A stretch of 64,000 bases of DNA from a virus. This document shows positions 1 to 64,000 of the stretch, one piece after another (within the stretch, counting starts at the first letter, position 1; each line of letters begins with the position of its first letter). The DNA is taken from positions 34,767 to 98,766 of the IMG/VR virus record IMGVR_UViG_3300007735_000795; one strand, written 5' to 3'. The notes under the pieces were generated by a model. The model worked only from the letters and a program-made list of their open reading frames with translations. It was not told where the DNA came from and did not search any database. Both the position numbers and the translations under genes were made by a program.

Positions 1-174
1 ATCAAATCCTATTTTTTTAGGAACAAATTTCAAATAACCTGGTTTATCAGGATCCTTAACTGCTTTTCTAGGATAGAAGTATGGTGTTCCTATTTTAGTT
101 TTACCAACATACCATTTTACTTTAAATGGGTTGAATGGTGACCAAAGTGCTTTTACATATTTGAATTTATTCAT
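1..174 (-). CDS. Hypothetical protein, N-terminal part (runs off left edge)
   Basis: An open frame begins at ATG 174 and stays open for 58 codons to the window edge, so only the N-terminus is visible. It is rich in lysine, proline and aromatic residues (starts MNKFKYVKALWSPFNP) and has no signal peptide or membrane segment. A host-type promoter (191-222) lies just upstream with its -7 box about 17 bases from the ATG, which supports the start. I recognise the style of a small conserved phage protein but can assign no function. Confidence 0.7.
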   Translation of the reverse strand, partial: MNKFKYVKALWSPFNPFKVKWYVGKTKIGTPYFYPRKAVKDPDKPGYLKFVPKKIGFD

Positions 175-190
175 GTTTTTAATTTATACC

Positions 191-222
191 TAAATATACG
201 AATAAAATTTTGGGAAGCCAAA
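191..222 (-). promoter_or_regulatory. Bacteroidota-type promoter
   Basis: Minus strand reads TTTG, 20 bases, then TATATTTA, preceded by TTCG. This matches the Bacteroidota primary-sigma pattern (TTTG near -33, TAnnTTTG near -7). It would drive the gene running off the left edge. Confidence 0.65.
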
Positions 223-233
223 TAGAAGGTGAA

Positions 234-806
234 TTACTTTAAATTATAGTATTCTTTTATTTCATCCAATTGTGACGGATCAACCATGAACGATTCCCAA
301 TCATCCTTTGCTATTTCAACATCTTTCACATCAATGTAAAATGTTTTAGGTGTGAATGGAAATGATTTGACATATCCTCTACTGCTGATCATCTTACTTT
401 GGTCTCCTGTTTTATAGTCTTCTTCATTAATCCAACACCTACCTGTCCAACAAACACCATTTTGGTCTCGTTTCACTATAGCATCAATGTAATATGCTTC
501 TCCATCTTCACCATCTTTAAATAAAGCAGAGCAACGTTTGTTTTGATACCAAGGTTTTCCATTGCCTAAGTCTCTTACATCACCCCATTCTTCATCCTTA
601 CCTGTGATTGGTAGTAGTGGTTCATAGTTTGCTAGTTTATGGAATATATTAGCAACTATAGGAGCTGAGTGGCCTGAATGGCCTTGTTTAGCAAATACTT
701 CCATTAGTTGCATTACTGCTTCTCCTATCATTCCTCCATAGAAAGAGTCTTTATCAAAGAAGCCTGCTGTTTGCAGTTCTAGTTTTGCGTGGTCGATTGA
801 GTTCAT
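234..806 (-). CDS. Conserved phage protein of unknown function
   Basis: 190 aa soluble protein. The N-terminal half has a helical stretch (about residues 20-60) with the segment GHSGHSAPIVANIF, followed by GKDEEWGDV and a segment YQNKRCSALFKDGEDGEAYYID with four strand-like runs. I recall proteins of this layout in many unrelated phages, always without a known function. Its ATG overlaps the stop of the upstream coiled-coil gene (ATGA at 803-806), so it is the last gene of the small-gene operon that starts near 2.9 kb. Confidence 0.75.
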   Translation of the reverse strand: MNSIDHAKLELQTAGFFDKDSFYGGMIGEAVMQLMEVFAKQGHSGHSAPIVANIFHKLANYEPLLPITGKDEEWGDVRDLGNGKPWYQNKRCSALFKDGEDGEAYYIDAIVKRDQNGVCWTGRCWINEEDYKTGDQSKMISSRGYVKSFPFTPKTFYIDVKDVEIAKDDWESFMVDPSQLDEIKEYYNLK

Positions 807-1003
807 AGGTAACTTTGTTGAGGTTTATCGTTAGGTGTTTTTAGTGATTCGTGATGAAAAATATGCTTATTTGATTCAATACGTTCTAGATTGTCCAATT
901 GTTTTTTATAAGCATTCAATTCAGCTTCAAGTATTAGTTTTTCTGTTTGTAAATTTTTAATATGTTCTTTACAATCAGCTATTGCTCTTTCTATTTTATT
1001 CAT
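803..1003 (-). CDS. Small coiled-coil protein
   Basis: 66 aa, beginning MNKIERAIADCKEH. Residues 1-45 form heptad-like helices (IERAIADCKEHIKNLQTEKLI) typical of a short coiled coil; the C-terminus is polar. The frame is open further upstream with alternative start codons, but ATG 1003 was chosen because it falls 4 bases after the stop of the preceding gene. Function unknown. Confidence 0.6.
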   Translation of the reverse strand: MNKIERAIADCKEHIKNLQTEKLILEAELNAYKKQLDNLERIESNKHIFHHESLKTPNDKPQQSYL

Positions 1004-1007
1004 ATTT

Positions 1008-1223
1008 TTATTTTTTGTATGTTTCGTTGTAGTATTCAGATGCCATATCTTGATACCCAATTAGTCTTGTTGACTCTACTTGGCATCCTACGCCAAAGGC
1101 ATCAATAATCTGCTCACGCTCCATTTCCAAATACATGTCCCAGTTAACCACCATTTTAGTCCCTAATTTTATTTCAGAGTCTATACTTTCTCTTAAAAGT
1201 TGGATTGCTGTTTGTTTACTCAT
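1008..1223 (-). CDS. Small 'KQTA/MEREQII' family protein, copy 1
   Basis: 71 aa from ATG 1223 (MSKQTAIQLL). An upstream ATG at 1244 exists, but 1223 overlaps the stop of the preceding gene (ATGAGTAA) and matches the N-terminus of the paralogue at 2096-2317. Both share KQTA at the start, a central MEREQII and a C-terminal stretch around YQDMASEYY/TAEYLILTY. Small single-domain helical protein of unknown function, recurrent in phage early regions as far as I recall. Confidence 0.65.
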   Translation of the reverse strand: MSKQTAIQLLRESIDSEIKLGTKMVVNWDMYLEMEREQIIDAFGVGCQVESTRLIGYQDMASEYYNETYKK

Positions 1224-1389
1224 TATTTTTTTCTTTATTTTCATTTAATTTAATTACTTCATTTACAATTTTTTCAAGTAATTGTAATGTGTATGTTTGG
1301 TTATGGTAAATTAATCCGCGCCCATCATCTGAAGCGTTATTATCTGAAATCTCAATTTCAGTTGTAAAATACTTGACTACTATTTTCAT
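1216..1389 (-). CDS. Small hypothetical protein
   Basis: 57 aa (MKIVVKYFTTEIEIS...). ATG 1389 is preceded by a perfect GGAGGTGAGCA ribosome-binding site that is itself the 3' end of the upstream gene, and the stop overlaps the start of the next gene. It has two strand-like segments, then an amphipathic helix and a charged tail. Function unknown; the coding call rests on the strong RBS and both-sided gene coupling. Confidence 0.6.
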   Translation of the reverse strand: MKIVVKYFTTEIEISDNNASDDGRGLIYHNQTYTLQLLEKIVNEVIKLNENKEKNNE

Positions 1390-1559
1390 TGCTCACCTCC
1401 TTCATTTGATTGAATTAAAAAGAAAATCAAACATAAAATAGTTATACACCAACGATGCAACTCAATATCTTCCTTGTATTTGAATTGAGACGCACTATAT
1501 ATACCAATAGTCATTGCTGATACGTAACTTAGAATTTTGAATATTATTTGTTTACTCAT
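1386..1559 (-). CDS. Small membrane protein
   Basis: 57 aa beginning MSKQIIFKIL. There are two hydrophobic segments, about residues 5-21 and 38-50 (WCITILCLIFFLIQ), with a charged loop between, suggesting a two-pass inner-membrane protein. ATG follows GGAGGTGAGCA, and the gene itself ends in the same string, giving the C-terminus GGEQ. Function unknown. Confidence 0.6.
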   Translation of the reverse strand: MSKQIIFKILSYVSAMTIGIYSASQFKYKEDIELHRWCITILCLIFFLIQSNEGGEQ

Positions 1560-1813
1560 TGCTCACCTCCTTTGATTTTATCTCTCATCCATTTAGCACC
1601 TTGTACAAAACATCTTCTATAATTTTGCACATCTATTGAAAGACCTATATGTTTTTCTTTGGCAAACTTTTCTATCTCTTCATCTGAGATTTCAGGAATA
1701 ATCGGTTTTTCCGATTTTTCTGGTACATGGTCAAGAAAAGTATTGGAGACTTTGGTGTCACTGCTTGTTATGGTTTCCGCGTGTTCATAGCGGCTGAATT
1801 CTTTGTTATTCAT
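1556..1813 (-). CDS. Small phage protein with 'GAKWMRDK' tail
   Basis: 85 aa from ATG 1813 (MNNKEFSRYEHAE). A longer start at 1828 is possible, but 1813 directly overlaps the preceding stop (TAATG) and has GGAG nearby. The C-terminal half (ISDEEIEKFAKE...YRRCFVQGAKWMRDKI) resembles a recurring short phage domain ending in a 'F..GAKW.R' helix. It ends in GGEQ because the 3' end serves as RBS for the next gene. Function unknown. Confidence 0.6.
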   Translation of the reverse strand: MNNKEFSRYEHAETITSSDTKVSNTFLDHVPEKSEKPIIPEISDEEIEKFAKEKHIGLSIDVQNYRRCFVQGAKWMRDKIKGGEQ

Positions 1814-1923
1814 TATCTTGTTCTCCAAATATTTAAAATTATTTTAAATCTGAAAAAAGGAGAGTCTTTAAATACCTCTGACTTATCAAAAAGGATATTA
1901 AGAGTTCTTCTTATTTTACTCAT
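1813..1923 (-). CDS. Very small basic protein
   Basis: 36 aa, MSKIRRTLNIL..., basic and aromatic, with no recognisable domain. ATG 1923 is preceded by GGAAGTGAGCA, a one-base variant of the RBS string used by its neighbours, and the stop overlaps the next ATG. The context makes it plausible; the small size keeps confidence modest. Confidence 0.4.
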   Translation of the reverse strand: MSKIRRTLNILFDKSEVFKDSPFFRFKIILNIWRTR

Positions 1924-2099
1924 TGCTCACTTCCTTTAATTTCAGTAAATGTTGCTTTTGCCTTGAGGATTCCGTACTTACCCCCAATAATTTCTCTTTG
2001 GTACCTACCGCTAAGAATGTCGTTTTTCAATTCAGCAATTTCTTGCTCTCCCTTTTCATCAACGGTAATAACAAGTTTGATTTCGTACACCTTATTCAT
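1920..2099 (-). CDS. Small hypothetical protein
   Basis: 59 aa (MNKVYEIKLVITVDEKGEQ). It reads as two beta strands, a helix and a strand, a compact alpha/beta micro-domain. ATG 2099 follows GGAGGTGAGCA and the stop overlaps the next ATG. No family recognised. Confidence 0.6.
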   Translation of the reverse strand: MNKVYEIKLVITVDEKGEQEIAELKNDILSGRYQREIIGGKYGILKAKATFTEIKGSEQ

Positions 2100-2317
2100 T
2101 GCTCACCTCCTTTGTATGTTAGAATCAAATACTCAGCAGTAAGTCCTGTGGCTCTGCTTTTTTCCACGATTTCAATAATCTGCTCACGCTCCATTGCTTT
2201 CGCTTGTTCAAATAGCTTCTCAACATTATTCAAATAGCTATTTTTATCTAATGGATTAAAATCAATTCCTTTTTTTAGCTGCTCTTGCAACCATTCTACT
2301 GCTGTTTGTTTTTTCAT
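2096..2317 (-). CDS. Small 'KQTA/MEREQII' family protein, copy 2
   Basis: 73 aa, MKKQTAVEWLQEQL..., paralogous to 1008-1223: same N-terminal KQTA motif, same AMEREQIIEI centre and a C-terminal TAEYLILTY followed by KGGEQ. Helix-rich and soluble. The stop overlaps the next ATG and the start overlaps the preceding stop (2314), so translation is coupled on both sides. Function unknown. Confidence 0.7.
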   Translation of the reverse strand: MKKQTAVEWLQEQLKKGIDFNPLDKNSYLNNVEKLFEQAKAMEREQIIEIVEKSRATGLTAEYLILTYKGGEQ

Positions 2318-2577
2318 AGGTCTCCTCTATTGATTTTATAATTATAACCTTTAGTTTCTAAACACTTATTGATCCTATCAACAAAATGCCATTCCGGTTC
2401 TGTATCATGTACCTCTGGGTGTACTGATGCTACTTGAGCAATTTGCTCTGCTACTAATTGTTTTAATTCTTTTTCAGAAACAAATTTGTCTCCAAAAATA
2501 ACATCCTTAATGTTTTGGTAAGCATGAGTACACGCCTCATTACCTTCTTCTGTGAACATTTCAAATTCTACTATCAT
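2314..2577 (-). CDS. Small acidic protein
   Basis: 87 aa, acidic (MIVEFEMFTEEGNEACTHAY...). An N-terminal strand is followed by helices; WHFVDRINKCLETKGYNY near the C-terminus is amphipathic. It overlaps the downstream gene by 4 bases. No family recognised. Confidence 0.65.
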   Translation of the reverse strand: MIVEFEMFTEEGNEACTHAYQNIKDVIFGDKFVSEKELKQLVAEQIAQVASVHPEVHDTEPEWHFVDRINKCLETKGYNYKINRGDL

Positions 2578-2591
2578 AACCTTTATTTGTT

Positions 2592-2870
2592 TTATTTAGT
2601 TTTTGGTGAACATCCTAACATGAAACTAGTCAGGAATGCTTGATGTCTGCGTTTTGGAATTTTGTTTTCTTTTAACACATCTTTAACAATTTGCTCCATT
2701 ACTTCTTGCTCACATTCATATTCTAGAAATGGAATAATTTTTTGTCCAAACTCATTGAGCGGAGCATCTTCTAATAATTGATCAAAATCACCTTTAGGTG
2801 TACTCGCAGCAAATGCTCTACGATACATTTCAGTTAATACATTGTAGTCTTTTCGTTCTTGTTTTGTCAT
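2592..2870 (-). CDS. Small helical protein, first gene of the small-gene operon
   Basis: 92 aa, predominantly helical and charged (MTKQERKDYNVLTEMYRR...). The host-type promoter at 2888-2919 lies just upstream, its -7 box 18 bases from the ATG, so this gene probably opens the transcript that runs to at least 234. Function unknown; the early-operon position suggests a host-takeover role by inference only. Confidence 0.65.
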   Translation of the reverse strand: MTKQERKDYNVLTEMYRRAFAASTPKGDFDQLLEDAPLNEFGQKIIPFLEYECEQEVMEQIVKDVLKENKIPKRRHQAFLTSFMLGCSPKTK

Positions 2871-2887
2871 AACGTTTTAATTACAGT

Positions 2888-2919
2888 TAAATATACGACA
2901 AAAGACCTGGAAATCCAAG
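2888..2919 (-). promoter_or_regulatory. Bacteroidota-type promoter
   Basis: Minus strand CTTG, 20 bases, TATATTTA preceded by GTCG. The -33 CTTG is one base off TTTG. The -33 box and spacer lie inside the hairpin at 2899-2926. Confidence 0.6.
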
Positions 2920-2926
2920 TCTTTTG
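2899..2926 (-). terminator. Hairpin between operons, overlapping promoter
   Basis: Stem CAAAAGAC/GTCTTTTG (2899-2906 with 2919-2926) continues as TGG/CCA around an AAAT loop after one mismatch. It follows the stop of the small lipoprotein gene (2947). There is no separate U tail beyond the stem, so it is a candidate terminator only; it shares bases with the next promoter. Confidence 0.4.
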
Positions 2927-2946
2927 CGCAAGAAATTGTAGTTTTT

Positions 2947-3084
2947 TTATTTTGACCAGCCGCAGCCACCATTTTGATGAACATTTGTTCTAGAAATGCT
3001 TCCTGGTCTATACCATGCTGGTTTTTGGGCTACACATGAATAAAACAAAATTGAAATTAAAATAAGTTTAAGTGCTGTTTTCAT
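2947..3084 (-). CDS. Small lipoprotein
   Basis: 45 aa. MKTALKLILISILFYSC is a short signal peptide ending in a cysteine at residue 17, consistent with a lipobox (FYSC is not ideal). The mature part is short and contains GGCGW near the end. ATG 3084 overlaps the stop of the phosphoesterase gene. It may be an envelope protein made during infection; function unknown. Confidence 0.55.
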   Translation of the reverse strand: MKTALKLILISILFYSCVAQKPAWYRPGSISRTNVHQNGGCGWSK

Positions 3085-3806
3085 AATTTATTAATTTTTA
3101 TTTGTTTGTTTTCGTATACTAAATATTGTGGTTGGTTGTCTAATACATCAATAAAGTAATAACGTCCACCAGTTGCTTTACCTTTAGTATCAATTTCATT
3201 TACACTAGTATGACCAACTACTTGAATGTATTGTTTTTTCATTGGGTGTCGTTTTAACACTTTCATTAGACTTCTAGGACGAATCCAAATCGGTGTTTGA
3301 AATGTATCATCACCATAAGGATCACTATGTCCATATCCATTATCTGCAAATTTGAATTTATGTGGTTGAAAATACCATAAGTCATTTATAAATTCAACCA
3401 CGTCTTGTCCATCCCATCCACAATTTTTTAACCATTCAGGACTAACACCAGCATGACTAAATAACAAATCATCATACTGATAAGTCATTTGTAAATGGTG
3501 TCTGTTTGTTTCTAGTATGTTACCAATTTCCAAATAAAGACTATGTTGGAATCCACTATAACGTTCATTACAAATATTCATATAATGAAAGTCATGATTA
3601 CCAATTAGCATTATCACTTCACATTGTGGGTTTTCTAATTTCCAACGTACAATGTTTTTGAAGTTATGGATTTGGTCTATACCTGGAATGTCAAAACTAT
3701 CAAAGTAGTCTCCTACAAATACAACAGTATTTGGTTGTTCTTTTTCTAGAATTTGTTCCCAAACATTACGACCATGAATGTCTCCTATTGCTACTAACTT
3801 ATGCAT
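3081..3806 (-). CDS. Calcineurin-like metallophosphoesterase
   Basis: 241 aa. The metal-binding motifs occur in the expected order: GDIHGR (8-13), GDYFDS (32-37), GNHD (69-72), SHAGVS (117-122) and a C-terminal GHTS near 196. This is the layout of the PPP/diadenosine-tetraphosphatase-like branch of the calcineurin superfamily, which also includes lambda phosphatase. Substrate cannot be told: protein phosphatase, Ap4A hydrolase or 2',3'-cyclic phosphate enzyme are all possible. It overlaps the upstream gene by 8 bases. All catalytic residues look intact. Confidence 0.85.
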   Translation of the reverse strand: MHKLVAIGDIHGRNVWEQILEKEQPNTVVFVGDYFDSFDIPGIDQIHNFKNIVRWKLENPQCEVIMLIGNHDFHYMNICNERYSGFQHSLYLEIGNILETNRHHLQMTYQYDDLLFSHAGVSPEWLKNCGWDGQDVVEFINDLWYFQPHKFKFADNGYGHSDPYGDDTFQTPIWIRPRSLMKVLKRHPMKKQYIQVVGHTSVNEIDTKGKATGGRYYFIDVLDNQPQYLVYENKQIKINKL

Positions 3807-4365
3807 AATACCATCTGTTATTATTATACTCTGCTACTGAATTGTATTCAGCCATTTCACTATAAAGTGATTTTACTGTTTGATGAATTTCGTTTAATGG
3901 TTTATTAGTTGCTAATTGTTCACCTAACAAATAAGCAAATAAATTATTTGATTCCGTTACTTGTATTTGATTTGCTTTTACTCTACAGTAACGTGCTTCA
4001 CCAGTTTCACTGATAAACATACCTGAGTATAAACCTTTCAATTTATGATAATTTACAAATCGATCAGCATTACACCACAAGTACAATACATTGTCTTTTT
4101 TTCTTAATGCTTCAACACATCCATCTCCTATAACATAAGATGAACTAAGCATACCTGGTGTATTAAATTCAAACTGTCCTGCTGTAAACAAACCATTTGG
4201 CGAACCATGTCCCATAAGTAAAATACGATCATGCATTCCTATTAGTTGGATGATGGATTGTTTATCTGTTCCACCAGTAATAACTGTTTTATTAGGAATG
4301 TCTTTGTAGATTCGTTTTAAGAAATCTGTTGTTCTGTCTTTTGGATGAATTACCAGTGTTGTCAT
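3799..4365 (-). CDS. Caspase/CHAT-like candidate with His-Cys pair
   Basis: 188 aa from ATG 4365 (MTTLVIHPKD). The frame stays open to 4395, but the -7 box of the upstream promoter sits at 4381-4388, so a start there could not be transcribed from it. The core has strand-GHGSPNG (His 53) and, 45 residues later, a hydrophobic strand ending in LWCNADRF (Cys 98). This His-then-Cys spacing after two core strands recalls clan CD (caspase/CHAT/C25) peptidases. I recall similar small proteins in Bacteroidota genomes. Peptidase activity is inference. Confidence 0.5.
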   Translation of the reverse strand: MTTLVIHPKDRTTDFLKRIYKDIPNKTVITGGTDKQSIIQLIGMHDRILLMGHGSPNGLFTAGQFEFNTPGMLSSSYVIGDGCVEALRKKDNVLYLWCNADRFVNYHKLKGLYSGMFISETGEARYCRVKANQIQVTESNNLFAYLLGEQLATNKPLNEIHQTVKSLYSEMAEYNSVAEYNNNRWYYA

Positions 4366-4380
4366 AACCTTAATTTTGTT

Positions 4381-4412
4381 TGAATATACGAACAAATTTG
4401 TGAACAGCCAAA
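4381..4412 (-). promoter_or_regulatory. Bacteroidota-type promoter
   Basis: Minus strand TTTG, 20 bases, TATATTCA preceded by TTCG. The -7 box lies 16 bases upstream of ATG 4365 and decides that start. Confidence 0.65.
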
Positions 4413-4414
4413 TT

Positions 4415-4744
4415 TTAACGCAGAAGTGTTACATTTCCTTTGATTTTCTTTTCAGTTATGGCTGGTTCTGTTTCTAACCATGTTAACAAATACACATATT
4501 TGTCTGATTGAGAATAGTATTCATTTCCACCTAACCATGGTTCGTTTTGGTTTTGTGATTCAAAAACCAATTCACCATAACAATTATAAATTCTAAGATG
4601 ATAACGGCTTAATGTGTCTTGAGACGAAACCATAAACACATCGTTGTGTCCATCACCATTAGGTGAAAATGCATTTGGAACGTATACTTGAGAACAAGTA
4701 GTAAAACTAAGGAATAATAATAAAGAAGTTAAATAACATTTCAT
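4415..4744 (-). CDS. Secreted stand-alone CHU_C / type IX sorting domain protein
   Basis: 109 aa. A signal peptide (residues 1-18, MKCYLTSLLLFLSF) is followed directly by VPNAFSPNGDGHND (22-35), then RIYNCYGELVFES (51-63), a W-L-G-G turn, a YVYLLTW strand and a final GNVTLLR. These are the hallmarks, in order, of the gliding-motility-associated C-terminal domain used as a type B sorting signal by the Bacteroidota type IX secretion system. Normally it ends very large proteins; here it is the entire mature protein. The ATG overlaps the stop of the spanin-like gene. It may be exported to the host surface or compete for the secretion machinery; both are inference. Confidence 0.8.
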   Translation of the reverse strand: MKCYLTSLLLFLSFTTCSQVYVPNAFSPNGDGHNDVFMVSSQDTLSRYHLRIYNCYGELVFESQNQNEPWLGGNEYYSQSDKYVYLLTWLETEPAITEKKIKGNVTLLR

Positions 4745-5184
4745 AAAAAGTAAAATAGAGCTGCTACTCCTAATATAAGTGTTCCTTCACCAATAGCAAT
4801 TCTTCTCCAAATTCTTTTTCGATTGTTTTCTTTTTCCAAATCAACTTGAGACTTTTTTAACAACACAGAACATTCTATGGCTTCATTTTTCCAATCATTG
4901 GCCTTTACTTCTAATTGATTGTATTTTATATTCAATTGATTATAAGAGTCTAATGAATGTATTAAAGCATCAGTACATGCTTCTGAGTACTTAAACATTG
5001 AGTCAAGATTTGACTTGTATATTTCTTTATACTTATAAGTCTTTAGGACTTCGTCCTCCTGTTTTTTGTTTAAGAATATCCCAGTATCCCCCTGGTATAC
5101 TATCCTCACTGGTATTAATTTTTGTCCAAATACTGTCACGTTCAGGATTATTAAGCTTAGGAATATCAATAATTTTTTTAGCAT
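4741..5184 (-). CDS. Envelope protein with signal peptide and C-terminal TM; spanin candidate
   Basis: 147 aa. The signal sequence (1-20, ending VFGQ) has no lipobox cysteine. A coiled-coil stretch covers about 75-120 (NIKYNQLEVKANDWKNE...), and a hydrophobic C-terminal segment (about 129-147) ends the protein. Its first 152 bases are embedded out of frame in the 3' end of the upstream TM/coiled-coil gene, the arrangement usual for Rz/Rz1 spanin pairs. One anchor at each end also fits a unimolecular spanin, although that type normally has an N-terminal lipobox. Confidence 0.5.
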   Translation of the reverse strand: MLKKLLIFLSLIILNVTVFGQKLIPVRIVYQGDTGIFLNKKQEDEVLKTYKYKEIYKSNLDSMFKYSEACTDALIHSLDSYNQLNIKYNQLEVKANDWKNEAIECSVLLKKSQVDLEKENNRKRIWRRIAIGEGTLILGVAALFYFL

Positions 5185-5419
5185 CTTTTTTATTTTGTTT
5201 TACTGTGTTGTCTATTAAAGCCGTTTGTTTATTATTAAAGTCAGTTTGAAGAGCAATATGTGCTTTAGTTAAACTGTCAACTGTGCGTCCTAAACGATCA
5301 ATTGCTCCTGTGTCTTTAACTTCAATTGTAACTGGTGGTTTATTATAAAGCATAACAATAACAACTAACATTGCTATCATAATTAAATAATACCAGTTTT
5401 TTGTAAAAAATGTTTTCAT
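5033..5419 (-). CDS. Rz-like inner-membrane spanin candidate
   Basis: 128 aa. One N-terminal membrane segment (about 9-25, YYLIMIAMLVVIVMLY) is followed by a periplasmic helical region (35-75, DRLGRTVDSLTKAHIALQ). This is the topology of an i-spanin or Rz protein. Its ATG overlaps the stop of the holin candidate and its 3' end overlaps the next gene by 152 bases. The neighbouring endolysin-like genes support a lysis role. No sequence-level match to a named spanin is claimed. Confidence 0.5.
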   Translation of the reverse strand: MKTFFTKNWYYLIMIAMLVVIVMLYNKPPVTIEVKDTGAIDRLGRTVDSLTKAHIALQTDFNNKQTALIDNTVKQNKKDAKKIIDIPKLNNPERDSIWTKINTSEDSIPGGYWDILKQKTGGRSPKDL

Positions 5420-5688
5420 TGTCCAGATTCGTTTGTTGTATTAGTAGTATCAGTTGGTGGTGTAGATGGTTTTCTGAATATGTTTTCAAATGTAGTAATA
5501 CCAAGTAAACTACCAGCCAATAAGCAAATTGCTTCAAACATGTATTCAGGTAATTCTATGTCTCTTAATAAAGCAGCATAACAAAAAATAACTATGTTTA
5601 CTAGTATAAAAATACCAGCAACACGTTTTGATGATACACCACTATTACTTGACACTACTTTGTCAATCCAGTATTTTTTAGTTTTCAT
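5416..5688 (-). CDS. Holin candidate
   Basis: 90 aa with two membrane segments (about 22-41 and 47-66), a charged N-terminus and a polar threonine/proline-rich tail (RKPSTPPTDTTNTTNESGQ). Size, topology and position between the endolysin-like gene and the spanin-like pair fit a class II holin. Holins share little sequence, so the call rests on topology and context. Confidence 0.55.
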   Translation of the reverse strand: MKTKKYWIDKVVSSNSGVSSKRVAGIFILVNIVIFCYAALLRDIELPEYMFEAICLLAGSLLGITTFENIFRKPSTPPTDTTNTTNESGQ

Positions 5689-5689
5689 A

Positions 5690-6235
5690 TTAAAATTCTT
5701 TTAAAAGTGTATATGTAAATTGGTTTAATCCTGATGCTTCACAAGCATTAATTAATGTTTTGAAATTAGTTGGGTTGTTTATTACTTGACAACCAGCAGA
5801 CCATTTATCAACAAATTTACTAATAAAATTTGGATTTGCTCTGTGAATATTAATACCAAAAATACCAGTATCAGTAATTGCTGTTTCTTCAGCAATTGCA
5901 TCCCTGTCTTTGTCTCTAAACACAGTAATTGGTTTGCATTGTACTAATGCTTTGTATTGGTTACGGTGTAATCCTAATTTCCAAGAATTAATGTATTGGC
6001 CTGGTTTTAGTAAAGCAGTGCCTTTAGGATTCATCAAATTTTTTAACCAATGTGTTCCTGGATTAGTTGTTCCTGTAAACCAAGACACATTGGAATTATT
6101 TATTAAACCAATTAAGTCATCAAATTCATTTGGTTTATTAGCATTTGAACGTATTCCAACGATATGAAAACTCGGGAATTGGTACCCGAGTCTATCAAAT
6201 TGGTTTTTTAATTCTAAATAACTGTATAATCGCAT
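5690..6235 (-). CDS. L,D-transpeptidase-like peptidoglycan enzyme (endolysin candidate)
   Basis: 181 aa without signal peptide. The C-terminal half has GIFGINIHRA followed by VDKWSAGCQVI, equivalent to the HxG...SxGC active site of YkuD-type L,D-transpeptidases with His and Cys retained. The upstream part has SWFTGTTNPGTHWL and a KPGQYINSWKLG strand. I recall phage proteins with these segments annotated as putative endolysins. It precedes the holin candidate by one base. The ATG is just left of an inverted repeat (6238-6265). Confidence 0.65.
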   Translation of the reverse strand: MRLYSYLELKNQFDRLGYQFPSFHIVGIRSNANKPNEFDDLIGLINNSNVSWFTGTTNPGTHWLKNLMNPKGTALLKPGQYINSWKLGLHRNQYKALVQCKPITVFRDKDRDAIAEETAITDTGIFGINIHRANPNFISKFVDKWSAGCQVINNPTNFKTLINACEASGLNQFTYTLLKEF

Positions 6236-6237
6236 AG

Positions 6238-6265
6238 CCTGTTGTTTGTTATAAATATCAACAGG
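6238..6265 (-). other. Inverted repeat upstream of the endolysin-like gene
   Basis: CCTGTTG (6238-6244) pairs with CAACAGG (6259-6265) around a 14-base loop that on the minus strand contains ATATTTATAA, the possible late-promoter motif seen elsewhere. It lies between the stop of 6279-6611 and ATG 6235. It may be a leader hairpin or operator; there is no U-run for a terminator. Confidence 0.35.
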
Positions 6266-6278
6266 TTATGAAGAATAA

Positions 6279-6611
6279 TCAGTGGATTATTTTGTAAAAT
6301 TTTATTCTAATACGACGCTTGAAACAGTTGAGTTTAGTCCATGTTTTTCTAATAGTAGTTTCATATTCATTACTATGGATATGTTCAAAAGCATTTTTTA
6401 TATATTTTTTTATTCTAGAATGCTTTTTGGCCAATTCAAAAAACTGTCCACCATTAAAACAATTCATATTCCATTTTCCACTTCTCCAAGTTGATAATAA
6501 GGTGTTTTTGTCACCACTATCATCCGTTAACCATACATAAATGGCTTTGTCCCAATTGTCAGCAACGATTTGCAACGAATAGTTGTCTTTAAGTGTAATT
6601 GTGTTTGTCAT
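6279..6611 (-). CDS. Small protein of unknown function
   Basis: 110 aa from ATG 6611 (MTNTITLKDNYSLQIV). The frame is open to 6656, but the promoter -7 box at 6627-6634 puts any transcript start downstream of that. It has an N-terminal beta-rich part with WDKAIYVWL and a very basic C-terminus (KRRIRIKFYKIIH), which suggests contact with nucleic acid or membrane. No family recognised. Confidence 0.6.
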   Translation of the reverse strand: MTNTITLKDNYSLQIVADNWDKAIYVWLTDDSGDKNTLLSTWRSGKWNMNCFNGGQFFELAKKHSRIKKYIKNAFEHIHSNEYETTIRKTWTKLNCFKRRIRIKFYKIIH

Positions 6612-6626
6612 AACTTTTATTTTACG

Positions 6627-6657
6627 TAAATATAATTTACTTACTTTTATTATCAAA
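6627..6657 (-). promoter_or_regulatory. Bacteroidota-type promoter
   Basis: Minus strand TTTG, 19 bases, TATATTTA; 16 bases from ATG 6611. The -33 box is inside the 3' end of the upstream lytic transglycosylase-like gene. Confidence 0.5.
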
Positions 6658-7191
6658 ATTTACTACCATTAAAGTGTCCCCAAAGTGTGAACCAGTGTCT
6701 GGTTTTATCCAAAAGTCTAAATAGTTATGTTTCACTGCATTTTTAGCATACTTATTCATGACTGGTTTACCTGTGTTGTATGCTCCAGCGGCTTTACCCC
6801 AATCCTTATAACGTTTATACCATTCCTGTAGCATTTTCATAGAAATTTCTACATTTAATTCTATACTGTCCCTTAACATTGATTTTGGTACTTTGAAACC
6901 AGCATAGTAAGAAGCATATTGAGGCATAATTTGCATTGCTCCTAATGCTCCAGCACTTGACTTTTGTTTATGGTTATAATTTGTGTGATGTGGGCCTAAG
7001 TATCCTGTTTCTATACGAGCAATGTTAAAAGCAACGTGTATAGGAATGTCGTATAATGAGGCATAAGTTGTAATTGATTTGTATAGTCGTTGAGCAGGTG
7101 TTTGTTGTACGGGAACTTCAATTCTGTTTTTGGCGGTGATAATAATTATTAAAATTAGACAAGTGACAAGAAATAATAATAACTTTTTCAT
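6637..7191 (-). CDS. Lytic transglycosylase-like (SLT) muramidase
   Basis: 184 aa. An N-terminal hydrophobic segment (4-20) could be a signal anchor. The SLT-domain motifs follow: ARIETGY with catalytic Glu 61, GALGAMQIMP (81-90) and AAGAYNTG (about 134-141). These are the three conserved blocks of family 1 lytic transglycosylases, which cleave the MurNAc-GlcNAc bond. With the L,D-transpeptidase-like gene it gives this phage two wall enzymes; this one could act in lysis or in entry. A weak -7-like box lies just upstream, next to the terminator at 7218-7237. Confidence 0.8.
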   Translation of the reverse strand: MKKLLLFLVTCLILIIIITAKNRIEVPVQQTPAQRLYKSITTYASLYDIPIHVAFNIARIETGYLGPHHTNYNHKQKSSAGALGAMQIMPQYASYYAGFKVPKSMLRDSIELNVEISMKMLQEWYKRYKDWGKAAGAYNTGKPVMNKYAKNAVKHNYLDFWIKPDTGSHFGDTLMVVNFDNKSK

Positions 7192-7217
7192 GGTTTTTAA
7201 TTTTCCATTAATATAAT

Positions 7218-7237
7218 AAAAAAAGGCCCGAAGGCCT
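7218..7237 (-). terminator. Rho-independent terminator
   Basis: Stem AGGCC/GGCCT (7224-7228 with 7233-7237), loop CGAA, followed on the minus strand by seven U (complement of 7218-7224). It sits five bases after the stop of the poly-proline-tailed gene at 7242. Confidence 0.8.
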
Positions 7238-7241
7238 AGTT

Positions 7242-7520
7242 TTATTTATGTAGAGGGGGGGGGGGGGGAATTGCTGATGAAAACACGGATGGATTTGGGT
7301 TATAAGGAATAATTTTATCATTTGTTATTTTAAATTCATTCTTAAACTTCCCTGCATTTACAAATGATTCTTTCCAAGCATTAAATACTGCTTCATTATT
7401 TATCAGTATATATTTATTCTGAACGTCTTCAAAGGTTATTTTAGTTATATCTTTAATTACATTTTCATTTTCAGTTAAATGTTCACGTCTCCATTTGTAT
7501 GTGCTAAAATTGTCTTTCAT
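7242..7520 (-). CDS. Unknown protein with poly-proline tail encoded by a C14 tract
   Basis: 92 aa. A charged helical protein (MKDNFSTYKWRREHLTENENV) ends in AIPPPPPLHK. The proline run is encoded by 14 consecutive C (G at 7255-7268 on the plus strand), a striking homopolymer in an AT-rich genome. A one-base slip would replace the last residues and move the stop. A terminator follows at once. The late-like motif ATATTTATAATAA precedes the ATG. Function unknown. Confidence 0.6.
   Translation of the reverse strand: MKDNFSTYKWRREHLTENENVIKDITKITFEDVQNKYILINNEAVFNAWKESFVNAGKFKNEFKITNDKIIPYNPNPSVFSSAIPPPPPLHK
7255..7268. repeat. G14 homopolymer tract
   Basis: Fourteen G on the plus strand inside the 3' end of 7242-7520. 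It is either a hypermutable tract altering that protein's C-terminus or a sequencing/assembly length error. Confidence 0.85.
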
Positions 7521-7530
7521 AATTGTTTAT

Positions 7531-7546
7531 TTATTATAAATATATG
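7531..7546 (-). promoter_or_regulatory. Possible late-type promoter motif
   Basis: Minus strand CATATATTTATAATAA, 11 bases upstream of ATG 7520, shared almost exactly with sites before 41842, 42237 and 46014. No TTTG at -33. Confidence 0.35.
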
Positions 7547-7568
7547 AAAATAAATTAAATTATCCAAA

Positions 7569-7748
7569 TTAAATTAAACCAGTTTTTAACCATTTATATG
7601 CACAAACCAAAGCATCAGCACGGTTCATAATTAATTCATACCTGGACACCAGTTTTTGAAATTCAACCAGTTTATTACGGGAATGTGCTTCCCACAACAG
7701 TTTTTCTGCTTCAATTTCGTAATTGTAGTTATGTTTAATTTTAATCAT
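7569..7748 (-). CDS. Small helical protein
   Basis: 59 aa (MIKIKHNYNYEIEAEKLLWEAHSR...). Amphipathic helices throughout, with a WKAH-type middle and a YKWLKTGLI end. ATG 7748 has a strong AAAGGAGGTGCT ribosome-binding site encoded by the end of the upstream gene, whose stop overlaps this start. Function unknown. Confidence 0.6.
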   Translation of the reverse strand: MIKIKHNYNYEIEAEKLLWEAHSRNKLVEFQKLVSRYELIMNRADALVCAYKWLKTGLI

Positions 7749-7911
7749 AGCACCTCCTTTTTGGTTTTTTCCAAATTGAAGGTTTAGGACGAGGATTAGC
7801 TGTAACCCAAGTTGTTTTTTTAAGTCTTTTTTTGTCTGCTACTGTGATGCCTTTATACGGCACACAAGACGGTATCAGCAGTAACATAACCATTACTACT
7901 AATTTTTTCAT
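7741..7911 (-). CDS. Small lipoprotein
   Basis: 56 aa. MKKLVVMVMLLLIPSC is a lipoprotein signal peptide with the lipobox LIPSC-like sequence (Cys 16). The mature part is strongly basic and proline-rich (KRLKKTTW, RPKPSIWKKPKRRC). It could be an o-spanin-like or entry-exclusion lipoprotein; neither is shown. Translation is coupled to the next gene. Confidence 0.55.
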   Translation of the reverse strand: MKKLVVMVMLLLIPSCVPYKGITVADKKRLKKTTWVTANPRPKPSIWKKPKRRCYD

Positions 7912-7923
7912 TTTAAAGTGTTG

Positions 7924-8589
7924 TTACTGGTTCTGCTTAATTAAATTAGCAACTGATTCACCATTTAACAATAAATGCTCTTTAAATTCATCTGTAAAGC
8001 AGCATCCATTTTCTTCTTTAGATTTAATAAATTCTTTAGGTACATCACTAAATACCCAGTCAACTACTAATATTCCTATTAAATTACCATTTGGTGTTCC
8101 AAATTTAGAACTGCCCCTGTCATAAATTGGAATAGCAGCTGATGCTTGGGTGCTTGTTTTTCTGAGTAATGCCTTAGTGGTTATGTCTTCTATTTTTTCT
8201 ATGTCATTATAGAAAAATTTATTTTCAATTGTAGACTTGATAAGTGAAGTATAGTGACTTACAAAGAAATTTATCATGTTGTTTGATAGTGGTTCTAAAC
8301 CATCAGATGTTCTTTCGTAAGTAACAGATGCTTTCTGCATTGGAGAGTTAGTATAAAACGTTCCACCATTGTGAAACTGAATTAAGTATACTCTGTCTGC
8401 TTCATATTCGTTTTTAATTTCCTCAACTGTAAGATGAATGATTTCATCTTTATTAATTTGAGTCATTAATTTTTTTCTAGAACTGGATTGGTGTTTTTCG
8501 TCTAACCATTTCTTAAAATACCCCGCCGTTATTAGTGTAACTATTATTGACGTGACTGAAGTAATCACAGTTATAATAATACTTTCCAT
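7924..8589 (-). CDS. Membrane-anchored GAF-like sensor candidate
   Basis: 221 aa. An N-terminal membrane segment (about 3-25) is followed by a short helix and a domain with VYLIQFHNGGTFYTNS, a long helix, then AAIPIYDRGSS...NGNLIGILVVDWVF. The pattern of a strand pair, helix and second strand pair fits a GAF-type sensor. FHNGG is a motif I recall from bacterial GAF-like proteins. It is immediately followed in the genome by a SpoIIE phosphatase gene (8652-9548), a classic input/output pairing. Confidence 0.45.
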   Translation of the reverse strand: MESIIITVITSVTSIIVTLITAGYFKKWLDEKHQSSSRKKLMTQINKDEIIHLTVEEIKNEYEADRVYLIQFHNGGTFYTNSPMQKASVTYERTSDGLEPLSNNMINFFVSHYTSLIKSTIENKFFYNDIEKIEDITTKALLRKTSTQASAAIPIYDRGSSKFGTPNGNLIGILVVDWVFSDVPKEFIKSKEENGCCFTDEFKEHLLLNGESVANLIKQNQ

Positions 8590-8651
8590 TTATTCCTTCT
8601 CTTGTTTTTGGTTTACAAGTATAAATATGTTCAACTGAAGGAAAAGTCCTA

Positions 8652-9548
8652 TTAGAATTTTATTCCTATAACAGTAATGTCATCTGTTTGTTCAAATCCG
8701 TGTTTCCATTTATTAATTTCAAATTCTATTTTTTTATACTGTTCAAGTATAGGTTCATAGTGAATTGATTGTAATAATTCATAGAACTGTTTTGTAGTAA
8801 ATTTTTTATCATTTTCACCTCCAAACTGGTCTACATACCCATCTGTATACAAATACAATGTATCATCCTCTTCATATTCAATTTTGGTTTGAGTAAATGT
8901 TTTTTCACCTACACCTCCAATTCCAAATCGATTACCTTTTAATTCATGGATTTGGTCTTTTTTAAATAAAACTGATTTGTGTTTTGCTCCTGCAAAGTGT
9001 AATTGTTTATTTTGTTTATCAATTTTAATTATAGCCATGTCCATACCGTCTTGTATGGATTGGTTTATTCTATTTTGTTTTAGAGTTGTTTTTACCAGTC
9101 TATCCATTTCAAATAGTATTTGAGGCAAATCATATATTTTATTCTCAACCACAATTTGATTTAAAAAACTATTCCCCAGCATAGTCATAAATGCTCCTGG
9201 TATTCCATGTCCTGTACAGTCTGCACAAACAATAATGTAATTGTGTTCATTTATTTTGTGAAACCAAAAAAAGTCTCCACCAACAATGTCTTTTGGTTTA
9301 TAAAAGAAAAATGAAAGAGGAAGATATCTTTTGATAAATTCCTCTCCTGGTAGTAATACTTTTTGAATTTCGTGAGCGTACTTTAGACTTAAAACCAATT
9401 CATGTTTTCGGAATTCAAGTACTTTATTTTTATTTTCTAATTCAGTTTTTATTTTTGAAAGTTGAGTAACAACAGATTGTGTTTTCTTTTTGTATGAAAA
9501 AGACACAATAAAAAGAATTAGTAAAAACAAACATATTATTCCAACCAT
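8652..9548 (-). CDS. SpoIIE/RsbU-type PP2C serine phosphatase, membrane anchored
   Basis: 298 aa. One N-terminal TM (1-18), a coiled coil (about 28-62), then a PP2C-SpoIIE domain: GGDFFW (90-95), DCTGHGIPGAF (110-120), LYTDGYVDQFGG (about 232-243) and a final DDITVIGIKF. The metal-binding aspartates of the three motifs are present. In bacteria these phosphatases control anti-anti-sigma factors, and in Bacteroidota they often follow sensor modules. The gene abuts a lipoprotein gene (stop and start share a base). A phage copy could alter host stress signalling; that is inference. Confidence 0.85.
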   Translation of the reverse strand: MVGIICLFLLILFIVSFSYKKKTQSVVTQLSKIKTELENKNKVLEFRKHELVLSLKYAHEIQKVLLPGEEFIKRYLPLSFFFYKPKDIVGGDFFWFHKINEHNYIIVCADCTGHGIPGAFMTMLGNSFLNQIVVENKIYDLPQILFEMDRLVKTTLKQNRINQSIQDGMDMAIIKIDKQNKQLHFAGAKHKSVLFKKDQIHELKGNRFGIGGVGEKTFTQTKIEYEEDDTLYLYTDGYVDQFGGENDKKFTTKQFYELLQSIHYEPILEQYKKIEFEINKWKHGFEQTDDITVIGIKF

Positions 9549-9760
9549 TAACTGTTCTTTTTCTTACTACGTTTAATTCTCCATTTCTTTTGTTTGGCAG
9601 GTAAGTCTCCGTAACGAAAATAAGGATCAGTGTAAGGATAATTTATACCTCTTCTACTTTTTATCCTGCCCTTTCCATCTTTATCATACTTAACATATGT
9701 TACTGAATGACAACTTATTAGTAGTAAACAAAGGATTACAATGCTAATTATGCGTTTCAT
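9548..9760 (-). CDS. Small basic lipoprotein
   Basis: 70 aa. MKRIISIVILCLLLISC is a lipoprotein signal (lipobox LISC, Cys 17). The mature part has RGINYPYTDPYFRYGD and a strongly basic tail (KKWRIKRSKKKNS). It shares its stop/start region with the SpoIIE gene, suggesting an envelope-located partner. Function unknown. Confidence 0.6.
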   Translation of the reverse strand: MKRIISIVILCLLLISCHSVTYVKYDKDGKGRIKSRRGINYPYTDPYFRYGDLPAKQKKWRIKRSKKKNS

Positions 9761-9793
9761 AACAATAAATATGTTACTAATTGTATAAGTGGG

Positions 9794-10168
9794 TTATGGC
9801 TTGGTTCTAAGACTTTCTAAAAATTCCCACAATGATTCAAAACTGTAACAAATTGGGTTTCCATTTTCGTCTGTTGCTCCCCATCTTACTTCTCCAGCCT
9901 CTTTTACAATTTCCATTGTTCCATCTTCTTTTTTTTCGTATACAGCAGTTTTACTCCAATCTTTAGTACCATAATCAGATTCATAAATAAACCAAGACCA
10001 CCAGTCTAAACCTTCCTTACCATAAATTTCTTCAATTAAAGTGGAAATCATTTGATGATATGGGTCTACAAATTCAAGTAAGTCAACATTGTTTTTATAC
10101 AAGTTGTTTACAACTTGTTCTTGTTTTTGTAACTGTAAAATTACTTTTAAGAAATTTTCGTATGTCAT
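9794..10168 (-). CDS. Conserved phage protein of unknown function
   Basis: 124 aa. A helix (YENFLKVILQLQKQ...VDLLEFVDPYHQMISTLIEEIYG) leads to GLDWWSWFIYESDYG and a C-terminal part GNPICYSFESLWEFLE. I have a memory of similar proteins in many large phages, annotated hypothetical. It lies directly downstream of thyA. Function unknown. Confidence 0.65.
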   Translation of the reverse strand: MTYENFLKVILQLQKQEQVVNNLYKNNVDLLEFVDPYHQMISTLIEEIYGKEGLDWWSWFIYESDYGTKDWSKTAVYEKKEDGTMEIVKEAGEVRWGATDENGNPICYSFESLWEFLESLRTKP

Positions 10169-10174
10169 AACTTT

Positions 10175-11446
10175 TTAATTTGATAAAGGTGCTTTAAGGG
10201 TTGGGTGTGATTGATAGTTTCCTAACTGAATATCCTCCTCCAACAAACACTTACAGAAGTTATCATTCTTAAATGAATTGAATACTGCTACAGCATCCAA
10301 AGGACCTTCACCACAAGATCCATTTTCGGTTGGCCAAAACTCTGTATTGATGTTTAGTTTAGGCAACTCATAAGGTGTTCTACTAATTTGTTCCTTTGCT
10401 TGCTCGATGTGGTTGCTGTAAAGGTGTACATCACCTAAGTTACCAATCAATTCATCAGGTACCATATTAACTGCTTTAGCAATGATTTCAAGTAATAAAC
10501 CATAACTAGCAATGTTAAATGGTAATCCTAAGAATGTATCTACGCTGCGTTGATTCCACATTAAAGAGATTGCTCTACGGGGTATTTTATAAGGTGTGTT
10601 GTCCACATTTGTTGGCACCATAGCATCAGCTAGTGGGCCATACTTTTCTTTCCAAATAGGTAAAGCTAACTTATGTCTCTCTTCCAAACTCAACTCTCTT
10701 GTATAAACTTGAAATCCATAATGACAAGGTGGAAGTACCATTTGGTCTAATTCACCTACATTCCAAGCTGAAACCATTAGTCGTCTTGAGTCTGGGTTTG
10801 TTTTGAGTTCGGAGATTAGGTTTGCGATTTGGTCTATTGGATTAGTTAAATAATCTGATGGGTAAGTTGACCAACTTCTCCATTGCTTACCATATATCGG
10901 TCCTAACTCACCCCACTCCTTAGAAAACTCATCATCAGTTTTGATTTTATTGATGAATTCTTCTTGTGATAAAATGTCAATGCCTTGATTTATCAGAAAA
11001 TTGTTTTTTAACTTATAGTTCTTATACGCATCACCATCCCAAATATGACAATCATTATCAACAAGGTATTTAATGTTTGTGTCGCCTCTTAAAAACCATA
11101 GTAATTCAGTTACCATTGTTTTCCAAGCCATCTTCTTAGTTGTGAGCAATGGAAAGCCAGATTGCATATCATGTCTGATTTGATAACCAAAGATTGATTT
11201 GGTTCCAGTTCCTGTTCTGTCTTTCTTTTCTACTCCATTACCAAGGATATATTCTAGTAGGTCTTGGTATGCTATATCTAAATCATTACCTACACGTTCA
11301 TAAGCACCATTAGGTCCAATTTGGAAGTCGTCTGAGATAATTGGTAGGTTATTAATTTCTCCCCACTTACTAAACCATTCATCATAGGTAAGATAGTGTC
11401 CTGGGTTTTCTGCTAACCACTGTCTGTATTGTGATTCTAAAAGCAT
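10175..11446 (-). CDS. thyA: Thymidylate synthase
   Basis: 423 aa from ATG 11446, which falls one base beyond the stop of the upstream gene (a longer frame to 11482 would overlap it). It makes dTMP from dUMP and methylene-THF. Motifs: phosphate-binding DRTGTGT (76-82), LLWFLRGDTN, catalytic Cys 241 in LPPCHYGF, and NQRSVDTFLGLPFNIASYG (298-316). At 423 aa it is longer than the usual ~264: there is an N-terminal extension of about 50 residues (AENPGHYLTYDEWFSKWG) plus two internal insertions around 145-180 and 255-290. Active site intact. Confidence 0.95.
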   Translation of the reverse strand: MLLESQYRQWLAENPGHYLTYDEWFSKWGEINNLPIISDDFQIGPNGAYERVGNDLDIAYQDLLEYILGNGVEKKDRTGTGTKSIFGYQIRHDMQSGFPLLTTKKMAWKTMVTELLWFLRGDTNIKYLVDNDCHIWDGDAYKNYKLKNNFLINQGIDILSQEEFINKIKTDDEFSKEWGELGPIYGKQWRSWSTYPSDYLTNPIDQIANLISELKTNPDSRRLMVSAWNVGELDQMVLPPCHYGFQVYTRELSLEERHKLALPIWKEKYGPLADAMVPTNVDNTPYKIPRRAISLMWNQRSVDTFLGLPFNIASYGLLLEIIAKAVNMVPDELIGNLGDVHLYSNHIEQAKEQISRTPYELPKLNINTEFWPTENGSCGEGPLDAVAVFNSFKNDNFCKCLLEEDIQLGNYQSHPTLKAPLSN

Positions 11447-11447
11447 A

Positions 11448-11645
11448 TTATTGTTCGTCTTCAATTTGTTTTTCAGGTACACTTGTTACTTGAGGATTAT
11501 CATTTGGTTGATCTGCTTGATTCATGTATTCTCCATTTTGGTCATAAATTTGTTTATTTATTTGACGATACAAATTGTAAAATACAAGAACTATCATGAC
11601 TATTAGTCCTGCTATTACTAAAAGGGTTGTTGTAAAAGTACTCAT
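11448..11645 (-). CDS. Small single-pass membrane protein
   Basis: 65 aa. One N-terminal membrane segment (about 5-24, LLVIAGLIVMIVLVFYNLY), then a polar acidic tail. ATG 11645 overlaps the upstream stop by 4 bases. Function unknown. Confidence 0.6.
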   Translation of the reverse strand: MSTFTTTLLVIAGLIVMIVLVFYNLYRQINKQIYDQNGEYMNQADQPNDNPQVTSVPEKQIEDEQ

Positions 11646-12022
11646 TTTTTAATTTTTAATGTTTGTTGATATTCAAAATATTCATTTAACCATACTGTTG
11701 CTAAACGGATAGCATCATCTTCATTCATATATCCTGCTTCAAATGTTTTACCATATTTTAATTCACGATAAAAAACATAAGGTTCATTTCCAAAGTCTTT
11801 TTCAGATAAATAAACAACTAAACTAACATTAGTGCCTCTTGCTCTAAAATAGTACCATTTACCATCTTTAAGAGTACCTTCTGCTTGTACAGGACACATT
11901 CCATCTGGTTTTATGTTGTATGGATTGAATCCGTTAATTCTTTGCCATTTGTGTTTTAGAAACCGTTTGGCAATTTTAATTTTCCATTTAATCCCACCAA
12001 GAATCAATTTTTTTTGCAACAT
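11642..12022 (-). CDS. Hypothetical protein with GMCPVQAEG core
   Basis: 126 aa. A basic N-terminus (KWKIKIAKRFLKHKWQR) leads to a beta-rich core DGMCPVQAEGTLKDGKWYYFRARGT and a helical C-terminus (NEDDAIRLATVWLNEYF). Its first codons overlap the upstream gene by 35 bases, so a later start cannot be excluded. I recall the core from other phage proteins without a known function. Confidence 0.6.
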   Translation of the reverse strand: MLQKKLILGGIKWKIKIAKRFLKHKWQRINGFNPYNIKPDGMCPVQAEGTLKDGKWYYFRARGTNVSLVVYLSEKDFGNEPYVFYRELKYGKTFEAGYMNEDDAIRLATVWLNEYFEYQQTLKIKK

Positions 12023-12503
12023 ATTTGTAAGTGTTTATTTTGTCTGTTAAGTATTGTTTTCTTGCTTCTTTTAATGCTTTTCTAAATTCCTTTGAATACT
12101 GTTTCTCCTCCTCCTCAGTATTTACTTTTTCAGTTTTTGATACCATTTCATATGAAAGCACATTTCCTTTATCATCATAACTGTATGGAACACTAGTAAA
12201 CGTTGTCTTGCCCCATTTTTGTTCAAGCAATTCTATAGCTGGTGATTCATAAAATTCAAAACTGTCTCTGGTTTGGTGTAGTCGATTGATTGCTTCTTGA
12301 ATTTCAGCAGCAACTTTCTCAGCTTGAGCAATGTGAGTTTTATCAGACAAAAAGAAATCTCGAGTGTGTTCTAATTTTTTGATTAGAATTTCTACAATAA
12401 AATGGTTGTCATAGTCTTGGTCTTTCCAAATTACTGGAAACCAACGCCAAAGGTTTTTTACTCTGTTAAAAAATGATTTAATAGGCCAAAATATTCTTCT
12501 CAT
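11988..12503 (-). CDS. Hypothetical helical protein
   Basis: 171 aa. A basic N-terminus (MRRIFWPIKSFFNRVKNLWRW) is followed by long charged helices, including QAEKVAAEIQEAINRLHQT and EEKQYSKEFRKALKEARKQY. No membrane segment. Overlaps the ClpP-like gene by 4 bases. Function unknown. Confidence 0.6.
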   Translation of the reverse strand: MRRIFWPIKSFFNRVKNLWRWFPVIWKDQDYDNHFIVEILIKKLEHTRDFFLSDKTHIAQAEKVAAEIQEAINRLHQTRDSFEFYESPAIELLEQKWGKTTFTSVPYSYDDKGNVLSYEMVSKTEKVNTEEEEKQYSKEFRKALKEARKQYLTDKINTYKYVAKKIDSWWD

Positions 12504-13042
12504 ATTGTTTCGTGTATAATTTGGTGTTTTAAAGCATCGTTAATACCAAAATACCAATCAGTTTTCTTATTCTTGACTTTATTTAGTTGTTTTTGAGTAA
12601 GAAGTGTTCTTGAAGTAATATATTCATCATACATTGCCATTAATCGATCTGATTCTTCTAAATTTTCTTTTAGAATAGACATTTTATCATAAGGCATACT
12701 GTCTAAACATTCATGATACATAAATGTAGCTAAATGGTGGGCAAAACGTTTGTGTCCTGCTATTAAAACAGGTAAAGCCATAGACATTACTGAACCATAA
12801 CCATAAGTATGAACAGGTACTAATGAATTTTCTATAATACCAATTAAAGCAAAACCATCAAGTATACTACCACCTACACTATTGATAATTAACTTTATAG
12901 GCTCAACTTCGTCTTTTTCACTATCAATTTCATTTATAAATGAGATTGTTTGAATAGTATCTCTTACAGATAATTCATCTATATCACCACTTAGAACAAT
13001 TGTTCTAAACAGTTTGTTGTTCGGGTTGTAACTGTTCTTCAT
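12500..13042 (-). CDS. ClpP-like serine protease
   Basis: 180 aa, close to ClpP length. Fold markers: IVLSGDID at the N-terminus, LIINSVGGSILDGFALIGII (51-70, oxyanion GG), Ser 87 in GSVMSMALPVLIAG, His 110 in FMYHE and probable Asp 162 in TDWYFG. The Ser-His-Asp triad thus appears complete. No ClpX/ClpA partner is in view; it may work with a host ATPase or act as a prohead protease, but the neighbours here are not head genes. It overlaps the upstream gene by 38 bases. Confidence 0.8.
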   Translation of the reverse strand: MKNSYNPNNKLFRTIVLSGDIDELSVRDTIQTISFINEIDSEKDEVEPIKLIINSVGGSILDGFALIGIIENSLVPVHTYGYGSVMSMALPVLIAGHKRFAHHLATFMYHECLDSMPYDKMSILKENLEESDRLMAMYDEYITSRTLLTQKQLNKVKNKKTDWYFGINDALKHQIIHETI

Positions 13043-13250
13043 TTTCTGTTATTTCAGTCCACTCCGGTTCTTTAAGGCTTTCAACCATTAAAAAGTGAGT
13101 GTCGGTTTTTAAAATATGTTCTGCTCCTAAATAATCTTTCCACGTATTAAGCAGTTCCCGATTCAGTTCTTCTTTTTTATAAAAGTAACTTGTCCGTAAC
13201 TTTCTTATAACCAGATAAGCATTATCATTATAAAAAAATAACTCTTTCAT
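13005..13250 (-). CDS. Small hypothetical protein
   Basis: 81 aa (MKELFFYNDNAYLVIRKLRTSYFYKKEEL...), ending in a glutamic-acid/glutamine-rich tail. ATG 13250 overlaps the upstream stop (ATGA) and has GGAGAAGGAG as RBS. No family recognised. Confidence 0.65.
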   Translation of the reverse strand: MKELFFYNDNAYLVIRKLRTSYFYKKEELNRELLNTWKDYLGAEHILKTDTHFLMVESLKEPEWTEITENEEQLQPEQQTV

Positions 13251-13384
13251 TCGTCTCCTTCTCCGTAGTCTTTTTTATTTCGTTTATATACTTTTCCTGA
13301 AGGTTTAGCCTTTTGGATCATTTTCCTTCTGATGATCTGAGCAACGTGTCGCTCTGATAATCCGTTAAATTTGTTTTTGTCCAT
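13247..13384 (-). CDS. Very small basic protein
   Basis: 45 aa (MDKNKFNGLSERHVAQIIRRKM...). Highly basic, with a helix SERHVAQIIRRKMIQKAK that could bind nucleic acid. It starts 23 bases downstream of the -7 box of promoter 13407-13438 and its stop overlaps the next ATG; the 3' end carries the RBS of the next gene. These three facts support a real gene. Confidence 0.6.
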   Translation of the reverse strand: MDKNKFNGLSERHVAQIIRRKMIQKAKPSGKVYKRNKKDYGEGDE

Positions 13385-13406
13385 AGTGTTTTGTTTTTTA
13401 TATGCT

Positions 13407-13438
13407 TAAATATACGACAAAATTTTAACAAAACCAAA
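13407..13438 (-). promoter_or_regulatory. Bacteroidota-type promoter
   Basis: Minus strand TTTG, 20 bases, TATATTTA preceded by GTCG; 23 bases upstream of ATG 13384. One of the best matches in the window. Confidence 0.7.
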
Positions 13439-13446
13439 TTTTTATA

Positions 13447-13611
13447 TTAATGATTTACAAATAACTGTATTAAGGCGTATTCGTAGTGTTCAATCCTAGG
13501 GCAATATGGTGTTTCTTTTTCACGTTTATTTACTAATTCCAGTAATTTTTCATATACCCCATTTTCGTATGCTTCATATAAAATTTCTTCTATTCTTTTT
13601 TCGTTACTCAT
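13447..13611 (-). CDS. Small helical protein
   Basis: 54 aa (MSNEKRIEEILYEAYENGVYEKLLELV...). Amphipathic, tetratricopeptide-like helix pair with an EHYEYALIQLF second helix. ATG 13611 overlaps the upstream stop. Function unknown. Confidence 0.55.
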   Translation of the reverse strand: MSNEKRIEEILYEAYENGVYEKLLELVNKREKETPYCPRIEHYEYALIQLFVNH

Positions 13612-13804
13612 TTATGACCCGTTTTTGATGATTATACAACACTGAAAAATATGTTAAATACACTTGTATGTTTACTGGTTTGTTATTCCAGTATTTTACA
13701 AAATTATTAATTATTTTTTTAGCACACAAAAGGTGTTCATCTGTCCTACACGACTTTATTACTTTAGCAATTTTTTTTATATGTAAAGTAAACAAGTCCT
13801 CCAT
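13604..13804 (-). CDS. Small helical protein
   Basis: 66 aa from ATG 13804 (MEDLFTLHIKKIAKV). A TTG at 13819 would add five residues. All-helical and basic; IKKIAKVIKSCRTDEHLLCAKKIINNF is amphipathic. Overlaps the downstream gene by 8 bases. Function unknown. Confidence 0.55.
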   Translation of the reverse strand: MEDLFTLHIKKIAKVIKSCRTDEHLLCAKKIINNFVKYWNNKPVNIQVYLTYFSVLYNHQKRVINE

Positions 13805-13837
13805 CAGCCCTTTTACCAATACATATTGTAAAATGCA

Positions 13838-14056
13838 TTAGTTTAGGCTGTATTTATAAGTAAAATCTAAATCTTCTTCGTTAAGAAGTGTCAATTCGTA
13901 TAACATGTCCTCTAAAGACTGAATGTATCCTTTTATGTAGGCAATTTCCAATTCAGTGTATATTCTAGAAGGTTGGATTAACTCCATTTTGTTTTCCTGA
14001 ATAGCAGTCTTGAGAATGAGTTCCATTGTCAAGCTGACTGGGTTTGTGGGTGACAT
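13838..14056 (-). CDS. Small acidic helical protein
   Basis: 72 aa (MSPTNPVSLTMELILKTAIQ...). It ends in an acidic helix-rich stretch (QSLEDMLYELTLLNEEDLDF). A late-like motif (TATTTATA) lies just upstream. No family recognised. Confidence 0.55.
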   Translation of the reverse strand: MSPTNPVSLTMELILKTAIQENKMELIQPSRIYTELEIAYIKGYIQSLEDMLYELTLLNEEDLDFTYKYSLN

Positions 14057-14082
14057 GGTTTTATTTATAAATATTTTTATTT

Positions 14083-14376
14083 TTATCCTCCAAATGGACG
14101 TGGTTTAGGTTTAGGCATTGTGTCATGAGGGTAAACATATCCTTTTTTATTCATATCCTTTAACGGAATGTTTGTTTCAAACAAGTAAACAGGACCCTTG
14201 TATTCTTCATAGAATGGTTCGTTTTTAGGATTGAATTTCAAAATGCGTCTTGGTCCATTAAAACTTCTAAAACTTTTACAAGTTACTCTTATCCATTCAT
14301 CCATAAACACTTCAGTGCATAGTTGAGTAGGAAAGTCATAAACTAATTTTACTGTAAGTCCTCTTTTTTCTCCCAT
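14083..14376 (-). CDS. Hypothetical protein
   Basis: 97 aa, beta-rich: LTVKLVYDFPTQLCTEVF, WIRVTCKSFRSFNGPRRIL, GPVYLFETNIPL, and a proline/lysine-rich tail (MPKPKPRPFGG). Looks like a small all-beta domain. Start and stop nearly abut neighbours. Function unknown. Confidence 0.6.
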   Translation of the reverse strand: MGEKRGLTVKLVYDFPTQLCTEVFMDEWIRVTCKSFRSFNGPRRILKFNPKNEPFYEEYKGPVYLFETNIPLKDMNKKGYVYPHDTMPKPKPRPFGG

Positions 14377-14377
14377 A

Positions 14378-14716
14378 TTATTTCATAAATAATTGAATGC
14401 ATAAAATACAAATACTTAATAATAAACAGATACCCGTCTTCATACTAATAGGTTCATTAAACCAGTTTATTGACATAAATGTAAAAACAACAGTTCCAAT
14501 AGCAAAACCTATTAATCGAGAAGGCCACAGTTGTCCACCAAAATGTTCAACCATGCACTGAACAGAATACATGAACAAATAGGAAATAGGAATACCCAAC
14601 CAAACAACCATATGAGGATGGTCTTTCATCCATTGGAATTTCCATCGGCCTTGTAGTTGAAGGAATGTTAGCAATTGTGCTAATACTCCAATTCCTATTC
14701 CTATTAACAGTTTCAT
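14378..14716 (-). CDS. Four-pass membrane protein
   Basis: 112 aa from ATG 14716 (MKLLIGIGIGVLAQ); an upstream in-frame start at 14761 would lie inside the neighbouring gene and add a charged stretch before the first membrane helix. Hydrophobic segments at about 2-20, 34-52, 66-84 and 92-110 are separated by QGRWKFQW and GGQLWPSRLIGF, giving a compact four-helix layout like small transporters. I recall such phage proteins without a known substrate. Confidence 0.65.
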   Translation of the reverse strand: MKLLIGIGIGVLAQLLTFLQLQGRWKFQWMKDHPHMVVWLGIPISYLFMYSVQCMVEHFGGQLWPSRLIGFAIGTVVFTFMSINWFNEPISMKTGICLLLSICILCIQLFMK

Positions 14717-14931
14717 ATGTATTCTTTTTCTAATTTTAATGTTGTTAAGCGTTGTAAACACTTAAATTGTTCTTCATATTTCAATGGTTTAGCATCATCA
14801 TAGTTATCTGAAAATGCTATTGATCGTCCTCCTTCTCTTAAACCAATCCATACTTGTAAGTACTCGTTGTACACAATGTATGGTTTAGCATCAGGGTCTT
14901 CGGATGTGTGTCGTTTAGATTTTTTCATCAT
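14713..14931 (-). CDS. Small hypothetical protein
   Basis: 72 aa (MMKKSKRHTSEDPDAKPYIVYN...). A basic N-terminus is followed by YLQVWIGLREGGRSIAF, strand-like. Overlaps both neighbours by a few bases. Function unknown. Confidence 0.6.
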   Translation of the reverse strand: MMKKSKRHTSEDPDAKPYIVYNEYLQVWIGLREGGRSIAFSDNYDDAKPLKYEEQFKCLQRLTTLKLEKEYI

Positions 14932-15148
14932 AAAGCGGAACAGCGTCTAGTTCTTCAAGTTTAACCCATACTCTAGTTTTCCACAAATCAACACTTACAT
15001 TGTCAATTGTTTCAGTTTCATCTTCAGTTGCTAATGCTAAAAGCAATAAACATTCATCTAGTGTTTCAATAGCTTCATTGAATTGTTCAGCTTCAATTTG
15101 TTGGAGAGCACGTTTCCAAGTGTTTGTAATTTTTCCTACTTTTTTCAT
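14915..15148 (-). CDS. Small TPR-like helical protein
   Basis: 77 aa. WKRALQQIEAEQFNEAIETLDECLLLLALA resembles a single tetratricopeptide helix pair, followed by an acidic tail with VDLWKTRVWVKLEELD. Overlaps the downstream gene by 17 bases. Function unknown. Confidence 0.6.
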   Translation of the reverse strand: MKKVGKITNTWKRALQQIEAEQFNEAIETLDECLLLLALATEDETETIDNVSVDLWKTRVWVKLEELDAVPLYDEKI

Positions 15149-15152
15149 AACT

Positions 15153-15482
15153 TTAATTTATTATTTGTTTAATATGTTTACAAATACGATCCTTACTCCT
15201 CCAGTAACCTGGACAATTACATTTGTAGGTATTACCAATTTTTTGAATTTGGTATTTTCCTTCACCTGATGATGAAGACACCTCTATAATGTTTGAGATT
15301 GGTTTTGGTTTGGTATCAACACTTTTAGTCCAAACAATATCATCAAGAGTTGTATTGCTTGGTACATCAATCCAAAATGGTAGTATAACTGATCTGTCTA
15401 GTAAATGGGCAATTGCAGGATACACATTGCCTCCAGTAATGTAATGTTTTCCGTCTTTGAATTGATATACGTGTTTGTCCAT
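15153..15482 (-). CDS. SWIM zinc-finger protein
   Basis: 109 aa. The C-terminus (about 90-106) has YKCNCPGYW...ICKHIKQI, the CxCx(n)CxH pattern of a SWIM zinc finger, preceded by GKYQIQKIGN as in SWIM domains. The N-terminal part (YQFKDGKHYITGGNVYPAIAHLL) is unassigned. SWIM fingers mediate DNA or protein binding. It stands directly behind promoter 15500-15531, whose -7 box is 18 bases from the ATG. Confidence 0.65.
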   Translation of the reverse strand: MDKHVYQFKDGKHYITGGNVYPAIAHLLDRSVILPFWIDVPSNTTLDDIVWTKSVDTKPKPISNIIEVSSSSGEGKYQIQKIGNTYKCNCPGYWRSKDRICKHIKQIIN

Positions 15483-15499
15483 GTTTTTTAACTTACACG

Positions 15500-15531
15500 T
15501 AAATATACGACAAAGGCTTTACAAAGCCAAA
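15500..15531 (-). promoter_or_regulatory. Bacteroidota-type promoter with internal hairpin
   Basis: Minus strand TTTG, 20 bases, TATATTTA preceded by GTCG. Between the boxes lies the perfect inverted repeat GGCTTTACAAAGCC (15515-15528), which touches the -33 box. Confidence 0.7.
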
Positions 15532-15538
15532 TAAAATG

Positions 15539-15688
15539 TTAAGAAAATTGCTTTTCTTGGCGGGAAATTTCCAAGTCTAATGTGAGGAGTGTACATAGTT
15601 CCTCTAAATTCTCCCAACTGTACATTGCCATTATTAGCAATGTACTGTCGGGAATTTTGTTAAAGTACCTTAATACATTACTCTCCAT
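15539..15688 (-). CDS. Very small protein
   Basis: 49 aa (MESNVLRYFNKIPDST...). A helical region TLLIMAMYSWENLEELCTLL is moderately hydrophobic. ATG 15688 overlaps the end of the upstream small gene. It is the last gene before promoter 15500-15531. No family. Confidence 0.45.
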   Translation of the reverse strand: MESNVLRYFNKIPDSTLLIMAMYSWENLEELCTLLTLDLEISRQEKQFS

Positions 15689-15836
15689 TATACTTTAGAG
15701 CAGGATGGTACTTTTTAGTTGCTTGCCTTGGTTGACGAGCAGCTTGTTGTTGTTGGTTTTTTCTTCTTTTAGTCTCCATTATTTGAATGTAAGACTTTAA
15801 GCACTCGTAGTTGCTTTGGGGTGAATTTTTACTCAT
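15678..15836 (-). CDS. Small basic glutamine-rich protein
   Basis: 52 aa (MSKNSPQSNYECLKSYIQIM...). A basic run of lysine, arginine and glutamine (KRRKNQQQQAARQPRQ) occupies the middle. Possibly nucleic-acid binding. It overlaps the next small gene. Spacing between genes is otherwise typical of this region. Confidence 0.5.
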   Translation of the reverse strand: MSKNSPQSNYECLKSYIQIMETKRRKNQQQQAARQPRQATKKYHPALKYNGE

Positions 15837-15918
15837 AACTTATCTTCCTTGTCCTTTATAAATTTTTTTATAATTTTTGCTTGTTTTTAGCTTGCTTGAC
15901 TTTTTTTTAGAATGGATG

Positions 15919-16275
15919 TTAGGCCTTTTTCTTCGGGGTTTCCTTTCTGAGTGGGTTTGTGTTTTTAATGCCATCTTCTTTTTCTTTTAATTTGTTTATA
16001 GCTTCTACTATTCTGGTACAGTCCTCATAGAGTTCTTTCTCAACATAGTATTTTAGGTTTTCTTGTAACGTTTCACAAAAATATTTTTTTTCTAGTGTTA
16101 TGTCGTATGTAGCATCATCTTCTAAACAAGTAACTGATAGTACGTGTAAATGTTTTTTACGGGTGTTTAGGTTTTCTAGAAGTGTCTCTACAACAGCGGC
16201 GGCTATTGCAAAATCCTTCCTATCAATCATGTCTTGGAATTCATCAACATTATTTAAGATTATTTCAACAGCCAT
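15919..16275 (-). CDS. Helical protein with basic tail
   Basis: 118 aa. Two helix-rich parts (NVDEFQDMIDRKDFAIAAAVVETLLENLNTRKK and LQENLKYYVEKELYEDCTRIVEAINKLKEK) flank a strand-like VLSVTCLEDDATYDITLEKKYF; the tail KETPKKKA is basic. No family recognised. The 80 bases downstream (15837-15918) hold no gene. Confidence 0.6.
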   Translation of the reverse strand: MAVEIILNNVDEFQDMIDRKDFAIAAAVVETLLENLNTRKKHLHVLSVTCLEDDATYDITLEKKYFCETLQENLKYYVEKELYEDCTRIVEAINKLKEKEDGIKNTNPLRKETPKKKA

Positions 16276-16276
16276 A

Positions 16277-16432
16277 TTAGAATAAGTCTAAAAATTTAGG
16301 ATTAATTTCTTTGCCTTTAAGTTGATTCATTTTTTCATCATTAGCAAGCATTTGGGTTGCTAATTTTTCTAAATGTTTTGCCTTAATAGCATCATAATCA
16401 GTAATAATATCTTGATGTTTTTTGCTTTTCAT
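16277..16432 (-). CDS. Small charged helical protein
   Basis: 51 aa (MKSKKHQDIITDYDAIKAKH...). A single long amphipathic helix with a KFLDLF end. Its stop lies one base before the next ATG (16275). Function unknown. Confidence 0.5.
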   Translation of the reverse strand: MKSKKHQDIITDYDAIKAKHLEKLATQMLANDEKMNQLKGKEINPKFLDLF

Positions 16433-16446
16433 CTACTAATAAATAT

Positions 16447-17091
16447 TTAAAGTCTACTAATAAACTCAGAACCATCATCAGTTGGAGGTTGAGTTTTTTC
16501 TAACCCCAATTCTTTTAAACGTTGAAGTGTATAATCATCTACTTCCCAATCTACTTCACTTTGAGACATGGGACGATGGTCTTCTAAACCTTCAATTTGT
16601 TTATTAGAAAACAAATCACCAACAGTCAAATAATAACAATTATAACACAGCATTTCCATATTTTCAATAGTATAATACTGTTTATTACCGTTTTTAAAAT
16701 GAAGAACAAGTGGAATTTTGTAATCTAATACCCTACGTTCATGGAATCCACAATTATAACATTCTTCTTTTAAATACCCCTCTTGTATCATTCGATACTT
16801 TATTTTTTGAGGGTTGAAGTGAGCAGGATTTATTTTTCCTTCTAATATGTCTAATAAGGCTGGTTCTTTTTTACCAAATGGTGCTTGTGATAGGAATTTA
16901 GGGATGCCTTTTCCTGCTTGGTTTTTATGTGATTCGAATAAACTAACCCCATTTTCATCCTGATACAGTTTCATCCATTTTTTAAGGTGCTGGTATGAAA
17001 CATTCAAATAGCGGGCTGCGGCTCGGACCGATTTTGTCTTGTCCATAGCCGCAATTGCCATTTCTTTTGATATGGGTTTAGGTTTAGGCAT
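16447..17091 (-). CDS. HTH plus degenerate HNH/zinc-ribbon DNA-binding protein
   Basis: 214 aa. Residues 8-42 form a homeodomain-like helix-turn-helix (KEMAIAAMDKTKSVRAAARYLNVSYQHLKKWM). A treble-clef region follows: ECYNCGF, then LVLHFKNGN...NMEMLCYNCYYL. This matches the HNH frame (first His, Asn, CxxC) but the last 'H' of the usual CPNCH is replaced by Tyr. It may be a homing-type endonuclease that lost cleavage and kept DNA binding. Start overlaps the upstream stop. Confidence 0.6.
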   Translation of the reverse strand: MPKPKPISKEMAIAAMDKTKSVRAAARYLNVSYQHLKKWMKLYQDENGVSLFESHKNQAGKGIPKFLSQAPFGKKEPALLDILEGKINPAHFNPQKIKYRMIQEGYLKEECYNCGFHERRVLDYKIPLVLHFKNGNKQYYTIENMEMLCYNCYYLTVGDLFSNKQIEGLEDHRPMSQSEVDWEVDDYTLQRLKELGLEKTQPPTDDGSEFISRL

Positions 17092-17498
17092 TAGTCTTCG
17101 TCTTCTTCACCTTTCCAATCATCATAACTCCAGTCTTCATCTTCTAAACCATCTTCTAAAGTAGCATCCCATTCTTTAAGATCATCTTCATCTTCAATAA
17201 GAATATTTGAATCGTCTTCTGCAAAGGCAAATTCTTCTTCTTCCTCTTGTGTTTTTTTCTTTTTAGGTTTGGGATTAGACTGTTTTCTAAAGTTTTTTTC
17301 TGCTTCTTGAATTTTGTCATACACCTCTCTGTCCACAGCATACGTTTCAATCCATGTATGATCACCTTCCCCCATTTGAACCACCATTGCCACTTTCTTT
17401 TCAGCAGTTGAATGCTGAGTACATGTTTGGGTGTCTGGGAGGATTTTTATCCTACGTGGGTCAATTACCACATCACATACTTTACATTGTCTACTCAT
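17091..17498 (-). CDS. Zinc-finger protein with very acidic tail
   Basis: 135 aa. CKVCDVVIDPRRIKILPDTQTCTQH at the N-terminus resembles the DksA/TraR-type finger (CxxC, I..RR, LP, C). The middle has WIETYAVDREVYDKIQEAEKNF, then a basic block and about 40 residues dominated by Asp and Glu. It overlaps the HTH/HNH gene by one base. A transcription-related role is suggested only by the finger; the acidic tail could mimic DNA. Confidence 0.5.
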   Translation of the reverse strand: MSRQCKVCDVVIDPRRIKILPDTQTCTQHSTAEKKVAMVVQMGEGDHTWIETYAVDREVYDKIQEAEKNFRKQSNPKPKKKKTQEEEEEFAFAEDDSNILIEDEDDLKEWDATLEDGLEDEDWSYDDWKGEEDED

Positions 17499-17877
17499 AA
17501 TTTTGGTTTGCTTTATTTATTTTTTCTATTAAATTCCAAAGTTCAAGGGCTGATTTTAATTTATAAAGTTTTTTCGGTTTACCAGGTATTGTTACTTCTA
17601 GTCCTAGAATAGAACCATCATTGTCGAACCTGTCATATACATACCATAAAACTAAATTAGCTATGTCTTCCCCGTATTTTAAAAAAAGTAAATCTTCAAT
17701 TACATTGTAGTAATGTTCCTCATAAACATAAAAATCAATGTGTAAATGATCATGAAGGAAATTAGTTCGTATCCAGCATTGATCAAGAGTTTCTACTATA
17801 GAAACAAAAATATCTTTTTCTGAGTTTTTATGGTTCTGGTTTATCCTAAGATGAGAACCAAAGTTATTTATGTTCAT
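17491..17877 (-). CDS. Hypothetical protein
   Basis: 128 aa (MNINNFGSHLRINQNHKNSEKDIFV...). Alternating helices and strands with LHIDFYVYEEHYYNVIEDLLFLKYG and a C-terminal KLKSALELWNLIEKI. Overlaps both neighbours slightly. Function unknown. Confidence 0.6.
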   Translation of the reverse strand: MNINNFGSHLRINQNHKNSEKDIFVSIVETLDQCWIRTNFLHDHLHIDFYVYEEHYYNVIEDLLFLKYGEDIANLVLWYVYDRFDNDGSILGLEVTIPGKPKKLYKLKSALELWNLIEKINKANQNYE

Positions 17878-18046
17878 TTTTTACTCCTACTGAATATAGT
17901 TTTATAAAATTTTCCGTACTCATTGCTTTCATTGAAGCAAAATGTATAACAGCTATACCTATTGTGCCTGCGGTGCATGTCCCAATTGGTTCTTGGTATG
18001 CATCCGTGTTTGAATAAAAGTAATAGTCTTTAAATTCGTATTCCAT
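17864..18046 (-). CDS. Small hypothetical protein
   Basis: 60 aa (MEYEFKDYYFYSNTDAYQEP...). Includes the Gly/Ala/Thr-rich GTCTAGTIGIAVIHFASM, a possible short membrane-contact helix. It starts 6 bases downstream of the -7 box of promoter 18052-18083, so its leader would be very short. Function unknown. Confidence 0.55.
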   Translation of the reverse strand: MEYEFKDYYFYSNTDAYQEPIGTCTAGTIGIAVIHFASMKAMSTENFIKLYSVGVKNEHK

Positions 18047-18051
18047 TGGTG

Positions 18052-18083
18052 TAAATATAATAACAGAGAATTAAAGAATCAAA
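18052..18083 (-). promoter_or_regulatory. Bacteroidota-type promoter
   Basis: Minus strand TTTG, 20 bases, TATATTTA. The -33 box overlaps the 3' end of the glycosyltransferase gene. The -7 box is only 6 bases from ATG 18046, implying a nearly leaderless mRNA. Confidence 0.5.
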
Positions 18084-18957
18084 TTATTTCGTATTCTATT
18101 TCAATGTCTGAAAAACCCCATGTATCTGAATTTTCAGTTTTGTTTTGATAAATTACAGCTCTATATTGATCATTCATTTTTTTATTAACTCCATCTGCTA
18201 TACCACCTCCTCCCCATCCTTTAGAACCATGGTTGATATGAAACATAGGAGGTTCAAATATAGCTTTTAATCCAAAACCATGCATAGCTGCTTTTTTCTG
18301 TACATTTGTATCTGAAAATAAAGCATAAATTAGTTCTTCTTCAAATCCTCTAATTTCATTCCATATATGTTTAGGAGCAAATTGGAAATCACCACAACAG
18401 TTAATTAAACTATAATCATCTCCAGACACTATTTTTTCATATACTTCTCGTTTTTCTGAGTTAATTGAGATATAATCTCTTAATTTATCCCAGTCTTGGT
18501 ATTTTAAGTCACCTCCATGAAATTTTTTAATTTCATCCCATGTTGTTTCTCTTCTACTAAGAGTGATCATTGTATTATCACCATTGATTTTAATGATATT
18601 TTCAACATCTTCTCTTTTAGGATGTATAATATCAATATTAGTAGAAACAATCCAATCACCTTCAGCTCGTCTAATACCAATATTACGTCCTAATACTTCA
18701 CAACATTTTTGAGCATCAGGATCATGATATGTTAAATAAGAGGTTGCTGAAGGTGGAATTACAAAATGTTTTAGATTACCTTTTAATTGAAGATTATCTT
18801 TAACATCATAAAGTAAACTATGAGTCTCTGAATTCCAGTCAACATATATTACTTCATCATAGGTATGGATAGCTGAGTTAAGGGCATATGTGGCTCTTTC
18901 TAAAAGATTACCACCATAATTATCATTTCTTGATACTACTACTGCTGATATTTTCAT
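18079..18957 (-). CDS. Family 2-like glycosyltransferase
   Basis: 292 aa. The GT-A start MKISAVVVSRNDNYGG is followed by YDEVIYVDWNSETHS and GDWIVSTNIDIIHP, the usual nucleotide-sugar-binding strands with an acidic motif (NID in place of DxD). The C-terminal half has FQFAPKHIWNEIRGFEE, typical of family 2 enzymes. Sugar and acceptor unknown. It is the last gene of the glycan block. Confidence 0.7.
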   Translation of the reverse strand: MKISAVVVSRNDNYGGNLLERATYALNSAIHTYDEVIYVDWNSETHSLLYDVKDNLQLKGNLKHFVIPPSATSYLTYHDPDAQKCCEVLGRNIGIRRAEGDWIVSTNIDIIHPKREDVENIIKINGDNTMITLSRRETTWDEIKKFHGGDLKYQDWDKLRDYISINSEKREVYEKIVSGDDYSLINCCGDFQFAPKHIWNEIRGFEEELIYALFSDTNVQKKAAMHGFGLKAIFEPPMFHINHGSKGWGGGGIADGVNKKMNDQYRAVIYQNKTENSDTWGFSDIEIEYEII

Positions 18958-18958
18958 A

Positions 18959-19735
18959 TTAATCTTGTTTTATATTCCATTTATTTTTAATAACATCAAT
19001 TTGGTTTAAACTTACTTGGTATTTTTCATTATCAGGATGAATTAAAATACAATCTTCATTATTTCCAATAAAATATCTATAGTTTTTATACCCCATATTT
19101 TTTAGAAAGTTTAAAGCTTTTTTATCTATTTCTGTATTACTATTTTCTAATAAAACAACAGGTTTATTTTTATTTAAAGTTTCTTTAGCTCCTAAAAAAG
19201 CATAATATTCATATCCTTGTATATCTATTTTGATTAGATCAGGATTGATATTTATTGAATCTAAAGGTATGACTTCTATTTGATCATGTTCTCTAATTTC
19301 ATTTGAATTATATGAGGCTTCTTTATGTTCAATTCCTCTTCCTCCCCAGTTATAACATCCATTACCAACCCAGCTTTCATTTTCAATATCCCACATCTGT
19401 TGTATTTCATTTTTTTCACCTAAAGCTAATCTGTAAGGTATTACTGTGTTGTCTAAATCATTAAATAATATGTTAGTACATAGCTGGTTATATATCATAG
19501 GTTGGGGTTCAAATGCGTGGACTTTTTTGGTTAATCTTCCAAATTGGACAGCATGAAATCCTAAATTTGCCCCAGCATCTATACAAATATCATCTTTAGT
19601 TAATATATTAGAGTAAAAATCATATAAATGGGATTCCCATGATTTATATCGAAGGATATTAATTCCTATAAGATCATATTCATTAACTAAAAAATTACCA
19701 AGATTAGTTTGTACTATTTCAAATGATTTATTCAT
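18959..19735 (-). CDS. FkbM-family methyltransferase
   Basis: 258 aa. The SAM-binding motif CIDAGANLGFHAVQFG (about 52-67) is followed by VHAFEPQPMIYNQL and LIKIDIQGYEYYAFLGA, the standard FkbM signatures. These enzymes O-methylate sugars and other small molecules. It lies inside the glycosylation block and overlaps the next gene by 8 bases, consistent with methyl-capping a glycan. Confidence 0.85.
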   Translation of the reverse strand: MNKSFEIVQTNLGNFLVNEYDLIGINILRYKSWESHLYDFYSNILTKDDICIDAGANLGFHAVQFGRLTKKVHAFEPQPMIYNQLCTNILFNDLDNTVIPYRLALGEKNEIQQMWDIENESWVGNGCYNWGGRGIEHKEASYNSNEIREHDQIEVIPLDSININPDLIKIDIQGYEYYAFLGAKETLNKNKPVVLLENSNTEIDKKALNFLKNMGYKNYRYFIGNNEDCILIHPDNEKYQVSLNQIDVIKNKWNIKQD

Positions 19736-20561
19736 TATAATATTTTTTAAAGTTATTCCAAAAATTTTCCGCTATGTTTTCTTTATCTAAAAGTATTCCA
19801 CCTAAATGATATATCATAGCTTCATTCACGAATTCAAAAGTGTTTATTAATTTAGTGAATTCATTCCAATCCTCCCAAAATATCCATCCTCTTTTGCCTG
19901 GGTATATATAAGATAATTGGAGGTTAAATATTTTAGAAATCCAACTTATTTTATCAGAATATAATTCTTGTAAAGCAATACAAACCGCAGTATTATCCAT
20001 AGCATCTAATCTTTTTCCTCCTTCCTTGCCTATTCCTTTAACATGACAATTTATATCTTTTTCTTTATAGTAATATTCCCTATAAGGAATTAAAGCAGTT
20101 TGAAAATCTTTAAGATATTCAGCTTTCATTGAAACAAATCCAGCGTTAAAGAATCCTTTAACAAAAGAATATATTTTAGGATTAAAATCTAACCATTGAT
20201 TAAAATGATAAGGAGGTGTTCCTGTTCCTGATTGGTCAGAAACTACAGCTATTTCAATGTTATTTTCATCAAAGATCTTATTGAAATCAAAAGCATCCCA
20301 TCTAATTATAGTATCAGCATCTATAAATGTTACTCTATTATATTCCAATGGTGAAAAGTCAACTTCTAACCATCTATCATAACACATAGCAGCATAATCA
20401 AATTCATTAGTATCATTTATATATTTATCTCCTTCAATTAAGTGAAGATATATATTGTATTTATCACAATAAAATTTCCATGTGTTAATACAAGCACTAT
20501 ATTCTTTACTTTTTAATAAAGAATTATAGGTTGCTATTACTATAGCGTTTTTTTTACTCAT
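19728..20561 (-). CDS. Glycosyltransferase with DAD motif
   Basis: 277 aa. IVIATYNSLLKSKEYSACINTWKFYC at the N-terminus and FIDADTIIRWDAF in the middle (DxD-type metal motif), then AVVSDQSG and GFFNAGFVSMKAE resemble GT-A enzymes of the family 8 type. A gly-rich HLGGIL near the C-terminus fits. Donor and acceptor cannot be read from the sequence. Confidence 0.65.
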   Translation of the reverse strand: MSKKNAIVIATYNSLLKSKEYSACINTWKFYCDKYNIYLHLIEGDKYINDTNEFDYAAMCYDRWLEVDFSPLEYNRVTFIDADTIIRWDAFDFNKIFDENNIEIAVVSDQSGTGTPPYHFNQWLDFNPKIYSFVKGFFNAGFVSMKAEYLKDFQTALIPYREYYYKEKDINCHVKGIGKEGGKRLDAMDNTAVCIALQELYSDKISWISKIFNLQLSYIYPGKRGWIFWEDWNEFTKLINTFEFVNEAMIYHLGGILLDKENIAENFWNNFKKYYNE

Positions 20562-20575
20562 TTTGAAACTAAATT

Positions 20576-21142
20576 TTATTTAAATCTCAAAGCCATAATT
20601 TCATCTATATTATTCACATTCATTCTTAAATCTAAGATATGCATGTTATTAAGTTGTTTTTTTAAATAAAAAAGATTCATACAATAATTTTCTAAAATAT
20701 CTTCACATACTAACACACCTCCCTCATTTAAAAGAGAATAATAGTTTCTTAAAAAATATTCTTGAGACTCCCAAGTATGAGGTCCATCATCTATAATAAT
20801 ATCAAACATCCCCTCCTTTTCTATAAGCATATCAATCATATCTTTAGTATAAGCATCATACTCAGAACCAGCATATAAAGTTACTTTATCATTAGGAATA
20901 GATCCTTTATATATTTGATTATCAAGTCCTACATATTTTTCTACATAAGATATGTTTGAAAAAGGACCTACAGATCCTTCTCCAAATAAACTAACTCCTA
21001 TTTCTAACACTTTAAGAGGTCTATTAAATTTTAAGTATTGAGAATTAAAAATTAAATCATATACTATTCCGTATTGATGAGTGGTATTCTTATCAGAAGT
21101 ACCAGTTAAAAGAATTTTTCCTACATTACAATAATTTTCCAT
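20576..21142 (-). CDS. Class I SAM-dependent methyltransferase
   Basis: 188 aa. LKVLEIGVSLFGEGS (SAM motif I), YVGLDNQIYKG (acidic motif II), DIIIDDGPHTWESQEYFLRNYYSLLNEGGVLVCED (motifs IV-V). This is the pattern of methyltransferases found in polysaccharide and antibiotic clusters. Substrate unknown, probably a sugar. Confidence 0.75.
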   Translation of the reverse strand: MENYCNVGKILLTGTSDKNTTHQYGIVYDLIFNSQYLKFNRPLKVLEIGVSLFGEGSVGPFSNISYVEKYVGLDNQIYKGSIPNDKVTLYAGSEYDAYTKDMIDMLIEKEGMFDIIIDDGPHTWESQEYFLRNYYSLLNEGGVLVCEDILENYCMNLFYLKKQLNNMHILDLRMNVNNIDEIMALRFK

Positions 21143-21158
21143 ATTATTTTATTTTTTA

Positions 21159-22166
21159 TCATTTATTTTTTAAGTAATTAATAACTTCATTAACTGATTC
21201 TTCTAATGAGATTTTAGCTTCAAATCCTAATACTTCTTTTGCTTTAGTCACATCTGGGATTCGTTTTTGAACATCATATTCAAATGGCTCATCATGAATA
21301 ATTTTAAATTCTTCATTTGGGTTAATAGTGTTCCATACTATTTTAGCTAATTCTAAAACACTAGTAGATTGAGGAGTAGAGATATTAAAATCTTCATTAA
21401 TAGCCTTTTCAGATTCCATTACCATTCTAATTCCTCTAGCTAAATCTTTACCATTTGTGTAACATCTAACTTGATTTCCTTCTCCTAGAATATGAAGTGG
21501 GTTTTGTCCTTTTAAAACTTTATTAATTAAATCTGGTAGTACATGTGATAACATAAGTTTTATGTTTCCTGATGTTATTTCATGTTCTGAGATAGATTCT
21601 TCTTCTCCAATGCCTACACAATTAAAAGGTCTGACTATTGAATAAGGCAAACCATATTGCTCCCAGGCTCCTTTAGCAAAATATTCAGATGCTAATTTCT
21701 GGAATCCATAAGTTGATGATGGTGGTGGGCAAACTTTTATTTCAGTTTCAGGAGTTGGGTATAAAGTTGTTTCTTCAAATACCATAGAACTTGATAAGAC
21801 AATAATACGTTCCAAATATCCTTCTTTATATCCTTTAATAGCAGCATCAAAGGTTTGAGCTAATATTCTTTCATTTGTAGCTAATAAATCATAAGCAAAT
21901 TTATGAAAATAAGATATACCTCCAATCATAGCAGCACCAGCTATAATCATATCAGGACGCTCTTTATCTACAACATCTAAAAATTCAGATGATAATACAT
22001 CTATATTATAAAGTTTAAAATTAGGATGATTATCATGTGGTCTACTAATTTTACCATATTTTTGATAATTATCAATTCCAATTACTTTATACCCATTATT
22101 TAATAATTCATTGCATATGTAACTTCCAATGAATCCTTGGCTGCCTGTTAATACTATTTTTTTCAT
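21159..22166 (-). CDS. NAD-dependent sugar epimerase/dehydratase (extended SDR)
   Basis: 335 aa. The Rossmann motif GSQGFIG (8-14), VLSSSMVF and the catalytic pair Tyr-x3-Lys in STYGFQK, then VRPFNCVG and GNQVRCYTNGKDLARGI mark an extended SDR of the GDP-fucose synthase/UDP-glucose epimerase group. Precise activity is open. Overlaps the neighbouring dehydrogenase-like gene by 4 bases. Confidence 0.8.
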   Translation of the reverse strand: MKKIVLTGSQGFIGSYICNELLNNGYKVIGIDNYQKYGKISRPHDNHPNFKLYNIDVLSSEFLDVVDKERPDMIIAGAAMIGGISYFHKFAYDLLATNERILAQTFDAAIKGYKEGYLERIIVLSSSMVFEETTLYPTPETEIKVCPPPSSTYGFQKLASEYFAKGAWEQYGLPYSIVRPFNCVGIGEEESISEHEITSGNIKLMLSHVLPDLINKVLKGQNPLHILGEGNQVRCYTNGKDLARGIRMVMESEKAINEDFNISTPQSTSVLELAKIVWNTINPNEEFKIIHDEPFEYDVQKRIPDVTKAKEVLGFEAKISLEESVNEVINYLKNK

Positions 22167-22954
22167 AATCTCATTCCTTCAAAAACTGTTTTAGTGAATT
22201 TATTGTTTTCTTTATCTATAATATAAAATAATTCTAAATCTAAGCCTAACTCTTTTACTAAAGAATCTAAAGCTTTAGTATCTTTTGGTAAACACATTCC
22301 AGCGTATCCTCTAAAATTATCATTAACATCTAAATATATATCTTTTGTTGTTCCTCTTTTAATAAAAGCATTTTTAATGTCACTATAATTAACATTTAAC
22401 TTTTGACATATTTCATATACTTCATTAGCAAATGTTATTTTTAAAGCATTATATACATTAGAATAATATTTTAATAGTTCTGCTTCTGTTGGTTTTAATT
22501 GAACAATATTTTTAGGATAATTCCCATGACATTTTTTAACTAAATTAAATATATGTTCTGATTCAGTACCTATAGCTAATAAATCATGATTTTCAGTAAA
22601 ATCAGTTATAGCACATCTTTCTCTAAGAAATTCAGGAACAAAACATATTTTTAAATTAGTTTGTTCAATTAATTTTTGAGTTGTTGTTGGTTTAACTGTT
22701 GATTTTATTGCTATTACTCCTTGATAGTTTAACTCTTTTAAATCTAATACTACTTGTTCAACTATAGAAGTATCACATGATCCATCTTCATTACTAGGAG
22801 TTGGAACACACACATAAATTATTTCACAATTTATAAGATCATTCAATTTAGTTTCCATAATGATATCATGAACTAATACTTTATGTCCTAATTTTTCAAA
22901 ACCAAATTTACAAGCTGAGCCTATAATACCTAAGCCTACTATTCCAATTTTCAT
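22163..22954 (-). CDS. Short UDP/GDP-sugar dehydrogenase-like protein (lacks C-terminal domain)
   Basis: 263 aa. GIVGLGIIGSACKFGFEKLG (NAD-binding), YVCVPTPSNEDGSCD, STVKPTTTQ, FVPEFLRE and GMCLPKDTKAL, with the catalytic Cys of the usual GGSCFPKD. The C-terminal UDP-binding domain of these ~430-residue enzymes is absent although the frame ends cleanly. It may bind a different substrate or be a degenerate copy of the complete enzyme at 25065-26414. Confidence 0.7.
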   Translation of the reverse strand: MKIGIVGLGIIGSACKFGFEKLGHKVLVHDIIMETKLNDLINCEIIYVCVPTPSNEDGSCDTSIVEQVVLDLKELNYQGVIAIKSTVKPTTTQKLIEQTNLKICFVPEFLRERCAITDFTENHDLLAIGTESEHIFNLVKKCHGNYPKNIVQLKPTEAELLKYYSNVYNALKITFANEVYEICQKLNVNYSDIKNAFIKRGTTKDIYLDVNDNFRGYAGMCLPKDTKALDSLVKELGLDLELFYIIDKENNKFTKTVFEGMRL

Positions 22955-22960
22955 ATTGTT

Positions 22961-23878
22961 TTATTTTTGAGGTAAATTATTTATTCCTTTTTCTAAAAAC
23001 ATCTGCATGTTAGCTTCAAATTTTTGTCTTTGAATTGGTGGGGTAAAATCTGGGATTAGTTTCATAAATTTTCTATAGTATGAATTAAATTCCATTCCTT
23101 TCAAATTCATATCAGCCATATCTAATACAGTTTGGCCTTTTAATAGATACTGTTGGAAATCATATCCTTTATTTTTAGCATACTCACTTAACATCATTGA
23201 ATACCAATCCCAAGGCCCATATCCTTTCCAGTCATCATGTACTGGGCATAGGTTTTCATAGAATTCTTTATTATATAGATCAAACCACCATGCCCATTTA
23301 CTTCTAGAAGTGGGTATTAAAGACATTTCTTCATTGTTTATTTTTAATTGATGTCTAACTTCATAAAGATCATACTTTTCCCATTCAGAATAAGGTACAT
23401 TTAAATAATTAGAATTTGTTATTTCATCCCATGTTGAGTCCCATCTTTTATATATTTGGGGTGTTACAACAAAATATTTGTTTGTTATTACTCTAGTTGA
23501 TTCTATTAATAATGCTAATAAATGTTCACTAAAATAAAAATCAGGACATACACCAATATAATAATCTATTTCAGATGATATGCTTTCTCTTTGTAAATTC
23601 AAATAACCATATATTTCATCTCCTTCATATGTTCGTTTTATATGAGTGTAATTATTTAACAGTAAAGAAATATCATCATATTTAGTTTTAAAAAAATCTT
23701 TAGATAATTGACTTTCATTCCAATTAACAAATTTACTAGATAAATTTAATACTGTTTCTATAATAACATTAGCATCTTTAGGAAGATAATAATATGACTT
23801 TTTCAATTGACTAAAAGTTAATAGAGCATTGTCTATCTCCCAAGGCATTATATGGATTTTTAATTTAATATTCATCAT
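22961..23878 (-). CDS. Unknown protein in glycan cluster
   Basis: 305 aa. Starts MNIKLKIHIMPWEIDNALLTFSQLKKS; has YYIGVCPDFYFSEHLLALLIESTR, a strand followed by an acidic/aromatic region as in GT-A transferases, and later WWFDLYNKEFYENLCPVHDDWKGYGPWD. I cannot place it in a family with certainty; a glycosyltransferase is the likeliest reading from its location. Confidence 0.5.
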   Translation of the reverse strand: MMNIKLKIHIMPWEIDNALLTFSQLKKSYYYLPKDANVIIETVLNLSSKFVNWNESQLSKDFFKTKYDDISLLLNNYTHIKRTYEGDEIYGYLNLQRESISSEIDYYIGVCPDFYFSEHLLALLIESTRVITNKYFVVTPQIYKRWDSTWDEITNSNYLNVPYSEWEKYDLYEVRHQLKINNEEMSLIPTSRSKWAWWFDLYNKEFYENLCPVHDDWKGYGPWDWYSMMLSEYAKNKGYDFQQYLLKGQTVLDMADMNLKGMEFNSYYRKFMKLIPDFTPPIQRQKFEANMQMFLEKGINNLPQK

Positions 23879-25068
23879 ATAATATTAATAAATTTTCCTA
23901 CAAATCCCAAATTTCTTAAATAAGATTCTATTTCAAAAGAAATATGCCAAGCGTTATTTAATATTCCCTTTTCATTTTTTATTGATTCATTATCACTAAT
24001 AATAGGAATACGTGTGCCTGGAATAAAGCAACCAATTTTTAATGATCCTGGTTTCTCATATACACACTCAATATGTTGTTCATTTAATCCTAATAAAGCA
24101 ATAGGAATAGCTGCTCTAGCGGGAAATGCTTTTGCTTTTATTTTTCCATTTTCTTTAATATACTCTAATACTTCATTTCTTTTTTCTTGTTTCCATATTT
24201 TAATAAAATTATTCATTTCATTAAATTTATTAAAAAATCTACTTTCATTATTTAATATTTCTTTTATATTTGAAGGAACAACTTTATGATATTTTTTATC
24301 TCCTATTATAACTCTAATGTTACCACCATATCGAGATGGGAATTCAACTGACAATACATCTAGATTTAATGTTTTAGCAATGTGTATAAAACTATTTAAA
24401 CTATATGTTCTAGGATGTTCATGATAAAATGTATCAAATTGATTTTTATCTAAAACACCTCCTAAATAATGATTTTCAATCACTAATAATGTTTCTGGTT
24501 TAGATACATTAGAAATTGCTTTTAATAAATTGTTTAGATCTTCAATGTGAGCAAACACATTAGTAAAAGTAATTATATCTGCTTTAATATGATTTTCAGC
24601 TAACTCTGGGGTAAAATAATCTTTTACTATGTAATGATGTTTATTAATAGCATCATGAGCAGCATCTGTTGGCTCAACACCAAAAGTAATAGCTCCTTTA
24701 TTTTTAAATATATCTAATAAACTACCATCATTGCATCCAACATCCAGTATATTTTTTCCTTTTAAATCAATAAAATTTATTTCTAAATATTCTACTAGTT
24801 TTTCCATACCTTTTATTACATCAGCTGTAAATCTAGCTCGATAATGGTAATCAGAAGGAAATAGTTTCTTTTTAGGTATTTGATATGTTTGATGTGCTGT
24901 GTAGCATTTTTCACAGTAATGTATATCTATGGGATATTTCTCATTTATATCATTTGAGGTTGTAGGAATTAATTCATCACATATAGGGTGCAATCCAAGA
25001 TCTAACACAGGGGTTAAAGTTTCATTTCCACATACCTCACAGGTGTTTATTCTAATTACATCATTCAT
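23875..25068 (-). CDS. Sugar C-methyltransferase-like protein with N-terminal zinc domain
   Basis: 397 aa. The N-terminus has CEVCGNETLTPVLDLGLHPICDEL and HYCEKCYTAHQ, the four-cysteine zinc domain of TylC3-type C-methyltransferases. A SAM motif NILDVGCNDGSLLDIF (about 105-120) and NVFAHIEDLN follow, and the C-terminal third has AFPARAAIP...ECVYEKPGSLKIGCFIPGTRIPI, typical of this family's second domain. It would methylate an NDP-sugar carbon. Confidence 0.85.
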   Translation of the reverse strand: MNDVIRINTCEVCGNETLTPVLDLGLHPICDELIPTTSNDINEKYPIDIHYCEKCYTAHQTYQIPKKKLFPSDYHYRARFTADVIKGMEKLVEYLEINFIDLKGKNILDVGCNDGSLLDIFKNKGAITFGVEPTDAAHDAINKHHYIVKDYFTPELAENHIKADIITFTNVFAHIEDLNNLLKAISNVSKPETLLVIENHYLGGVLDKNQFDTFYHEHPRTYSLNSFIHIAKTLNLDVLSVEFPSRYGGNIRVIIGDKKYHKVVPSNIKEILNNESRFFNKFNEMNNFIKIWKQEKRNEVLEYIKENGKIKAKAFPARAAIPIALLGLNEQHIECVYEKPGSLKIGCFIPGTRIPIISDNESIKNEKGILNNAWHISFEIESYLRNLGFVGKFINII

Positions 25069-26414
25069 ATTTTAGTATATCCAAAGGTTAAGTAATTAAT
25101 ATTTTCTATTTCTATTGTTGTAAATAATCTTTTAGTATCAAATAAGAGTATATTTTTTGCTTTAATTAAAGAAAAATAATTTCTTAATTTTAAATACTCT
25201 AGCCAGTTTGTACCCACTACAATTATATCAGTTGTAGCTATTTCTTTAATCCAATCATCAGTGAAAGTTAAATTAGGATTATTATATTGTTTTTTAGTAT
25301 GTTCAATAGCTATAGGATCATGAGCTACAACTTTAATATTATTTTCTAATAGTGAAGATAATATTTTTAATGAACTAGACTCTCTAATATCATCTGTTTC
25401 AGGTTTAAAAGCTAATCCAAGTAATAAAATATTTTTATTAGTTAAATTATTATATCTTTTTTTAAGCATGTTTATTACTTGAGATGGCTGTTTTTCATTA
25501 GTGTTTAAAACAGCATTAGTCACATTCATGTTTAGTCCTAAACTTTCACCTTGAGTTCTAATAGCTTGAACATCTTTAGGGAAACAACTTCCTCCAAATC
25601 CAGCCCCTGGGGTGAAATAAGCAGATATAGGAGGGGTTATTCTTTTATTTTCAATTATAGGACTCCATCTTTTATCACTAATAACTCCTTTAATAACATC
25701 ATTATAATCAATATTACTAATTTCTGAAGCTAGATTAGCTAGTTCATTATTTATGGAGATTAAATTAGCTAATAAGGTATTATTAGTGTATTTAATCATT
25801 TCAGCAGTTCGAGTATTAGTATAAATTTTATCACAATTCCATGGATAATAAATTTCTTCTAGATATTGTTTTGTAGTTTCATCTTCATAACCTATAACAA
25901 TTCTATCTGGGTTGGTAAAGTCTAATACTGCTTCTCCTTCTTTTAAAAATTCAGGATTCATTCCTAATCCAAACTCACCTAATTTTTTGCCTGATGTTTT
26001 TTCAATAATATTTTTAACAAAAGTATCTGTTGTAGTAGGTATAACTGTGCTTTTTATTATTACTGAAAGGAATTTATTGGATTCTTTAATGTAGTTTCCT
26101 ATTTCAATACTAGCATTTTTAATTTGAGTTAAATCAATTTTCCCATTTTCAGATGGAGTTCCAACTGCTAATATCACTACATTACTTTGATCTAATGCTT
26201 CACTAATATTAGTAGTAGCTCTAAAGTGATTGTTTTTTATTACTTGATATAATAATAATTCTAATCCGTTTTCATATATATGTAAAATACCTTTATTAAG
26301 ATTTTCAACTATATCTTTACGAAGATCTACACAAGTAACATTATGACCTTTACTAGCCAAACATACTCCTGATACTAGCCCAACATATCCTGTACCTACT
26401 ATTGTTATATTCAT
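25065..26414 (-). CDS. UDP-glucose/GDP-mannose 6-dehydrogenase
   Basis: 449 aa, full length. GTGYVGLVSGVCLASKG (NAD site), GTPSENGKIDL, KSTVIPTTTDTF, MNPEFLKEGEAVLDF, and the catalytic GAGFGGSCFPKDVQAI, then the C-terminal domain with LGLAFKPETDDIRESSSLKI. It oxidises UDP-glucose to UDP-glucuronate (or GDP-mannose to GDP-mannuronate). It is adjacent to a UXS-like gene that would decarboxylate UDP-glucuronate. Confidence 0.9.
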   Translation of the reverse strand: MNITIVGTGYVGLVSGVCLASKGHNVTCVDLRKDIVENLNKGILHIYENGLELLLYQVIKNNHFRATTNISEALDQSNVVILAVGTPSENGKIDLTQIKNASIEIGNYIKESNKFLSVIIKSTVIPTTTDTFVKNIIEKTSGKKLGEFGLGMNPEFLKEGEAVLDFTNPDRIVIGYEDETTKQYLEEIYYPWNCDKIYTNTRTAEMIKYTNNTLLANLISINNELANLASEISNIDYNDVIKGVISDKRWSPIIENKRITPPISAYFTPGAGFGGSCFPKDVQAIRTQGESLGLNMNVTNAVLNTNEKQPSQVINMLKKRYNNLTNKNILLLGLAFKPETDDIRESSSLKILSSLLENNIKVVAHDPIAIEHTKKQYNNPNLTFTDDWIKEIATTDIIVVGTNWLEYLKLRNYFSLIKAKNILLFDTKRLFTTIEIENINYLTFGYTKI

Positions 26415-27502
26415 TATTGATGATTTTTATAATAATTGTATATTCGAGTTAATCCTTCTTCTAAACTAACTTGAGGATTATATTTTAATAAAGTTTTAGA
26501 TTTAGTAAGGTCAGGACATCTTTTTTGTGGGTTATCTGTTAAATAATTTTTATCAGAACTCACTTTATATTCATATTCAAATTCATCATTCCCTTTAACA
26601 ATTTTAGAAATTGTTTTAGCTAAATCTAACATTGTTATTTCAGGACCATCTGTGCCAATATTAAATGCTTCACCATTATAATCTGAAAGTAACATCTGTA
26701 AATAACCAGTAACAGCGTCTGAAATGTAACAGAATGTTCTTGTCACATGACCATCTGATAAAATTTCTATTTTATTCCCATTTAATATATTACTAAAAAA
26801 ATCAGGAATAACTCTCTTATCTCCAAGTCTTAATCCAGGTCCATAATTGTTAAAAGGTCTAGCTACTTTAATTGGGATACCATATTGTTGATAAAAATTG
26901 ACACAAAGTGTTTCTCCATATCTTTTAGATTCATCATAACAAGCTCTTGGACCTGTACAACTTACATTACCTCTATATGTTTCTTTAGTTGGAATATTCT
27001 CAGGATCAGGATCACCATATATTTCACTTGTTGAGAAAAATAAGAAACTTTCACATGGGTTTTCTTTAACAAAATCTAATAAATTTCTAAGTCCTATTAC
27101 ATTAGCATCCATGGTTTCTATAGGATGTAATCTATAATAAGTTGGAGAAGCAATTGTAGCCGCATGGATAATAAAATCAGATTTTGGAAGAGATGATATC
27201 TTATTAATATCTGCTTCTATAATATCTATATCTTTTCTGTCTTTAATAGATTCATACCAATCTGGTACTCCTCTAATAAAGTTTTCTATAACATATAATT
27301 TACAAGGTTTAGATAATATATTTAAATCATTTAATAATGAAAAATAATAAACAAAATATGTACCTAAAAATCCTCCTCCTCCAGTTAATAGAATATTTTT
27401 TCCTTCAAATCGAGAATTATCTATTCTACTTATAATTTCTTTAATGTCTTGTTCTATAATACTGTCTACCATACTTTCCATTCTGCTTGATTTTTGTTCC
27501 AT
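26414..27502 (-). CDS. UDP-glucuronate decarboxylase-like extended SDR
   Basis: 362 aa. GGGGFLG NAD site, STSEIYGDP, GPRACYDESKRYGETL with Tyr-x3-Lys, RPFNNYGPG and TRTFCYISDAVTGY. The GPRxCYDExKR stretch and the R(P/I)FN.YGP motif are those of UXS/UDP-glucuronate decarboxylases, close to dTDP-glucose dehydratases. The frame overlaps the rfbF gene; a start at ATG 27472 would reduce the overlap to 7 bases. With the dehydrogenase at 25065 it would convert UDP-glucose to UDP-xylose. Confidence 0.8.
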   Translation of the reverse strand: MEQKSSRMESMVDSIIEQDIKEIISRIDNSRFEGKNILLTGGGGFLGTYFVYYFSLLNDLNILSKPCKLYVIENFIRGVPDWYESIKDRKDIDIIEADINKISSLPKSDFIIHAATIASPTYYRLHPIETMDANVIGLRNLLDFVKENPCESFLFFSTSEIYGDPDPENIPTKETYRGNVSCTGPRACYDESKRYGETLCVNFYQQYGIPIKVARPFNNYGPGLRLGDKRVIPDFFSNILNGNKIEILSDGHVTRTFCYISDAVTGYLQMLLSDYNGEAFNIGTDGPEITMLDLAKTISKIVKGNDEFEYEYKVSSDKNYLTDNPQKRCPDLTKSKTLLKYNPQVSLEEGLTRIYNYYKNHQ

Positions 27503-28233
27503 AAATTATTTAAATTGTTTTTTTCTTTAGCTGTATCCATACATTCCCAAAATCCATAATGTTTATAGCTAGTTAACTCATTTTCATTAGCTATTTGTTC
27601 AAGGACATCTGATTCAAATATAGTCTCATCTCCTTTAATATAATTAAATACTTCTGGTTCGCAAACAAAAAATCCACCATTAATCCAAGGACTGTCACTT
27701 CTTCTTTTCTCAATAAAGGATTTAACTAAAATATCATCTTTAATTTCTAACCCACCAAATCTTCCAGCTGGTTGGACAGCTGTTACTGTTATTTTTCTTT
27801 TATATTCTTTATGATGATGAACTAATTTATTAATATCAATATCTGCTACTCCATCTCCATATGTTAATAAAAAAGTATCATTTATATGTGGTTGGATTCG
27901 TTTTATTCTCCCTCCAGTCATTGATTCTAAACCAGTGTCTATTAATGATACTTTCCAAGGCTCATTAATTTGATTATGAATTTGAATATCATTAGTAGTA
28001 TAATCAATAGTGACATCTAGATCATATTTAAATCTATTTAGGAAATATTCTTTAATAACATATCCTTTATATCCTAAACATATAATAAAATCATTAAATC
28101 CATAATATGAATATGTTTTCATGATATGCCAAAGTATAGGTTTACCCCCAATTTCTACCATTGGTTTAGGGATTAAATCTGTATATTCAGCTAATCTAGT
28201 TCCATAACCTCCCGCTAATATTACAACTTTCAT
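27466..28233 (-). CDS. rfbF: Glucose-1-phosphate cytidylyltransferase
   Basis: 255 aa, the family's usual length. Nucleotidyltransferase signature LAGGYGTRLAEYTDLIPKPMVEIGGKPILWHIMKTYSYYG (7-46), TYGDGVADIDI (metal site), PAGRFGGLEI, INGGFFVCEPEVF and FWECMDTAKEKNNLN. It joins CTP and glucose-1-phosphate to CDP-glucose, the entry to CDP-dideoxyhexoses. No canonical CDP-glucose dehydratase is evident nearby, unless the UXS-like SDR does that job. Confidence 0.9.
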   Translation of the reverse strand: MKVVILAGGYGTRLAEYTDLIPKPMVEIGGKPILWHIMKTYSYYGFNDFIICLGYKGYVIKEYFLNRFKYDLDVTIDYTTNDIQIHNQINEPWKVSLIDTGLESMTGGRIKRIQPHINDTFLLTYGDGVADIDINKLVHHHKEYKRKITVTAVQPAGRFGGLEIKDDILVKSFIEKRRSDSPWINGGFFVCEPEVFNYIKGDETIFESDVLEQIANENELTSYKHYGFWECMDTAKEKNNLNNLWNKNQAEWKVW

Positions 28234-28259
28234 TATATTAAATTATTAAACTTAAATGT

Positions 28260-28883
28260 TTATAATGTACTATAAAAATTATTTTGTTTTTCTTGTCTTT
28301 CTATTGTTTTAGGGTGATATAAAGATAAACTTTCATAAGCTGGTATTTGGGCCATTACTTTATAACCTTCTATCACTTCATGTACTTTATTCTTCCATTT
28401 AATTTCAGGAGTATTTTTATAAATTCTCCATTGATAATCAGGAAAGTTTACCCATCCATTCTCATTTACATTCCATCCCCATTTTTGTATATGTTCTTGG
28501 GTTAAACCTTCTACGGTGTTTACTCTTGGAACAACAAACGCTTCTACAGTTGGGTTATCTCTAATAAATTCAGGTAACGATTCAATCAAATATTCATTGG
28601 GAACTTCATCTGCATCAATTTGGAAAATATAATCACCAGAACACATATCCGTTAGTTGATTTTTCCAATCAGCAAAATGTCCTTGAAATGCACTTTCTTT
28701 TAAAGTAATCCAATCATTTGATGACCACCAATAGAGTATATCTAATAATGATTGAGACGCTTTTGGCTTATCCAGTAAAACACAAATTTCATCTTCAGGA
28801 CGTTTACGTTTATGAAGAAATGGAACTAAACGTTTTATCTCTTCTAATTCATTACAAACTGTAATAGCGTAACTGATTTTCAT
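28260..28883 (-). CDS. Small family 2-like glycosyltransferase
   Basis: 207 aa. MKISYAITVCNELEEIKRLVPFL, DEICVLLDKPKASQS and DYIFQIDADEVPNEYL (DxD-type) are typical of short GT2 enzymes, followed by VPRVNTVEGL and INFPDYQWRIYKN. Membrane segments are absent. Promoter 28890-28920 lies just upstream. Confidence 0.75.
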   Translation of the reverse strand: MKISYAITVCNELEEIKRLVPFLHKRKRPEDEICVLLDKPKASQSLLDILYWWSSNDWITLKESAFQGHFADWKNQLTDMCSGDYIFQIDADEVPNEYLIESLPEFIRDNPTVEAFVVPRVNTVEGLTQEHIQKWGWNVNENGWVNFPDYQWRIYKNTPEIKWKNKVHEVIEGYKVMAQIPAYESLSLYHPKTIERQEKQNNFYSTL

Positions 28884-28889
28884 ATAACT

Positions 28890-28920
28890 GTAATATAATA
28901 AATTATCCTAATAGGCCAAC
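28890..28920 (-). promoter_or_regulatory. Weak Bacteroidota-type promoter
   Basis: Minus strand GTTG, 19 bases, TATATTAC upstream of ATG 28883. The -33 box deviates at one position, but the -7 box and following ACAG match the site before 36298. Confidence 0.35.
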
Positions 28921-29361
28921 GTATTCTAAAGCATCTATAAATTCTCTTTCTTCAAAATGCTGGAGTGTATCCATGTTCATTCTGTATTCATAGAATTTAC
29001 CTGGCTGTTTTGGAATTGGGTATTTTTCTTTTTCCTCTTCGGTTACTTTGGTTGCTTTAACAGCTGACCATTTCCATTCATTAGGATTAGTACCATTTGC
29101 AAATACCATACCTTGAGTTGGATGGTTAATAGTTTGCGGTAACCAAGTTAAACCAGTGTTTGGGTCTTCCCAGGCTAATGCTTTGTATAATTCAGGAAGT
29201 ACTTCCATTTGTTCATTATAGAATTCACTATCTTTAGTCATTAAACTGTTAGTCCAAAAACCACAGGATAAAGACATCCAACTTGTAATATCAGCTGTTA
29301 CTTGTGTTTCGTAGCATAAGTCACCACCTGATTTGGGGCATGTTACAATTTTATCATTCAT
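28903..29361 (-). CDS. Conserved T4-like phage protein of unknown function
   Basis: 152 aa. CPKSGGDLCYETQVTADITSWMSLSCGFWTNSLM at the N-terminus, then a helix (YNEQMEVLPELYKALAW) and LPQTINHPTQGMVFANG. I recall this protein as a conserved hypothetical in marine and freshwater T4-like phages. Two or three cysteines at the N-terminus could bind metal. Function unknown. Confidence 0.65.
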   Translation of the reverse strand: MNDKIVTCPKSGGDLCYETQVTADITSWMSLSCGFWTNSLMTKDSEFYNEQMEVLPELYKALAWEDPNTGLTWLPQTINHPTQGMVFANGTNPNEWKWSAVKATKVTEEEKEKYPIPKQPGKFYEYRMNMDTLQHFEEREFIDALEYVGLLG

Positions 29362-29367
29362 AATCTT

Positions 29368-29910
29368 TTATTTTTTTCTTATTACAAATTCATTTGATCT
29401 TTTTTCTATATCAAATGTATTTTTATCTACAAACTTATCAACTATTTTAGTAAAAACCTTCATTCTTAAATTTCCATAACTATCATTAGAATATGCTTTA
29501 AAATATAGTATAGGGTATTGATTTTTTTCTATATAAGGCAATATTTCATCTTTAGATATTTTAGAAACAGTATCTAGATAATTTTTTCCTTTTAATTCTT
29601 TTTGTTTACTAAATCCATTATCTTTTTCAGGAAAGTAAAAATCTAAGATCCAATAATGGTTTTTATCTAATCCACCTTTTTTTAATGTTACAACAAAATA
29701 AGGATCATCTTCATATTTTACTTTAAACATCATTTCACCATTATCCCTTACAATTTTTTCATAATCATAACTTAACTCCGGGTTTAAAAATTCTGTAAGT
29801 AAGGTATTAGCAGAAGAATAATATTCTTGTAGTCCTTTATTTTTTAATAGTTTTATATCTTCATGGTATAAAATCTCAATAAGTTTCCATTCATTAAATT
29901 GATTACCCAT
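29368..29910 (-). CDS. Hypothetical protein
   Basis: 180 aa. A helical N-terminal part (KLIEILYHEDIKLLKNKGLQEYY) is followed by strands (EMMFKVKYEDDPYFVVTL, HYWILDFYF) and FEIRKK-like end. General layout resembles 59671-60201 and the N-terminal part of 34063-34740, but I see no sequence identity. It overlaps the GT4 gene by 8 bases. Function unknown. Confidence 0.55.
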   Translation of the reverse strand: MGNQFNEWKLIEILYHEDIKLLKNKGLQEYYSSANTLLTEFLNPELSYDYEKIVRDNGEMMFKVKYEDDPYFVVTLKKGGLDKNHYWILDFYFPEKDNGFSKQKELKGKNYLDTVSKISKDEILPYIEKNQYPILYFKAYSNDSYGNLRMKVFTKIVDKFVDKNTFDIEKRSNEFVIRKK

Positions 29911-31213
29911 TTAATTCTACTTTTTGTAATTTAGGTAATTCAATTTTCTTTAGTTGGGGGAGTTTTAGTTGAACTTGTTTTGGAAATTCTGGGATGTATT
30001 GGGTAAGAATACTGTCTAGTTTTTCTTTCATTTTATCCCAACTAAATTCGTTTTTACTTTTGTATGCTTGACGTTTTGCTCCATCAGTATACTCTTTATA
30101 ATTTTCAAATATGTTTTTCATATGATGACCAGCATGTCCTGTATCAACTGAAAACCATTGTGATTCTTTTAATAACCAATTATTAGCAGCACTTGGATGA
30201 ACATTTGTCATAGTACCAGGAAGCATAGTAACAAATTTTTCATCTAAAAAGTCTTTATGACCACTCCAGTTAGTAGTAATAATTGGTTTTTTAACTAAAC
30301 TGAATTCTAGTAATGGACGTCCAAACCCTTCACCTTTAGTTAAGTTAATCATTGTTTTTACTTTAGGATGATTATATAATTCATTTATTTCTGAATCTGT
30401 AAATTCACCATGAAGTAAATAAACATTAGGAAGGTCTTTTGAATTGACAGTCTTTCTAATCATTTTAATTTTCTTTAGAATTTCGTCTCTGTCAACATAT
30501 GAAGAACCTACTTGGGATGTTTTTAAAATAAGTGCAGGTTTGTTCTTTTTATTTTTAAATGTTTCAAAGAATGCTTTTACAAGTAAACCTGTATTTTTTC
30601 TATCCTCACCTAAATCACCATTAATCCAGTGTCCTAAAAACAAGAAACAGAATTGTTCTGGAATTGAGTCTAGGTTAATGTTTTTGATTTGGTCTTTTTC
30701 TATTACTTTATAAATGTCTGTATTTGCACCTTCAAATAATACTTCAATAGGTTTTTCAATTTTAGCTTCTCCTATCTGTTGATTTGTACGTTGGTCTATT
30801 TTTTGAAATACAGTATCAAGGAATGTTTTCTTTGAATGTTCAGAAGAAGTTAATGTTAAATTCATTCTATTAATTCCTTCAATCCAGTCACCCGGAGACA
30901 AAGTTGATTCAATTCCTGCTGTTACTCCAATATTATATTTACCAACAGGCTGGAATTCACTTGGAATTGTAATTTGCATCCAAATTTCGGGTTGTTTTGG
31001 AAGTTGAGGATGTTCCCAAATATGGCTATTCAAAAATGACCATTCAGGATTGTCTTCAATAAAACCCCAAGGTGTATTACCCCACATTTGAGGAAGAATT
31101 TTAACATCATATTTGTCTGTCTCAATGATTGCTTTAACTAGGTCTCGAGAACGTGCTCCGTATCCACTGTATGTGTCAATTGGGCAACTAATAAAAAATA
31201 ACGGTTTACTCAT
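29903..31213 (-). CDS. GT4-like glycosyltransferase
   Basis: 436 aa. ISCPIDTYSGYGARSRDLVKAII at the N-terminus (GT-B acceptor side), a middle part FEGANTDIYKV, FLFLGHWIN, and a donor-site segment LTKGEGFGRPLLEFSLVKKPIITTNWSGHKDFL with the E(x7)E-type acidic residues of GT4. Nucleotide-sugar donor unknown. It could modify phage DNA, virion glycans or host surface. Followed by another GT4 upstream. Confidence 0.85.
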   Translation of the reverse strand: MSKPLFFISCPIDTYSGYGARSRDLVKAIIETDKYDVKILPQMWGNTPWGFIEDNPEWSFLNSHIWEHPQLPKQPEIWMQITIPSEFQPVGKYNIGVTAGIESTLSPGDWIEGINRMNLTLTSSEHSKKTFLDTVFQKIDQRTNQQIGEAKIEKPIEVLFEGANTDIYKVIEKDQIKNINLDSIPEQFCFLFLGHWINGDLGEDRKNTGLLVKAFFETFKNKKNKPALILKTSQVGSSYVDRDEILKKIKMIRKTVNSKDLPNVYLLHGEFTDSEINELYNHPKVKTMINLTKGEGFGRPLLEFSLVKKPIITTNWSGHKDFLDEKFVTMLPGTMTNVHPSAANNWLLKESQWFSVDTGHAGHHMKNIFENYKEYTDGAKRQAYKSKNEFSWDKMKEKLDSILTQYIPEFPKQVQLKLPQLKKIELPKLQKVELNG

Positions 31214-31214
31214 T

Positions 31215-32651
31215 TTAGTATACTATTTGGTGTTTGATTGTTCTAAGTTCTGCTTTAGTAGCATTTATAAGTTCATATTTTTCTCTTGGTTTCCAAGTTT
31301 TAAATAAATTGTCTAATGTATTAATAACATTTTCTCCCATTTTTTCACTTGTAAAACCAGCTTCTTCTGATAAAGCCCATTCACGTCCTTTCAAACCACG
31401 AGCTTTTCTTTCTTCTTTAGACAAATCATAAACTGCTTTAATTTGAGCAGCCGCGTCTTCAGCATTGCATCTGTCATCCCAAATGTAAGGTGTTAGTGGT
31501 GAACCTTGAATTGAGCGGTTTGTTGGGTAAACTGGAAATGCCCATTCACCATGTTCTTTAACTTTACCAGTATGGTTAGAAGGGAATTTATCATCAAAAT
31601 CAATCCATTTACCTTTTATACTGAAACGCATTTGGTCTTGCATTCCACCAGTAACGTTAGCAATAATTGGATTACCACATAGGATTGCTTCAGTTAAACT
31701 TAGTCCCCATCCTTCATTGTTTGTTAATAAAATCTGACAATCAGTACTGTTATAAAGCAAATTCATTTTGTCAGGTGGAAGCATATGTTGAGAGAAAATA
31801 ATATTATATTTTTCATCTTCACCAAATAATAATTCTCTTACTGCTTCTAAGTCAGTTCCATGTTCGTCTATTACTTGAGTATGGAGAACAAAGGCACAAC
31901 GTTTTGCTTTTTCTTCAGGTAAACCATCAATGAAAATTTTATATGCAAGTAAAGCATCTGGAATTTGTTTTCTACGAATGTTTCTTGAATTAAAGAATAA
32001 AGCAAAATCATATTCTTTGTTTCCAAACAATTGCTTTTTAAATTCTACCAATTCAGGTGATTTAGTGTCCATAGGTTTAAAAATATCATGATTCAAACCA
32101 TGAGGAACATATTGTAGTATTTTATTTTTTGCTTTATCACCTAACACTAATTTATTAATGTTTAGTGTTTGTTTAGAAATTGCTAATAAAGCATCACAAG
32201 ACTCATAATAAGGCTTATTATACATTGGAGCTGGATAGTCATCCCAAATGTTAAGGTAAATAATTGGAATGTTTTTTCTAATTTCATTCTCAATTTGGAA
32301 TAACCAAATAAAATATCTCGGGTCTGTAATCAAAAAGATGGCATCTGGTTTTTCCATTTTGATTAAATGTCTAACTAATCTAGCATCTCCGTATCCATTA
32401 GTTGGATACAAAATAACTGAAGAATCAGTTAAACCAGTATTAGTGTTAGTATCTGGAGATAGATCTAATCGTTTACCTTGTTCAGGATGATTAATGGCTC
32501 CTCCAATGTTTACCCAATTAAAATGTTGGGCTGTGTTTAATACTAATTCTCGAGCAACTGTAGCTATACCTGAATGTACTCTAATGTCATCGCAGATAAG
32601 TAAGATTTTTTTACGCTCATTTTGAGGCAAATACGCAAAACTTGAATTCAT
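31215..32651 (-). CDS. GT4-like glycosyltransferase
   Basis: 478 aa. KKILLICDDIRVHSGIATVARELVLN (Gly-rich acceptor-side loop), ALLAISKQTLNINKLVLG, YVPHGLNHDIFKP, and LTNNEGWGLSLTEAILCGNPIIANVTGGMQDQMRF, the full GT4 donor motif. Paralogous in layout to 29903-31213 and translated in the same unit. Promoter at 32860-32891 reads through the RHH gene into it. Confidence 0.85.
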   Translation of the reverse strand: MNSSFAYLPQNERKKILLICDDIRVHSGIATVARELVLNTAQHFNWVNIGGAINHPEQGKRLDLSPDTNTNTGLTDSSVILYPTNGYGDARLVRHLIKMEKPDAIFLITDPRYFIWLFQIENEIRKNIPIIYLNIWDDYPAPMYNKPYYESCDALLAISKQTLNINKLVLGDKAKNKILQYVPHGLNHDIFKPMDTKSPELVEFKKQLFGNKEYDFALFFNSRNIRRKQIPDALLAYKIFIDGLPEEKAKRCAFVLHTQVIDEHGTDLEAVRELLFGEDEKYNIIFSQHMLPPDKMNLLYNSTDCQILLTNNEGWGLSLTEAILCGNPIIANVTGGMQDQMRFSIKGKWIDFDDKFPSNHTGKVKEHGEWAFPVYPTNRSIQGSPLTPYIWDDRCNAEDAAAQIKAVYDLSKEERKARGLKGREWALSEEAGFTSEKMGENVINTLDNLFKTWKPREKYELINATKAELRTIKHQIVY

Positions 32652-32658
32652 AGATTTT

Positions 32659-32844
32659 TTATAATTCTAAATTATTATGATTGTGAATTGATTTTCTAAA
32701 ATCTTCGTCTGTAAGATATAAATGAATTGTGCGGTCAACAAGTTTTTGTAAAGAAAATTTTCTTTTAACACACTCTAGTTTAAAATCTTCAAATAAATTG
32801 CTTTGAATCTTGACGCTTGTTAATGTCATATCCTTTTTATCCAT
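32659..32844 (-). CDS. Ribbon-helix-helix-type regulator candidate
   Basis: 61 aa. LTSVKIQSNLFEDFKLECVKRKFSLQKLVDRTIHLYL reads as a short beta strand (LTSVKI) followed by two helices, the Arc/CopG fold. It stands first after promoter 32860-32891, its -7 box 16 bases from the ATG, and may regulate its own operon. No operator identified. Confidence 0.6.
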   Translation of the reverse strand: MDKKDMTLTSVKIQSNLFEDFKLECVKRKFSLQKLVDRTIHLYLTDEDFRKSIHNHNNLEL

Positions 32845-32859
32845 AACTTGATTTGTATA

Positions 32860-32891
32860 TAAATATATACGAGATTATTACTTTTTACAAA
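32860..32891 (-). promoter_or_regulatory. Bacteroidota-type promoter
   Basis: Minus strand TTTG, 20 bases, TATATTTA. The -33 box lies inside the 3' end of the RecB-like nuclease gene. Confidence 0.6.
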
Positions 32892-33807
32892 GGTCTTTCC
32901 TTTCATTAAAAGGACACCATTGACAGTTTTTATTAGGGTTTATAGGGTGGGTTACAGGTTTGTGCGTACCATCCAAATTAAAACATTCGTTTAAAAAATT
33001 ATCTATAGCATTTATTGCTTTATTCATTTTAATTTTTCCACTTGGTGGAATGTATTCTTGAATGCGACTTTGAGGGTATTCACTTTCTTCCCATATTTTT
33101 CTTTTTAGTATGATAAATTCTACTTCTATATTGTCTTCAGGAACATCATACAGTTTACTGAAGTATTTTTTATAAAACAACAATTGGAATTGTTTACGTT
33201 CATCTTTTTTTGCATCATCATTCCAACCACGAGTTGATGTTTTAAAATCGTAAATTTTGTATACATTATTAGGTTCATGGTATAGTACCATATCAATATA
33301 ACCTTTGTATAATATATTTGTAAATGTATTATTTACAGGTACAACTATAGGCAATTCACAGTCTATTAAATGCCAACCACGTTTACTGAAGTAACCATTT
33401 CGTTTCTTTTTTAAAAAATTCAAAATTGCTATTCCATCATCAAAAAATTCTCTCATTTCAGTTGCACTACTAAAATGGGTATTTTTATTTGTTTCGTATT
33501 CTTTTAAATATACTTTTCTAAATTCGTCTTCAAAAAATGTTTCTATGTCAAATTTATCAGCTGCAACTCCACTTTCATTATACATTAAAGTGAGATAATG
33601 CTGAATGGCACTATGCATAGCGGTTCCGAACACAGTGTGGATACTAGGTTCATATTGTTGTAAATTGTCTTTGTATTGTAATTCCCATTTATGAGGACAT
33701 TCATAATACGTAGCAAATTGACTATAAGAAATTGTTTTATGGTAAGCATAGTTTACCTCTATTAAAGGTTTATTTTTAATAAGTTTTACAGCAGGATGTA
33801 TTTTCAA
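32878..33807 (-). CDS. PD-(D/E)XK (RecB/Cas4-like) nuclease
   Basis: 309 aa. YSQFATYYECPHKWELQY, GTAMHSAIQHYL, LIDCELPIVVP, YKGYIDMVL and KIYDFKTSTRGW contain the Glu/Asp-x-Lys core of the nuclease. The C-terminal NPNKNCQWCPFNERKDLC with the N-terminal cysteine gives the four cysteines of an iron-sulfur cluster as in Cas4/AddB. A role in recombination or DNA degradation fits its position beside the clamp-loader genes. Confidence 0.85.
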   Translation of the reverse strand: MKIHPAVKLIKNKPLIEVNYAYHKTISYSQFATYYECPHKWELQYKDNLQQYEPSIHTVFGTAMHSAIQHYLTLMYNESGVAADKFDIETFFEDEFRKVYLKEYETNKNTHFSSATEMREFFDDGIAILNFLKKKRNGYFSKRGWHLIDCELPIVVPVNNTFTNILYKGYIDMVLYHEPNNVYKIYDFKTSTRGWNDDAKKDERKQFQLLFYKKYFSKLYDVPEDNIEVEFIILKRKIWEESEYPQSRIQEYIPPSGKIKMNKAINAIDNFLNECFNLDGTHKPVTHPINPNKNCQWCPFNERKDLCKK

Positions 33808-34061
33808 AACGGAGAATATTTTTTTCTTATAGCACGTCCTAATTCTGTATCATTAGGATACTGTTTTATAAAGTCCTGAATTTCAGGAATGATTGAATTT
33901 TCTTTTTTAATATATTGAGCAGCGTCTAACAATTCTTCATACAAATGATTCATAAAATCATCTTTGCTGTTTTGGTCTAAAGTAGTATTGTATTTTTTTA
34001 TACCACGTTCACTTCTAGACTTTAAATCATTTATAACTGCTTCTGTAACTTTGTCTGTCAT
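33804..34061 (-). CDS. Small MazG-like/phage conserved protein
   Basis: 85 aa. RSERGIKKYNTTLDQN...FMNHLYEELLDAAQYIKKE resembles the short phage helical proteins related to MazG-type pyrophosphohydrolases, with acidic residues EELLDA on one helix. The C-terminus YPNDTELGRAIRKKYSPF is separate. Enzymatic role uncertain. It overlaps the nuclease gene by 4 bases. Confidence 0.55.
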   Translation of the reverse strand: MTDKVTEAVINDLKSRSERGIKKYNTTLDQNSKDDFMNHLYEELLDAAQYIKKENSIIPEIQDFIKQYPNDTELGRAIRKKYSPF

Positions 34062-34062
34062 T

Positions 34063-34740
34063 TTAATAATTTATATCTTTTATTTTTTCTATTGCTTGTG
34101 GAGGTATATTATTTAATGTGTAATATCCTTGTTTATAATTAGGATCAGTATACAATTTTAAATAATCTCCAGGAACCATATCTGTCCCTATTTTTAATAT
34201 TGTCCAGTTTTTTATTCCTGTTTTTTGATAAAACATTTCTCCTAAATTTTCTATATCTTCTAAATCTTTAGATAAATAAACTCTATCAGGATGATATGAT
34301 GCTTTTGATCTTGATTTAGGTACTAATCCTGTATTTAATATTTTATTGGCGTTTTGAGTTGGAGTAATATGATATAAAATAGAAGGAATATTTTCAACTA
34401 TTTCTTCATCAAATTTAGCTTCAAATCTTAATTTAATTTCACCTTCTTTAAAATATTTTTCATCCCATTTACCAGTATACTCTTTAGTTTCCATAAATGA
34501 AGGAAACCATCCTAAAGTATTAGCATCTTTAATAATACCATTTAATAAAGTATTAATGTTTGTACTAAATGTTTTAATATAAAATGAATTTTTACTTTTA
34601 GTGAATATAAATTTTGATGAATATTTCTTTTCTAAAATGTTTAATGTTTTCCCAATATTAGTTGTTTTAATTAAACCCTCTTGAAGATTCAATTCATATT
34701 CTTCTTTATATACTTCTAATAGTATATTTAATAACTTCAT
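34063..34740 (-). CDS. ART-like (ADP-ribosyltransferase/2'-phosphotransferase-type) candidate
   Basis: 225 aa. The C-terminal half has ILYHITPTQNANKILNTGLVPKSRSKASYHPDRVYLS: strand-His, helix with 'N.....G', then a HPxRVYLS strand, and later WTILKIGTDMVPGDYLKLYTDP and a NNIPPQAI segment. That order (HIT...G...R-Y-S) is seen in ART-fold proteins such as Tpt1/KptA and DUF-type relatives. The N-terminal half is a separate unassigned domain. No NAD-binding proof is possible here. Confidence 0.4.
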   Translation of the reverse strand: MKLLNILLEVYKEEYELNLQEGLIKTTNIGKTLNILEKKYSSKFIFTKSKNSFYIKTFSTNINTLLNGIIKDANTLGWFPSFMETKEYTGKWDEKYFKEGEIKLRFEAKFDEEIVENIPSILYHITPTQNANKILNTGLVPKSRSKASYHPDRVYLSKDLEDIENLGEMFYQKTGIKNWTILKIGTDMVPGDYLKLYTDPNYKQGYYTLNNIPPQAIEKIKDINY

Positions 34741-35147
34741 TTCAATAACTTTTTAATTTCTTTATCATCAACACCCCTTTTCTTTAAAATGTTCTTAATA
34801 GTATCTGTGTGGTGAGCATGATAATATTCTTGTGCTTCACGCAGTGAACATTCATAGTGGTCTGCTAAATGTTTTAACAACACATCATGAGTTTTTGGTT
34901 TAGATGATTTAATGTATTTTAGAAACATATTTTTCTTTGGTATCATATATAAATATAATTTATATATTTTTTCCTTTTCAGTGTAAGGAATTGTTTGAAT
35001 CAGATTTACAAATTCAATATAATCTGGGTTCATACTGAGGAAACGATGCACCATATAAGGGTTAAATGATGCTTTGTCCTCCTCAGTAAATGAATCCCAA
35101 GATTGTTTTTCGTAAGTAATCTGTTTAAGCCAATCAAAGATTTGCAT
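34737..35147 (-). CDS. Clamp loader small subunit (gp62-like)
   Basis: 136 aa. IFDWLKQITYEKQSWDSFTEEDKASFNPYMVHRFLSMNPDYIEFVN at the N-terminus matches the gp62 signature I know from T4-like phages (FNP.M..RFLSMN.DYIE). KKNMFLKYIKSSKPK follows. T4 gp62 joins four gp44 subunits to load the gp45 clamp. Its neighbours are a small protein and gp44, as in T4 gene order. Confidence 0.8.
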   Translation of the reverse strand: MQIFDWLKQITYEKQSWDSFTEEDKASFNPYMVHRFLSMNPDYIEFVNLIQTIPYTEKEKIYKLYLYMIPKKNMFLKYIKSSKPKTHDVLLKHLADHYECSLREAQEYYHAHHTDTIKNILKKRGVDDKEIKKLLK

Positions 35148-35376
35148 ACTCGTCCCTAATGTCTTTAGGAAGCAATTCAGTTAATACTTTACCTGTTTTC
35201 ACATCATAAAAACAAGGAATAGGAATAATTGCATCCTCAGCTGTTCCAGCTACGAATTTAGAAATTTTTCTAATAATTACTCCTTCAGCAAAGATGTGAT
35301 TACCATCAGTAGATGTTAATGGTGTTGATGATTTAATGTCAACGTTAATGTTGAGTGGTTTTTCGGTTTTATTCAT
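35134..35376 (-). CDS. Small unknown protein between clamp-loader genes
   Basis: 80 aa. Beta-rich (INVDIKSSTPLTSTDGNHIFAEGVIIRKISKFVAG, then IPIPCFYDVKTGKVLTELLP). It sits between the gp44 and gp62 genes, 1 base from gp44's stop and overlapping gp62 by 14 bases. Function unknown. Confidence 0.65.
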   Translation of the reverse strand: MNKTEKPLNINVDIKSSTPLTSTDGNHIFAEGVIIRKISKFVAGTAEDAIIPIPCFYDVKTGKVLTELLPKDIRDEYANL

Positions 35377-35377
35377 T

Positions 35378-36298
35378 TTATTGTATAATTTTTAAAATTG
35401 CACATATTAAAGCCATAACTGAGATCTCTTTATCAATTCTGAAATTGGCATGATACATATAGTTTTCTATTTCAATAATAATCAATGCTTTAGACAAATC
35501 ATTTTTACCATACTCGTCTAAAGTATCATATAAGAATCTATAAACTTCTTCAAAATCATCCAAATTACTATCAGCAAGTATTTGTCTAATGTTTTTAAAA
35601 CTATTTTTAGATGGTGATTTAAGTTCTTTTAGAATAGCATCTTTATAACTACTTGATGTTAAAATTGAATTATCAACTGTTAATTTATTATCAACTGTGT
35701 TTACCTGACAGGTATTAAGTATTTTTCTAATATCAGGGTAATGTTTGTTAACTATTGAAGCCAAATCAGATACTTCATAATAAATATTTTCTTGGTCTAA
35801 AATAGTAGAAACATGTTGTGCTAATTCTTTTTTAGATGGAGGAGTAATTTTTAATACTTGACAACGTGATTGAAGCGGATCAATAATGCGTTCAAGGTAA
35901 TTACAAGTTAATATGAATCGAGTGGTACGAGAATATGTCTCAATAATGTTTCGAAGTGATGCTTGTGCTTGAATTGTTAAAAAATCAGCTTCATCTAAAA
36001 TAATAACTTTAATAGACTTGAATGTTGCTGAGGAAGCAAATCCTTGTACTTTGTCTCGAATTGTATCGATGCCTCTTTCATCTGAAGCATTAATGTAAAG
36101 GTAATCACAGTTTATGTTATTAACAATTAGTTTTGCTAATGTAGTTTTACCTGTACCAGGTGTACCATAAAATAACAAATTTTGAATGTCATTGCTTTTT
36201 ATGTATTGGTGAATGATTTGTTTTAGTTGATCATTACCAACATATTCATTTAATGCTTTAGAACGATACTTTTCTACAAATAAACTATTTTCTTTCAT
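35378..36298 (-). CDS. Clamp loader large subunit (gp44-like AAA+ ATPase)
   Basis: 306 aa. Walker A GTPGTGKTT (45-53), Walker B VIILDEADF (98-106), sensor-1 LTCN, and the RFC-type SRC motif (144-146). Length and motifs match T4 gp44 and archaeal/eukaryotic RFC small subunits. It hydrolyses ATP to open and load the sliding clamp (39446-40168). Promoter 36303-36334 lies immediately upstream. Confidence 0.95.
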   Translation of the reverse strand: MKENSLFVEKYRSKALNEYVGNDQLKQIIHQYIKSNDIQNLLFYGTPGTGKTTLAKLIVNNINCDYLYINASDERGIDTIRDKVQGFASSATFKSIKVIILDEADFLTIQAQASLRNIIETYSRTTRFILTCNYLERIIDPLQSRCQVLKITPPSKKELAQHVSTILDQENIYYEVSDLASIVNKHYPDIRKILNTCQVNTVDNKLTVDNSILTSSSYKDAILKELKSPSKNSFKNIRQILADSNLDDFEEVYRFLYDTLDEYGKNDLSKALIIIEIENYMYHANFRIDKEISVMALICAILKIIQ

Positions 36299-36302
36299 AA
36301 CT

Positions 36303-36334
36303 GTAATATAATAAAAAAGGCTTGCATTTGCAAG
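36303..36334 (-). promoter_or_regulatory. Bacteroidota-type promoter overlapping a terminator
   Basis: Minus strand CTTG, 20 bases, TATATTAC. The spacer contains the upstream operon's terminator stem and U-run (36313-36337), so the -33 CTTG is part of the hairpin. Confidence 0.55.
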
Positions 36335-36337
36335 CCT
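36313..36337 (-). terminator. Rho-independent terminator
   Basis: 8-bp perfect stem AGGCTTGC/GCAAGCCT (36318-36325 with 36330-36337), loop ATTT, followed on the minus strand by six U. It ends the 36352-36834 transcript. Confidence 0.85.
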
Positions 36338-36351
36338 AATTTGAAATATGT

Positions 36352-36834
36352 TTAAAAATAATCATCCTGATCTTTCTGGGTTGGGTCTGTATTGTGACCA
36401 AACTCATCATAATCATAGTCATCCTCTTCATCACTATCATTATCTTCTCTACCAAACAATACCTTTAATTCATCTAATACTTCATCTACAATATTTTTTA
36501 AATCAGGATTATCAGAAGCTATTTGCTCTAGTTGAGGCATTACCTCTTCATCAAAAGTATCTTCTGGGTAGTCTATAAGTTTATTTATTGTGTCATCTAT
36601 TTCTTTAAGAGCAGATGCTAGTTCTTTTACTGTTCCTACTTTAGGAGGTGTTTTAAGTTTGTTTAAATATAATGCTACTTTTACTCTGTCGGCAGGATCA
36701 TAAACATTATTAGCATCCTGAGTGTTTATGTATAATTTTAAAATATGTTGGTATGGATTGTCAGCTAATTGTTTAAATTGGCTTTCAGTAATCAAACCAG
36801 CCAATTTTTGCATTTTAAGGAACTCTTTATTCAT
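36352..36834 (-). CDS. T4-like phage protein, possibly structural
   Basis: 160 aa. MNKEFLKMQKLAGLITESQFKQL is a leader I know from proteins of T4-like phages of Bacteroidota. Helices follow, and a strongly acidic tail (EDNDSDEEDDYDYDEFG). It is preceded by a variant of the late-like motif (ATATGTATAATAAAAC at 36847-36861) and followed by a terminator. Function unknown. Confidence 0.55.
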   Translation of the reverse strand: MNKEFLKMQKLAGLITESQFKQLADNPYQHILKLYINTQDANNVYDPADRVKVALYLNKLKTPPKVGTVKELASALKEIDDTINKLIDYPEDTFDEEVMPQLEQIASDNPDLKNIVDEVLDELKVLFGREDNDSDEEDDYDYDEFGHNTDPTQKDQDDYF

Positions 36835-36846
36835 TATATTAGTATG

Positions 36847-36861
36847 TTTTATTATACATAT
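36847..36861 (-). promoter_or_regulatory. Possible late-type promoter motif
   Basis: Minus strand ATATGTATAATAAAA, one base from the ATATTTATAATAA motif at other sites; 13 bases upstream of ATG 36834. Confidence 0.3.
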
Positions 36862-36872
36862 TACTACTCTTA

Positions 36873-37127
36873 CTAATAGTCTCCGTACAAATTAAATTTC
36901 TTAGGTGGAGGTGCCTGTACTTCAACTGTTTTTTCTACTAATGAATACAATTCACCTTTTCTAGGGGACAATTTAAAGTCACAAACGTTTTGTACTTTTT
37001 GATAATATGCTTCTAAAGTGTCAGTTAATGAATTGTAAACAGTATCATCATTCAACAGTGACCACCTGTCACCAGGTGGTACACGTTGAGCGATTAGTTC
37101 TTCTATTAGTTTAATTTCAGTTGACAT
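36873..37127 (-). CDS. Small hypothetical protein
   Basis: 84 aa ([22 protein letters not shown]...). Helical, with a proline-rich APPPKKFNLYGDY end. It overlaps the stop of groL by one base. Function unknown. Confidence 0.6.
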   Translation of the reverse strand: MSTEIKLIEELIAQRVPPGDRWSLLNDDTVYNSLTDTLEAYYQKVQNVCDFKLSPRKGELYSLVEKTVEVQAPPPKKFNLYGDY

Positions 37128-38743
37128 TAAAACATTCCTCCCATTCCACTAAGGTCTTCTTGTTTAGTTTCTTCAGGTTTATCTACAACAGTACATTCAG
37201 TTAATAGAATTGTTCCTGCTACTGAAGCGGCATTTTCAATTGCTGTACGAGTTACTTTAGTTGGATCAATGATTCCAGCTTGTTTCATATCAACAAACTT
37301 TTGTGTTTCGAGATTATAACCTCTCCAGTTATCACGAACAACAAACAAGTTATTGATTACTTGATATGATTCCATTTCTTCATAACCAGCATTAGTGAGA
37401 ATTTTTATAAATGGTGAAGCACATGCTTTCCAAACAATGTTACCACCTACAGTGTCTCGGTTTGTAATTGATTCACGTGCATATAGTAAAGCAGATCCAC
37501 CACCAGGTACAATACCTTCTTCAATTGCGGCTTTAGTTGCTTGCAAGGCGTCATCCACGCGGTCTTTCTTTTCTTTGACCTCGGTTTCAGTATTACCACC
37601 GACATGAATTATTGCTACTCCTCCGACGAACTTCGCAAGCCTTTCTTGTAATTTTTCTTGTTCGAAAGGGGTCTTTGCTTTTTCGATTTGTTGTTGAAGT
37701 TCTTCAATACGTGTTTGTATTCTCTCAGATTGTCCTTTTCCATCAACTATTGTTGTTTGGTCTTTAGTAACTGTTATTAAACGGGCTTCGCCAAACCACT
37801 TCCAATCGAATTTGTCTAGCTTCATGCCCTTATCAGTACTAAATACCTCACCTCCTGTCAAAGTCGCAATGTCTTCTAAAAGTAGTTTTCTGCGATCACC
37901 AAAGTCAGGTGCTTTTACAGCACACACCTTAATAGTACCCCTCATTTTATTTACAATAAGTGTAGCAAGTGCTTCACCATCAACGTCTTCTCCTATAATA
38001 AGAAGCGGTTTGTTCTGATTAGACACTGCTTCTAATACTGGGAGTAATTCTTTAATAGTAGTAAAACGTTTGTCAGCAATGAGAATCAATGGATTCTCAA
38101 GGGTACAAGTCATTGTGTTGTTATCAGTAACAAAGTAATGTGATTTGTATCCTCTGTCAAATTGCATACCTTCTACTGTTTCAAGGTATGTTTCACCTGA
38201 TTTTGATTCTTCAATGTGTACTACACCTTCACGTCCTACTTTTTGCATTGCTGTAGCAATCAATTCTCCAATTTCAGGGTCATTATTTGCTGAAATGGTG
38301 GCTACTTGTTTAAGTTGGTCTTCAGAACTAATGTCTTGAGAAATGTTTTTACGTAATTCTCTAACAACTTCTTTAACAGCAGAATCAATTTCACGTTTGA
38401 TTTTAACTGCATTAATACCATTATTTAAATGTGTTAATCCATTTTTAACCATTTCTTGGGCCAACAATGTAGAAGTAGTTGTACCGTCACCTGCTCCATC
38501 AGCTGTTTTAATAGCTGCTTGTTTAACAAGTTGTGCTCCTAATTCTTCAATTGGGTCTTCAAGTGAAATATTCCTTGCTACTGTTACCCCATCTTTTGTA
38601 GATTGAGGGTAATCATTGTTTTTTGAAATTACAACATTACGACCATTAGGGCCTAATGTTGATGTAACGGCATTTGCTAATTTATCAATACCACTTACTA
38701 GTTTTTTTCTTGCTTCAGGTCCGAATTCGATAATTTTACTCAT
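37127..38743 (-). CDS. groL: Chaperonin GroEL
   Basis: 538 aa. Clear Gro[33 protein letters not shown], the apical-domain [39 protein letters not shown], and a GMGGMF tail. The family's ATP-binding DGTTT is intact. Together with the downstream GroES it gives a full phage chaperonin. T4 instead supplies only gp31, a GroES substitute. An apical-domain stretch ([18 protein letters not shown]) has unusual residues, which may reflect adaptation to phage substrates. Confidence 0.97.
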
Positions 38744-38749
38744 ATTTTG

Positions 38750-39043
38750 TTATTCTGTTATAATTGCTAATACTTGGTTTTCTGGGCATACCCAGTATTC
38801 TTGGCCATCAAATTCAATTTTGTTTGGTCCCATAGCTGGAAGCATTACTTCCATACCTACTCTTAGACTTGTGTCTATCCAAACACCTGTTGCTGAATGA
38901 TAGCCTTCACCTATTGATACAATTGTTCCAATAAGTGCTTTTTCTTTACCCAAATCGGGTACTATGATTGAGCCGTATAGTGACTCTTCTGATTCGCGGG
39001 GTTTAACTATAACCGCGTTAAATGTTGCTTGTAACTTTTTCAT
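38750..39043 (-). CDS. groS: Co-chaperonin GroES
   Basis: 97 aa. A GroES fold with FNAVIVKPRESEESLYGSIIVPDLGKEKALIGTIVSIGEG and EVMLPAMGPNKIEFDGQEYWVC...ENQVLAII. The mobile loop (ESEESLYGSIIVPD) has the hydrophobic III-type anchor seen in GroES. Six bases from groL, clearly co-transcribed. Confidence 0.9.
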   Translation of the reverse strand: MKKLQATFNAVIVKPRESEESLYGSIIVPDLGKEKALIGTIVSIGEGYHSATGVWIDTSLRVGMEVMLPAMGPNKIEFDGQEYWVCPENQVLAIITE

Positions 39044-39366
39044 AATTCTGGGTTAATAATTTGCATAATTTCTTCTTTTACACGTTTCCATTCATTCACA
39101 TATTCTGAAAGTGATTCATAAACAGGTCTGTTATCAATTTTAAGTTTAGCAATTGATGAAACAGCTGAACCAAATGATGAATGATGGGTATGGGCTTTAA
39201 GGCCTTCTGTGGCACGAGTTTGTCGTCCTCTTCCACCTTTGTTGGTGCCAGGTTTTAGTGTTTCATAAACAGTGTAACTACTAGCATCCTTACCAATAAA
39301 ATAAGGTTCAATGAGTGGGTCTTTAATTAGCGTCAAAGACGACAACGCTTGTTTTTCTTTTTTCAT
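39040..39366 (-). CDS. Conserved phage protein of unknown function
   Basis: 108 aa. LIEPYFIGKDASSYTVYETLKP, a beta hairpin; then HTHHSSFGSAVSSIAKLKI and a helix. I recall similar proteins in T4-like phages (PYYI..D..CYTV, SNFGSAL). No function. It overlaps groS by 4 bases and starts 15 bases from the -7 box of promoter 39381-39412. Confidence 0.65.
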   Translation of the reverse strand: MKKEKQALSSLTLIKDPLIEPYFIGKDASSYTVYETLKPGTNKGGRGRQTRATEGLKAHTHHSSFGSAVSSIAKLKIDNRPVYESLSEYVNEWKRVKEEIMQIINPEL

Positions 39367-39380
39367 AACTATTATTTGTT

Positions 39381-39412
39381 TGAATATACGAACAAAATTT
39401 TAAATAACCAAA
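39381..39412 (-). promoter_or_regulatory. Bacteroidota-type promoter
   Basis: Minus strand TTTG, 20 bases, TATATTCA preceded by TTCG; drives the 39366 gene and groS/groL. Confidence 0.65.
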
Positions 39413-39445
39413 TAAAATACAACTTTTGTTTATAAATATGTGTAC

Positions 39446-40168
39446 TTATTGTTCTTTTGCAACAATATAGTAAGTACTTTGCAGATTAGTAACAGAAAAT
39501 GTAAGTTTCATCAATCCATTACTTTTTACAAACAATTGACCATTAGTCATATTTTTATTACACACTAGTATTTCTTTTAGTAATTCAGCATTGTACACCA
39601 ATTTAAAGGTGTTTTCTGAAGGTGTTATATTCTGGATGAAGTATGATACTTTATTTGCATACTCAACGTCTCCTCCAAATGTAAATCCTAATCCTAATTC
39701 ATCCGGTTCAACAACAACATTTTCTACGTTGGGAAGTGCATTTTTTGCTTTAACCAATGCACTGATAATTTCGTTGTTTAGATTTGCTTCCACATCATAT
39801 TCTTCAGGACCATTATATTCACCAGGTTTAGGAATGGTAAGTAAGTCTGCTAAAGTATAATTTAAATTAAATTGTTCATCAGCAATTAGTAATTTGGTAA
39901 TGATTTTGTTTTCCTTAACATAGTCAAGTACTAAATCACCACTTGTAATTGCTAATAATTTATCAAGTTGAGTAGTATTACTAATACCAATTGATGATTC
40001 GGGGAGTGGAAAATTATCATAAACAACTTTACCAATCATTTCTCTAGTAGGAGACATGAAGTTAATGGTGAGTTGTTTGTCTTTATTTATTTCCCATTTA
40101 ACATTTTCTACTAAACCATTTAAATGGTACTTTTCAATAATGGATTGTAATACTAGTTTTGATATCAT
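39446..40168 (-). CDS. Sliding clamp (gp45-like)
   Basis: 240 aa, close to T4 gp45's 228. Starts MISKLVLQSIIEKYHLNGLVENVKWEI, then internal DNA-clamp-type beta repeats (FPLPESSIGI, TSGDLVLDYV, LFVKSNGLMKLTF). The assignment rests on size, strand pattern and location in a T4-type gp45-gp44-gp62 cluster. It tethers the polymerase to DNA and, in T4, also activates late transcription. Confidence 0.8.
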   Translation of the reverse strand: MISKLVLQSIIEKYHLNGLVENVKWEINKDKQLTINFMSPTREMIGKVVYDNFPLPESSIGISNTTQLDKLLAITSGDLVLDYVKENKIITKLLIADEQFNLNYTLADLLTIPKPGEYNGPEEYDVEANLNNEIISALVKAKNALPNVENVVVEPDELGLGFTFGGDVEYANKVSYFIQNITPSENTFKLVYNAELLKEILVCNKNMTNGQLFVKSNGLMKLTFSVTNLQSTYYIVAKEQ

Positions 40169-40174
40169 ATAACC

Positions 40175-40206
40175 TTAATATAATAAAATCTTTAGTAAAA
40201 ACCAAA
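40175..40206 (-). promoter_or_regulatory. Bacteroidota-type promoter
   Basis: Minus strand TTTG, 20 bases, TATATTAA, just upstream of the clamp gene (ATG 40168). Confidence 0.65.
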
Positions 40207-41115
40207 TTAAAAACTAAAAAATTTAGTCACATTTGCATTTAACGGCGGAAATTCCCATTTTAAATCACTATAAAGTTCCTTTAATTTGTTTAATAGTAAT
40301 GACTCAAAAATTTCATCTATATCAATATACATTTTAACAAATTTTTCTATCTCATCAGGTACTTTAGCATTTGGTAAACCAATTGTATCTAGTTTGTACA
40401 TGTTTGGTTTTAGGTTAATAATAAAGATTTTATCACCTTCAATTATAGATTCGTATTTTTTATCTAGTTTTTTAAACTTTAATAAGTCATTATAACGAAC
40501 AGCTGCTTTAGTGTTTGAAGGTGCTTTTAGTCTGAAGTTGCTAAACATTTCTCCTGCTCTAGCAGGTACAATGTATGCTTTTATTTGTTTTACTCCAGTA
40601 GGTTTACCTAATTGTCTAATGTCTGTTGTTTTAAGTGATTTGTAAAATTCAATGATTGAATTGTCAATTTCAGTTTTAGTTTTACCAAACAATATGTTTT
40701 TGATAAGTTGTTCTCCAAACGATTTAAACAACTTATTCATGTTAGACTTCATTAGTTCAAGTCCTTTCATATCCAATTCATCAACAGCAACACCTTCTTT
40801 ATTAGTAATATACATAGCATACCTTCGTTTACCAGTAACAAGAATACCCTTAGCAATTACTTCTTGTTTTAACTGAAAGTAGTGTTTTTTAGGGTCAATG
40901 TTAAATAATTCTTTACAAAGAGTATTCAGGTGAGTATTTGATTCGTTTTGAATTTGATTTGCTAATTTTAATATGATTTCATTTTTATTGGTATCATTGA
41001 TTTCAATACCTTGAGATTTCATATGTTCTAGTACAGGACGTAATCCTATAAAAAGACTATCCGTATCTGATATTTTAATATGATTTGTTTCCTTTGTTTC
41101 TGTTTCCGATTTCAT
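40207..41115 (-). CDS. Family-B DNA polymerase, C-terminal half (split gene)
   Basis: 302 aa. After a short lead (MKSETETKETNHIKI) comes polymerase motif C, SDTDSLFI (Asp 17 and Asp 19), then GKRRYAM (95-101), the KKRY-type motif, and thumb-domain sequence. The exonuclease, motif A and motif B are missing here but are present in 42272-44020. So this is gp43B of a split polymerase. The ATG 41115 overlaps the 3' end of the HNH endonuclease gene by 41 bases. It presumably assembles non-covalently with the N-terminal half. Confidence 0.9.
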   Translation of the reverse strand: MKSETETKETNHIKISDTDSLFIGLRPVLEHMKSQGIEINDTNKNEIILKLANQIQNESNTHLNTLCKELFNIDPKKHYFQLKQEVIAKGILVTGKRRYAMYITNKEGVAVDELDMKGLELMKSNMNKLFKSFGEQLIKNILFGKTKTEIDNSIIEFYKSLKTTDIRQLGKPTGVKQIKAYIVPARAGEMFSNFRLKAPSNTKAAVRYNDLLKFKKLDKKYESIIEGDKIFIINLKPNMYKLDTIGLPNAKVPDEIEKFVKMYIDIDEIFESLLLNKLKELYSDLKWEFPPLNANVTKFFSF

Positions 41116-41842
41116 TTATATAACCGTGTTTTTCTGCTATTTCTGTTGTTTTAAATAATGGTTGTAGATTTGTATAGTGAAAGCATTGTTTTTGTTCTTC
41201 TAGTTTAGTTAAGTCAAAGTTTGAACAAGCTTTAATATGATCTATTTCCCATACTGTTCCATGGTTTTCCCAAGTCATTTCAGGTTTAAATTGTTGTTCT
41301 AAATATAATTTAAGTTCTTCAATAGAACAATTTATTAATTCAAGTACAGATTTTATTTTATATCCTCTAATTACAGCACTATAAAATCTATTTCTTAAAG
41401 TAACTTCAATTTTGTATTGAATATTGTTATTATATCTATCATTCTGGTATGGTCTATCTCTTTCAGCTATGTAGCCATATTTTGAATTATATTCTTTTGT
41501 ACATTCTTTGCACTTGTTTTGTAAACCATGAGGTGCTTTTTTATCAGGATAAAATTCTGTTTTGTTTTTTATATTAAAACATGTGTTGCATTTTTTTATA
41601 TTTTTGTATTTTTCCTCTAAAAGTAACCATTTATATTTGTATTGTTGGAATGTTTCTTTTAATGTTTTACCTTTACGTTTTTCTCTAAACCATAATGCCC
41701 AACATCCATTACAGTAACCGCTTGATTGTAGTTGTTCAAATTCTTCTACACAACCAGTACATCTTTTTCTTAAACCATCTTCAGAATATTTTATTAAATC
41801 TATGTTATGTTTATATTGTTTTCTATTTTTTGTTTTACTCAT
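41075..41842 (-). CDS. HNH homing-type endonuclease inserted in the polymerase
   Basis: 255 aa. A four-cysteine zinc module KKCNTCFNIKNKTEFYPDKK...LQNKCKECTKEY leads to an HNH nuclease core WEIDHIKACSNFDLTKLEEQKQCFHYTNLQPLF near the C-terminus (His-Asn pattern). It lies between the two DNA polymerase halves, the typical place for a freestanding homing endonuclease. It is paralogous to 51436-52095. A late-like motif and a terminator precede it. Confidence 0.85.
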   Translation of the reverse strand: MSKTKNRKQYKHNIDLIKYSEDGLRKRCTGCVEEFEQLQSSGYCNGCWALWFREKRKGKTLKETFQQYKYKWLLLEEKYKNIKKCNTCFNIKNKTEFYPDKKAPHGLQNKCKECTKEYNSKYGYIAERDRPYQNDRYNNNIQYKIEVTLRNRFYSAVIRGYKIKSVLELINCSIEELKLYLEQQFKPEMTWENHGTVWEIDHIKACSNFDLTKLEEQKQCFHYTNLQPLFKTTEIAEKHGYINEIGNRNKGNKSY

Positions 41843-41853
41843 AATGTATTATT

Positions 41854-41867
41854 TTATTATAAATATA
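41854..41867 (-). promoter_or_regulatory. Possible late-type promoter motif
   Basis: Minus strand TATATTTATAATAA, 11 bases upstream of ATG 41842 of the HNH gene. No TTTG at -33. Confidence 0.35.
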
Positions 41868-41890
41868 CATAGAGTCTGTCTTCTCAATAT

Positions 41891-41919
41891 AAAAAAGAAA
41901 GCTTAGTTTCCCAAGCTTT
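41891..41919 (-). terminator. Rho-independent terminator inside the split-polymerase insert
   Basis: Stem AAAGCTT/AAGCTTT (41898-41904 with 41913-41919), 8-base loop, followed on the minus strand by a U-rich run (complement of 41891-41900). It separates the 95-aa gene from the HNH gene. Confidence 0.7.
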
Positions 41920-41949
41920 ACTTTAAATAGTTTGTTTTAATTAGTTTAA

Positions 41950-42237
41950 CTATGAATTTCCACCTTGGTATTCACCATCCAAGAACCAAAGCACTTCTCC
42001 TTCCTCCATACCATTAACAGCTATATCTAAAGAACCCTTATTAGGATTTAACGTATCTTCTTGATTTTCAATACTGTAAGAAGTATTTGTTTTTTCTAAA
42101 AACTTAATGAATTTAGAAGCTTGTAGTTTCCTTGCTGCGTCTACTATTTCGCTATGAGTTAGTGCCTCATTTAATACTTTAGAATTAGTAGTCATTTTGT
42201 TTTCTACTAAATATTTTTTTAAATCAAAATTATCCAT
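41950..42237 (-). CDS. Small phage protein within the split-polymerase insert
   Basis: 95 aa. MDNFDLKKYLVENKM is a leader I know from small proteins of T4-like cyanophages and relatives. A helical part (SEIVDAARKLQASKFIKFL) and an acidic C-terminus (EEGEVLWFLDGEYQ) follow. It has a late-like motif upstream and a terminator downstream, so it is an independent unit. Function unknown. Confidence 0.6.
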   Translation of the reverse strand: MDNFDLKKYLVENKMTTNSKVLNEALTHSEIVDAARKLQASKFIKFLEKTNTSYSIENQEDTLNPNKGSLDIAVNGMEEGEVLWFLDGEYQGGNS

Positions 42238-42249
42238 GTTATTATAGTT

Positions 42250-42265
42250 TTATTATAAATATATG
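42250..42265 (-). promoter_or_regulatory. Possible late-type promoter motif
   Basis: Minus strand CATATATTTATAATAA, 13 bases upstream of ATG 42237; identical to the site at 7531-7546. Confidence 0.35.
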
Positions 42266-42271
42266 TTTTTT

Positions 42272-44020
42272 TTAAAGGTTAAATTTCTTTATTAATTCTT
42301 CTTTACTTAACTGTAGATATTCATTATTTATTTCATTATTTACAAAATCAATAGTATGTCTTGTGAGGGACTGTCCTGTATTAGTAATAGCAGCACTACA
42401 AATTAAATGCCCATCAGTATAACGCCATCCACTTTTAGCAAATGTACCATACATTGCGTTTTGTAGAATTTTAAATGCGTGTTGGAACAAATCATATAGT
42501 TTATAATTAGCCCAATCTTCTTCTTTACCAGCTTTTTTCTTAAGTGCCCTATAATGTTCTCGTTTATCAAACCAGCCTTCTAGAATTTTAGCAACAACAC
42601 TTTGTTCATCTGTTCTAAACATTGCCCCTGAAGCAGAAACTGTAAAGTTATTGTCTTCAATAATTTTAATTAGGTCTCCTAGTTTAATTTTTGCTTGGTT
42701 TAAACTATAATTCTTTTTATTTACTTTTTCAATTACAACTTCTTCGTTTGGGTCTCGTTCTTTAAGTTTTTCTAGACTATGATTTTGTTCATATGTTGGT
42801 CTATGATCAACTTTAATTCTACCTACTAATGTTTCAATACCTAAATTAAGTGATTTAATAATTGAAGGGTATAGTGAAGTAAAGTCTAAGTCAATTACGT
42901 CAAAGTATAAGCCAGGGATTGGTTCTAATAAATAACCACCAGCATATGTTTCCTTAAAGTTTTTAAGTGATGGGTTATGAGTAGTTGGTTTATTAGGTGA
43001 AATTATATTTTCTCGTTTTAGGTGTTTTAAAATAGCACCTTCATTCATAACTGTATTCCAATAAATTGATTCATAAGGAATGTTACAAATGTGAGAAATC
43101 ATAATTGTTAAGTCAATAAACTTAAGTTTAGCCTCTAATGCTTCAATGATTTCAACGTCTCGTAAGTTATAATCTATAAATTTATTTATGTCGTCTCTGA
43201 ATAATGTGTTTAAATTACCTTCATATTCAATTTTACCTAGGTTAACATATTTGGTTCCAATGTCTCCTAATTTATATGATGGTTCTTCCTTCATAATGTA
43301 TTTTTTATGAAGCAACATATAGTCCAAACAATTTATACCTCCAATAGTGATTTGATTTTCACCATTAAATTCTCTAGCATCTACCTTTCTAATTGGAGAC
43401 AAACGTTTAACTTCATCCTCACCTGCAATTTGTTTGATACGGTAATAAAGGTAAGGCATATCAAAGTAGTCTGAATTGTATCCTACTAGAATTGTAGGGT
43501 CTAATTCTTCAAATTTAGATAAAAATTTACCTATCAGTTCTATTTCGTTTCTACAAGGAATGATGTGTTTGTTATCTTGGTTAATTTCCTTAATTTGACC
43601 TGATGGGTCAACAACAAGACATATTTTTTGTTTTGTAGTCACATCTATAAGAGCAATAGATGTAAGAGGCATAGGTGCTTGTTGGACGTATCCTGGTGTT
43701 AAAGCACCTCCCATTTCAATTTCTATATCAATGTAAACAATGTTGTGCCATTCAGGGACAACATCGTCTTCTTTATAGTATAATTCTCGTAATATTAAAA
43801 GTGATTTGTCAATGTCTTTTTCTAACAAATCAGGATCATCTTTATCATACTTTTTAGTTGGAACAGCCCATCCACCTGTTAATACAGGTCTTGCTTTTTC
43901 ACTCCATTCATTGGTGCGTTTCCAAAATGTAGGTTGAAATTGAAACTGCATCCAACCTTGTTTGTCGTCTCGTAAGTAATAGGTATAATTACAACGGTCG
44001 TAGTATATTGCTTGGTACAT
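42272..44020 (-). CDS. Family-B DNA polymerase, N-terminal half (split gene)
   Basis: 582 aa. The 3'-5' exonuclease motifs are present: DIE (98-100), GYNSDYFDMPYL (180-191), YNLRD (284-288). Polymerase motif A is DFTSLYPSI (379-387) and motif B is KILQNAMYGTFAKSG (517-531). The frame ends with KEELIKKFNL, before motif C, which is found in the separate gene 40207-41115. T4 gp43 is about 900 aa, close to the sum. No intein splice motifs (terminal Cys start, HN end) are evident. It has promoter 44027-44058 upstream. Confidence 0.95.
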   Translation of the reverse strand: MYQAIYYDRCNYTYYLRDDKQGWMQFQFQPTFWKRTNEWSEKARPVLTGGWAVPTKKYDKDDPDLLEKDIDKSLLILRELYYKEDDVVPEWHNIVYIDIEIEMGGALTPGYVQQAPMPLTSIALIDVTTKQKICLVVDPSGQIKEINQDNKHIIPCRNEIELIGKFLSKFEELDPTILVGYNSDYFDMPYLYYRIKQIAGEDEVKRLSPIRKVDAREFNGENQITIGGINCLDYMLLHKKYIMKEEPSYKLGDIGTKYVNLGKIEYEGNLNTLFRDDINKFIDYNLRDVEIIEALEAKLKFIDLTIMISHICNIPYESIYWNTVMNEGAILKHLKRENIISPNKPTTHNPSLKNFKETYAGGYLLEPIPGLYFDVIDLDFTSLYPSIIKSLNLGIETLVGRIKVDHRPTYEQNHSLEKLKERDPNEEVVIEKVNKKNYSLNQAKIKLGDLIKIIEDNNFTVSASGAMFRTDEQSVVAKILEGWFDKREHYRALKKKAGKEEDWANYKLYDLFQHAFKILQNAMYGTFAKSGWRYTDGHLICSAAITNTGQSLTRHTIDFVNNEINNEYLQLSKEELIKKFNL

Positions 44021-44026
44021 AACATT

Positions 44027-44058
44027 TTAATATAATAAAAAATGTTTGTAGAGGCAAG
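44027..44058 (-). promoter_or_regulatory. Bacteroidota-type promoter
   Basis: Minus strand CTTG, 20 bases, TATATTAA, upstream of the polymerase N-half; the -33 box is one base off TTTG. Confidence 0.55.
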
Positions 44059-44064
44059 GGATTA

Positions 44065-46014
44065 TTAAACTGCTCCAAAAGAAGCAGTATACCATCCTCC
44101 ATCCCAAATATATAATTTATTAGTACTTGTATTAAAATACATTGAACCTGTTTTTGGGTTGGATGGGTTGACTGTATTTGTAGGTATCATGATTGAACCC
44201 CTACTACTACCATCTACATCAACAGTAAATCCATCTTTTTCGGTACCTAATGCTCCTCCTATTCCTACTACAAACAATGAAGTATCATTACCGTGTTCAT
44301 TAAATTTACCAACTACAGTTTGATACGAACCCGAAGCTATAGCATATCCTCCTAAAGCAGTTGAATAAGCGCCTTCTGTTTCTGAATATGTTCCTCCTGC
44401 AAATGAATAAATACCTTTAGCAACTGTATTTGCTCCTTGAGTATGTGAACCATTACCATATGCTAATGTGTTCTCCCCCTCAGCATGAGAATATGAGCCT
44501 GAAGCAATTGAATTATATCCTTCAGCGTGGGAAAAATCACCTCGAGCATCTGTGTCATTACCTTCAGCATGAGAACCGGTACCTCTAGTATATGTTCCCA
44601 AACCTTCAGCATGAGAAAAAGGACCTTCTGTTAGAGAACCTGAACCTTCAGCATGAGAATGTTGTCCTGAAGTCTGTGTGTCTTTACCTTCAGCATGTGA
44701 ATATCCACCTAAAGCCCATGTGTTATAACCTTCAGCATGAACATAAAAACCTGAAGCGGTTGTTTGAGAACCTTCAGCGTGTGAATATTGTCCTGAAGCA
44801 GTTGTTTGATAACCTTCAGCATGTGAGTATTGACCTAAAGCAATTGTTTGATAACCTTCAGCATGTGAATAAGAACCTGAAGCAACTGTTTGAGAACCTT
44901 CAGCATGTGAATATAAACCTAAGGATAAAGTTTGTTGTCCTTCTGCATGTGAATAAGAACCTGAAGCAACTGTTTGAGAACCTTCAGCGTGTGAATATTG
45001 ACCTGAAGACGTTGTTAAATAACCTTCTGCGTGAGACCATGAACCTGATGCTAATGTTTGATATCCTTCAGCATGTGAATAATCACCTAAGGATAAAGTT
45101 TGCCATCCTTCAGAATGAGAGCCTTGTCCTACAGCATCTGTTTGATAACCTTCAGCATGAGAAGAATTACCAGAGGATGTTGTTTGATAACCTTCAGTGT
45201 GTGAATAACCACCTAAAGCAAGTGTAGCTTGACCTTCAGTATGGGAATAATTACCTTGAGCTAATGTTTGATAACCTTCAGCATGAGCTGCTAAACCTAA
45301 AGCAGTTGTTTGCAATCCTTCGGCATGTGAAGAAATACCTGATGCTAATGATGATGAACCTTCTGCGTGTGAAGTAATACCAATTGAGTCGGTTGATCTG
45401 CCTTCAGCATGTGAATAAAGACCTGAAGCTGTTGTTTGAAAACCTTCAGCGTGAGAAGTAGAACCTGATGCTAATGTTTGGTATCCTTCTGCATGTGAAT
45501 AAGAACCTGAAGCAAATGAACCTGAACCTTCAGCATGGGATGCAAAACCATAAGCAGTAGTTTGAGAACCTTCAGCATGTGAATATGAACCGGATGCTAA
45601 TGCTTGATAACCTTCAGCATGAGAAGCAGATCCAATAGCGTCTGTTTCTCGTCCTTCTGAATGGGCATATAAACCTGAAGCTGTTGTTTGATAACCTTCA
45701 GCATGAGTAGAAGTAGTTTTAGCCCATGTTTGCCATCCTTCGGCGTGTGCTGTATAACCAGTTGCTTGTGAATCTCTACCTTGTGCGTGTGAATAATTAC
45801 CTGATGCTGTTACGTTGTCTCCTTGAGCAAATGTATATTCATTGAAAGCAGTAGCATTTACTCCAATCATTATAGAGCCACTAAATTTATTGCTACCTGA
45901 TAGGAAAGCATATGATTTAGAGACATGAAAAAAATTATTGTCTAATTGTTCATAACTAAGAGCAGAACCAGTAACTGTTCTAAATGTAAACGATCCTGAA
46001 TTTAAAAGAGGCAT
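44065..46014 (-). CDS. Repetitive fibre/adhesin-like protein with about 33 HxEG repeats
   Basis: 649 aa. From about residue 75 to 545 it consists of roughly 33 copies of a 14-residue unit with the core S-H-A-E-G-(YS)-Q-T and alternating ASG(S/L)Y. This is the YadA/Hep_Hag head repeat, which forms left-handed beta-roll stalks. The N-terminus (LLNSGSFTFRTVTGSALSYEQLDNNF) is typical of phage virion proteins, and the C-terminus (SMYFNTSTNKLYIWDGGW) is a common phage-fibre end. Likely a tail or head fibre for host binding. The 42-base DNA repeats could expand or contract by recombination. Confidence 0.8.
   Translation of the reverse strand: MPLLNSGSFTFRTVTGSALSYEQLDNNFFHVSKSYAFLSGSNKFSGSIMIGVNATAFNEYTFAQGDNVTASGNYSHAQGRDSQATGYTAHAEGWQTWAKTTSTHAEGYQTTASGLYAHSEGRETDAIGSASHAEGYQALASGSYSHAEGSQTTAYGFASHAEGSGSFASGSYSHAEGYQTLASGSTSHAEGFQTTASGLYSHAEGRSTDSIGITSHAEGSSSLASGISSHAEGLQTTALGLAAHAEGYQTLAQGNYSHTEGQATLALGGYSHTEGYQTTSSGNSSHAEGYQTDAVGQGSHSEGWQTLSLGDYSHAEGYQTLASGSWSHAEGYLTTSSGQYSHAEGSQTVASGSYSHAEGQQTLSLGLYSHAEGSQTVASGSYSHAEGYQTIALGQYSHAEGYQTTASGQYSHAEGSQTTASGFYVHAEGYNTWALGGYSHAEGKDTQTSGQHSHAEGSGSLTEGPFSHAEGLGTYTRGTGSHAEGNDTDARGDFSHAEGYNSIASGSYSHAEGENTLAYGNGSHTQGANTVAKGIYSFAGGTYSETEGAYSTALGGYAIASGSYQTVVGKFNEHGNDTSLFVVGIGGALGTEKDGFTVDVDGSSRGSIMIPTNTVNPSNPKTGSMYFNTSTNKLYIWDGGWYTASFGAV
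44150..45800. repeat. Tandem 42-base coding repeats
   Basis: Approximate extent of the imperfect 14-codon repeats in the fibre gene (span is my estimate). The core on the plus strand is ccttcagcatg. It also creates a long spurious open frame on the plus strand. Confidence 0.7.
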
Positions 46015-46026
46015 ATTATAATAGTT

Positions 46027-46041
46027 TTATTATAAATATTG
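46027..46041 (-). promoter_or_regulatory. Possible late-type promoter motif
   Basis: Minus strand CAATATTTATAATAA, 13 bases upstream of ATG 46014 of the fibre gene; a similar CAATATTTATTAA precedes the neighbouring gene at 46410-46422. Confidence 0.4.
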
Positions 46042-46059
46042 TCCTATTTTAGATTTTAC

Positions 46060-46401
46060 TTAAGATATAGTTAAAGAAAAACGACCTGTCCCTCGTAAAT
46101 AGTAATTAGTTCCAGTTACATTAGCTGAAGGGACAAATGTTATTGAAGTATTACCTGGTGGTACTACTACAGATGTTATAAAGGGTGATTGTATTAATCC
46201 AGGATTAGAAGTAGCAGTCCATGTTCCAGCAGCGCAAGAAGGTTGATTCGTAAAATTACCATTATTGTTCCTTAATGTCTCTAAAGTGAAATAAGATGAA
46301 TCACCAGGATTAGTAAAAGCAAAGGTATATGTCACTCCGGAAGTTAGGTTTTCACCTAAAACTCCAGCTCCATATAATTGTGCTGCTGTATAAGTTGCCA
46401 T
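46060..46401 (-). CDS. Small virion-like protein
   Basis: 113 aa. MATYTAAQLYGAG start, then beta-rich NLTSGVTYTFAFTNPGDSSYFTLETLRNN and SVVVPPGNTSITFVP; ends SANVTGTNYYLRGTGRFSLTIS. I recall such proteins near tail and fibre genes of large phages. It lies next to the fibre gene and carries the late-like motif, supporting a structural role. Confidence 0.6.
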   Translation of the reverse strand: MATYTAAQLYGAGVLGENLTSGVTYTFAFTNPGDSSYFTLETLRNNNGNFTNQPSCAAGTWTATSNPGLIQSPFITSVVVPPGNTSITFVPSANVTGTNYYLRGTGRFSLTIS

Positions 46402-46409
46402 TATATTTT

Positions 46410-46422
46410 TTAATAAATATTG
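46410..46422 (-). promoter_or_regulatory. Possible late-type promoter motif
   Basis: Minus strand CAATATTTATTAA, 9 bases upstream of ATG 46401. Confidence 0.3.
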
Positions 46423-46424
46423 TC

Positions 46425-46946
46425 TTATTCGAAAAACTGCTCTAAGTTTGGTTTAAAATAATTAACTGATTTCATTACTTTACGATCATGAGTACGATAC
46501 ACTACCCAATAATCACCTTGTTTTTCATAATGACAAGCAGTACCTTGTTCTTGTTCTCTAATACGAACAGTTAAATTAGCTTCTTCTTCGGTTTTACAAA
46601 CCTTACTCATATTTGATGCTTGTACTTCAGCATATGCATCTTGAATTTGGCCTTTTAAACCATGAAGCATAGTTCCATTTCCTAATGAAACATATGTTAT
46701 GTCACACAATGCGTCTAATACCCCTACAATATCTCCTTTTTGACATGCTTCTTTATATTCCTCTAGTTCCTCTAGAATAAAATTATAAACAAACATCCAT
46801 TCTTTTTCATCTGGAATGACTGGGGAATAATTGTTTGGTTTACCCATTGTTTTGTTAAATGTTTCTACTTCATCAACAAATGGAACAGATTGCATTGCTT
46901 TTCTAATTGTTTCGTAGTTTACTGTTTTAGATTGAGACATGACCAT
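46425..46946 (-). CDS. MazG/PRA-PH-like nucleoside pyrophosphohydrolase
   Basis: 173 aa. ILEELEEYKEACQKGDIVGVLDALCDITYVSLG holds the EExxE...ExxD-type metal-binding helices of the MazG/phosphoribosyl-ATP pyrophosphatase superfamily (EELEEYKEA and DALCDI). It would hydrolyse an (d)NTP; in phages such enzymes are thought to adjust nucleotide or ppGpp pools. ATG 46946 overlaps folE by 20 bases; a start at 46940 is equally possible. Confidence 0.75.
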   Translation of the reverse strand: MVMSQSKTVNYETIRKAMQSVPFVDEVETFNKTMGKPNNYSPVIPDEKEWMFVYNFILEELEEYKEACQKGDIVGVLDALCDITYVSLGNGTMLHGLKGQIQDAYAEVQASNMSKVCKTEEEANLTVRIREQEQGTACHYEKQGDYWVVYRTHDRKVMKSVNYFKPNLEQFFE

Positions 46947-47622
46947 TATTTATTTTAAGTGAATCAAAAAATTCTTTACGTGCTTGATTATTATTATCCA
47001 TAAACACACCTGATGCTTTGGTAGTAACCATTGCAGCACCTTGGTGTTTTACTCCTCTACATGAAACACATGAGTGTGATGCTACAACAGATACAATAAC
47101 ACCCAAATTACCTTCACAAACTTTATTTACTGCTTGATGAATAGCGGCTGTTAATTGTTCTTGAATAGCACCTCTACGACCAAAGTGTTCTACAATGCGG
47201 TTTAGTTTTGACAAACCAATTACTCTACCCTCAGCACCTGAAACATATCCTATGTGTACTACACCTCTAATTGTTTGGTGGTGATGTGAACACATTGAAG
47301 TTAATTCAATGTTACGTTCAATAATTACACCATCATATCCGTCTGATGGGAATGAAGTAATGTCTGTAAAACCATTATAACGACCTGCCCACAAATCATT
47401 TACATATGCTTTTGCTACACGACGAGGTGTGTCAGCAGAATTAGGATCATTTTGCCAGTCACATTTTAATGCTGTTAGAAAGTTACCAAAATGCTCAGCA
47501 GCTTCTTCAATCATTTTTAATTTTTCTCGTTCTGTAAATGGTGCTCCAGGAGCAGAACCATTAGCAAAACCTGTAGGGACACATTCAATGTCGTTGTGAA
47601 ATTTTCTTCTATTGTTTTCCAT
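46927..47622 (-). CDS. folE: GTP cyclohydrolase I
   Basis: 231 aa. MCSHHHQTIRGVVHIGY and GLSKLNRIVEHFGRRGAIQEQLTAAIHQAV, with zinc ligands Cys/His in CSHHH and the second Cys in SHSCVSCRG. This is the first step from GTP to pterin or 7-deazapurine intermediates. QueE, QueD, a QueC-like protein and a DpdA-like enzyme lie nearby, so 7-deazaguanine synthesis is the likely use. Confidence 0.95.
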   Translation of the reverse strand: MENNRRKFHNDIECVPTGFANGSAPGAPFTEREKLKMIEEAAEHFGNFLTALKCDWQNDPNSADTPRRVAKAYVNDLWAGRYNGFTDITSFPSDGYDGVIIERNIELTSMCSHHHQTIRGVVHIGYVSGAEGRVIGLSKLNRIVEHFGRRGAIQEQLTAAIHQAVNKVCEGNLGVIVSVVASHSCVSCRGVKHQGAAMVTTKASGVFMDNNNQARKEFFDSLKINNGHVSI

Positions 47623-47628
47623 ATAACC

Positions 47629-47659
47629 TTAATATAATAAATTTTATTAAACTGCCAAG
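47629..47659 (-). promoter_or_regulatory. Bacteroidota-type promoter
   Basis: Minus strand CTTG, 19 bases, TATATTAA upstream of folE (ATG 47622). The -33 box is one base off TTTG and lies in the 3' end of the hpt gene. Confidence 0.5.
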
Positions 47660-48159
47660 ATGTAAGGTAAACTTCTTTTTTTACCATTATCATCATCCAT
47701 ACCATAGCCTACAACCCATTCTGATTTGATTTCAAATCCATAAATTGATCCTATAGGTATGTTTATTTCGTTAATTTCTCTTTTTATTAAAGTAACAATG
47801 TTTACTCCAAAAGCACCTTTTTCTGTAAATTGATTTTTTAAAATATTCATTGTTACACCTGTATCATAAATGTCGTCTATAATGTAAACAAATTTACCTT
47901 TTACATCTAAAGAAGCAGGAATAATCATTTCAGGTGTTTCATGTTCTCTACCCTTATAAGACTTTACTTTAATAAATTCACATTCAGGGTCTAAATGTGA
48001 TAATTGATCCATTAGTTTAGAATAAAACATAAAACCACCACTTAAAACACATACCATAACAATTGGTACTTCTTTTTCTGATTTGTGGCGGTTGTGAATT
48101 TGGGTAGAGATTTCTTTAATTCTCTTTTCAATTGTTTCTTTTTCAAATAATACTTTCAT
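47647..48159 (-). CDS. hpt: Hypoxanthine(-guanine) phosphoribosyltransferase
   Basis: 170 aa. PRPP-binding loop VYIIDDIYDTGVTMNIL, upstream VLSGGFMFYSKLMDQL and KSYKGRE, and C-terminal WVVGYGMD with the base-binding segment. It salvages hypoxanthine or guanine to IMP or GMP. Adjacent to folE and to a thioredoxin gene, so it may feed guanine nucleotides to the 7-deazaguanine pathway (inference). Confidence 0.9.
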   Translation of the reverse strand: MKVLFEKETIEKRIKEISTQIHNRHKSEKEVPIVMVCVLSGGFMFYSKLMDQLSHLDPECEFIKVKSYKGREHETPEMIIPASLDVKGKFVYIIDDIYDTGVTMNILKNQFTEKGAFGVNIVTLIKREINEINIPIGSIYGFEIKSEWVVGYGMDDDNGKKRSLPYILAV

Positions 48160-48442
48160 ATAGAGATTTTATTTCGTTTCCGCCTGGGTAATGTTTTGTT
48201 TTGCCTTTGCTTGCTAGTATTAGGTGAGGGTAATAGTCTACACCATATTCTTGTTCTAATTCTTCGTTTTCTTCAATTTTAATGAATTTGAATCTTAATC
48301 GTTCAACTATTTTTTGAACATATGGGTTAGCTGCTTTACAAGCACCACACCAGTCAGCACTAAACAAAATGATAACATTTTCGTTATTAATTGTTTCTTT
48401 TAATAGTTGTTTATTCATATTAAACTTCTCTTTTAGTATCAA
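48143..48442 (-). CDS. Thioredoxin-like protein 1
   Basis: 99 aa. NVIILFSADWCGACKAANPYVQKIVERL shows the thioredoxin fold with active-site CGAC (normally CGPC). HLILASKGKTKHYPGG corresponds to the cis-Pro loop region (YYPHLIL). It could reduce phage ribonucleotide reductase or an enzyme of the base pathway. It overlaps the Hpt gene by 17 bases. Confidence 0.85.
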   Translation of the reverse strand: MILKEKFNMNKQLLKETINNENVIILFSADWCGACKAANPYVQKIVERLRFKFIKIEENEELEQEYGVDYYPHLILASKGKTKHYPGGNEIKSLYESII

Positions 48443-49202
48443 AGGCTATAATGTGTTCTCTACCTGTAAAATTATAACCATTGTCTCTACAAAAATCCAT
48501 TACCATAGGATAAACTCGAATTAATTCTTCTCTAGTATCACCTGGAGGCATAAGCCAAGTTTTGCTTTTAGGGATATTTAAATCACACATAAATTGTTTT
48601 ATTTCTTCCCACACTTCAGGCATTTCAATAGGATTACATACTGGTTTAAAGTGAAAATCATTATGATATTCAATCATTTGTTTAATATTTTCTTTATGAA
48701 GGCGGAACTTATTGTGTTGGTCCACCATTTTTTGGTCCACTTCTTTCCCCTGCGGTGTATTAATTCCAATCCTAGGTACACTATTACTGAACTTAGGAGA
48801 CAATGATACCAAGCCAATTGGATAATCTGTTTCAATAAAATGTGAACCTTCAGTTTCTATTGTTATAAATATACCTCGTTGGTAAGCAAAATGAGTAAGT
48901 TCATTTACCAAATCAGGATGCATTGTTGGTGATCCTCCTGTTAACATCATTTCTGTAATAAATGGATTTTGATTATAGATTTCAATGATGTCATTAAATG
49001 TATATTTACCTTTTTCAGGGTGAATACTTGTATACCATGAATCACACCAACCACCTTCTCCAAACCAGCAACGATGAGTACAACCTGTGGTTCTTATTGC
49101 TACTGTAGGTCTTCCTGCTCTACTACCTTCACTTTGTACACATGTATAAAGTTCAACTATAGGTAGAGTTTTAGTATAATCAGTTATTCTTCCTGGTTTC
49201 AT
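48420..49202 (-). CDS. queE: QueE-like 7-carboxy-7-deazaguanine synthase (radical SAM)
   Basis: 260 aa. Radical SAM cluster motif TTGCTHRCWFGEGGWCDSWYTS: Cys 41, Cys 45 and Cys 53, a CX3CX7C spacing instead of the standard CX3CX2C. The rest fits QueE: TGGSPTMHP, ETEGSHFIE, LSPKFSN, and a final DTKREV-like end. It converts carboxy-tetrahydropterin to CDG. The cysteine spacing is known to vary in QueE. It overlaps a thioredoxin gene by 23 bases. Confidence 0.85.
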   Translation of the reverse strand: MKPGRITDYTKTLPIVELYTCVQSEGSRAGRPTVAIRTTGCTHRCWFGEGGWCDSWYTSIHPEKGKYTFNDIIEIYNQNPFITEMMLTGGSPTMHPDLVNELTHFAYQRGIFITIETEGSHFIETDYPIGLVSLSPKFSNSVPRIGINTPQGKEVDQKMVDQHNKFRLHKENIKQMIEYHNDFHFKPVCNPIEMPEVWEEIKQFMCDLNIPKSKTWLMPPGDTREELIRVYPMVMDFCRDNGYNFTGREHIIAFDTKREV

Positions 49203-49252
49203 TGTAAATGTAAATATAATTTATGTTGTATGTTGGAGTTGATGTCCAGTAG

Positions 49253-49717
49253 TTATTCTCCGTAACTAGCACTGTTTCTTTCGTTTTCATATACTTCTAC
49301 TTTTGCTACTTGTACTCGACCATTAGTTTCTTCTACTAAAAATGTATTTAGTTTTAAATATAAATACTTTGCAAACTGTTCTGCTCCAGTAGCAGGTATA
49401 ATTCGTAGTTGAATAAGACCATTACTATGCATTTCTTTAAATTGTTCCAAATATGGATCGTCTTCTGCTATAATTGTAGTATGATCAAACATATGATCCA
49501 TCCATGCTTTAGGATTCATACCACCAATGGTTCCTTTAGCACGTTTCATGCCTCCAAAGTCCCATACCCAATTACGTTCGTCCAATTCACCTTTGAACCA
49601 TACTCTAAATGATACAGCATATCCATGTAAAAATTTACAATGAGTATCTTCTGCTCTCCATTGACGAAAACATGTACTGAATCCGTCAAATAATTTTGTT
49701 GATTTAAATGTTTCCAT
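49253..49717 (-). CDS. queD: QueD-like 6-carboxytetrahydropterin synthase
   Basis: 154 aa. GFSTCFRQWRAEDTHCKFLHGYAVSFRVWF covers the region where E. coli QueD has FEAAHRL...KCGRLHGHSF. The catalytic Cys (27) and one zinc His (31) are kept, but the first zinc His aligns with Phe 17 beside Cys 16 and the third His (HGH) is Tyr 33. Other parts (WDFGGMKR, MDHMFDHTTIIAEDDP, EVYENERNSASY) match the QueD/PTPS family. The changed metal site may be a family feature in phages. Confidence 0.8.
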   Translation of the reverse strand: METFKSTKLFDGFSTCFRQWRAEDTHCKFLHGYAVSFRVWFKGELDERNWVWDFGGMKRAKGTIGGMNPKAWMDHMFDHTTIIAEDDPYLEQFKEMHSNGLIQLRIIPATGAEQFAKYLYLKLNTFLVEETNGRVQVAKVEVYENERNSASYGE

Positions 49718-49721
49718 GTTG

Positions 49722-49982
49722 TTAGTTTATCACTTCACTAAATGTTTTCCAATTTACTTCATCAACATGCATTCCATTTTCATCTACTTCAGATTTACCT
49801 GTAGGTATACCTAACACAATGTCTCCGTTTCCATCTTTAGCTATGGCAATAAAACCAAAACCTTCACAAATGTACGAAGAATAATGATTAGGTTCAAGAG
49901 TATCTGCAATTTCTAAAATGTCAAAATCCCAGGGCATTTCGGGATCATTTTTTTCAGCCCATTGTTTACTAAATTCAGCCAT
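49722..49982 (-). CDS. Small hypothetical protein in the deazaguanine cluster
   Basis: 86 aa. Acidic, MAEFSKQWAEKNDPEMPWDFDILEIADTLE, then YICEGFGFIAIAKDGNGDIVLG. Overlaps a thioredoxin gene by 8 bases. No function; translation within the same operon suggests a link to the pathway but gives no proof. Confidence 0.6.
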   Translation of the reverse strand: MAEFSKQWAEKNDPEMPWDFDILEIADTLEPNHYSSYICEGFGFIAIAKDGNGDIVLGIPTGKSEVDENGMHVDEVNWKTFSEVIN

Positions 49983-50229
49983 AATTCAACCAGTCTATAA
50001 TTTGATTAAAAGTTTTTATTCCTGTAAATCTACGAACTTCCTTTTCATTCTCCACGAGAACTACAGTAGGAATGTTTCTTACTTGTGCTTCTGTAAGCAC
50101 AGCTGGGTCAGCATAATCAATGTTAATTTTACGAACAGGAATTTGTTTATTAACTTGATCCATGATTGGTCCTAGTGTTTCACAAGGGTTACACCATGGT
50201 GCTGAATAGTAATATAACTGTTTGCTCAT
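49975..50229 (-). CDS. Thioredoxin-like protein 2
   Basis: 84 aa. LYYYSAPWCNPCETLGPIMDQV with active site CNPC and cis-Pro region IPTVVLVEN. Short but complete thioredoxin fold. Second thioredoxin in 2 kb, near an RNR operon at 55-58 kb. Confidence 0.85.
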   Translation of the reverse strand: MSKQLYYYSAPWCNPCETLGPIMDQVNKQIPVRKINIDYADPAVLTEAQVRNIPTVVLVENEKEVRRFTGIKTFNQIIDWLNYG

Positions 50230-50381
50230 ACTAATTCCTCCACTATACCTAAAATTTCACTTGCTACTAAAAGTATAACTCCAATTACTGGGTCTGGTAG
50301 TAAGGCTATGTATCCTACAATTCGTAGTGAAGATTTAGCTAGACTAATTTTCTGATGTTTCTTCGGATCCGGGTGTTGCAT
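50226..50381 (-). CDS. Small membrane protein embedded in overlapping frame
   Basis: 51 aa from ATG 50381, inside the 3' end of 50344-50532 and out of frame with it; stop overlaps the thioredoxin start (ATGA). A hydrophobic helix covers about 22-48 (VGYIALLPDPVIGVILLVASEILGIVE), with a basic lead (MQHPDPKKHQK). I recall similar short LRI.GY...LGIVEE proteins in T4-like marine phages. Start choice is the main uncertainty. Confidence 0.5.
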   Translation of the reverse strand: MQHPDPKKHQKISLAKSSLRIVGYIALLPDPVIGVILLVASEILGIVEELV

Positions 50382-50532
50382 TTTCTTCTAAATTTAAGTT
50401 TTCTAATTGTTTTTTCATTACTTCAGTAAATACTTTTTCATACGCACGTTCCATGTTTTTGAAATTAATATTACGTTTTTTAATTCGTTTGTTGTGGGCT
50501 TTTTTACCACCTCGTTTTCTAGATGTTGGCAT
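50344..50532 (-). CDS. Small basic protein
   Basis: 62 aa. Very basic N-terminus (MPTSRKRGGKKAHNKRIKKRN), helical middle, acidic end. Overlaps the queC-like gene by 14 bases. DNA or RNA binding is suggested by charge only. Confidence 0.55.
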   Translation of the reverse strand: MPTSRKRGGKKAHNKRIKKRNINFKNMERAYEKVFTEVMKKQLENLNLEENATPGSEETSEN

Positions 50533-51412
50533 GGTTTTTTAATATTTGTTGTACATGATTTGTTACTACTCTCCAAGTTGTAGGACCTTCTTCATTAGCA
50601 TATTCTACTGGATCTGGTTTTCCTAGTTTCATAAATGCTTCAATACGTTCTACAGATGATGCTGATTTGTAATCTGAATACCATTTACTTCTAAATTCAC
50701 CATTTATATCTTGCCAAGTCCAATGGATTGGTTTATATGATGTATTAGTACGGTAATATACTTCATTAAAGTCTAAGCCAAGTTTACCTAAACATTTATC
50801 ACCATCTTTTAGAATACCAAACTTATCAGTATCAAGATAAGGCGTATAATGATATACTTTTTCAGCTCCCCAATTTCCCATTTTGAATGCTTCAAAATCA
50901 GCATCTCTAAATTCTTGACGACAATCAGGGTAAATAGCATGATCACCAGCATGAATACCCATTGCAATAGCACATTCAGTATTATTTTGTTCAGCAATTG
51001 ATAATGCTACTGCTTGAATAATAGAACTAAAGATTTTATTACGATTAGGAACTACTGTTGCTTTCATATTCTCTTCAGCGTAGTGTCCTTCAGGTACATC
51101 TTCACCTCCAGTTACTAAAGCTGAATTGAGTAGTTCAGATAATCCATCAAGTTTAATTACTTGGTGTTTTACTAGTGGATAAATTTCTTCAAATCCATTA
51201 GGTGCATGATCATGATGGAATAGACGAGTTGGGTTATTATTAATGTACTTAACTAAATCCTTAGCACGTTCTAATTCAACATTGTGTTTTTGACCATAGT
51301 CAAAACTTAAACATGTAACCTCATAGTTGTTAGCTAACAGGTGTAGTAGTAGTGTACTTGAATCTAATCCCCCAGATAGGCTAAGTACTGCTTGTTTTTT
51401 GTTTATATTCAT
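50519..51412 (-). CDS. QueC-family PP-loop ligase lacking the zinc cysteines
   Basis: 297 aa. PP-loop ATP site SGGLDSST (13-20) and EVTCLSFDYGQKHNVE, VPNRNKIFSSII, MGIHAGDHAIYPDCR are QueC-like. E. coli QueC binds zinc with four cysteines in a C...CxxCxxC pattern near the C-terminus; here the matching positions read Ser 225 (NTSYKP) and Asp 247, Ser 250, Ser 253 (DYKSASSVERIEAF), while the following ERxEAF block is kept. The enzyme may thus make something other than preQ0, for example use the adenylation step differently. I recall, from memory only, a QueC-like enzyme named DpdL linked to 7-deazaguanine lacking the 7-substituent. Confidence 0.8.
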   Translation of the reverse strand: MNINKKQAVLSLSGGLDSSTLLLHLLANNYEVTCLSFDYGQKHNVELERAKDLVKYINNNPTRLFHHDHAPNGFEEIYPLVKHQVIKLDGLSELLNSALVTGGEDVPEGHYAEENMKATVVPNRNKIFSSIIQAVALSIAEQNNTECAIAMGIHAGDHAIYPDCRQEFRDADFEAFKMGNWGAEKVYHYTPYLDTDKFGILKDGDKCLGKLGLDFNEVYYRTNTSYKPIHWTWQDINGEFRSKWYSDYKSASSVERIEAFMKLGKPDPVEYANEEGPTTWRVVTNHVQQILKNHANI

Positions 51413-51416
51413 AACT

Positions 51417-51447
51417 TTAATATATAAAATTTTTTTTAATTTTCAAA
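51417..51447 (-). promoter_or_regulatory. Bacteroidota-type promoter
   Basis: Minus strand TTTG, 19 bases, TATATTAA, just upstream of the QueC-like gene (ATG 51412). The -33 box is in the 3' end of the HNH gene. Confidence 0.55.
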
Positions 51448-52095
51448 TTTATTTCCTTTTTTTAAATTATCTTCCCACCATAGTGGCTGGAGATTTGTGT
51501 AATGGCATGCTTTTTTTACTTCATCCTCTATAGTTAGATCAAATGAAGATAATGGAAGAATATGATCTATATGCCATCCTTTTAAACCATAATTTTCCCA
51601 TGTCATCCCATCAGTAAATTGTTTTTCAATATGAGACATGAAAGTTTCTCGATCACATCCTATAAGTTCAAGGGTAGTAGCACCTAAATTTCTTTTATTA
51701 ATTAAATCAGATAACCTTCCAGACATGTTTCCTTTTATTTTAAAGAACATATCTTCTTTTCTACGATTGTGTCTATATTCTCTTTCATACTTTCTCCACC
51801 AATTTAGATTTTCAGCTACATATTTTTTTCTATATTGTTTAGCCTTATCTGTTTTATCTCTTTCAGCCCTAGTATTAGTTTTAGTTTGGAAATGTTTATC
51901 ATATACTAAATCACATGATTTACATTGAGATTTTAATCCCATAAATCCTTCTTTTTGAGGAGTAAAAAAATTAAAATCTTTTATTTCTAAACATTTAGTA
52001 CAACGCTTTTTACTTTCTTTAGCTAAATCTTCTTTTTCTTTAAGTTTAGGATTATTTTTTCTCCTATATTCTTTCATGTATTCTTTACTAGGCAT
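51436..52095 (-). CDS. HNH homing-type endonuclease, second copy
   Basis: 219 aa. Same modular plan as 41075-41842: zinc module KRCTKCLEIKDFNFFTP...LKSQCKSCDLVY and HNH core WHIDHILPLSSFDLT...CHYTNLQPLWWEDNLKKGNK with the C-terminal NLKKGNK typical of HNH nucleases. It stands alone between the QueC-like gene and 52154-52471; an imperfect hairpin lies upstream. Confidence 0.85.
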   Translation of the reverse strand: MPSKEYMKEYRRKNNPKLKEKEDLAKESKKRCTKCLEIKDFNFFTPQKEGFMGLKSQCKSCDLVYDKHFQTKTNTRAERDKTDKAKQYRKKYVAENLNWWRKYEREYRHNRRKEDMFFKIKGNMSGRLSDLINKRNLGATTLELIGCDRETFMSHIEKQFTDGMTWENYGLKGWHIDHILPLSSFDLTIEDEVKKACHYTNLQPLWWEDNLKKGNKFEN

Positions 52096-52109
52096 ATTTA
52101 TATAATTTT

Positions 52110-52138
52110 ATGGCGGTTATAAATATTATAACCACCAT
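52110..52138 (-). other. Imperfect hairpin before the second HNH gene
   Basis: GGTTATA/TATAACC (52115-52121 with 52127-52133) extended by ATGG/CCAT across one mismatch. No U-run follows on the minus strand. It contains ATATTTATAA like the inverted repeat at 6238-6265. Confidence 0.4.
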
Positions 52139-52153
52139 AAAAAAACATAAAAA

Positions 52154-52471
52154 TTAGAAAGATACTGTATGAATTGTTTTAATAGAAAGATCAGACATTT
52201 CATATTTAGCTAAATCTTTATCTCTAGCTACTTGAAAATCTACTGATTGTCCGTTTTTTGTTTCTACCCAAAGTTCTTTAATAAACTCGGTTTTGATGAT
52301 TTTTTCATCTTCGTCTCTTGTAATTTTAAAAACTGCTACTTTGTTTTGCATAACTTGTTGGTTATTTAAATTGTTATAAGTTAATGTTGTTCCAGTACTA
52401 TATGAAGTACCGATGCCTGTGGGTGATGTTGATAAAACACAACCGTTGATGTTATTTATTAATGTTGACAT
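52154..52471 (-). CDS. Hypothetical protein
   Basis: 105 aa. NINGCVLSTSPTGIGTSYSTGTTLTYNN then QVMQNKVAVFKITRDEDEKIIKTEFIKELWVE, beta-rich. Could be a small virion or regulatory protein. No family recognised. Confidence 0.55.
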   Translation of the reverse strand: MSTLINNINGCVLSTSPTGIGTSYSTGTTLTYNNLNNQQVMQNKVAVFKITRDEDEKIIKTEFIKELWVETKNGQSVDFQVARDKDLAKYEMSDLSIKTIHTVSF

Positions 52472-52476
52472 AATTA

Positions 52477-52746
52477 TTAATTGTATTTTTTATATAAGGT
52501 TTCTAATACTTGAGTATCTTCATTACTCATTTGGTAAAAATTTTTAGACAAAGCATCACACATGTTAATATGTTCTTGTTCTAACAATGATACTTGAGAT
52601 GCTCTGTGTTTGAAAACTTGAGTCTGTTTTAAATGACCATCTTTAATAAGAGCATCAACAAGAGTTTTAATGTCTCTTTCCTGACATTCAGATAGGAATT
52701 CGTTTACTGAAATTTCTAATTCGGCGTCTGTACAAAAATAGGGCAT
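52477..52746 (-). CDS. Small helical acidic protein
   Basis: 89 aa (MPYFCTDAELEISVNEFLSECQERDIKTLVDAL...). Helical throughout, with FKHRASQVSLLEQEHINMCDAL in the middle. Function unknown. Confidence 0.55.
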   Translation of the reverse strand: MPYFCTDAELEISVNEFLSECQERDIKTLVDALIKDGHLKQTQVFKHRASQVSLLEQEHINMCDALSKNFYQMSNEDTQVLETLYKKYN

Positions 52747-52757
52747 AACTTTTATTT

Positions 52758-52943
52758 TTATTTGTTAAAGTAATTAGCAAGCCAATCTGAAGGATACAAC
52801 ATTACTACTCCATCATATTTTGGGTTAGACACTTGGCGAGTTTGAATTTTTACTCTATCTCGCATTGCAGCCTCGGCTACTTGTTTTCCTAGTTGACTAC
52901 CTGCGGCCTTGCCTAAGTAGTCATAAAGTGATTTATATTCCAT
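52758..52943 (-). CDS. Small hypothetical protein
   Basis: 61 aa. MEYKSLYDYLGKAAGSQLGKQVAEAAMRDRVKIQTRQV, then VVMLYPSDWLANYF. I recall this short protein as common in large phages. It overlaps the DpdA-like gene by 11 bases. Function unknown. Confidence 0.6.
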   Translation of the reverse strand: MEYKSLYDYLGKAAGSQLGKQVAEAAMRDRVKIQTRQVSNPKYDGVVMLYPSDWLANYFNK

Positions 52944-53718
52944 TTATTATTTTGAATTGTTTAGTATTAAAAAGAATTTTTGTTAATTGTGGTTTTTCTA
53001 AATCTGCTTCTATTACATCATCAATTTTAGTAGTTGGTTTTTTGTCTAAACCCCACTCATTGTATCTTGTATTTTCAATAGCAGCCATAATAGGATTTGA
53101 TGTGTCAATTGTAGTAACAAAAGGCATATTTTTATAATATACAAACTCTTGTGGTATAGCACACCCTAATAAATGAATATTATCAATTTCTTTAATTATA
53201 CCTTGATGATACAATTTACTTACAACATGTACTCGTCCCATTGCTGTAGCAACGTCTGGAGTTGAATGAGGGAATTCATGTTTATAATAAGCAGCACCAT
53301 ATGAAAATGCTATTTTTCGGTATCCTAATGCTTTATATTTTTGGTAGCATTCTGCTGCTTCATAAAAACTTTTAGCTTGTACTACTGCTACTTTTATAGT
53401 ATGTGCAGGTAATTCTATTTTAGCCCATTCAGCAGCGTTTTTAAGTGATGCTTCCATGTCTTCCCACACATCAGGAACAATAAATTCATTAGGTTGTAAT
53501 TCATTTATCCAATGCATCAAACGATCAGTATCGTATGCTTGTCCTAATTCATGTAATGAATTGTCCATTATTACATATCGATTATTTTCTTTAGCCCATC
53601 TAAAATACTTCTCGTATCGATCGTATTTGTCTAATAGGTGGGGCAGACAATAGTCATAGTCGTTAAAACTTTTTGACCATTCTAAAACACATAAGGGAAC
53701 TTCGTGAGATATTTTCAT
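52933..53718 (-). CDS. DpdA/TGT-like 7-deazaguanine DNA transglycosylase candidate
   Basis: 261 aa. The fold and motifs of tRNA-guanine transglycosylase relatives: YVIMDNSLHELG (Asp 52 near the position of the TGT substrate-binding Asp), NEFIVPDVWEDMEASL, IHLLGCAIPQEFVYY, and TTIDTSNPIM with candidate nucleophile Asp 205. Phage DpdA enzymes of this shorter type are known to replace G by 7-deazaguanine bases in DNA. It lies at the far end of the folE/queE/queD/queC-like cluster. Substrate choice is inference. Confidence 0.75.
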   Translation of the reverse strand: MKISHEVPLCVLEWSKSFNDYDYCLPHLLDKYDRYEKYFRWAKENNRYVIMDNSLHELGQAYDTDRLMHWINELQPNEFIVPDVWEDMEASLKNAAEWAKIELPAHTIKVAVVQAKSFYEAAECYQKYKALGYRKIAFSYGAAYYKHEFPHSTPDVATAMGRVHVVSKLYHQGIIKEIDNIHLLGCAIPQEFVYYKNMPFVTTIDTSNPIMAAIENTRYNEWGLDKKPTTKIDDVIEADLEKPQLTKILFNTKQFKIINGI

Positions 53719-53725
53719 AACGTGT

Positions 53726-53757
53726 TAAATATAAATATAAAATTTTAATAAAACAAA
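53726..53757 (-). promoter_or_regulatory. Bacteroidota-type promoter
   Basis: Minus strand TTTG, 20 bases, TATATTTA, upstream of the DpdA-like gene (ATG 53718). A second TATATTTA at 53732-53739 is too close to the -33 box. Confidence 0.55.
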
Positions 53758-53763
53758 TGTATT

Positions 53764-54282
53764 TTAAAAAGGAGAATTATCTTCTGTTAATTTGGCTCGT
53801 ATAGCCCTGTAACTTCGAATTACTTCATCAGTGGTACCACAAGCAAAATTGTCTATAAAATCATTAACTTCCTCTATTGTACCACCAAACGATGAACGAA
53901 GACTATTTTTAAGATTTTTTATACGTTCAAATTCGTCTCGTTCAAAGTCTTGTCTAAGGTTTTTGATGCGTTTATTGTAATTTGATCTTATGTCTCGTTC
54001 TTTTTCTTCTTTCACATCATCATTGCTATTACTGTTGCGAATATTAGCAATTTCTTCAGCCATCCACCAATACTCATAATTAATGTACTTGGCATAAGGT
54101 GAATATTCAAAATCACCATTTTTGCATTTATCCCATATACTCGAATTGCTTGGTAAAAATTTATGAGTAGGATAACGTCTATGGTAATAGAATATATTAA
54201 ATTTAAGTGGTTTGGGTTTTGGTGGTGCTTTGATACCAAAAACCGGATTCACTTCTTTCAAAACTTCTTCAACTGTAACCAT
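53764..54282 (-). CDS. Hypothetical protein
   Basis: 172 aa. N-terminal KEVNPVFGIKAPPKPKPLKFNIFYYHRRYPTHKFLPSNS, then INYEYWWMAEEIANI and basic helices (NYNKRIKNLRQDFERDEFERIKNL). A proline-rich start and helical end suggest a scaffold-like protein. Overlaps the next gene by one base. Function unknown. Confidence 0.55.
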   Translation of the reverse strand: MVTVEEVLKEVNPVFGIKAPPKPKPLKFNIFYYHRRYPTHKFLPSNSSIWDKCKNGDFEYSPYAKYINYEYWWMAEEIANIRNSNSNDDVKEEKERDIRSNYNKRIKNLRQDFERDEFERIKNLKNSLRSSFGGTIEEVNDFIDNFACGTTDEVIRSYRAIRAKLTEDNSPF

Positions 54283-54575
54283 TATATTTCTGTTAATTCT
54301 TCTGCAAATACTTCATCTAATAATGCTTGAATATCAGGCATGTCTTCCATTTCTCTGAAACGTTCAATATTAAAACTTGGTTCTATTGTCCCATACTTTT
54401 TAGAGGGTATGTGAGAATTACTAATTTCTTCAAGCAATACCCCAGTATTTGTATCAAACACTATAATTTCTCTAATAGTATAATATTCATTAAGTTTGGG
54501 GCGGTTTGGAATTTTTAATAACTGTTCAGGATTGAACACATCATTAATGCATTGTACAAATGAACCTACTTTCAT
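54282..54575 (-). CDS. Small hypothetical protein
   Basis: 97 aa. MKVGSFVQCINDVFNPEQLLKIPNRPKLNEYYTIREIIVFDTNTGVLLEE, a small beta-barrel-like layout (KOW or SH3-like), then an acidic helix DIQALLDEVFAEEL. Starts 5 bases from the -7 box of promoter 54580-54611, so a short leader. Function unknown. Confidence 0.6.
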   Translation of the reverse strand: MKVGSFVQCINDVFNPEQLLKIPNRPKLNEYYTIREIIVFDTNTGVLLEEISNSHIPSKKYGTIEPSFNIERFREMEDMPDIQALLDEVFAEELTEI

Positions 54576-54579
54576 ATTC

Positions 54580-54611
54580 TAAATATAATAAAAAAGTTTT
54601 ACAAAGCCAAA
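54580..54611 (-). promoter_or_regulatory. Bacteroidota-type promoter
   Basis: Minus strand TTTG, 20 bases, TATATTTA. The -33 is the TTTGG type and lies just past the stop of the membrane-protein gene. Confidence 0.65.
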
Positions 54612-54613
54612 TT

Positions 54614-55582
54614 TTAAGTGTACTTTATTATAGTATCATCATCATCTTTTTCTTGTTGAATTTTTTGAATCAACGGGGCGGAAGGAAATATGTATGGTTC
54701 TTGAGGAACGGGTTGTGGTTCAGGTTGAGGTTGTTCATAAATCTGATATTCCTTAACAGGTTCATCTTCTGGTTGCGGTTTAGGCTTTAATTGATTAAAA
54801 GCAATATTTGCCGCAATTACTAAACATATAGCTAAAGGGTCAAACACAAATATAATTACAAGTAAAAACCAATTTATAATTTTATCCATTGGTTTACCTG
54901 TAAGGTTACTTAAGTATTTGAGTGGTCCCAACTCACCTGCTAATTCTGCTTTAGATTCAATTTCTAGTATTTTCATATCTAAAGCTGTTATACTGTCATT
55001 TGCAGCTATAATTTTATTGTCTACTGCTTCTTTATTTTGTAAAGCAGTGTTTAATTGTGCTTCAAATGTTTTTCTATTAGCATTGTTAGCACGAGTAACA
55101 ACTTGACCTGTTTTAGCATCTACAGATTGAGTGGTACTACCTGTAGCTAAAGCATTTCGCAACTGACTAATGTCGTTGTCTAGTCTTTGTTTTTCAGTTG
55201 TATAGTCCGCTTTAGTTTGTTCAAAACGTTCTTTTTTAACTTTATACACTTGAGTTTCTTTATCTACAACACTTGCTTTATTAGCTGTGTCTTGATAAGC
55301 ACCACTTAAGAAACCATAAATACCGGCTGAGGTAATACCAATTAATGTTAGTAATGCTATGGTTAAATATAATCTTAATAATTTACCTAATTTATCCCAA
55401 TATTGATAAAGCAAAGAAGCCATTACTAATTTAGCTGCTTCTAAACTAGAAGCCATAATAATTACTTCAGTACTTGCTCCAGCAAATAATTTAGATAAAC
55501 CAGTTATAGAATAGAAAGCAGCACTACCGCTAACGGCAAGTGCTGATAATGCTATTAAGAATGGGAATATTTTTTGTTTCAT
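54614..55582 (-). CDS. Four-pass membrane protein with periplasmic coiled coil
   Basis: 322 aa. Four hydrophobic segments (about 7-30, 37-58, 69-93 and 237-261 in PMDKIINWFLLVIIFVFDPLAICLVIAAN), with a long coiled coil between them (about 105-215, KKERFEQTKADYTTEKQRLDNDI). The C-terminus is proline/glutamine-rich. I recall similar proteins (GPLKYL...GKPMDKI.NWF...FVFDPLAI) in T4-like marine phages as conserved membrane proteins without a role. A membrane-anchoring or superinfection role is possible. Confidence 0.65.
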   Translation of the reverse strand: MKQKIFPFLIALSALAVSGSAAFYSITGLSKLFAGASTEVIIMASSLEAAKLVMASLLYQYWDKLGKLLRLYLTIALLTLIGITSAGIYGFLSGAYQDTANKASVVDKETQVYKVKKERFEQTKADYTTEKQRLDNDISQLRNALATGSTTQSVDAKTGQVVTRANNANRKTFEAQLNTALQNKEAVDNKIIAANDSITALDMKILEIESKAELAGELGPLKYLSNLTGKPMDKIINWFLLVIIFVFDPLAICLVIAANIAFNQLKPKPQPEDEPVKEYQIYEQPQPEPQPVPQEPYIFPSAPLIQKIQQEKDDDDTIIKYT

Positions 55583-55584
55583 AT

Positions 55585-57309
55585 TTATCCTTCACATGAA
55601 ACGCAATCTGATAAGCGTTGTAAATTGTCTCCTCTTAGAACACTTTCAGTGCGTAAGTAATACAATGTTTTAATACCTTGTTTCCAAGCCTCTTTATGTA
55701 CTTGACTAATCCATTTAGGTGTGTCATTTGGATCAAAGGTCAAGTTTAATGAAATTGCTTGATCAACATATTTTTGTCTAATACCATTTTGACGAACAAT
55801 TTCTAACTGATTAATTTCTTTAAATGTTAAGAATACTTCTTTTTCTTCATCAGTTAAAATATAATCAGGAACATTTACTACTGAACCTTGATCTTTTAAA
55901 ATTTGATCCCAAACACTGTCAATGTTGTATCCTTTTTTAGTAAGCAATTCTTCTAAAATTTTATTTCGCTTAATAAATACACCTTTAGCTGTTTTTAAGT
56001 TATAAACATTAGCAGGAATAGGTTCAATTGAAGGTGATACACCTCCTGAAATGTGAGCGTTTGATACAGTTGGTGCAGGTGCTAAATGATGGGTATGTCT
56101 TAAACCTGTACCTTTACACCATTCTGGTTCACCATATAATACTGCTTGGTCACGAGATGCTTTTAATACTTCTTGTTCAATAAAATCAAACATCATTCTA
56201 GTGTAAGAATTTGCTTGAATACCTACAAACGGCAATCCTTTTTGTTGTAGGAAAGTATGCCAACCTAAAACACCAACTCCAATTGCTCTACCTTTAGTAG
56301 CTGAGCGAACTGTGTTTTCCATGAATTTAATGTTTTTAGCTCTATCAATAAATTCTTGAAGTACACCTTCTAAAAACCAACAAGATAATTCAGGTAATGT
56401 CATTCCATTTTCAAACTTAAAATCTTTCCATTCATCCCATCTTGCTAAGTTTAAAGATGATAAACAACAAATAAATGAATGTAATTCATCAGTATAAAGA
56501 GCAATCTCAGTACAAATGTTAGTCATTGATACTTTTAAGTTGTTCTTTTTATATGCTTCAGGATTAGCATTATTAATATTATCCTCAAACATAATATAAG
56601 GTTCACCTGTTTCAAGACGTGTCTTAAGAATTTCACCCCAAATCTTTAATGATTTAGGATCTTTATTCTCAAGTTTATCCATAAATTCATCATCAATAAC
56701 AACACACTGATGAAGATTTAAACACTGTCTGTTAACATCACCTTTTGGTCTACGAATTTGTAAAAATTCTTCAATGTCTGGGTGGTTAATGTTTAAGTTA
56801 ACAGATGCTGCTCCTCTACGAACACTACCTTGATTAGTAGCTAAGATTGTAGAGTCATAAATTTTACACCATGGAACTACACCTTCTGATACTCCATTGT
56901 CTTTAATGGCTTTACCTCGTCCTCTAATACGAGATACACCAATACCAACACCTCCACCTTGAGATGATAATCTCATTAGTTCTGAGTTAGCATCAGCAAT
57001 ACCTTCAATACTATCACCTACATCAATACCAAAGCATGAAATAGGCATTCCACGTTCAGTACCCATGTTTGATAATACAGGTGATGCTAAGCATAACCAA
57101 TTTTTAACCATTGCTTCATAAAACAATGGTTGTAAGTCTTTACGTCTTAGACGGCGAGCAGCAGCTTTACTTACTCTTTTATATGCGTCAAATACATCTT
57201 CATCAGGTAATAAATAACCTTTTGAAATCATACTAACAGCAATTTCATCCATCCATTCTGGGTAGTGTTTACCCTTAATCCAATTTGTTGTATCTATTTG
57301 TGAACTCAT
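55585..57309 (-). CDS. nrdA: Class Ia ribonucleotide reductase, large subunit
   Basis: 574 aa. PVLSNMGTERGMPISCFG holds the first redox Cys; NICTEIALYTDELHSFICCLSSLNLA holds the radical-site Cys of NxCxE and the second redox Cys (ICCLS). C-terminal CVSC (DCVSCEG) accepts thioredoxin. APAPTVSNAHISGGVSPSIEP is the conserved loop. The N-terminal ATP-cone is absent, so it lacks the activity-inhibiting regulatory site, as in many phage enzymes. Confidence 0.95.
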   Translation of the reverse strand: MSSQIDTTNWIKGKHYPEWMDEIAVSMISKGYLLPDEDVFDAYKRVSKAAARRLRRKDLQPLFYEAMVKNWLCLASPVLSNMGTERGMPISCFGIDVGDSIEGIADANSELMRLSSQGGGVGIGVSRIRGRGKAIKDNGVSEGVVPWCKIYDSTILATNQGSVRRGAASVNLNINHPDIEEFLQIRRPKGDVNRQCLNLHQCVVIDDEFMDKLENKDPKSLKIWGEILKTRLETGEPYIMFEDNINNANPEAYKKNNLKVSMTNICTEIALYTDELHSFICCLSSLNLARWDEWKDFKFENGMTLPELSCWFLEGVLQEFIDRAKNIKFMENTVRSATKGRAIGVGVLGWHTFLQQKGLPFVGIQANSYTRMMFDFIEQEVLKASRDQAVLYGEPEWCKGTGLRHTHHLAPAPTVSNAHISGGVSPSIEPIPANVYNLKTAKGVFIKRNKILEELLTKKGYNIDSVWDQILKDQGSVVNVPDYILTDEEKEVFLTFKEINQLEIVRQNGIRQKYVDQAISLNLTFDPNDTPKWISQVHKEAWKQGIKTLYYLRTESVLRGDNLQRLSDCVSCEG

Positions 57310-57318
57310 AATCTTGTT

Positions 57319-58269
57319 TTATAAATCATCCCAATCTGCTGTAGACTTAGCATATGCTGTTACTCTACCTGCAAAGAAATCTTGATGTGTTTTACCTGAT
57401 GTTAAATGTCCAAACCATTCAATTTGTTTTAAAAGATTAGGATCAATATCATTATAAATTGCTTTATAACCTAATTCAATCATTTTTTCATTAGCACGGG
57501 CTTTAATAAAGTTTTTTAATTGTTCTTTATTTAAACCTTCAACACTACCCATCTCAAACGCTTTATCAATAAAGTCAAATTCAAGCTGTACTGATAAATG
57601 ACATGCTTCAATTATTTTTTCTCTTAACTCGTCAGTGTTTAATTCTGGTTGTTCCTCTAATAGTGTTCTAAATAACCAGCAACCTGCTTTGGAGTGTAGT
57701 GATTCATCTCTAACACTCCATTCTACAATTTGGCCTGTACCTTTCATTAAGTTTCTTAATTGGAAACTCATCAACACAGCAAATGAAGAAAACAAATTTA
57801 CACCTTCAGTGAATGCTGAAAATATAGCTAATGAAATTGCTCTGTCTTCTATTGTTTCACCTGGTGTTTCAATCAAACGTTCGATTTTAGCTTTAGATAC
57901 TTCGTCTTCTAAAAATGCTTTAAAGTCATCTAAACCTAATTCTTCATTTAACCTAGCATATGCTTCAGCATGGATGCTTTCAAAATCAGCAAATACACGA
58001 GCCATAGCTTGGATTTCGGGTTTCGGAAACCAAACTGATACTTTTGTGGACCAATAATCGTTAACATGTACTTCTGTTTGAGCAAATGATTTTAATATGT
58101 TTCCAATTAAATTCTTTTCAGGTTCTGTTAATTTTAATTTCCAATCGTTCAAATCTGATGCGAGTGGAACTTCATCTGCTAACCAATGTGCTCTATGTTG
58201 ATCTTTATAGAAATCAAATGCTGTTTGGTACTCAAATGGTTTATAAAAATTTCTTGCGTCGGTAATCAT
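57319..58269 (-). CDS. nrdB: Class Ia ribonucleotide reductase, small subunit
   Basis: 316 aa. Di-iron ligands and tyrosyl radical: FADFESIHAEAYARL (Glu 97, His 100, Tyr 104), FTEGVNLFSSFAVL and RDESLHSKAGCWLF. Tyr 104 is at the E. coli Tyr 122 position, so the radical is tyrosyl. It pairs with nrdA downstream. Promoter 58274-58304 directly precedes it. Confidence 0.95.
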   Translation of the reverse strand: MITDARNFYKPFEYQTAFDFYKDQHRAHWLADEVPLASDLNDWKLKLTEPEKNLIGNILKSFAQTEVHVNDYWSTKVSVWFPKPEIQAMARVFADFESIHAEAYARLNEELGLDDFKAFLEDEVSKAKIERLIETPGETIEDRAISLAIFSAFTEGVNLFSSFAVLMSFQLRNLMKGTGQIVEWSVRDESLHSKAGCWLFRTLLEEQPELNTDELREKIIEACHLSVQLEFDFIDKAFEMGSVEGLNKEQLKNFIKARANEKMIELGYKAIYNDIDPNLLKQIEWFGHLTSGKTHQDFFAGRVTAYAKSTADWDDL

Positions 58270-58273
58270 ACTC

Positions 58274-58304
58274 CTAATATAATAAGTTATTTACTTAATT
58301 CAAA
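58274..58304 (-). promoter_or_regulatory. Bacteroidota-type promoter
   Basis: Minus strand TTTG, 19 bases, TATATTAG, which also forms the RBS-like AGGAG before nrdB ATG 58269. The -33 box is inside the helicase gene 3' end. Confidence 0.55.
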
Positions 58305-59651
58305 GAATTTCTGCTGAAGAAGATCTCTGTCTAGATTGTTGATGTCACTAAACTCGTTTACGGGTTTAGAAGGAGTATATTGATCTGGGTCGTCCTCATA
58401 ATTATCAAAGATTTCCATATGACCAGTAGAGGTATCGATTTTGGCTCCAAATGTTAAGCCATCTATACCATATCTATTTTTCATTATATGAAAACGACCT
58501 GTTCCTTTCACTTTATCTTCTTTTTTACGTGAGAGAGAAATAGCCACATCTGTAATCATGATTTTGTCATAGCTACCTGCGGCTTTATCACCCTCGATGA
58601 TATCATCTTTGGCTCCAGCACGGTTTACCTGTGATACACTCCAAATTGGAATTTTTAACTCACGAGCTAAACCCTTTGTGCTTACATAAATATCATCTAT
58701 TTCATCTTTCCTTTCACGATTGTTCTTCTTTGAACGAAGAAGATCTACATAGTCAATAATAATTAAATCGGGTTTAAAGCCTTGATCAATACATTTTTGT
58801 ACGTGTGCTTCTAATGTTGAGATTGATGCTTTACCTGGGGAGTATTCTTTAACTACTAATTTGCCTGGTAATTGAGTAATAACTGATTCAACTTTAGTTT
58901 TGTGTTTCATAATTTCATTTACAGGCACACCAGTAAAGAAAGCATCATATCGTCTACCAACATAATCCTCTCCTAATTCAAGTGTATAGTGAATAACATT
59001 AAACCCTAATTCAACAGCTGTACCTCCTAAAGCAATTAATGTCCATGATTTACCACCACCAGGATTACCAAATATTAAACCGAAATCTCCATTTCCTAAA
59101 CCACCTTGCATTAGGTTATTAAACAATATCCAAGGTGTAGGTATAGTAATTCTGTGTTCTTCTCTGTATCGGGTTTCAATATCTTTATCATATTCTAGAC
59201 CAATATTTTTGTCACCACCTGCTTTTAAAGCATTATCAACTAATCCTCTAATTGAGTCATAATCACCTGCTTTTAATAAATCTACAGATGTAAGTAGTGC
59301 TTTTTTAAGCTGTTGGTTTTTACAGAAGTTAGAGAATTCTTCTTCTACATAAGCTAGATCTTCATCTGATGCTTTGTATGCTTCTTTAAGTTGTTCTTTT
59401 ACTGAAAGTTGTAGTACTTCGTTTTCTAGTTTTTTAACTTCTACTTTTAATACTTCCATACTAGGTGTAGTATGGTATTTTTCATAATAATTAAGAATTT
59501 CTTTAATAACCCACTTATGTGCACTGTTATCAAAATATTCTTCACTTAAAATATCATGTATATTAGTTAAAAATTCCTTATGTGTTAATAAGGATGATAA
59601 TACTTTAATTTGAAAATGCGTCCCGTACTGGGAAAGTGTGCTTAATGTCAT
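58287..59651 (-). CDS. Replicative DNA helicase (gp41/DnaB-like)
   Basis: 454 aa. An N-terminal helical domain, then a RecA-type core: Walker A GNPGGGKSW (195-203), NVIHYTLELGEDYVGRRYDAF (motif H1a), LIIIDYVDLLRSKKNN (Walker B), and IWSVSQVNRAGA (motif H3) with EGDKAAGSYDKIMI. T4 gp41 is 475 aa. It unwinds DNA ahead of the polymerase. No primase (gp61) is visible in the window. Confidence 0.9.
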   Translation of the reverse strand: MTLSTLSQYGTHFQIKVLSSLLTHKEFLTNIHDILSEEYFDNSAHKWVIKEILNYYEKYHTTPSMEVLKVEVKKLENEVLQLSVKEQLKEAYKASDEDLAYVEEEFSNFCKNQQLKKALLTSVDLLKAGDYDSIRGLVDNALKAGGDKNIGLEYDKDIETRYREEHRITIPTPWILFNNLMQGGLGNGDFGLIFGNPGGGKSWTLIALGGTAVELGFNVIHYTLELGEDYVGRRYDAFFTGVPVNEIMKHKTKVESVITQLPGKLVVKEYSPGKASISTLEAHVQKCIDQGFKPDLIIIDYVDLLRSKKNNRERKDEIDDIYVSTKGLARELKIPIWSVSQVNRAGAKDDIIEGDKAAGSYDKIMITDVAISLSRKKEDKVKGTGRFHIMKNRYGIDGLTFGAKIDTSTGHMEIFDNYEDDPDQYTPSKPVNEFSDINNLDRDLLQQKFFELSK

Positions 59652-59670
59652 AACTTATTTATTTAAAAAC

Positions 59671-60201
59671 TTATTTTTTTACTAATATAAAACCATCTCT
59701 ATAAGTATCAAAACCAAAATTAGGAATTTGTTGAAGTTGTTTTGATATAAAGGCTTTATATAAATTTGATTTTTGAGAAATATCATCACTATCTATTTCC
59801 TTTGATGATCCTCTAATATATAATCCGTTAATGTCGTCTAAATAACCATCTTCATTTTTTAAAAAATCTTTTACAATATCTACTATAGTTGATAAGATAG
59901 TAAGTAATGTTTTTAAATCTGTTTTAGCAAATTGTTTTTCAACACCTTCTACATCATAACTTACATTATACACATCATCTAATTTTCGATACTTTGGTGG
60001 AAAATAATACTGTTGTTCAATGTCATCAAACATTGAAAATGCTACAGTTACTATTTTTTTACCTTTTTCTATCTTAATTGGAAATTCATATATAGTAGAA
60101 GAACGTTTTTTCCATTTTAAAGGAGAAATATTTGCTTCCCCGATTTCTTTTACAAGAATTTCCTGAATTAAGGGTACAAGTAATGTTTTATGAGATGCCA
60201 T
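59671..60201 (-). CDS. Hypothetical protein between helicase and nuclease genes
   Basis: 176 aa. A helical start (LLVPLIQEILVKEIG), then strands (SSTIYEFPIKIEKGKKIVTVAFSMFDD), helix KTLLTILSTIVDIVKDFLK, and a C-terminal strand FDTYRDGFILVKK. No recognised motif. Possibly part of the replication module by position. Confidence 0.55.
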   Translation of the reverse strand: MASHKTLLVPLIQEILVKEIGEANISPLKWKKRSSTIYEFPIKIEKGKKIVTVAFSMFDDIEQQYYFPPKYRKLDDVYNVSYDVEGVEKQFAKTDLKTLLTILSTIVDIVKDFLKNEDGYLDDINGLYIRGSSKEIDSDDISQKSNLYKAFISKQLQQIPNFGFDTYRDGFILVKK

Positions 60202-60212
60202 GCTGATAAATA

Positions 60213-61256
60213 TTACTTAAAACTGCTTAGTGTTGTAAATGTATTTCTAATCCAAAATTCTACATTTTTTAATGTATGTCCTAATCCGTCTTCATTGTAT
60301 AGTTTTGTAAAATCAGCCGCTTTAATTTTTTCTAACGGAGACATTGTTAACTGTTCTATACATTTTTTTTCTTCATCATCTACTAAAGGATTACTCAAAT
60401 CCATTATTTTATAATGTTTTTGTAGTGTTTCATAGTCATATATTACTCTTGAGTATATAACGTGTTCTTTATATTTGCTTTCACAAATATTATGTAAATC
60501 ATCTAATGACATTTCCCTTTCAGCTAATTCAGGAAAAAATTTGAATAACTTTTTAGGCCCTAATCCTTTTAATCCTGGTATTTTATCTGAATTGTCTCCC
60601 ATAAGTGTTTTATATAAAATAAAATTCTTAGCAGGGAGACCAAATTTTTCTTTTACTAAAGATGGAGTATAGTGTTCTTTAACCATAGGACTATAAACAG
60701 TAATGTTGTCATTTACTAATTGTAAAAAGTCCTTATCCGCAGACACTATGGTACATTTAGAGTTATGTGTAGTTGTTAAGTAGTGAGTTAAATATGCTAT
60801 AATGTCATCTGCTTCTACTTTATCAAGTACAATAAGTTTAATAGGTAAACACTTTAGATAGTGAATGAGTCTAGATATCTGATTTATTTTAGATTCATTT
60901 TCTTCATCTAAGTCTTCAAATGTAGAACTTCTATTAACTCTAGAAAGATTACGACCTGATTTGTATTCGGGGAGAAGGTTCTTCCTGTTTATGGTTGAAC
61001 CTACTCCGTCAAATACAATGTATACAGAGGTGGGGGTGTTTTGGTTAATTAAAAAACTTAATGAACGTAAAAATCCTCCTAAGCCTCCTACATGGACACC
61101 CTCCTGATTAACATAATTTATAACAGCAAAGTTTCTTAAAAACAGATTTAAACCATCAATAATTAGAACCCTATCATGTTTTTTAAACGTTGCTTGTTTT
61201 GGTTCGTTACCAGGAGTAATATTGTTTAGTAATTTAAACAATTCATCTTTATCCAT
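60213..61256 (-). CDS. FEN/RNase H-type 5'-3' exonuclease
   Basis: 347 aa. RVLIIDGLNLFLRNF (metal Asp), YIVFDGVGSTINRKNLLPEYK, KVEADDIIAYL, TIVSADKDFLQLV and LMGDNSDKIPGLKGLGPKK (helical-clamp and H3TH DNA-binding motif). This is the family of T4 RNase H and the pol I 5' nuclease, which removes RNA primers. It sits between the helicase and uvsX genes. Confidence 0.9.
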   Translation of the reverse strand: MDKDELFKLLNNITPGNEPKQATFKKHDRVLIIDGLNLFLRNFAVINYVNQEGVHVGGLGGFLRSLSFLINQNTPTSVYIVFDGVGSTINRKNLLPEYKSGRNLSRVNRSSTFEDLDEENESKINQISRLIHYLKCLPIKLIVLDKVEADDIIAYLTHYLTTTHNSKCTIVSADKDFLQLVNDNITVYSPMVKEHYTPSLVKEKFGLPAKNFILYKTLMGDNSDKIPGLKGLGPKKLFKFFPELAEREMSLDDLHNICESKYKEHVIYSRVIYDYETLQKHYKIMDLSNPLVDDEEKKCIEQLTMSPLEKIKAADFTKLYNEDGLGHTLKNVEFWIRNTFTTLSSFK

Positions 61257-61257
61257 G

Positions 61258-62343
61258 TTATTCTTCGTCTATTAAGGTAATATTTTCTTTACTTTCTTCC
61301 CATTCTGATTTGTCTTCAGTAAGACCAATACCGTCGAGACTTCCTAAAATATGTACCCATTCATGAGCATGTTGTTTTTTATACTCATTAATGTCTTTAG
61401 TATCATCACTAATAAAACCATGAACTGTAGCTACAACTGTGTTTTTAGTTTGTAGACCAGTAACGTGGTTTTTATCTACTGATACTTTGGTACGAACTGC
61501 AAATTCTACTTCTCTGCCATCTTTAGTTGCTTTTAATTTGCTGGTTCCACTATTGGTAATATTACCAAATGTAAGAACAATTGAAGCATCTAAAAACATT
61601 GTTTCACCATTTTTCATTTTCATTTTAGGTTGAGCAAATATATTTTCAGCTGGTGCGATCCAGATTTTATTAATTGCTACCATTGAATTAGTAAATGGTG
61701 AACTTTCTTTACGTGATAGTGGAAAACGTTGATTAATAAAATTTCCAAATTGTTGTGACATTGCACCTGCATTCCACATTGGATTATTTTTATTTGCTTC
61801 AACACTCATTTTACAAGGTATAGAACCTATTGAATCCCAAAAGAAACATAAATCATAAGGTAAATTACCTTTCTTTTGTTCATCTAATAAGTCAGCTATA
61901 AATTCTGCTACATCTTCAATAGTACCTAATGCACTTCTGTCGTTGTATAAGAAGAAACCTTTATAGTCTATAATTTCACCTGTTGTTTTGTCAACAACGT
62001 CTTCAACTTGAAAACCCATTTGTTTAGCATGTTCCCAAGACCATTTCATCTCTGTAATAATGAACACAGGCAAAATGCCCATTTTCTGGGCATTAATTGC
62101 CAATTCAAGTAAAGCTGTTGTTTTACCTGTATTACTGTGTCCTCTTAAAAGGTTGATATGGCCTATAGCTGCGCCTGGAAGTGAAGTTGAATCTTGTAAT
62201 GCTTCTGAGAAGGGGATCCATCTTTGTTCTTTAAACTTAACTGTACTGTTAAGTAGTTTTTTCTCTTTGAATTTATCAAGGTTGAAACTTGCTTTAATTT
62301 CTTCAGAGACTGCTGTCATTAAAGATTCTTTCTTTTTAGCCAT
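61258..62343 (-). CDS. uvsX: UvsX-like RecA-family recombinase
   Basis: 361 aa. Walker A RGHSNTGKTTALLE (67-80), PVFIITEMKWSW, a Walker B-type strand CFFWDSIGSIPCKM, and SMVAINKIWIAP. The gene sits between the FEN nuclease and gp32-like gene, the T4-type recombination trio. It mediates strand exchange and recombination-dependent replication. Confidence 0.9.
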   Translation of the reverse strand: MAKKKESLMTAVSEEIKASFNLDKFKEKKLLNSTVKFKEQRWIPFSEALQDSTSLPGAAIGHINLLRGHSNTGKTTALLELAINAQKMGILPVFIITEMKWSWEHAKQMGFQVEDVVDKTTGEIIDYKGFFLYNDRSALGTIEDVAEFIADLLDEQKKGNLPYDLCFFWDSIGSIPCKMSVEANKNNPMWNAGAMSQQFGNFINQRFPLSRKESSPFTNSMVAINKIWIAPAENIFAQPKMKMKNGETMFLDASIVLTFGNITNSGTSKLKATKDGREVEFAVRTKVSVDKNHVTGLQTKNTVVATVHGFISDDTKDINEYKKQHAHEWVHILGSLDGIGLTEDKSEWEESKENITLIDEE

Positions 62344-62361
62344 AATCTGTTTTAATTAAAA

Positions 62362-63207
62362 TTAATCTTCATCCTCAAACAAAGCATCAAATTTAGCTGC
62401 TTTAGATGTTTTTGCAGGAGTTGTTTTTAAAGCATAGTTTGCTTTTGCTTGTGGAGCAGGTGATTCATCCTCGTCTTTCCAAGGCAAATCATTTGGTGTT
62501 TCGTCTTCAGTATCAACGTTTTCACCACCTTCTTCAGCTTCAGGATTTAAGAATTTTTCTAACACACTTTTAATTTCTTCAAATGTCATTTTTCTTTGAA
62601 GTTCCAAAATGTTAGGCTGTTCAGATAACCATGACTTGATAGTGTCTTTATCTGTACCCAAAACAGATGTTTTTGGTTTAACACGAATTGATGATTTTAA
62701 TCCTTGACGTCCACCAATGTCTCCAGTTACAGTTTCAACTGTAAAATCACGACCATCATTGATGTCTGTAAAGTCTCCATAATCTTCATCTTCGGCTATA
62801 CCTAAAAGTTGAATATAAATTTCTTTACCAAATTCCCAAAGGCGAACACCTTTGTCTTCTTCACCACGCACAATTACAGGAGCAAAAACTCGCATTTTTG
62901 GGTCTAGTTTTTTAGCTAGTCTCCAGTTTTCTTTGTCGCTTGTACTACGAAGTTGTTTAGCAAATTCAACAATAGGGTCTTTTTCACCCCAATTTGTTAA
63001 TGCATAAATAGGGAATTTAGACAATCCATAGTGTACATACACTTCTTGAAATGGATTTTCTTTGTTAATAGCTGAAGGAACAATTCGGATTTGAAATTTA
63101 CCTTCTTGTTTTGGTTTCCAAATGTATTTGGAGTAATCAACTTTTTCTTTCTTTTGCCCAGTTGATTGTAAGGCATTCAGTTTTTGTTTAATAGCGTTAA
63201 TGTCCAT
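62362..63207 (-). CDS. Single-stranded DNA-binding protein (gp32-like)
   Basis: 281 aa. N-terminal IWKPKQEGKFQIRIVPSAINKENPFQEVYVHYGL..IYAL (OB-type core), central KIYIQLLGI, and a strongly acidic C-terminal tail (EAEEGGENVDTEDETP) as in gp32. Unlike T4 gp32 it has no cysteine-histidine zinc finger (no Cys at all in the core). It starts a transcript at promoter 63234-63265. It coats ssDNA at the fork and helps UvsX loading. Confidence 0.8.
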   Translation of the reverse strand: MDINAIKQKLNALQSTGQKKEKVDYSKYIWKPKQEGKFQIRIVPSAINKENPFQEVYVHYGLSKFPIYALTNWGEKDPIVEFAKQLRSTSDKENWRLAKKLDPKMRVFAPVIVRGEEDKGVRLWEFGKEIYIQLLGIAEDEDYGDFTDINDGRDFTVETVTGDIGGRQGLKSSIRVKPKTSVLGTDKDTIKSWLSEQPNILELQRKMTFEEIKSVLEKFLNPEAEEGGENVDTEDETPNDLPWKDEDESPAPQAKANYALKTTPAKTSKAAKFDALFEDED

Positions 63208-63233
63208 AAAAACTTGGTTTTAAATTGTTATTA

Positions 63234-63265
63234 TTAATATACTACATTTTTTTAATAAGGCCAAA
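63234..63265 (-). promoter_or_regulatory. Bacteroidota-type promoter
   Basis: Minus strand TTTG, 20 bases, TATATTAA, upstream of the gp32-like gene (ATG 63207). The intergenic 63208-63343 holds only this promoter. Confidence 0.6.
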
Positions 63266-63343
63266 TTATACTGCCTTTTTGTTCGTAGTGTTTTCCTTAA
63301 CTTGTTCTAACCTAAATGACACCGTTGTGTCTATTATAAATAC

Positions 63344-63787
63344 TTACAACTCTACAATTTTATACACTTTTGTATTAAGTTGTTTTAATTCGTTGTGTTG
63401 AGTAAGTAGAATACAATTTCTATAATGCTGCCAATTGATACGGTATGATACATCTACTACGCCTCCGTTTAATTTTTTAATTAATTCATTTAAGGCATTA
63501 ATTGTATAAAGAGTATTTGTTTCTTTTTTACGATGTACCAAAATTGTATTTTCTGGAATGTCATTTAAGTTATCATAGTCAATGTTATATGTGCAAACAT
63601 ATTCATTGTTGCTCTTAACTTGTAAGACAAAAATTTTATTATACAATACTGTATATTTATACTTTATATCCTCTATAAGACTGTCCACCTCATCTAGTTC
63701 TGAGAATGTACAAAACAGTTTATTTCCACTCACGTCATCAAAGTTTAAAAATGTTGTATCAAACCCGTAGTAGGGTTTGTCATACAT
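63344..63787 (-). CDS. Unknown protein near the recombination cluster
   Basis: 147 aa from ATG 63787 (MYDKPYYGFDTTFLNF), chosen because it overlaps the upstream stop by only 8 bases; the open frame extends to ATG 63826. Beta-rich with FCTFSELDEVDSLIEDI, FVLQVKSNNEYVCTYNIDYDN, and TILVHRKKETNTLYTINALNELIKKL. It resembles no family I know. Confidence 0.55.
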   Translation of the reverse strand: MYDKPYYGFDTTFLNFDDVSGNKLFCTFSELDEVDSLIEDIKYKYTVLYNKIFVLQVKSNNEYVCTYNIDYDNLNDIPENTILVHRKKETNTLYTINALNELIKKLNGGVVDVSYRINWQHYRNCILLTQHNELKQLNTKVYKIVEL

Positions 63788-64000
63788 ATGGGGTGAATGG
63801 TTTAAGGTCATGGTATGTTTTTCCATATTTCATTTTAAATTTCAAATTATTAGATGCGAATACTTCGCATATTTTTTCTAATAATTCAGATTCGTTTTTA
63901 TCAATGTCAAATAAAAAGGCATCGTAAGTATATAAAACAAGTTTACTATTACATCCTTTTAATATAGGTAGCATATCTTGTAATAACAAAATATTTTGTG
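63780..64000 (-). CDS. C-terminal fragment, possibly polymerase-like (runs off right edge)
   Basis: An open frame from the right edge ends at 63780, about 73 residues, with no real start in view. It contains SKLVLYTYDAFLFDIDKNESELLEKICEVFA and ends with KMKYGKTYHDLKPFTPYV. LYTYDAFLFD with a following helix is reminiscent of the catalytic motif C (VHD-type) of family-A polymerases as seen in phages of Bacteroidota; this is memory-based. If right, the phage has a second polymerase besides the split PolB. Confidence 0.45.
   Translation of the reverse strand, partial: QNILLLQDMLPILKGCNSKLVLYTYDAFLFDIDKNESELLEKICEVFASNNLKFKMKYGKTYHDLKPFTPYV

Follow-up and report, generated by a model that had tools for sequence, protein, structure and literature searches.

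Gene content of the cassette

Does a phage that carries genes for 7-deazaguanine synthesis beside a transglycosylase-like gene put such a base into its own DNA? This question is raised by the 64.0-kb stretch analysed here (the window), which covers positions 34,767-98,766 of the 98,766-bp IMG/VR record IMGVR_UViG_3300007735_000795. The record is a linear and possibly incomplete sequence, and its source is a phage with a contractile tail and probably a flavobacterial host. An initial annotation had read the interval 46927-53718 as a probable 7-deazaguanine DNA-modification pathway. FolE, QueE, QueD, a QueC homologue and a 261-aa transglycosylase were indeed found clustered there, all on the minus strand (Table 1); Pfam and PHROG profiles identified the first four and the fold identified the last. 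With folE, queD, queE and queC present together according to Pfam, PHROG and NCBIfam, the phage carries the full gene set for preQ0 biosynthesis and seems to produce a modified guanine that is put into its own DNA. The Hpt enzyme and the two thioredoxins listed for the same interval were also recovered, while the MazG-like gene lies just outside it.

Table 1. Features of the cassette and their positions in the window
Feature	Position	Strand	Evidence or remark
MazG/PRA-PH-like nucleotide pyrophosphohydrolase	46425..46946	-	PF01503 2.8e-09; phrog_671 1.3e-28
FolE, GTP cyclohydrolase I	46927..47622	-	PF01227 6.7e-42; MCSHHH and HSCVSC motifs; 62% identity to immuto
Hpt-type (hypoxanthine/guanine) phosphoribosyltransferase	47647..48159	-	PF00156 1.2e-17; TIGR01203 (NCBIfam HGPRTase) 3.2e-36; PDB HGXPRT 1hgx 1.9e-20
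Thioredoxin 1, CGAC active site	48143..48442	-	PF00085 3e-16
QueE, radical-SAM CDG synthase	48420..49202	-	radical SAM 1.6e-08; phrog_2076 (QueE-like) 1.3e-48
QueD, CPH4 synthase	49253..49717	-	PF01242 5.4e-17; phrog_2389 (QueD-like) 1.1e-40
86-aa protein	49722..49982	-	homologue in 12 of the compared loci; without Pfam match
Thioredoxin 2, CNPC active site	49975..50229	-	PF00085 2e-12
51-aa small hydrophobic protein, conserved beside QueC	50226..50381	-	72 loci; near QueC in 41/93
62-aa basic small protein	50344..50532	-	found in 12 loci
Zinc-less QueC	50519..51412	-	PF06508 1.1e-36
Endonuclease VII/HNH-like	51436..52095	-	phrog_1035 5.6e-23
DpdA-like DNA-guanine transglycosylase, 261 aa, Campylobacter-phage (DpdA3-like) type	52933..53718	-	identified by fold

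The gene order DpdA-QueC-Trx-QueD-QueE-(Trx)-PRT-FolE-MazG (Trx, thioredoxin; PRT, phosphoribosyltransferase) recurs in about 155 IMG/VR loci. This order, kept across many environmental phages, is among the new points of our analysis, along with the zinc-less QueC and the purine PRT beside FolE. The clustering is not due to chance, as many further viral contigs carry these genes side by side. A search of phage records for close DNA matches to the window returned none, and in an Rfam scan of the window neither a preQ1 riboswitch nor any other RNA reached the gathering cut-off. A motif census showed that QueE has a CX3CX7C cluster motif (PDB QueE 6nhl was matched at 4.6e-06) and that QueD is of the phage type, in which HGY replaces HGH. 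The MazG-like gene is the conserved final gene of the cassette and its product shares 73% identity with the homologue in Flavobacterium phage immuto.

A QueC homologue that has lost the zinc site

The published QueC signature counts the C(x)8CxxCxxC zinc motif as a hallmark, and residues Y35, R99, Y131 and Y189 were tested by mutagenesis (PMC13329287). According to the alignments, the window QueC keeps SGGxDS, YxQxHxxE, VPxRN, YPDC and the zinc-region tyrosine Y226, as well as the equivalents of all four substrate- or ATP-binding residues tested. In contrast, all four zinc cysteines are replaced and their place is taken by a two-stranded insert, whereas the canonical QueCs compared (L008, L009, L194-L197 and L200-L205) all carry the motif. 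The canonical fold is nevertheless retained, since the best PDB match of the window QueC model (pLDDT 87) was QueC 3bl5 (TMt 0.77). Zinc-less QueCs form one clade, present in hundreds of environmental phages. All 123 viral members lacked the motif, a count that comes from scans seeded with zinc-less-pair motifs and DpdA-family motifs and thus measures the uniformity of the clade, not the frequency of zinc-less QueC. Serine occupied the first and last zinc-cysteine columns in at least 122 of these 123 proteins, and no conserved substitute metal ligands were found in their alignment.

In 13 cellular genomes, of which 12 had TGT and nine QueF, no full-length PF06508 protein other than the zinc-less form was present. 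In Cysteiniphilum, Facilibium, Fangia and Legionella gresilensis the sole full-length QueC is zinc-less and both TGT and QueF are present, while in Poseidoniales archaea the only full-length QueC is zinc-less and fused to methionine sulfoxide reductase B. Since no other full-length QueC occurs in these bacteria, which have TGT and QueF, or in Poseidoniales, the zinc-less enzyme most likely makes preQ0. The surprise, as judged from the alignments, is that a site thought to define the family has been lost, yet such a form is the sole QueC of some bacteria and archaea. If this is true, zinc would be dispensable for the chemistry and automatic annotation of the lineage would have to be corrected. 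We further consider it somewhat probable that zinc-less QueC, HGY-type QueD and CX3CX7C QueE constitute a preQ0 module with remodelled metal sites, a separate evolutionary version common to hundreds of aquatic phages and to the housekeeping queuosine pathway of Fastidiosibacteraceae. Its zinc-less QueC would also occur in Poseidoniales, and in phages the module would be coupled to a guanine-recycling PRT, through which the base set free by DpdA would re-enter the pathway.

A transglycosylase of the Campylobacter-phage type

The 261-aa protein did not match the Pfam TGT family (PF01702) and gave a weak match to the NCBIfam DpdA family (5e-4). Its AlphaFold model (pLDDT 97.0) found TGTs 2ash and 2pot as best PDB matches (E 1e-08, TMq 0.63), together with DpdA 7ui4 (E 9e-07). 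The initial annotation had stated that a DpdA homologue lacking the catalytic aspartates would refute the pathway. The candidate catalytic aspartates D52 and D205 were invariant in 122/122 relatives, as were D83, Q114 and H182, and the reading is thus not refuted by this test. The family profile pairs HLLG...SIDTSNP with HLLG...SIDSTTP of DpdA 7ui4. D52 and D205 align with DSGAF and SVDS of Rosebush-type DpdA at an hhalign probability of only 10% and the comparison with TGT gave no usable match (0.1%), so that it is the fold that links the protein to DpdA and TGT.

The placement by sequence that had been proposed as a check led to Campylobacter phages. The closest annotated kin were full-length relatives in the CP220 group (CP220, CPt10 and CP21), annotated as hypothetical proteins, with 37-39% identity over 261 aa (tblastn, E about 1e-48), and the profile scored 233 bits on the CP220 protein. 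By these comparisons, the window DpdA is of the Campylobacter-phage type and not a classic phage DpdA. We take the CP220-type group to be DpdA3, which, like DpdL, was reportedly defined by Cui et al. 2023.

Proposed pathway and guanine recycling

It is very probable that the phage synthesises a 7-deazaguanine and substitutes it for guanine in its DNA. FolE, QueD and QueE would convert GTP into CDG, which the zinc-independent QueC would turn into ADG and then into preQ0. After replication, the DpdA3-like transglycosylase would excise guanine from the phage DNA and insert preQ0 (or ADG), and much or all of the guanine may be replaced. The modified DNA should withstand restriction enzymes that read guanine. 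The system would be a variant of known phage 7-deazaguanine DNA modification, its chemistry being predicted by comparing sequences and structures. The reading of the initial annotation largely holds, supported by the gene identities, the conserved linkage of the cassette, the TGT fold and the conserved aspartates. Such comparisons also show that the QueC zinc site is lost, that the zinc-less form is the sole QueC of cells that have TGT and QueF, and that QueF is absent here.

Hpt had been taken as a source of GMP. The enzyme is of the Hpt type, but recycling of the guanine released by DpdA explains it better than general supply: Hpt would convert this guanine into GMP, from which GTP would be remade. 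A purine PRT adjoining FolE is what would be expected if the released guanine is salvaged. In 43/60 flanked loci FolE has such an enzyme no more than 1.5 kb away, and the slot is filled by either the Hpt or the Gpt type. This linkage suggests a way for the phage to cover the guanine cost of large-scale base exchange. A mutual exclusion of QueF and PRT was apparent in 20-kb loci and was ruled out by a 166-kb relative (G017) carrying both.

Alternative readings and the final base

The QueC-like protein could be a divergent paralogue acting in protein deazaguanylation (QatC/Cap9) or processing CDG otherwise, as does the decarboxylase DpdL. Its lost zinc site fits this reading, as a change of function is reported for divergent QueC clusters (PMC13329287). 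We consider it improbable given the retained mutagenesis-tested residues, the existence of queuosine- or archaeosine-type cells that have no QueC but the zinc-less one, and a cassette with neither a QatB-like nor a CD-NTase partner gene. It is very improbable that the genes boost preQ0 or queuosine for host tRNA, with the TGT-like protein working on RNA. The TGT fold would be compatible with this and a boost to tRNA queuosine was suggested for some phages with a partial pathway and no DpdA (PMC6884629). However, the record has no QueF, nearly every locus has its member of the transglycosylase family close to preQ0 genes (86/93 within 2 kb of QueC), and some members of the family belong to Campylobacter phages, for which modified DNA has been reported (PMC6884629).

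As to the base itself, a search of the whole 98.8-kb record found no formyltransferase and no QueF (the best match, the T-fold of FolE, stayed under the cut-off at E 0.015), although part of the genome may be missing from this linear record, and with it a QueF gene. Pfam found no Gat domain on the window QueC. The initial annotation had likewise noted neither QueF nor an amidotransferase in the window. Systems producing dPreQ1 or dG+ are marked by QueF, QueF-L, ArcS or a Gat domain, and the searches, which covered QueF and the Gat domain, recovered neither of these two. That dPreQ1 or a derivative is nonetheless formed, through host QueF or a gene missing from the record, is hardly probable. 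Immuto and a subset of relatives do have QueF and formyltransferase adjoining DpdA, but in these the distance from DpdA to QueF is at most about 1.5 kb, and the window has no QueF so close to its DpdA. In addition, QueF-less relatives reach 180 kb, and DpdA trees separate QueF-bearing from QueF-less groups, the window DpdA belonging to a clade of 49 (SH-aLRT 97) whose members have no QueF nearby. Unlikely, though with a real chance of being correct, is that QueC stops at the amide and the base is dADG, as in Campylobacter phages. The nearest named DpdA relatives come from phages reported to be dADG-modified (PMC6884629), and zinc loss could have altered the second QueC step. The idea that zinc loss tracks dADG was ruled out, however, by the QueC of Campylobacter phage CPt10, which retains the zinc site. 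Moreover, QueF, which requires the nitrile preQ0, is also present in nine of the 13 cellular genomes that have zinc-less QueC alone, and QueF-bearing relatives use the same zinc-less type. The predicted base is dPreQ0, or dADG, and not dPreQ1.

Relation to known systems

One of the closest known systems is that of Flavobacterium phage vB_FspM_immuto (NC_055915), which has FolE, QueD, QueE, zinc-less QueC, MazG-like protein, DpdA, thioredoxin and PRT, with 61-73% identity for most proteins and 35% for DpdA. Unlike the window, immuto adds QueF, formyltransferase and a kinase adjoining DpdA, its PRT is Gpt-like and its genes lie in two blocks. The Campylobacter phages share the transglycosylase, but their genes are scattered and their QueC has the zinc site; heavy dADG modification was reported for them at a time when no DpdA was recognised (PMC6884629). 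Our results extend this type of DpdA, tied to heavy guanine modification, to abundant environmental, probably flavobacterial phages. Among the classic phage DpdA systems (CAjan, the Rosebush group and phage 9g), the set shared with the window, in which FolE, QueD, QueE and QueC are combined with a transglycosylase and no amidotransferase, yields dPreQ0 in CAjan and Rosebush. Rosebush-group DpdA, however, has no detectable sequence similarity to the window DpdA, and the QueCs of CAjan and the Rosebush group keep the zinc site. The window QueC shares its fold and motifs with canonical QueC (PF06508 cluster 1) except for the zinc cysteines. It differs from QatC/Cap9 in its canonical active-site motifs and its position among preQ0 genes, with neither qatABD nor CD-NTase beside it; Cap9 also keeps the canonical motifs, so gene context is what separates the window QueC from Cap9.

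Among the smaller genes, a thioredoxin 2 homologue lies near QueC in 57/93 flanked loci. The endonuclease VII/HNH-like gene has homologues in only four of the compared sources, the window counted among them, and is probably a homing insertion outside the pathway.

Gene content of the cassette and its phage

All the genes that the initial annotation had assigned to a 7-deazaguanine DNA-modification pathway were found on the minus strand between 53718 and 46425; the MazG-like gene is present but falls just beyond the interval originally proposed. No QueF had been noticed in the window, and neither QueF nor a formyltransferase appeared above the cut-off across the whole 98,766-bp virus record, of which the window spans positions 34767-98766. 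Baseplate wedge proteins are encoded, indicating a contractile-tailed phage. Because its GroEL shares 62% identity with that of Flavobacterium phage vB_FspM_immuto (NC_055915; immuto) and the replication gene sets are similar, alongside the contractile tail and a window GC of 30.6%, the host is likely a member of the Bacteroidota.

Features of the window, with the cassette in minus-strand order
Feature	Coordinates	Strand	Remarks
DpdA-like protein	52933-53718	-	261 aa
Small ORFs		-	
Endonuclease VII/HNH	51436-52095	-	Homologues in very few compared loci; likely a homing insertion
QueC homologue	50519-51412	-	No zinc motif
Two small ORFs		-	
Thioredoxin		-	
86-aa ORF		-	
QueD	49253-49717	-	
QueE	48420-49202	-	
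Second thioredoxin		-	
Hpt-type phosphoribosyltransferase (PRT)		-	
FolE		-	
MazG-like		-	
649-aa ORF	44065-46014		Many SHAEG-type repeats; tail-fibre-like position; resembles trimeric-autotransporter head
GroEL	37127-38743		Full
Sugar-gene block	25065-32651		UDP-glucose dehydrogenase, nucleotide-sugar epimerase, glycosyltransferases

A QueC lineage without the zinc site

Mutagenesis of E. coli QueC has defined its essential residues (PMC13329287), and the motifs holding them (SGGxDS, YxQxHxxE, VPxRN, YPDC and the zinc-region tyrosine) are retained in the window QueC. Alignments showed that all four zinc cysteines are absent, with TSYxP...SDYKSASS in their place, and in the predicted model, whose best structural match was B. 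subtilis QueC, the zinc region carries a two-stranded insert. This pattern was common to immuto and all 123 viral proteins examined. In a quick tree excluding the zinc region, where the canonical rows have long branches, all the zinc-less forms were grouped together by a branch with SH-aLRT support of 97. The simplest reading of these sequences is that the zinc site was lost once while function would have been kept. We found no prior description of a zinc-less QueC in the limited set of literature searched, since a 2026 family survey describes zinc-motif absence only for LarE and GMP synthetase clusters (PMC13329287).

QueD and QueE are also remodelled. E. coli QueD shows the usual HGH in PDB alignments; this motif and an upstream histidine are zinc ligands. 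In QueD of the window type, HGY replaces HGH (137/138) and the upstream AAH histidine is missing, while QueE of this type carries CX3CX7C rather than CX3CX2C in 94 of 100 proteins.

A genome scan located zinc-less QueC in Cysteiniphilum, where its gene is divergent from queD-queE, in Facilibium, Fangia, Thiotrichales isolates and Legionella gresilensis, and in Poseidoniales archaea, within a folE-queE-queC-queD run. It was the sole full-length PF06508 protein in 13 such genomes, 12 of which carried TGT and nine QueF above the cut-off. Six bacteria with zinc-less QueC had one PTPS-family protein each, of the HGY type in all three lineages whose sequence was read; therefore, the divergent enzyme set probably works. 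The Poseidoniales QueC at L186:7995-9146 bears a C-terminal SelR/MsrB methionine sulfoxide reductase fusion (PF01641, 2e-48), and those of three further Poseidoniales loci (L187, L189 and L191) are of similar length and probably fused likewise. A phage-type zinc-less QueC also lies near a thioredoxin in L184, a locus of metagenome-assembled genome G009, whose TGT match holds 13 in-frame TGA codons; TGA is likely recoded there.

The DpdA-like transglycosylase and the predicted base

The DpdA-like protein had no match to Pfam TGT and a weak one to the NCBIfam DpdA profile (5e-4). Its AlphaFold model, built with 64 rows of environmental relatives, reached a pLDDT of 97.0, and a PDB search returned TGTs as best matches, with DpdA 7ui4 among them. 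D52, D83, Q114, H182 and D205 were invariant (122/122), including the candidate catalytic aspartates D52 and D205, on which the proposed assignment depended. In statistically weak profile alignments, HLLG and SIDTSNP corresponded to HLLG and SIDSTTP of 7ui4, and D52/D205 paired with DSGAF and SVDS of Rosebush-type DpdA.

By analogy with CAjan and Rosebush, whose DNA carries dPreQ0 and whose gene content is the same as the window's, we predict that the modified base would be dPreQ0. The main alternative is dADG, with which Campylobacter phages, in which no DpdA had then been recognised, are reported to be highly modified (Hutinet et al., PMC6884629). By tblastn, the DpdA-like protein matched hypothetical proteins of such phages over its full length (37-39%), as well as an immuto protein annotated as DNA guanine transglycosylase (35%). 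The window protein belongs to a 49-member DpdA clade, and QueF-linked DpdAs fall outside it (SH-aLRT 97). Transglycosylases of the Campylobacter phage type were reportedly named DpdA3 by Cui et al. in 2023 and tied to complete G replacement. The window enzyme would act on phage DNA, replacing much or all of its guanine, and the modification would be protective.

A P-loop kinase annotated as thymidylate kinase adjoins DpdA in Campylobacter phage CP220 (L005:3819-4361), and one of the same type lies near DpdA in QueF-bearing phages (L004:34876-35400); the gene was not found in the window's virus record.

Cassette order and proposed guanine recycling

The order DpdA-QueC-Trx-QueD-QueE-(Trx)-PRT-FolE-MazG was repeated across the compared loci, with the PRT at most 1.5 kb from FolE in 43 of 60 flanked loci. 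Each DpdA exchange would release one guanine and one GTP would be spent per new base; Hpt could return the released guanine to GMP, so that release and recycling may be coupled. Most PRTs were Hpt-type, like that of the window, whereas some were Gpt-like, including those of immuto and the close relative L011. Since two kinds of guanine-using PRT occupy one operon slot, this suggests that the substrate is what matters.
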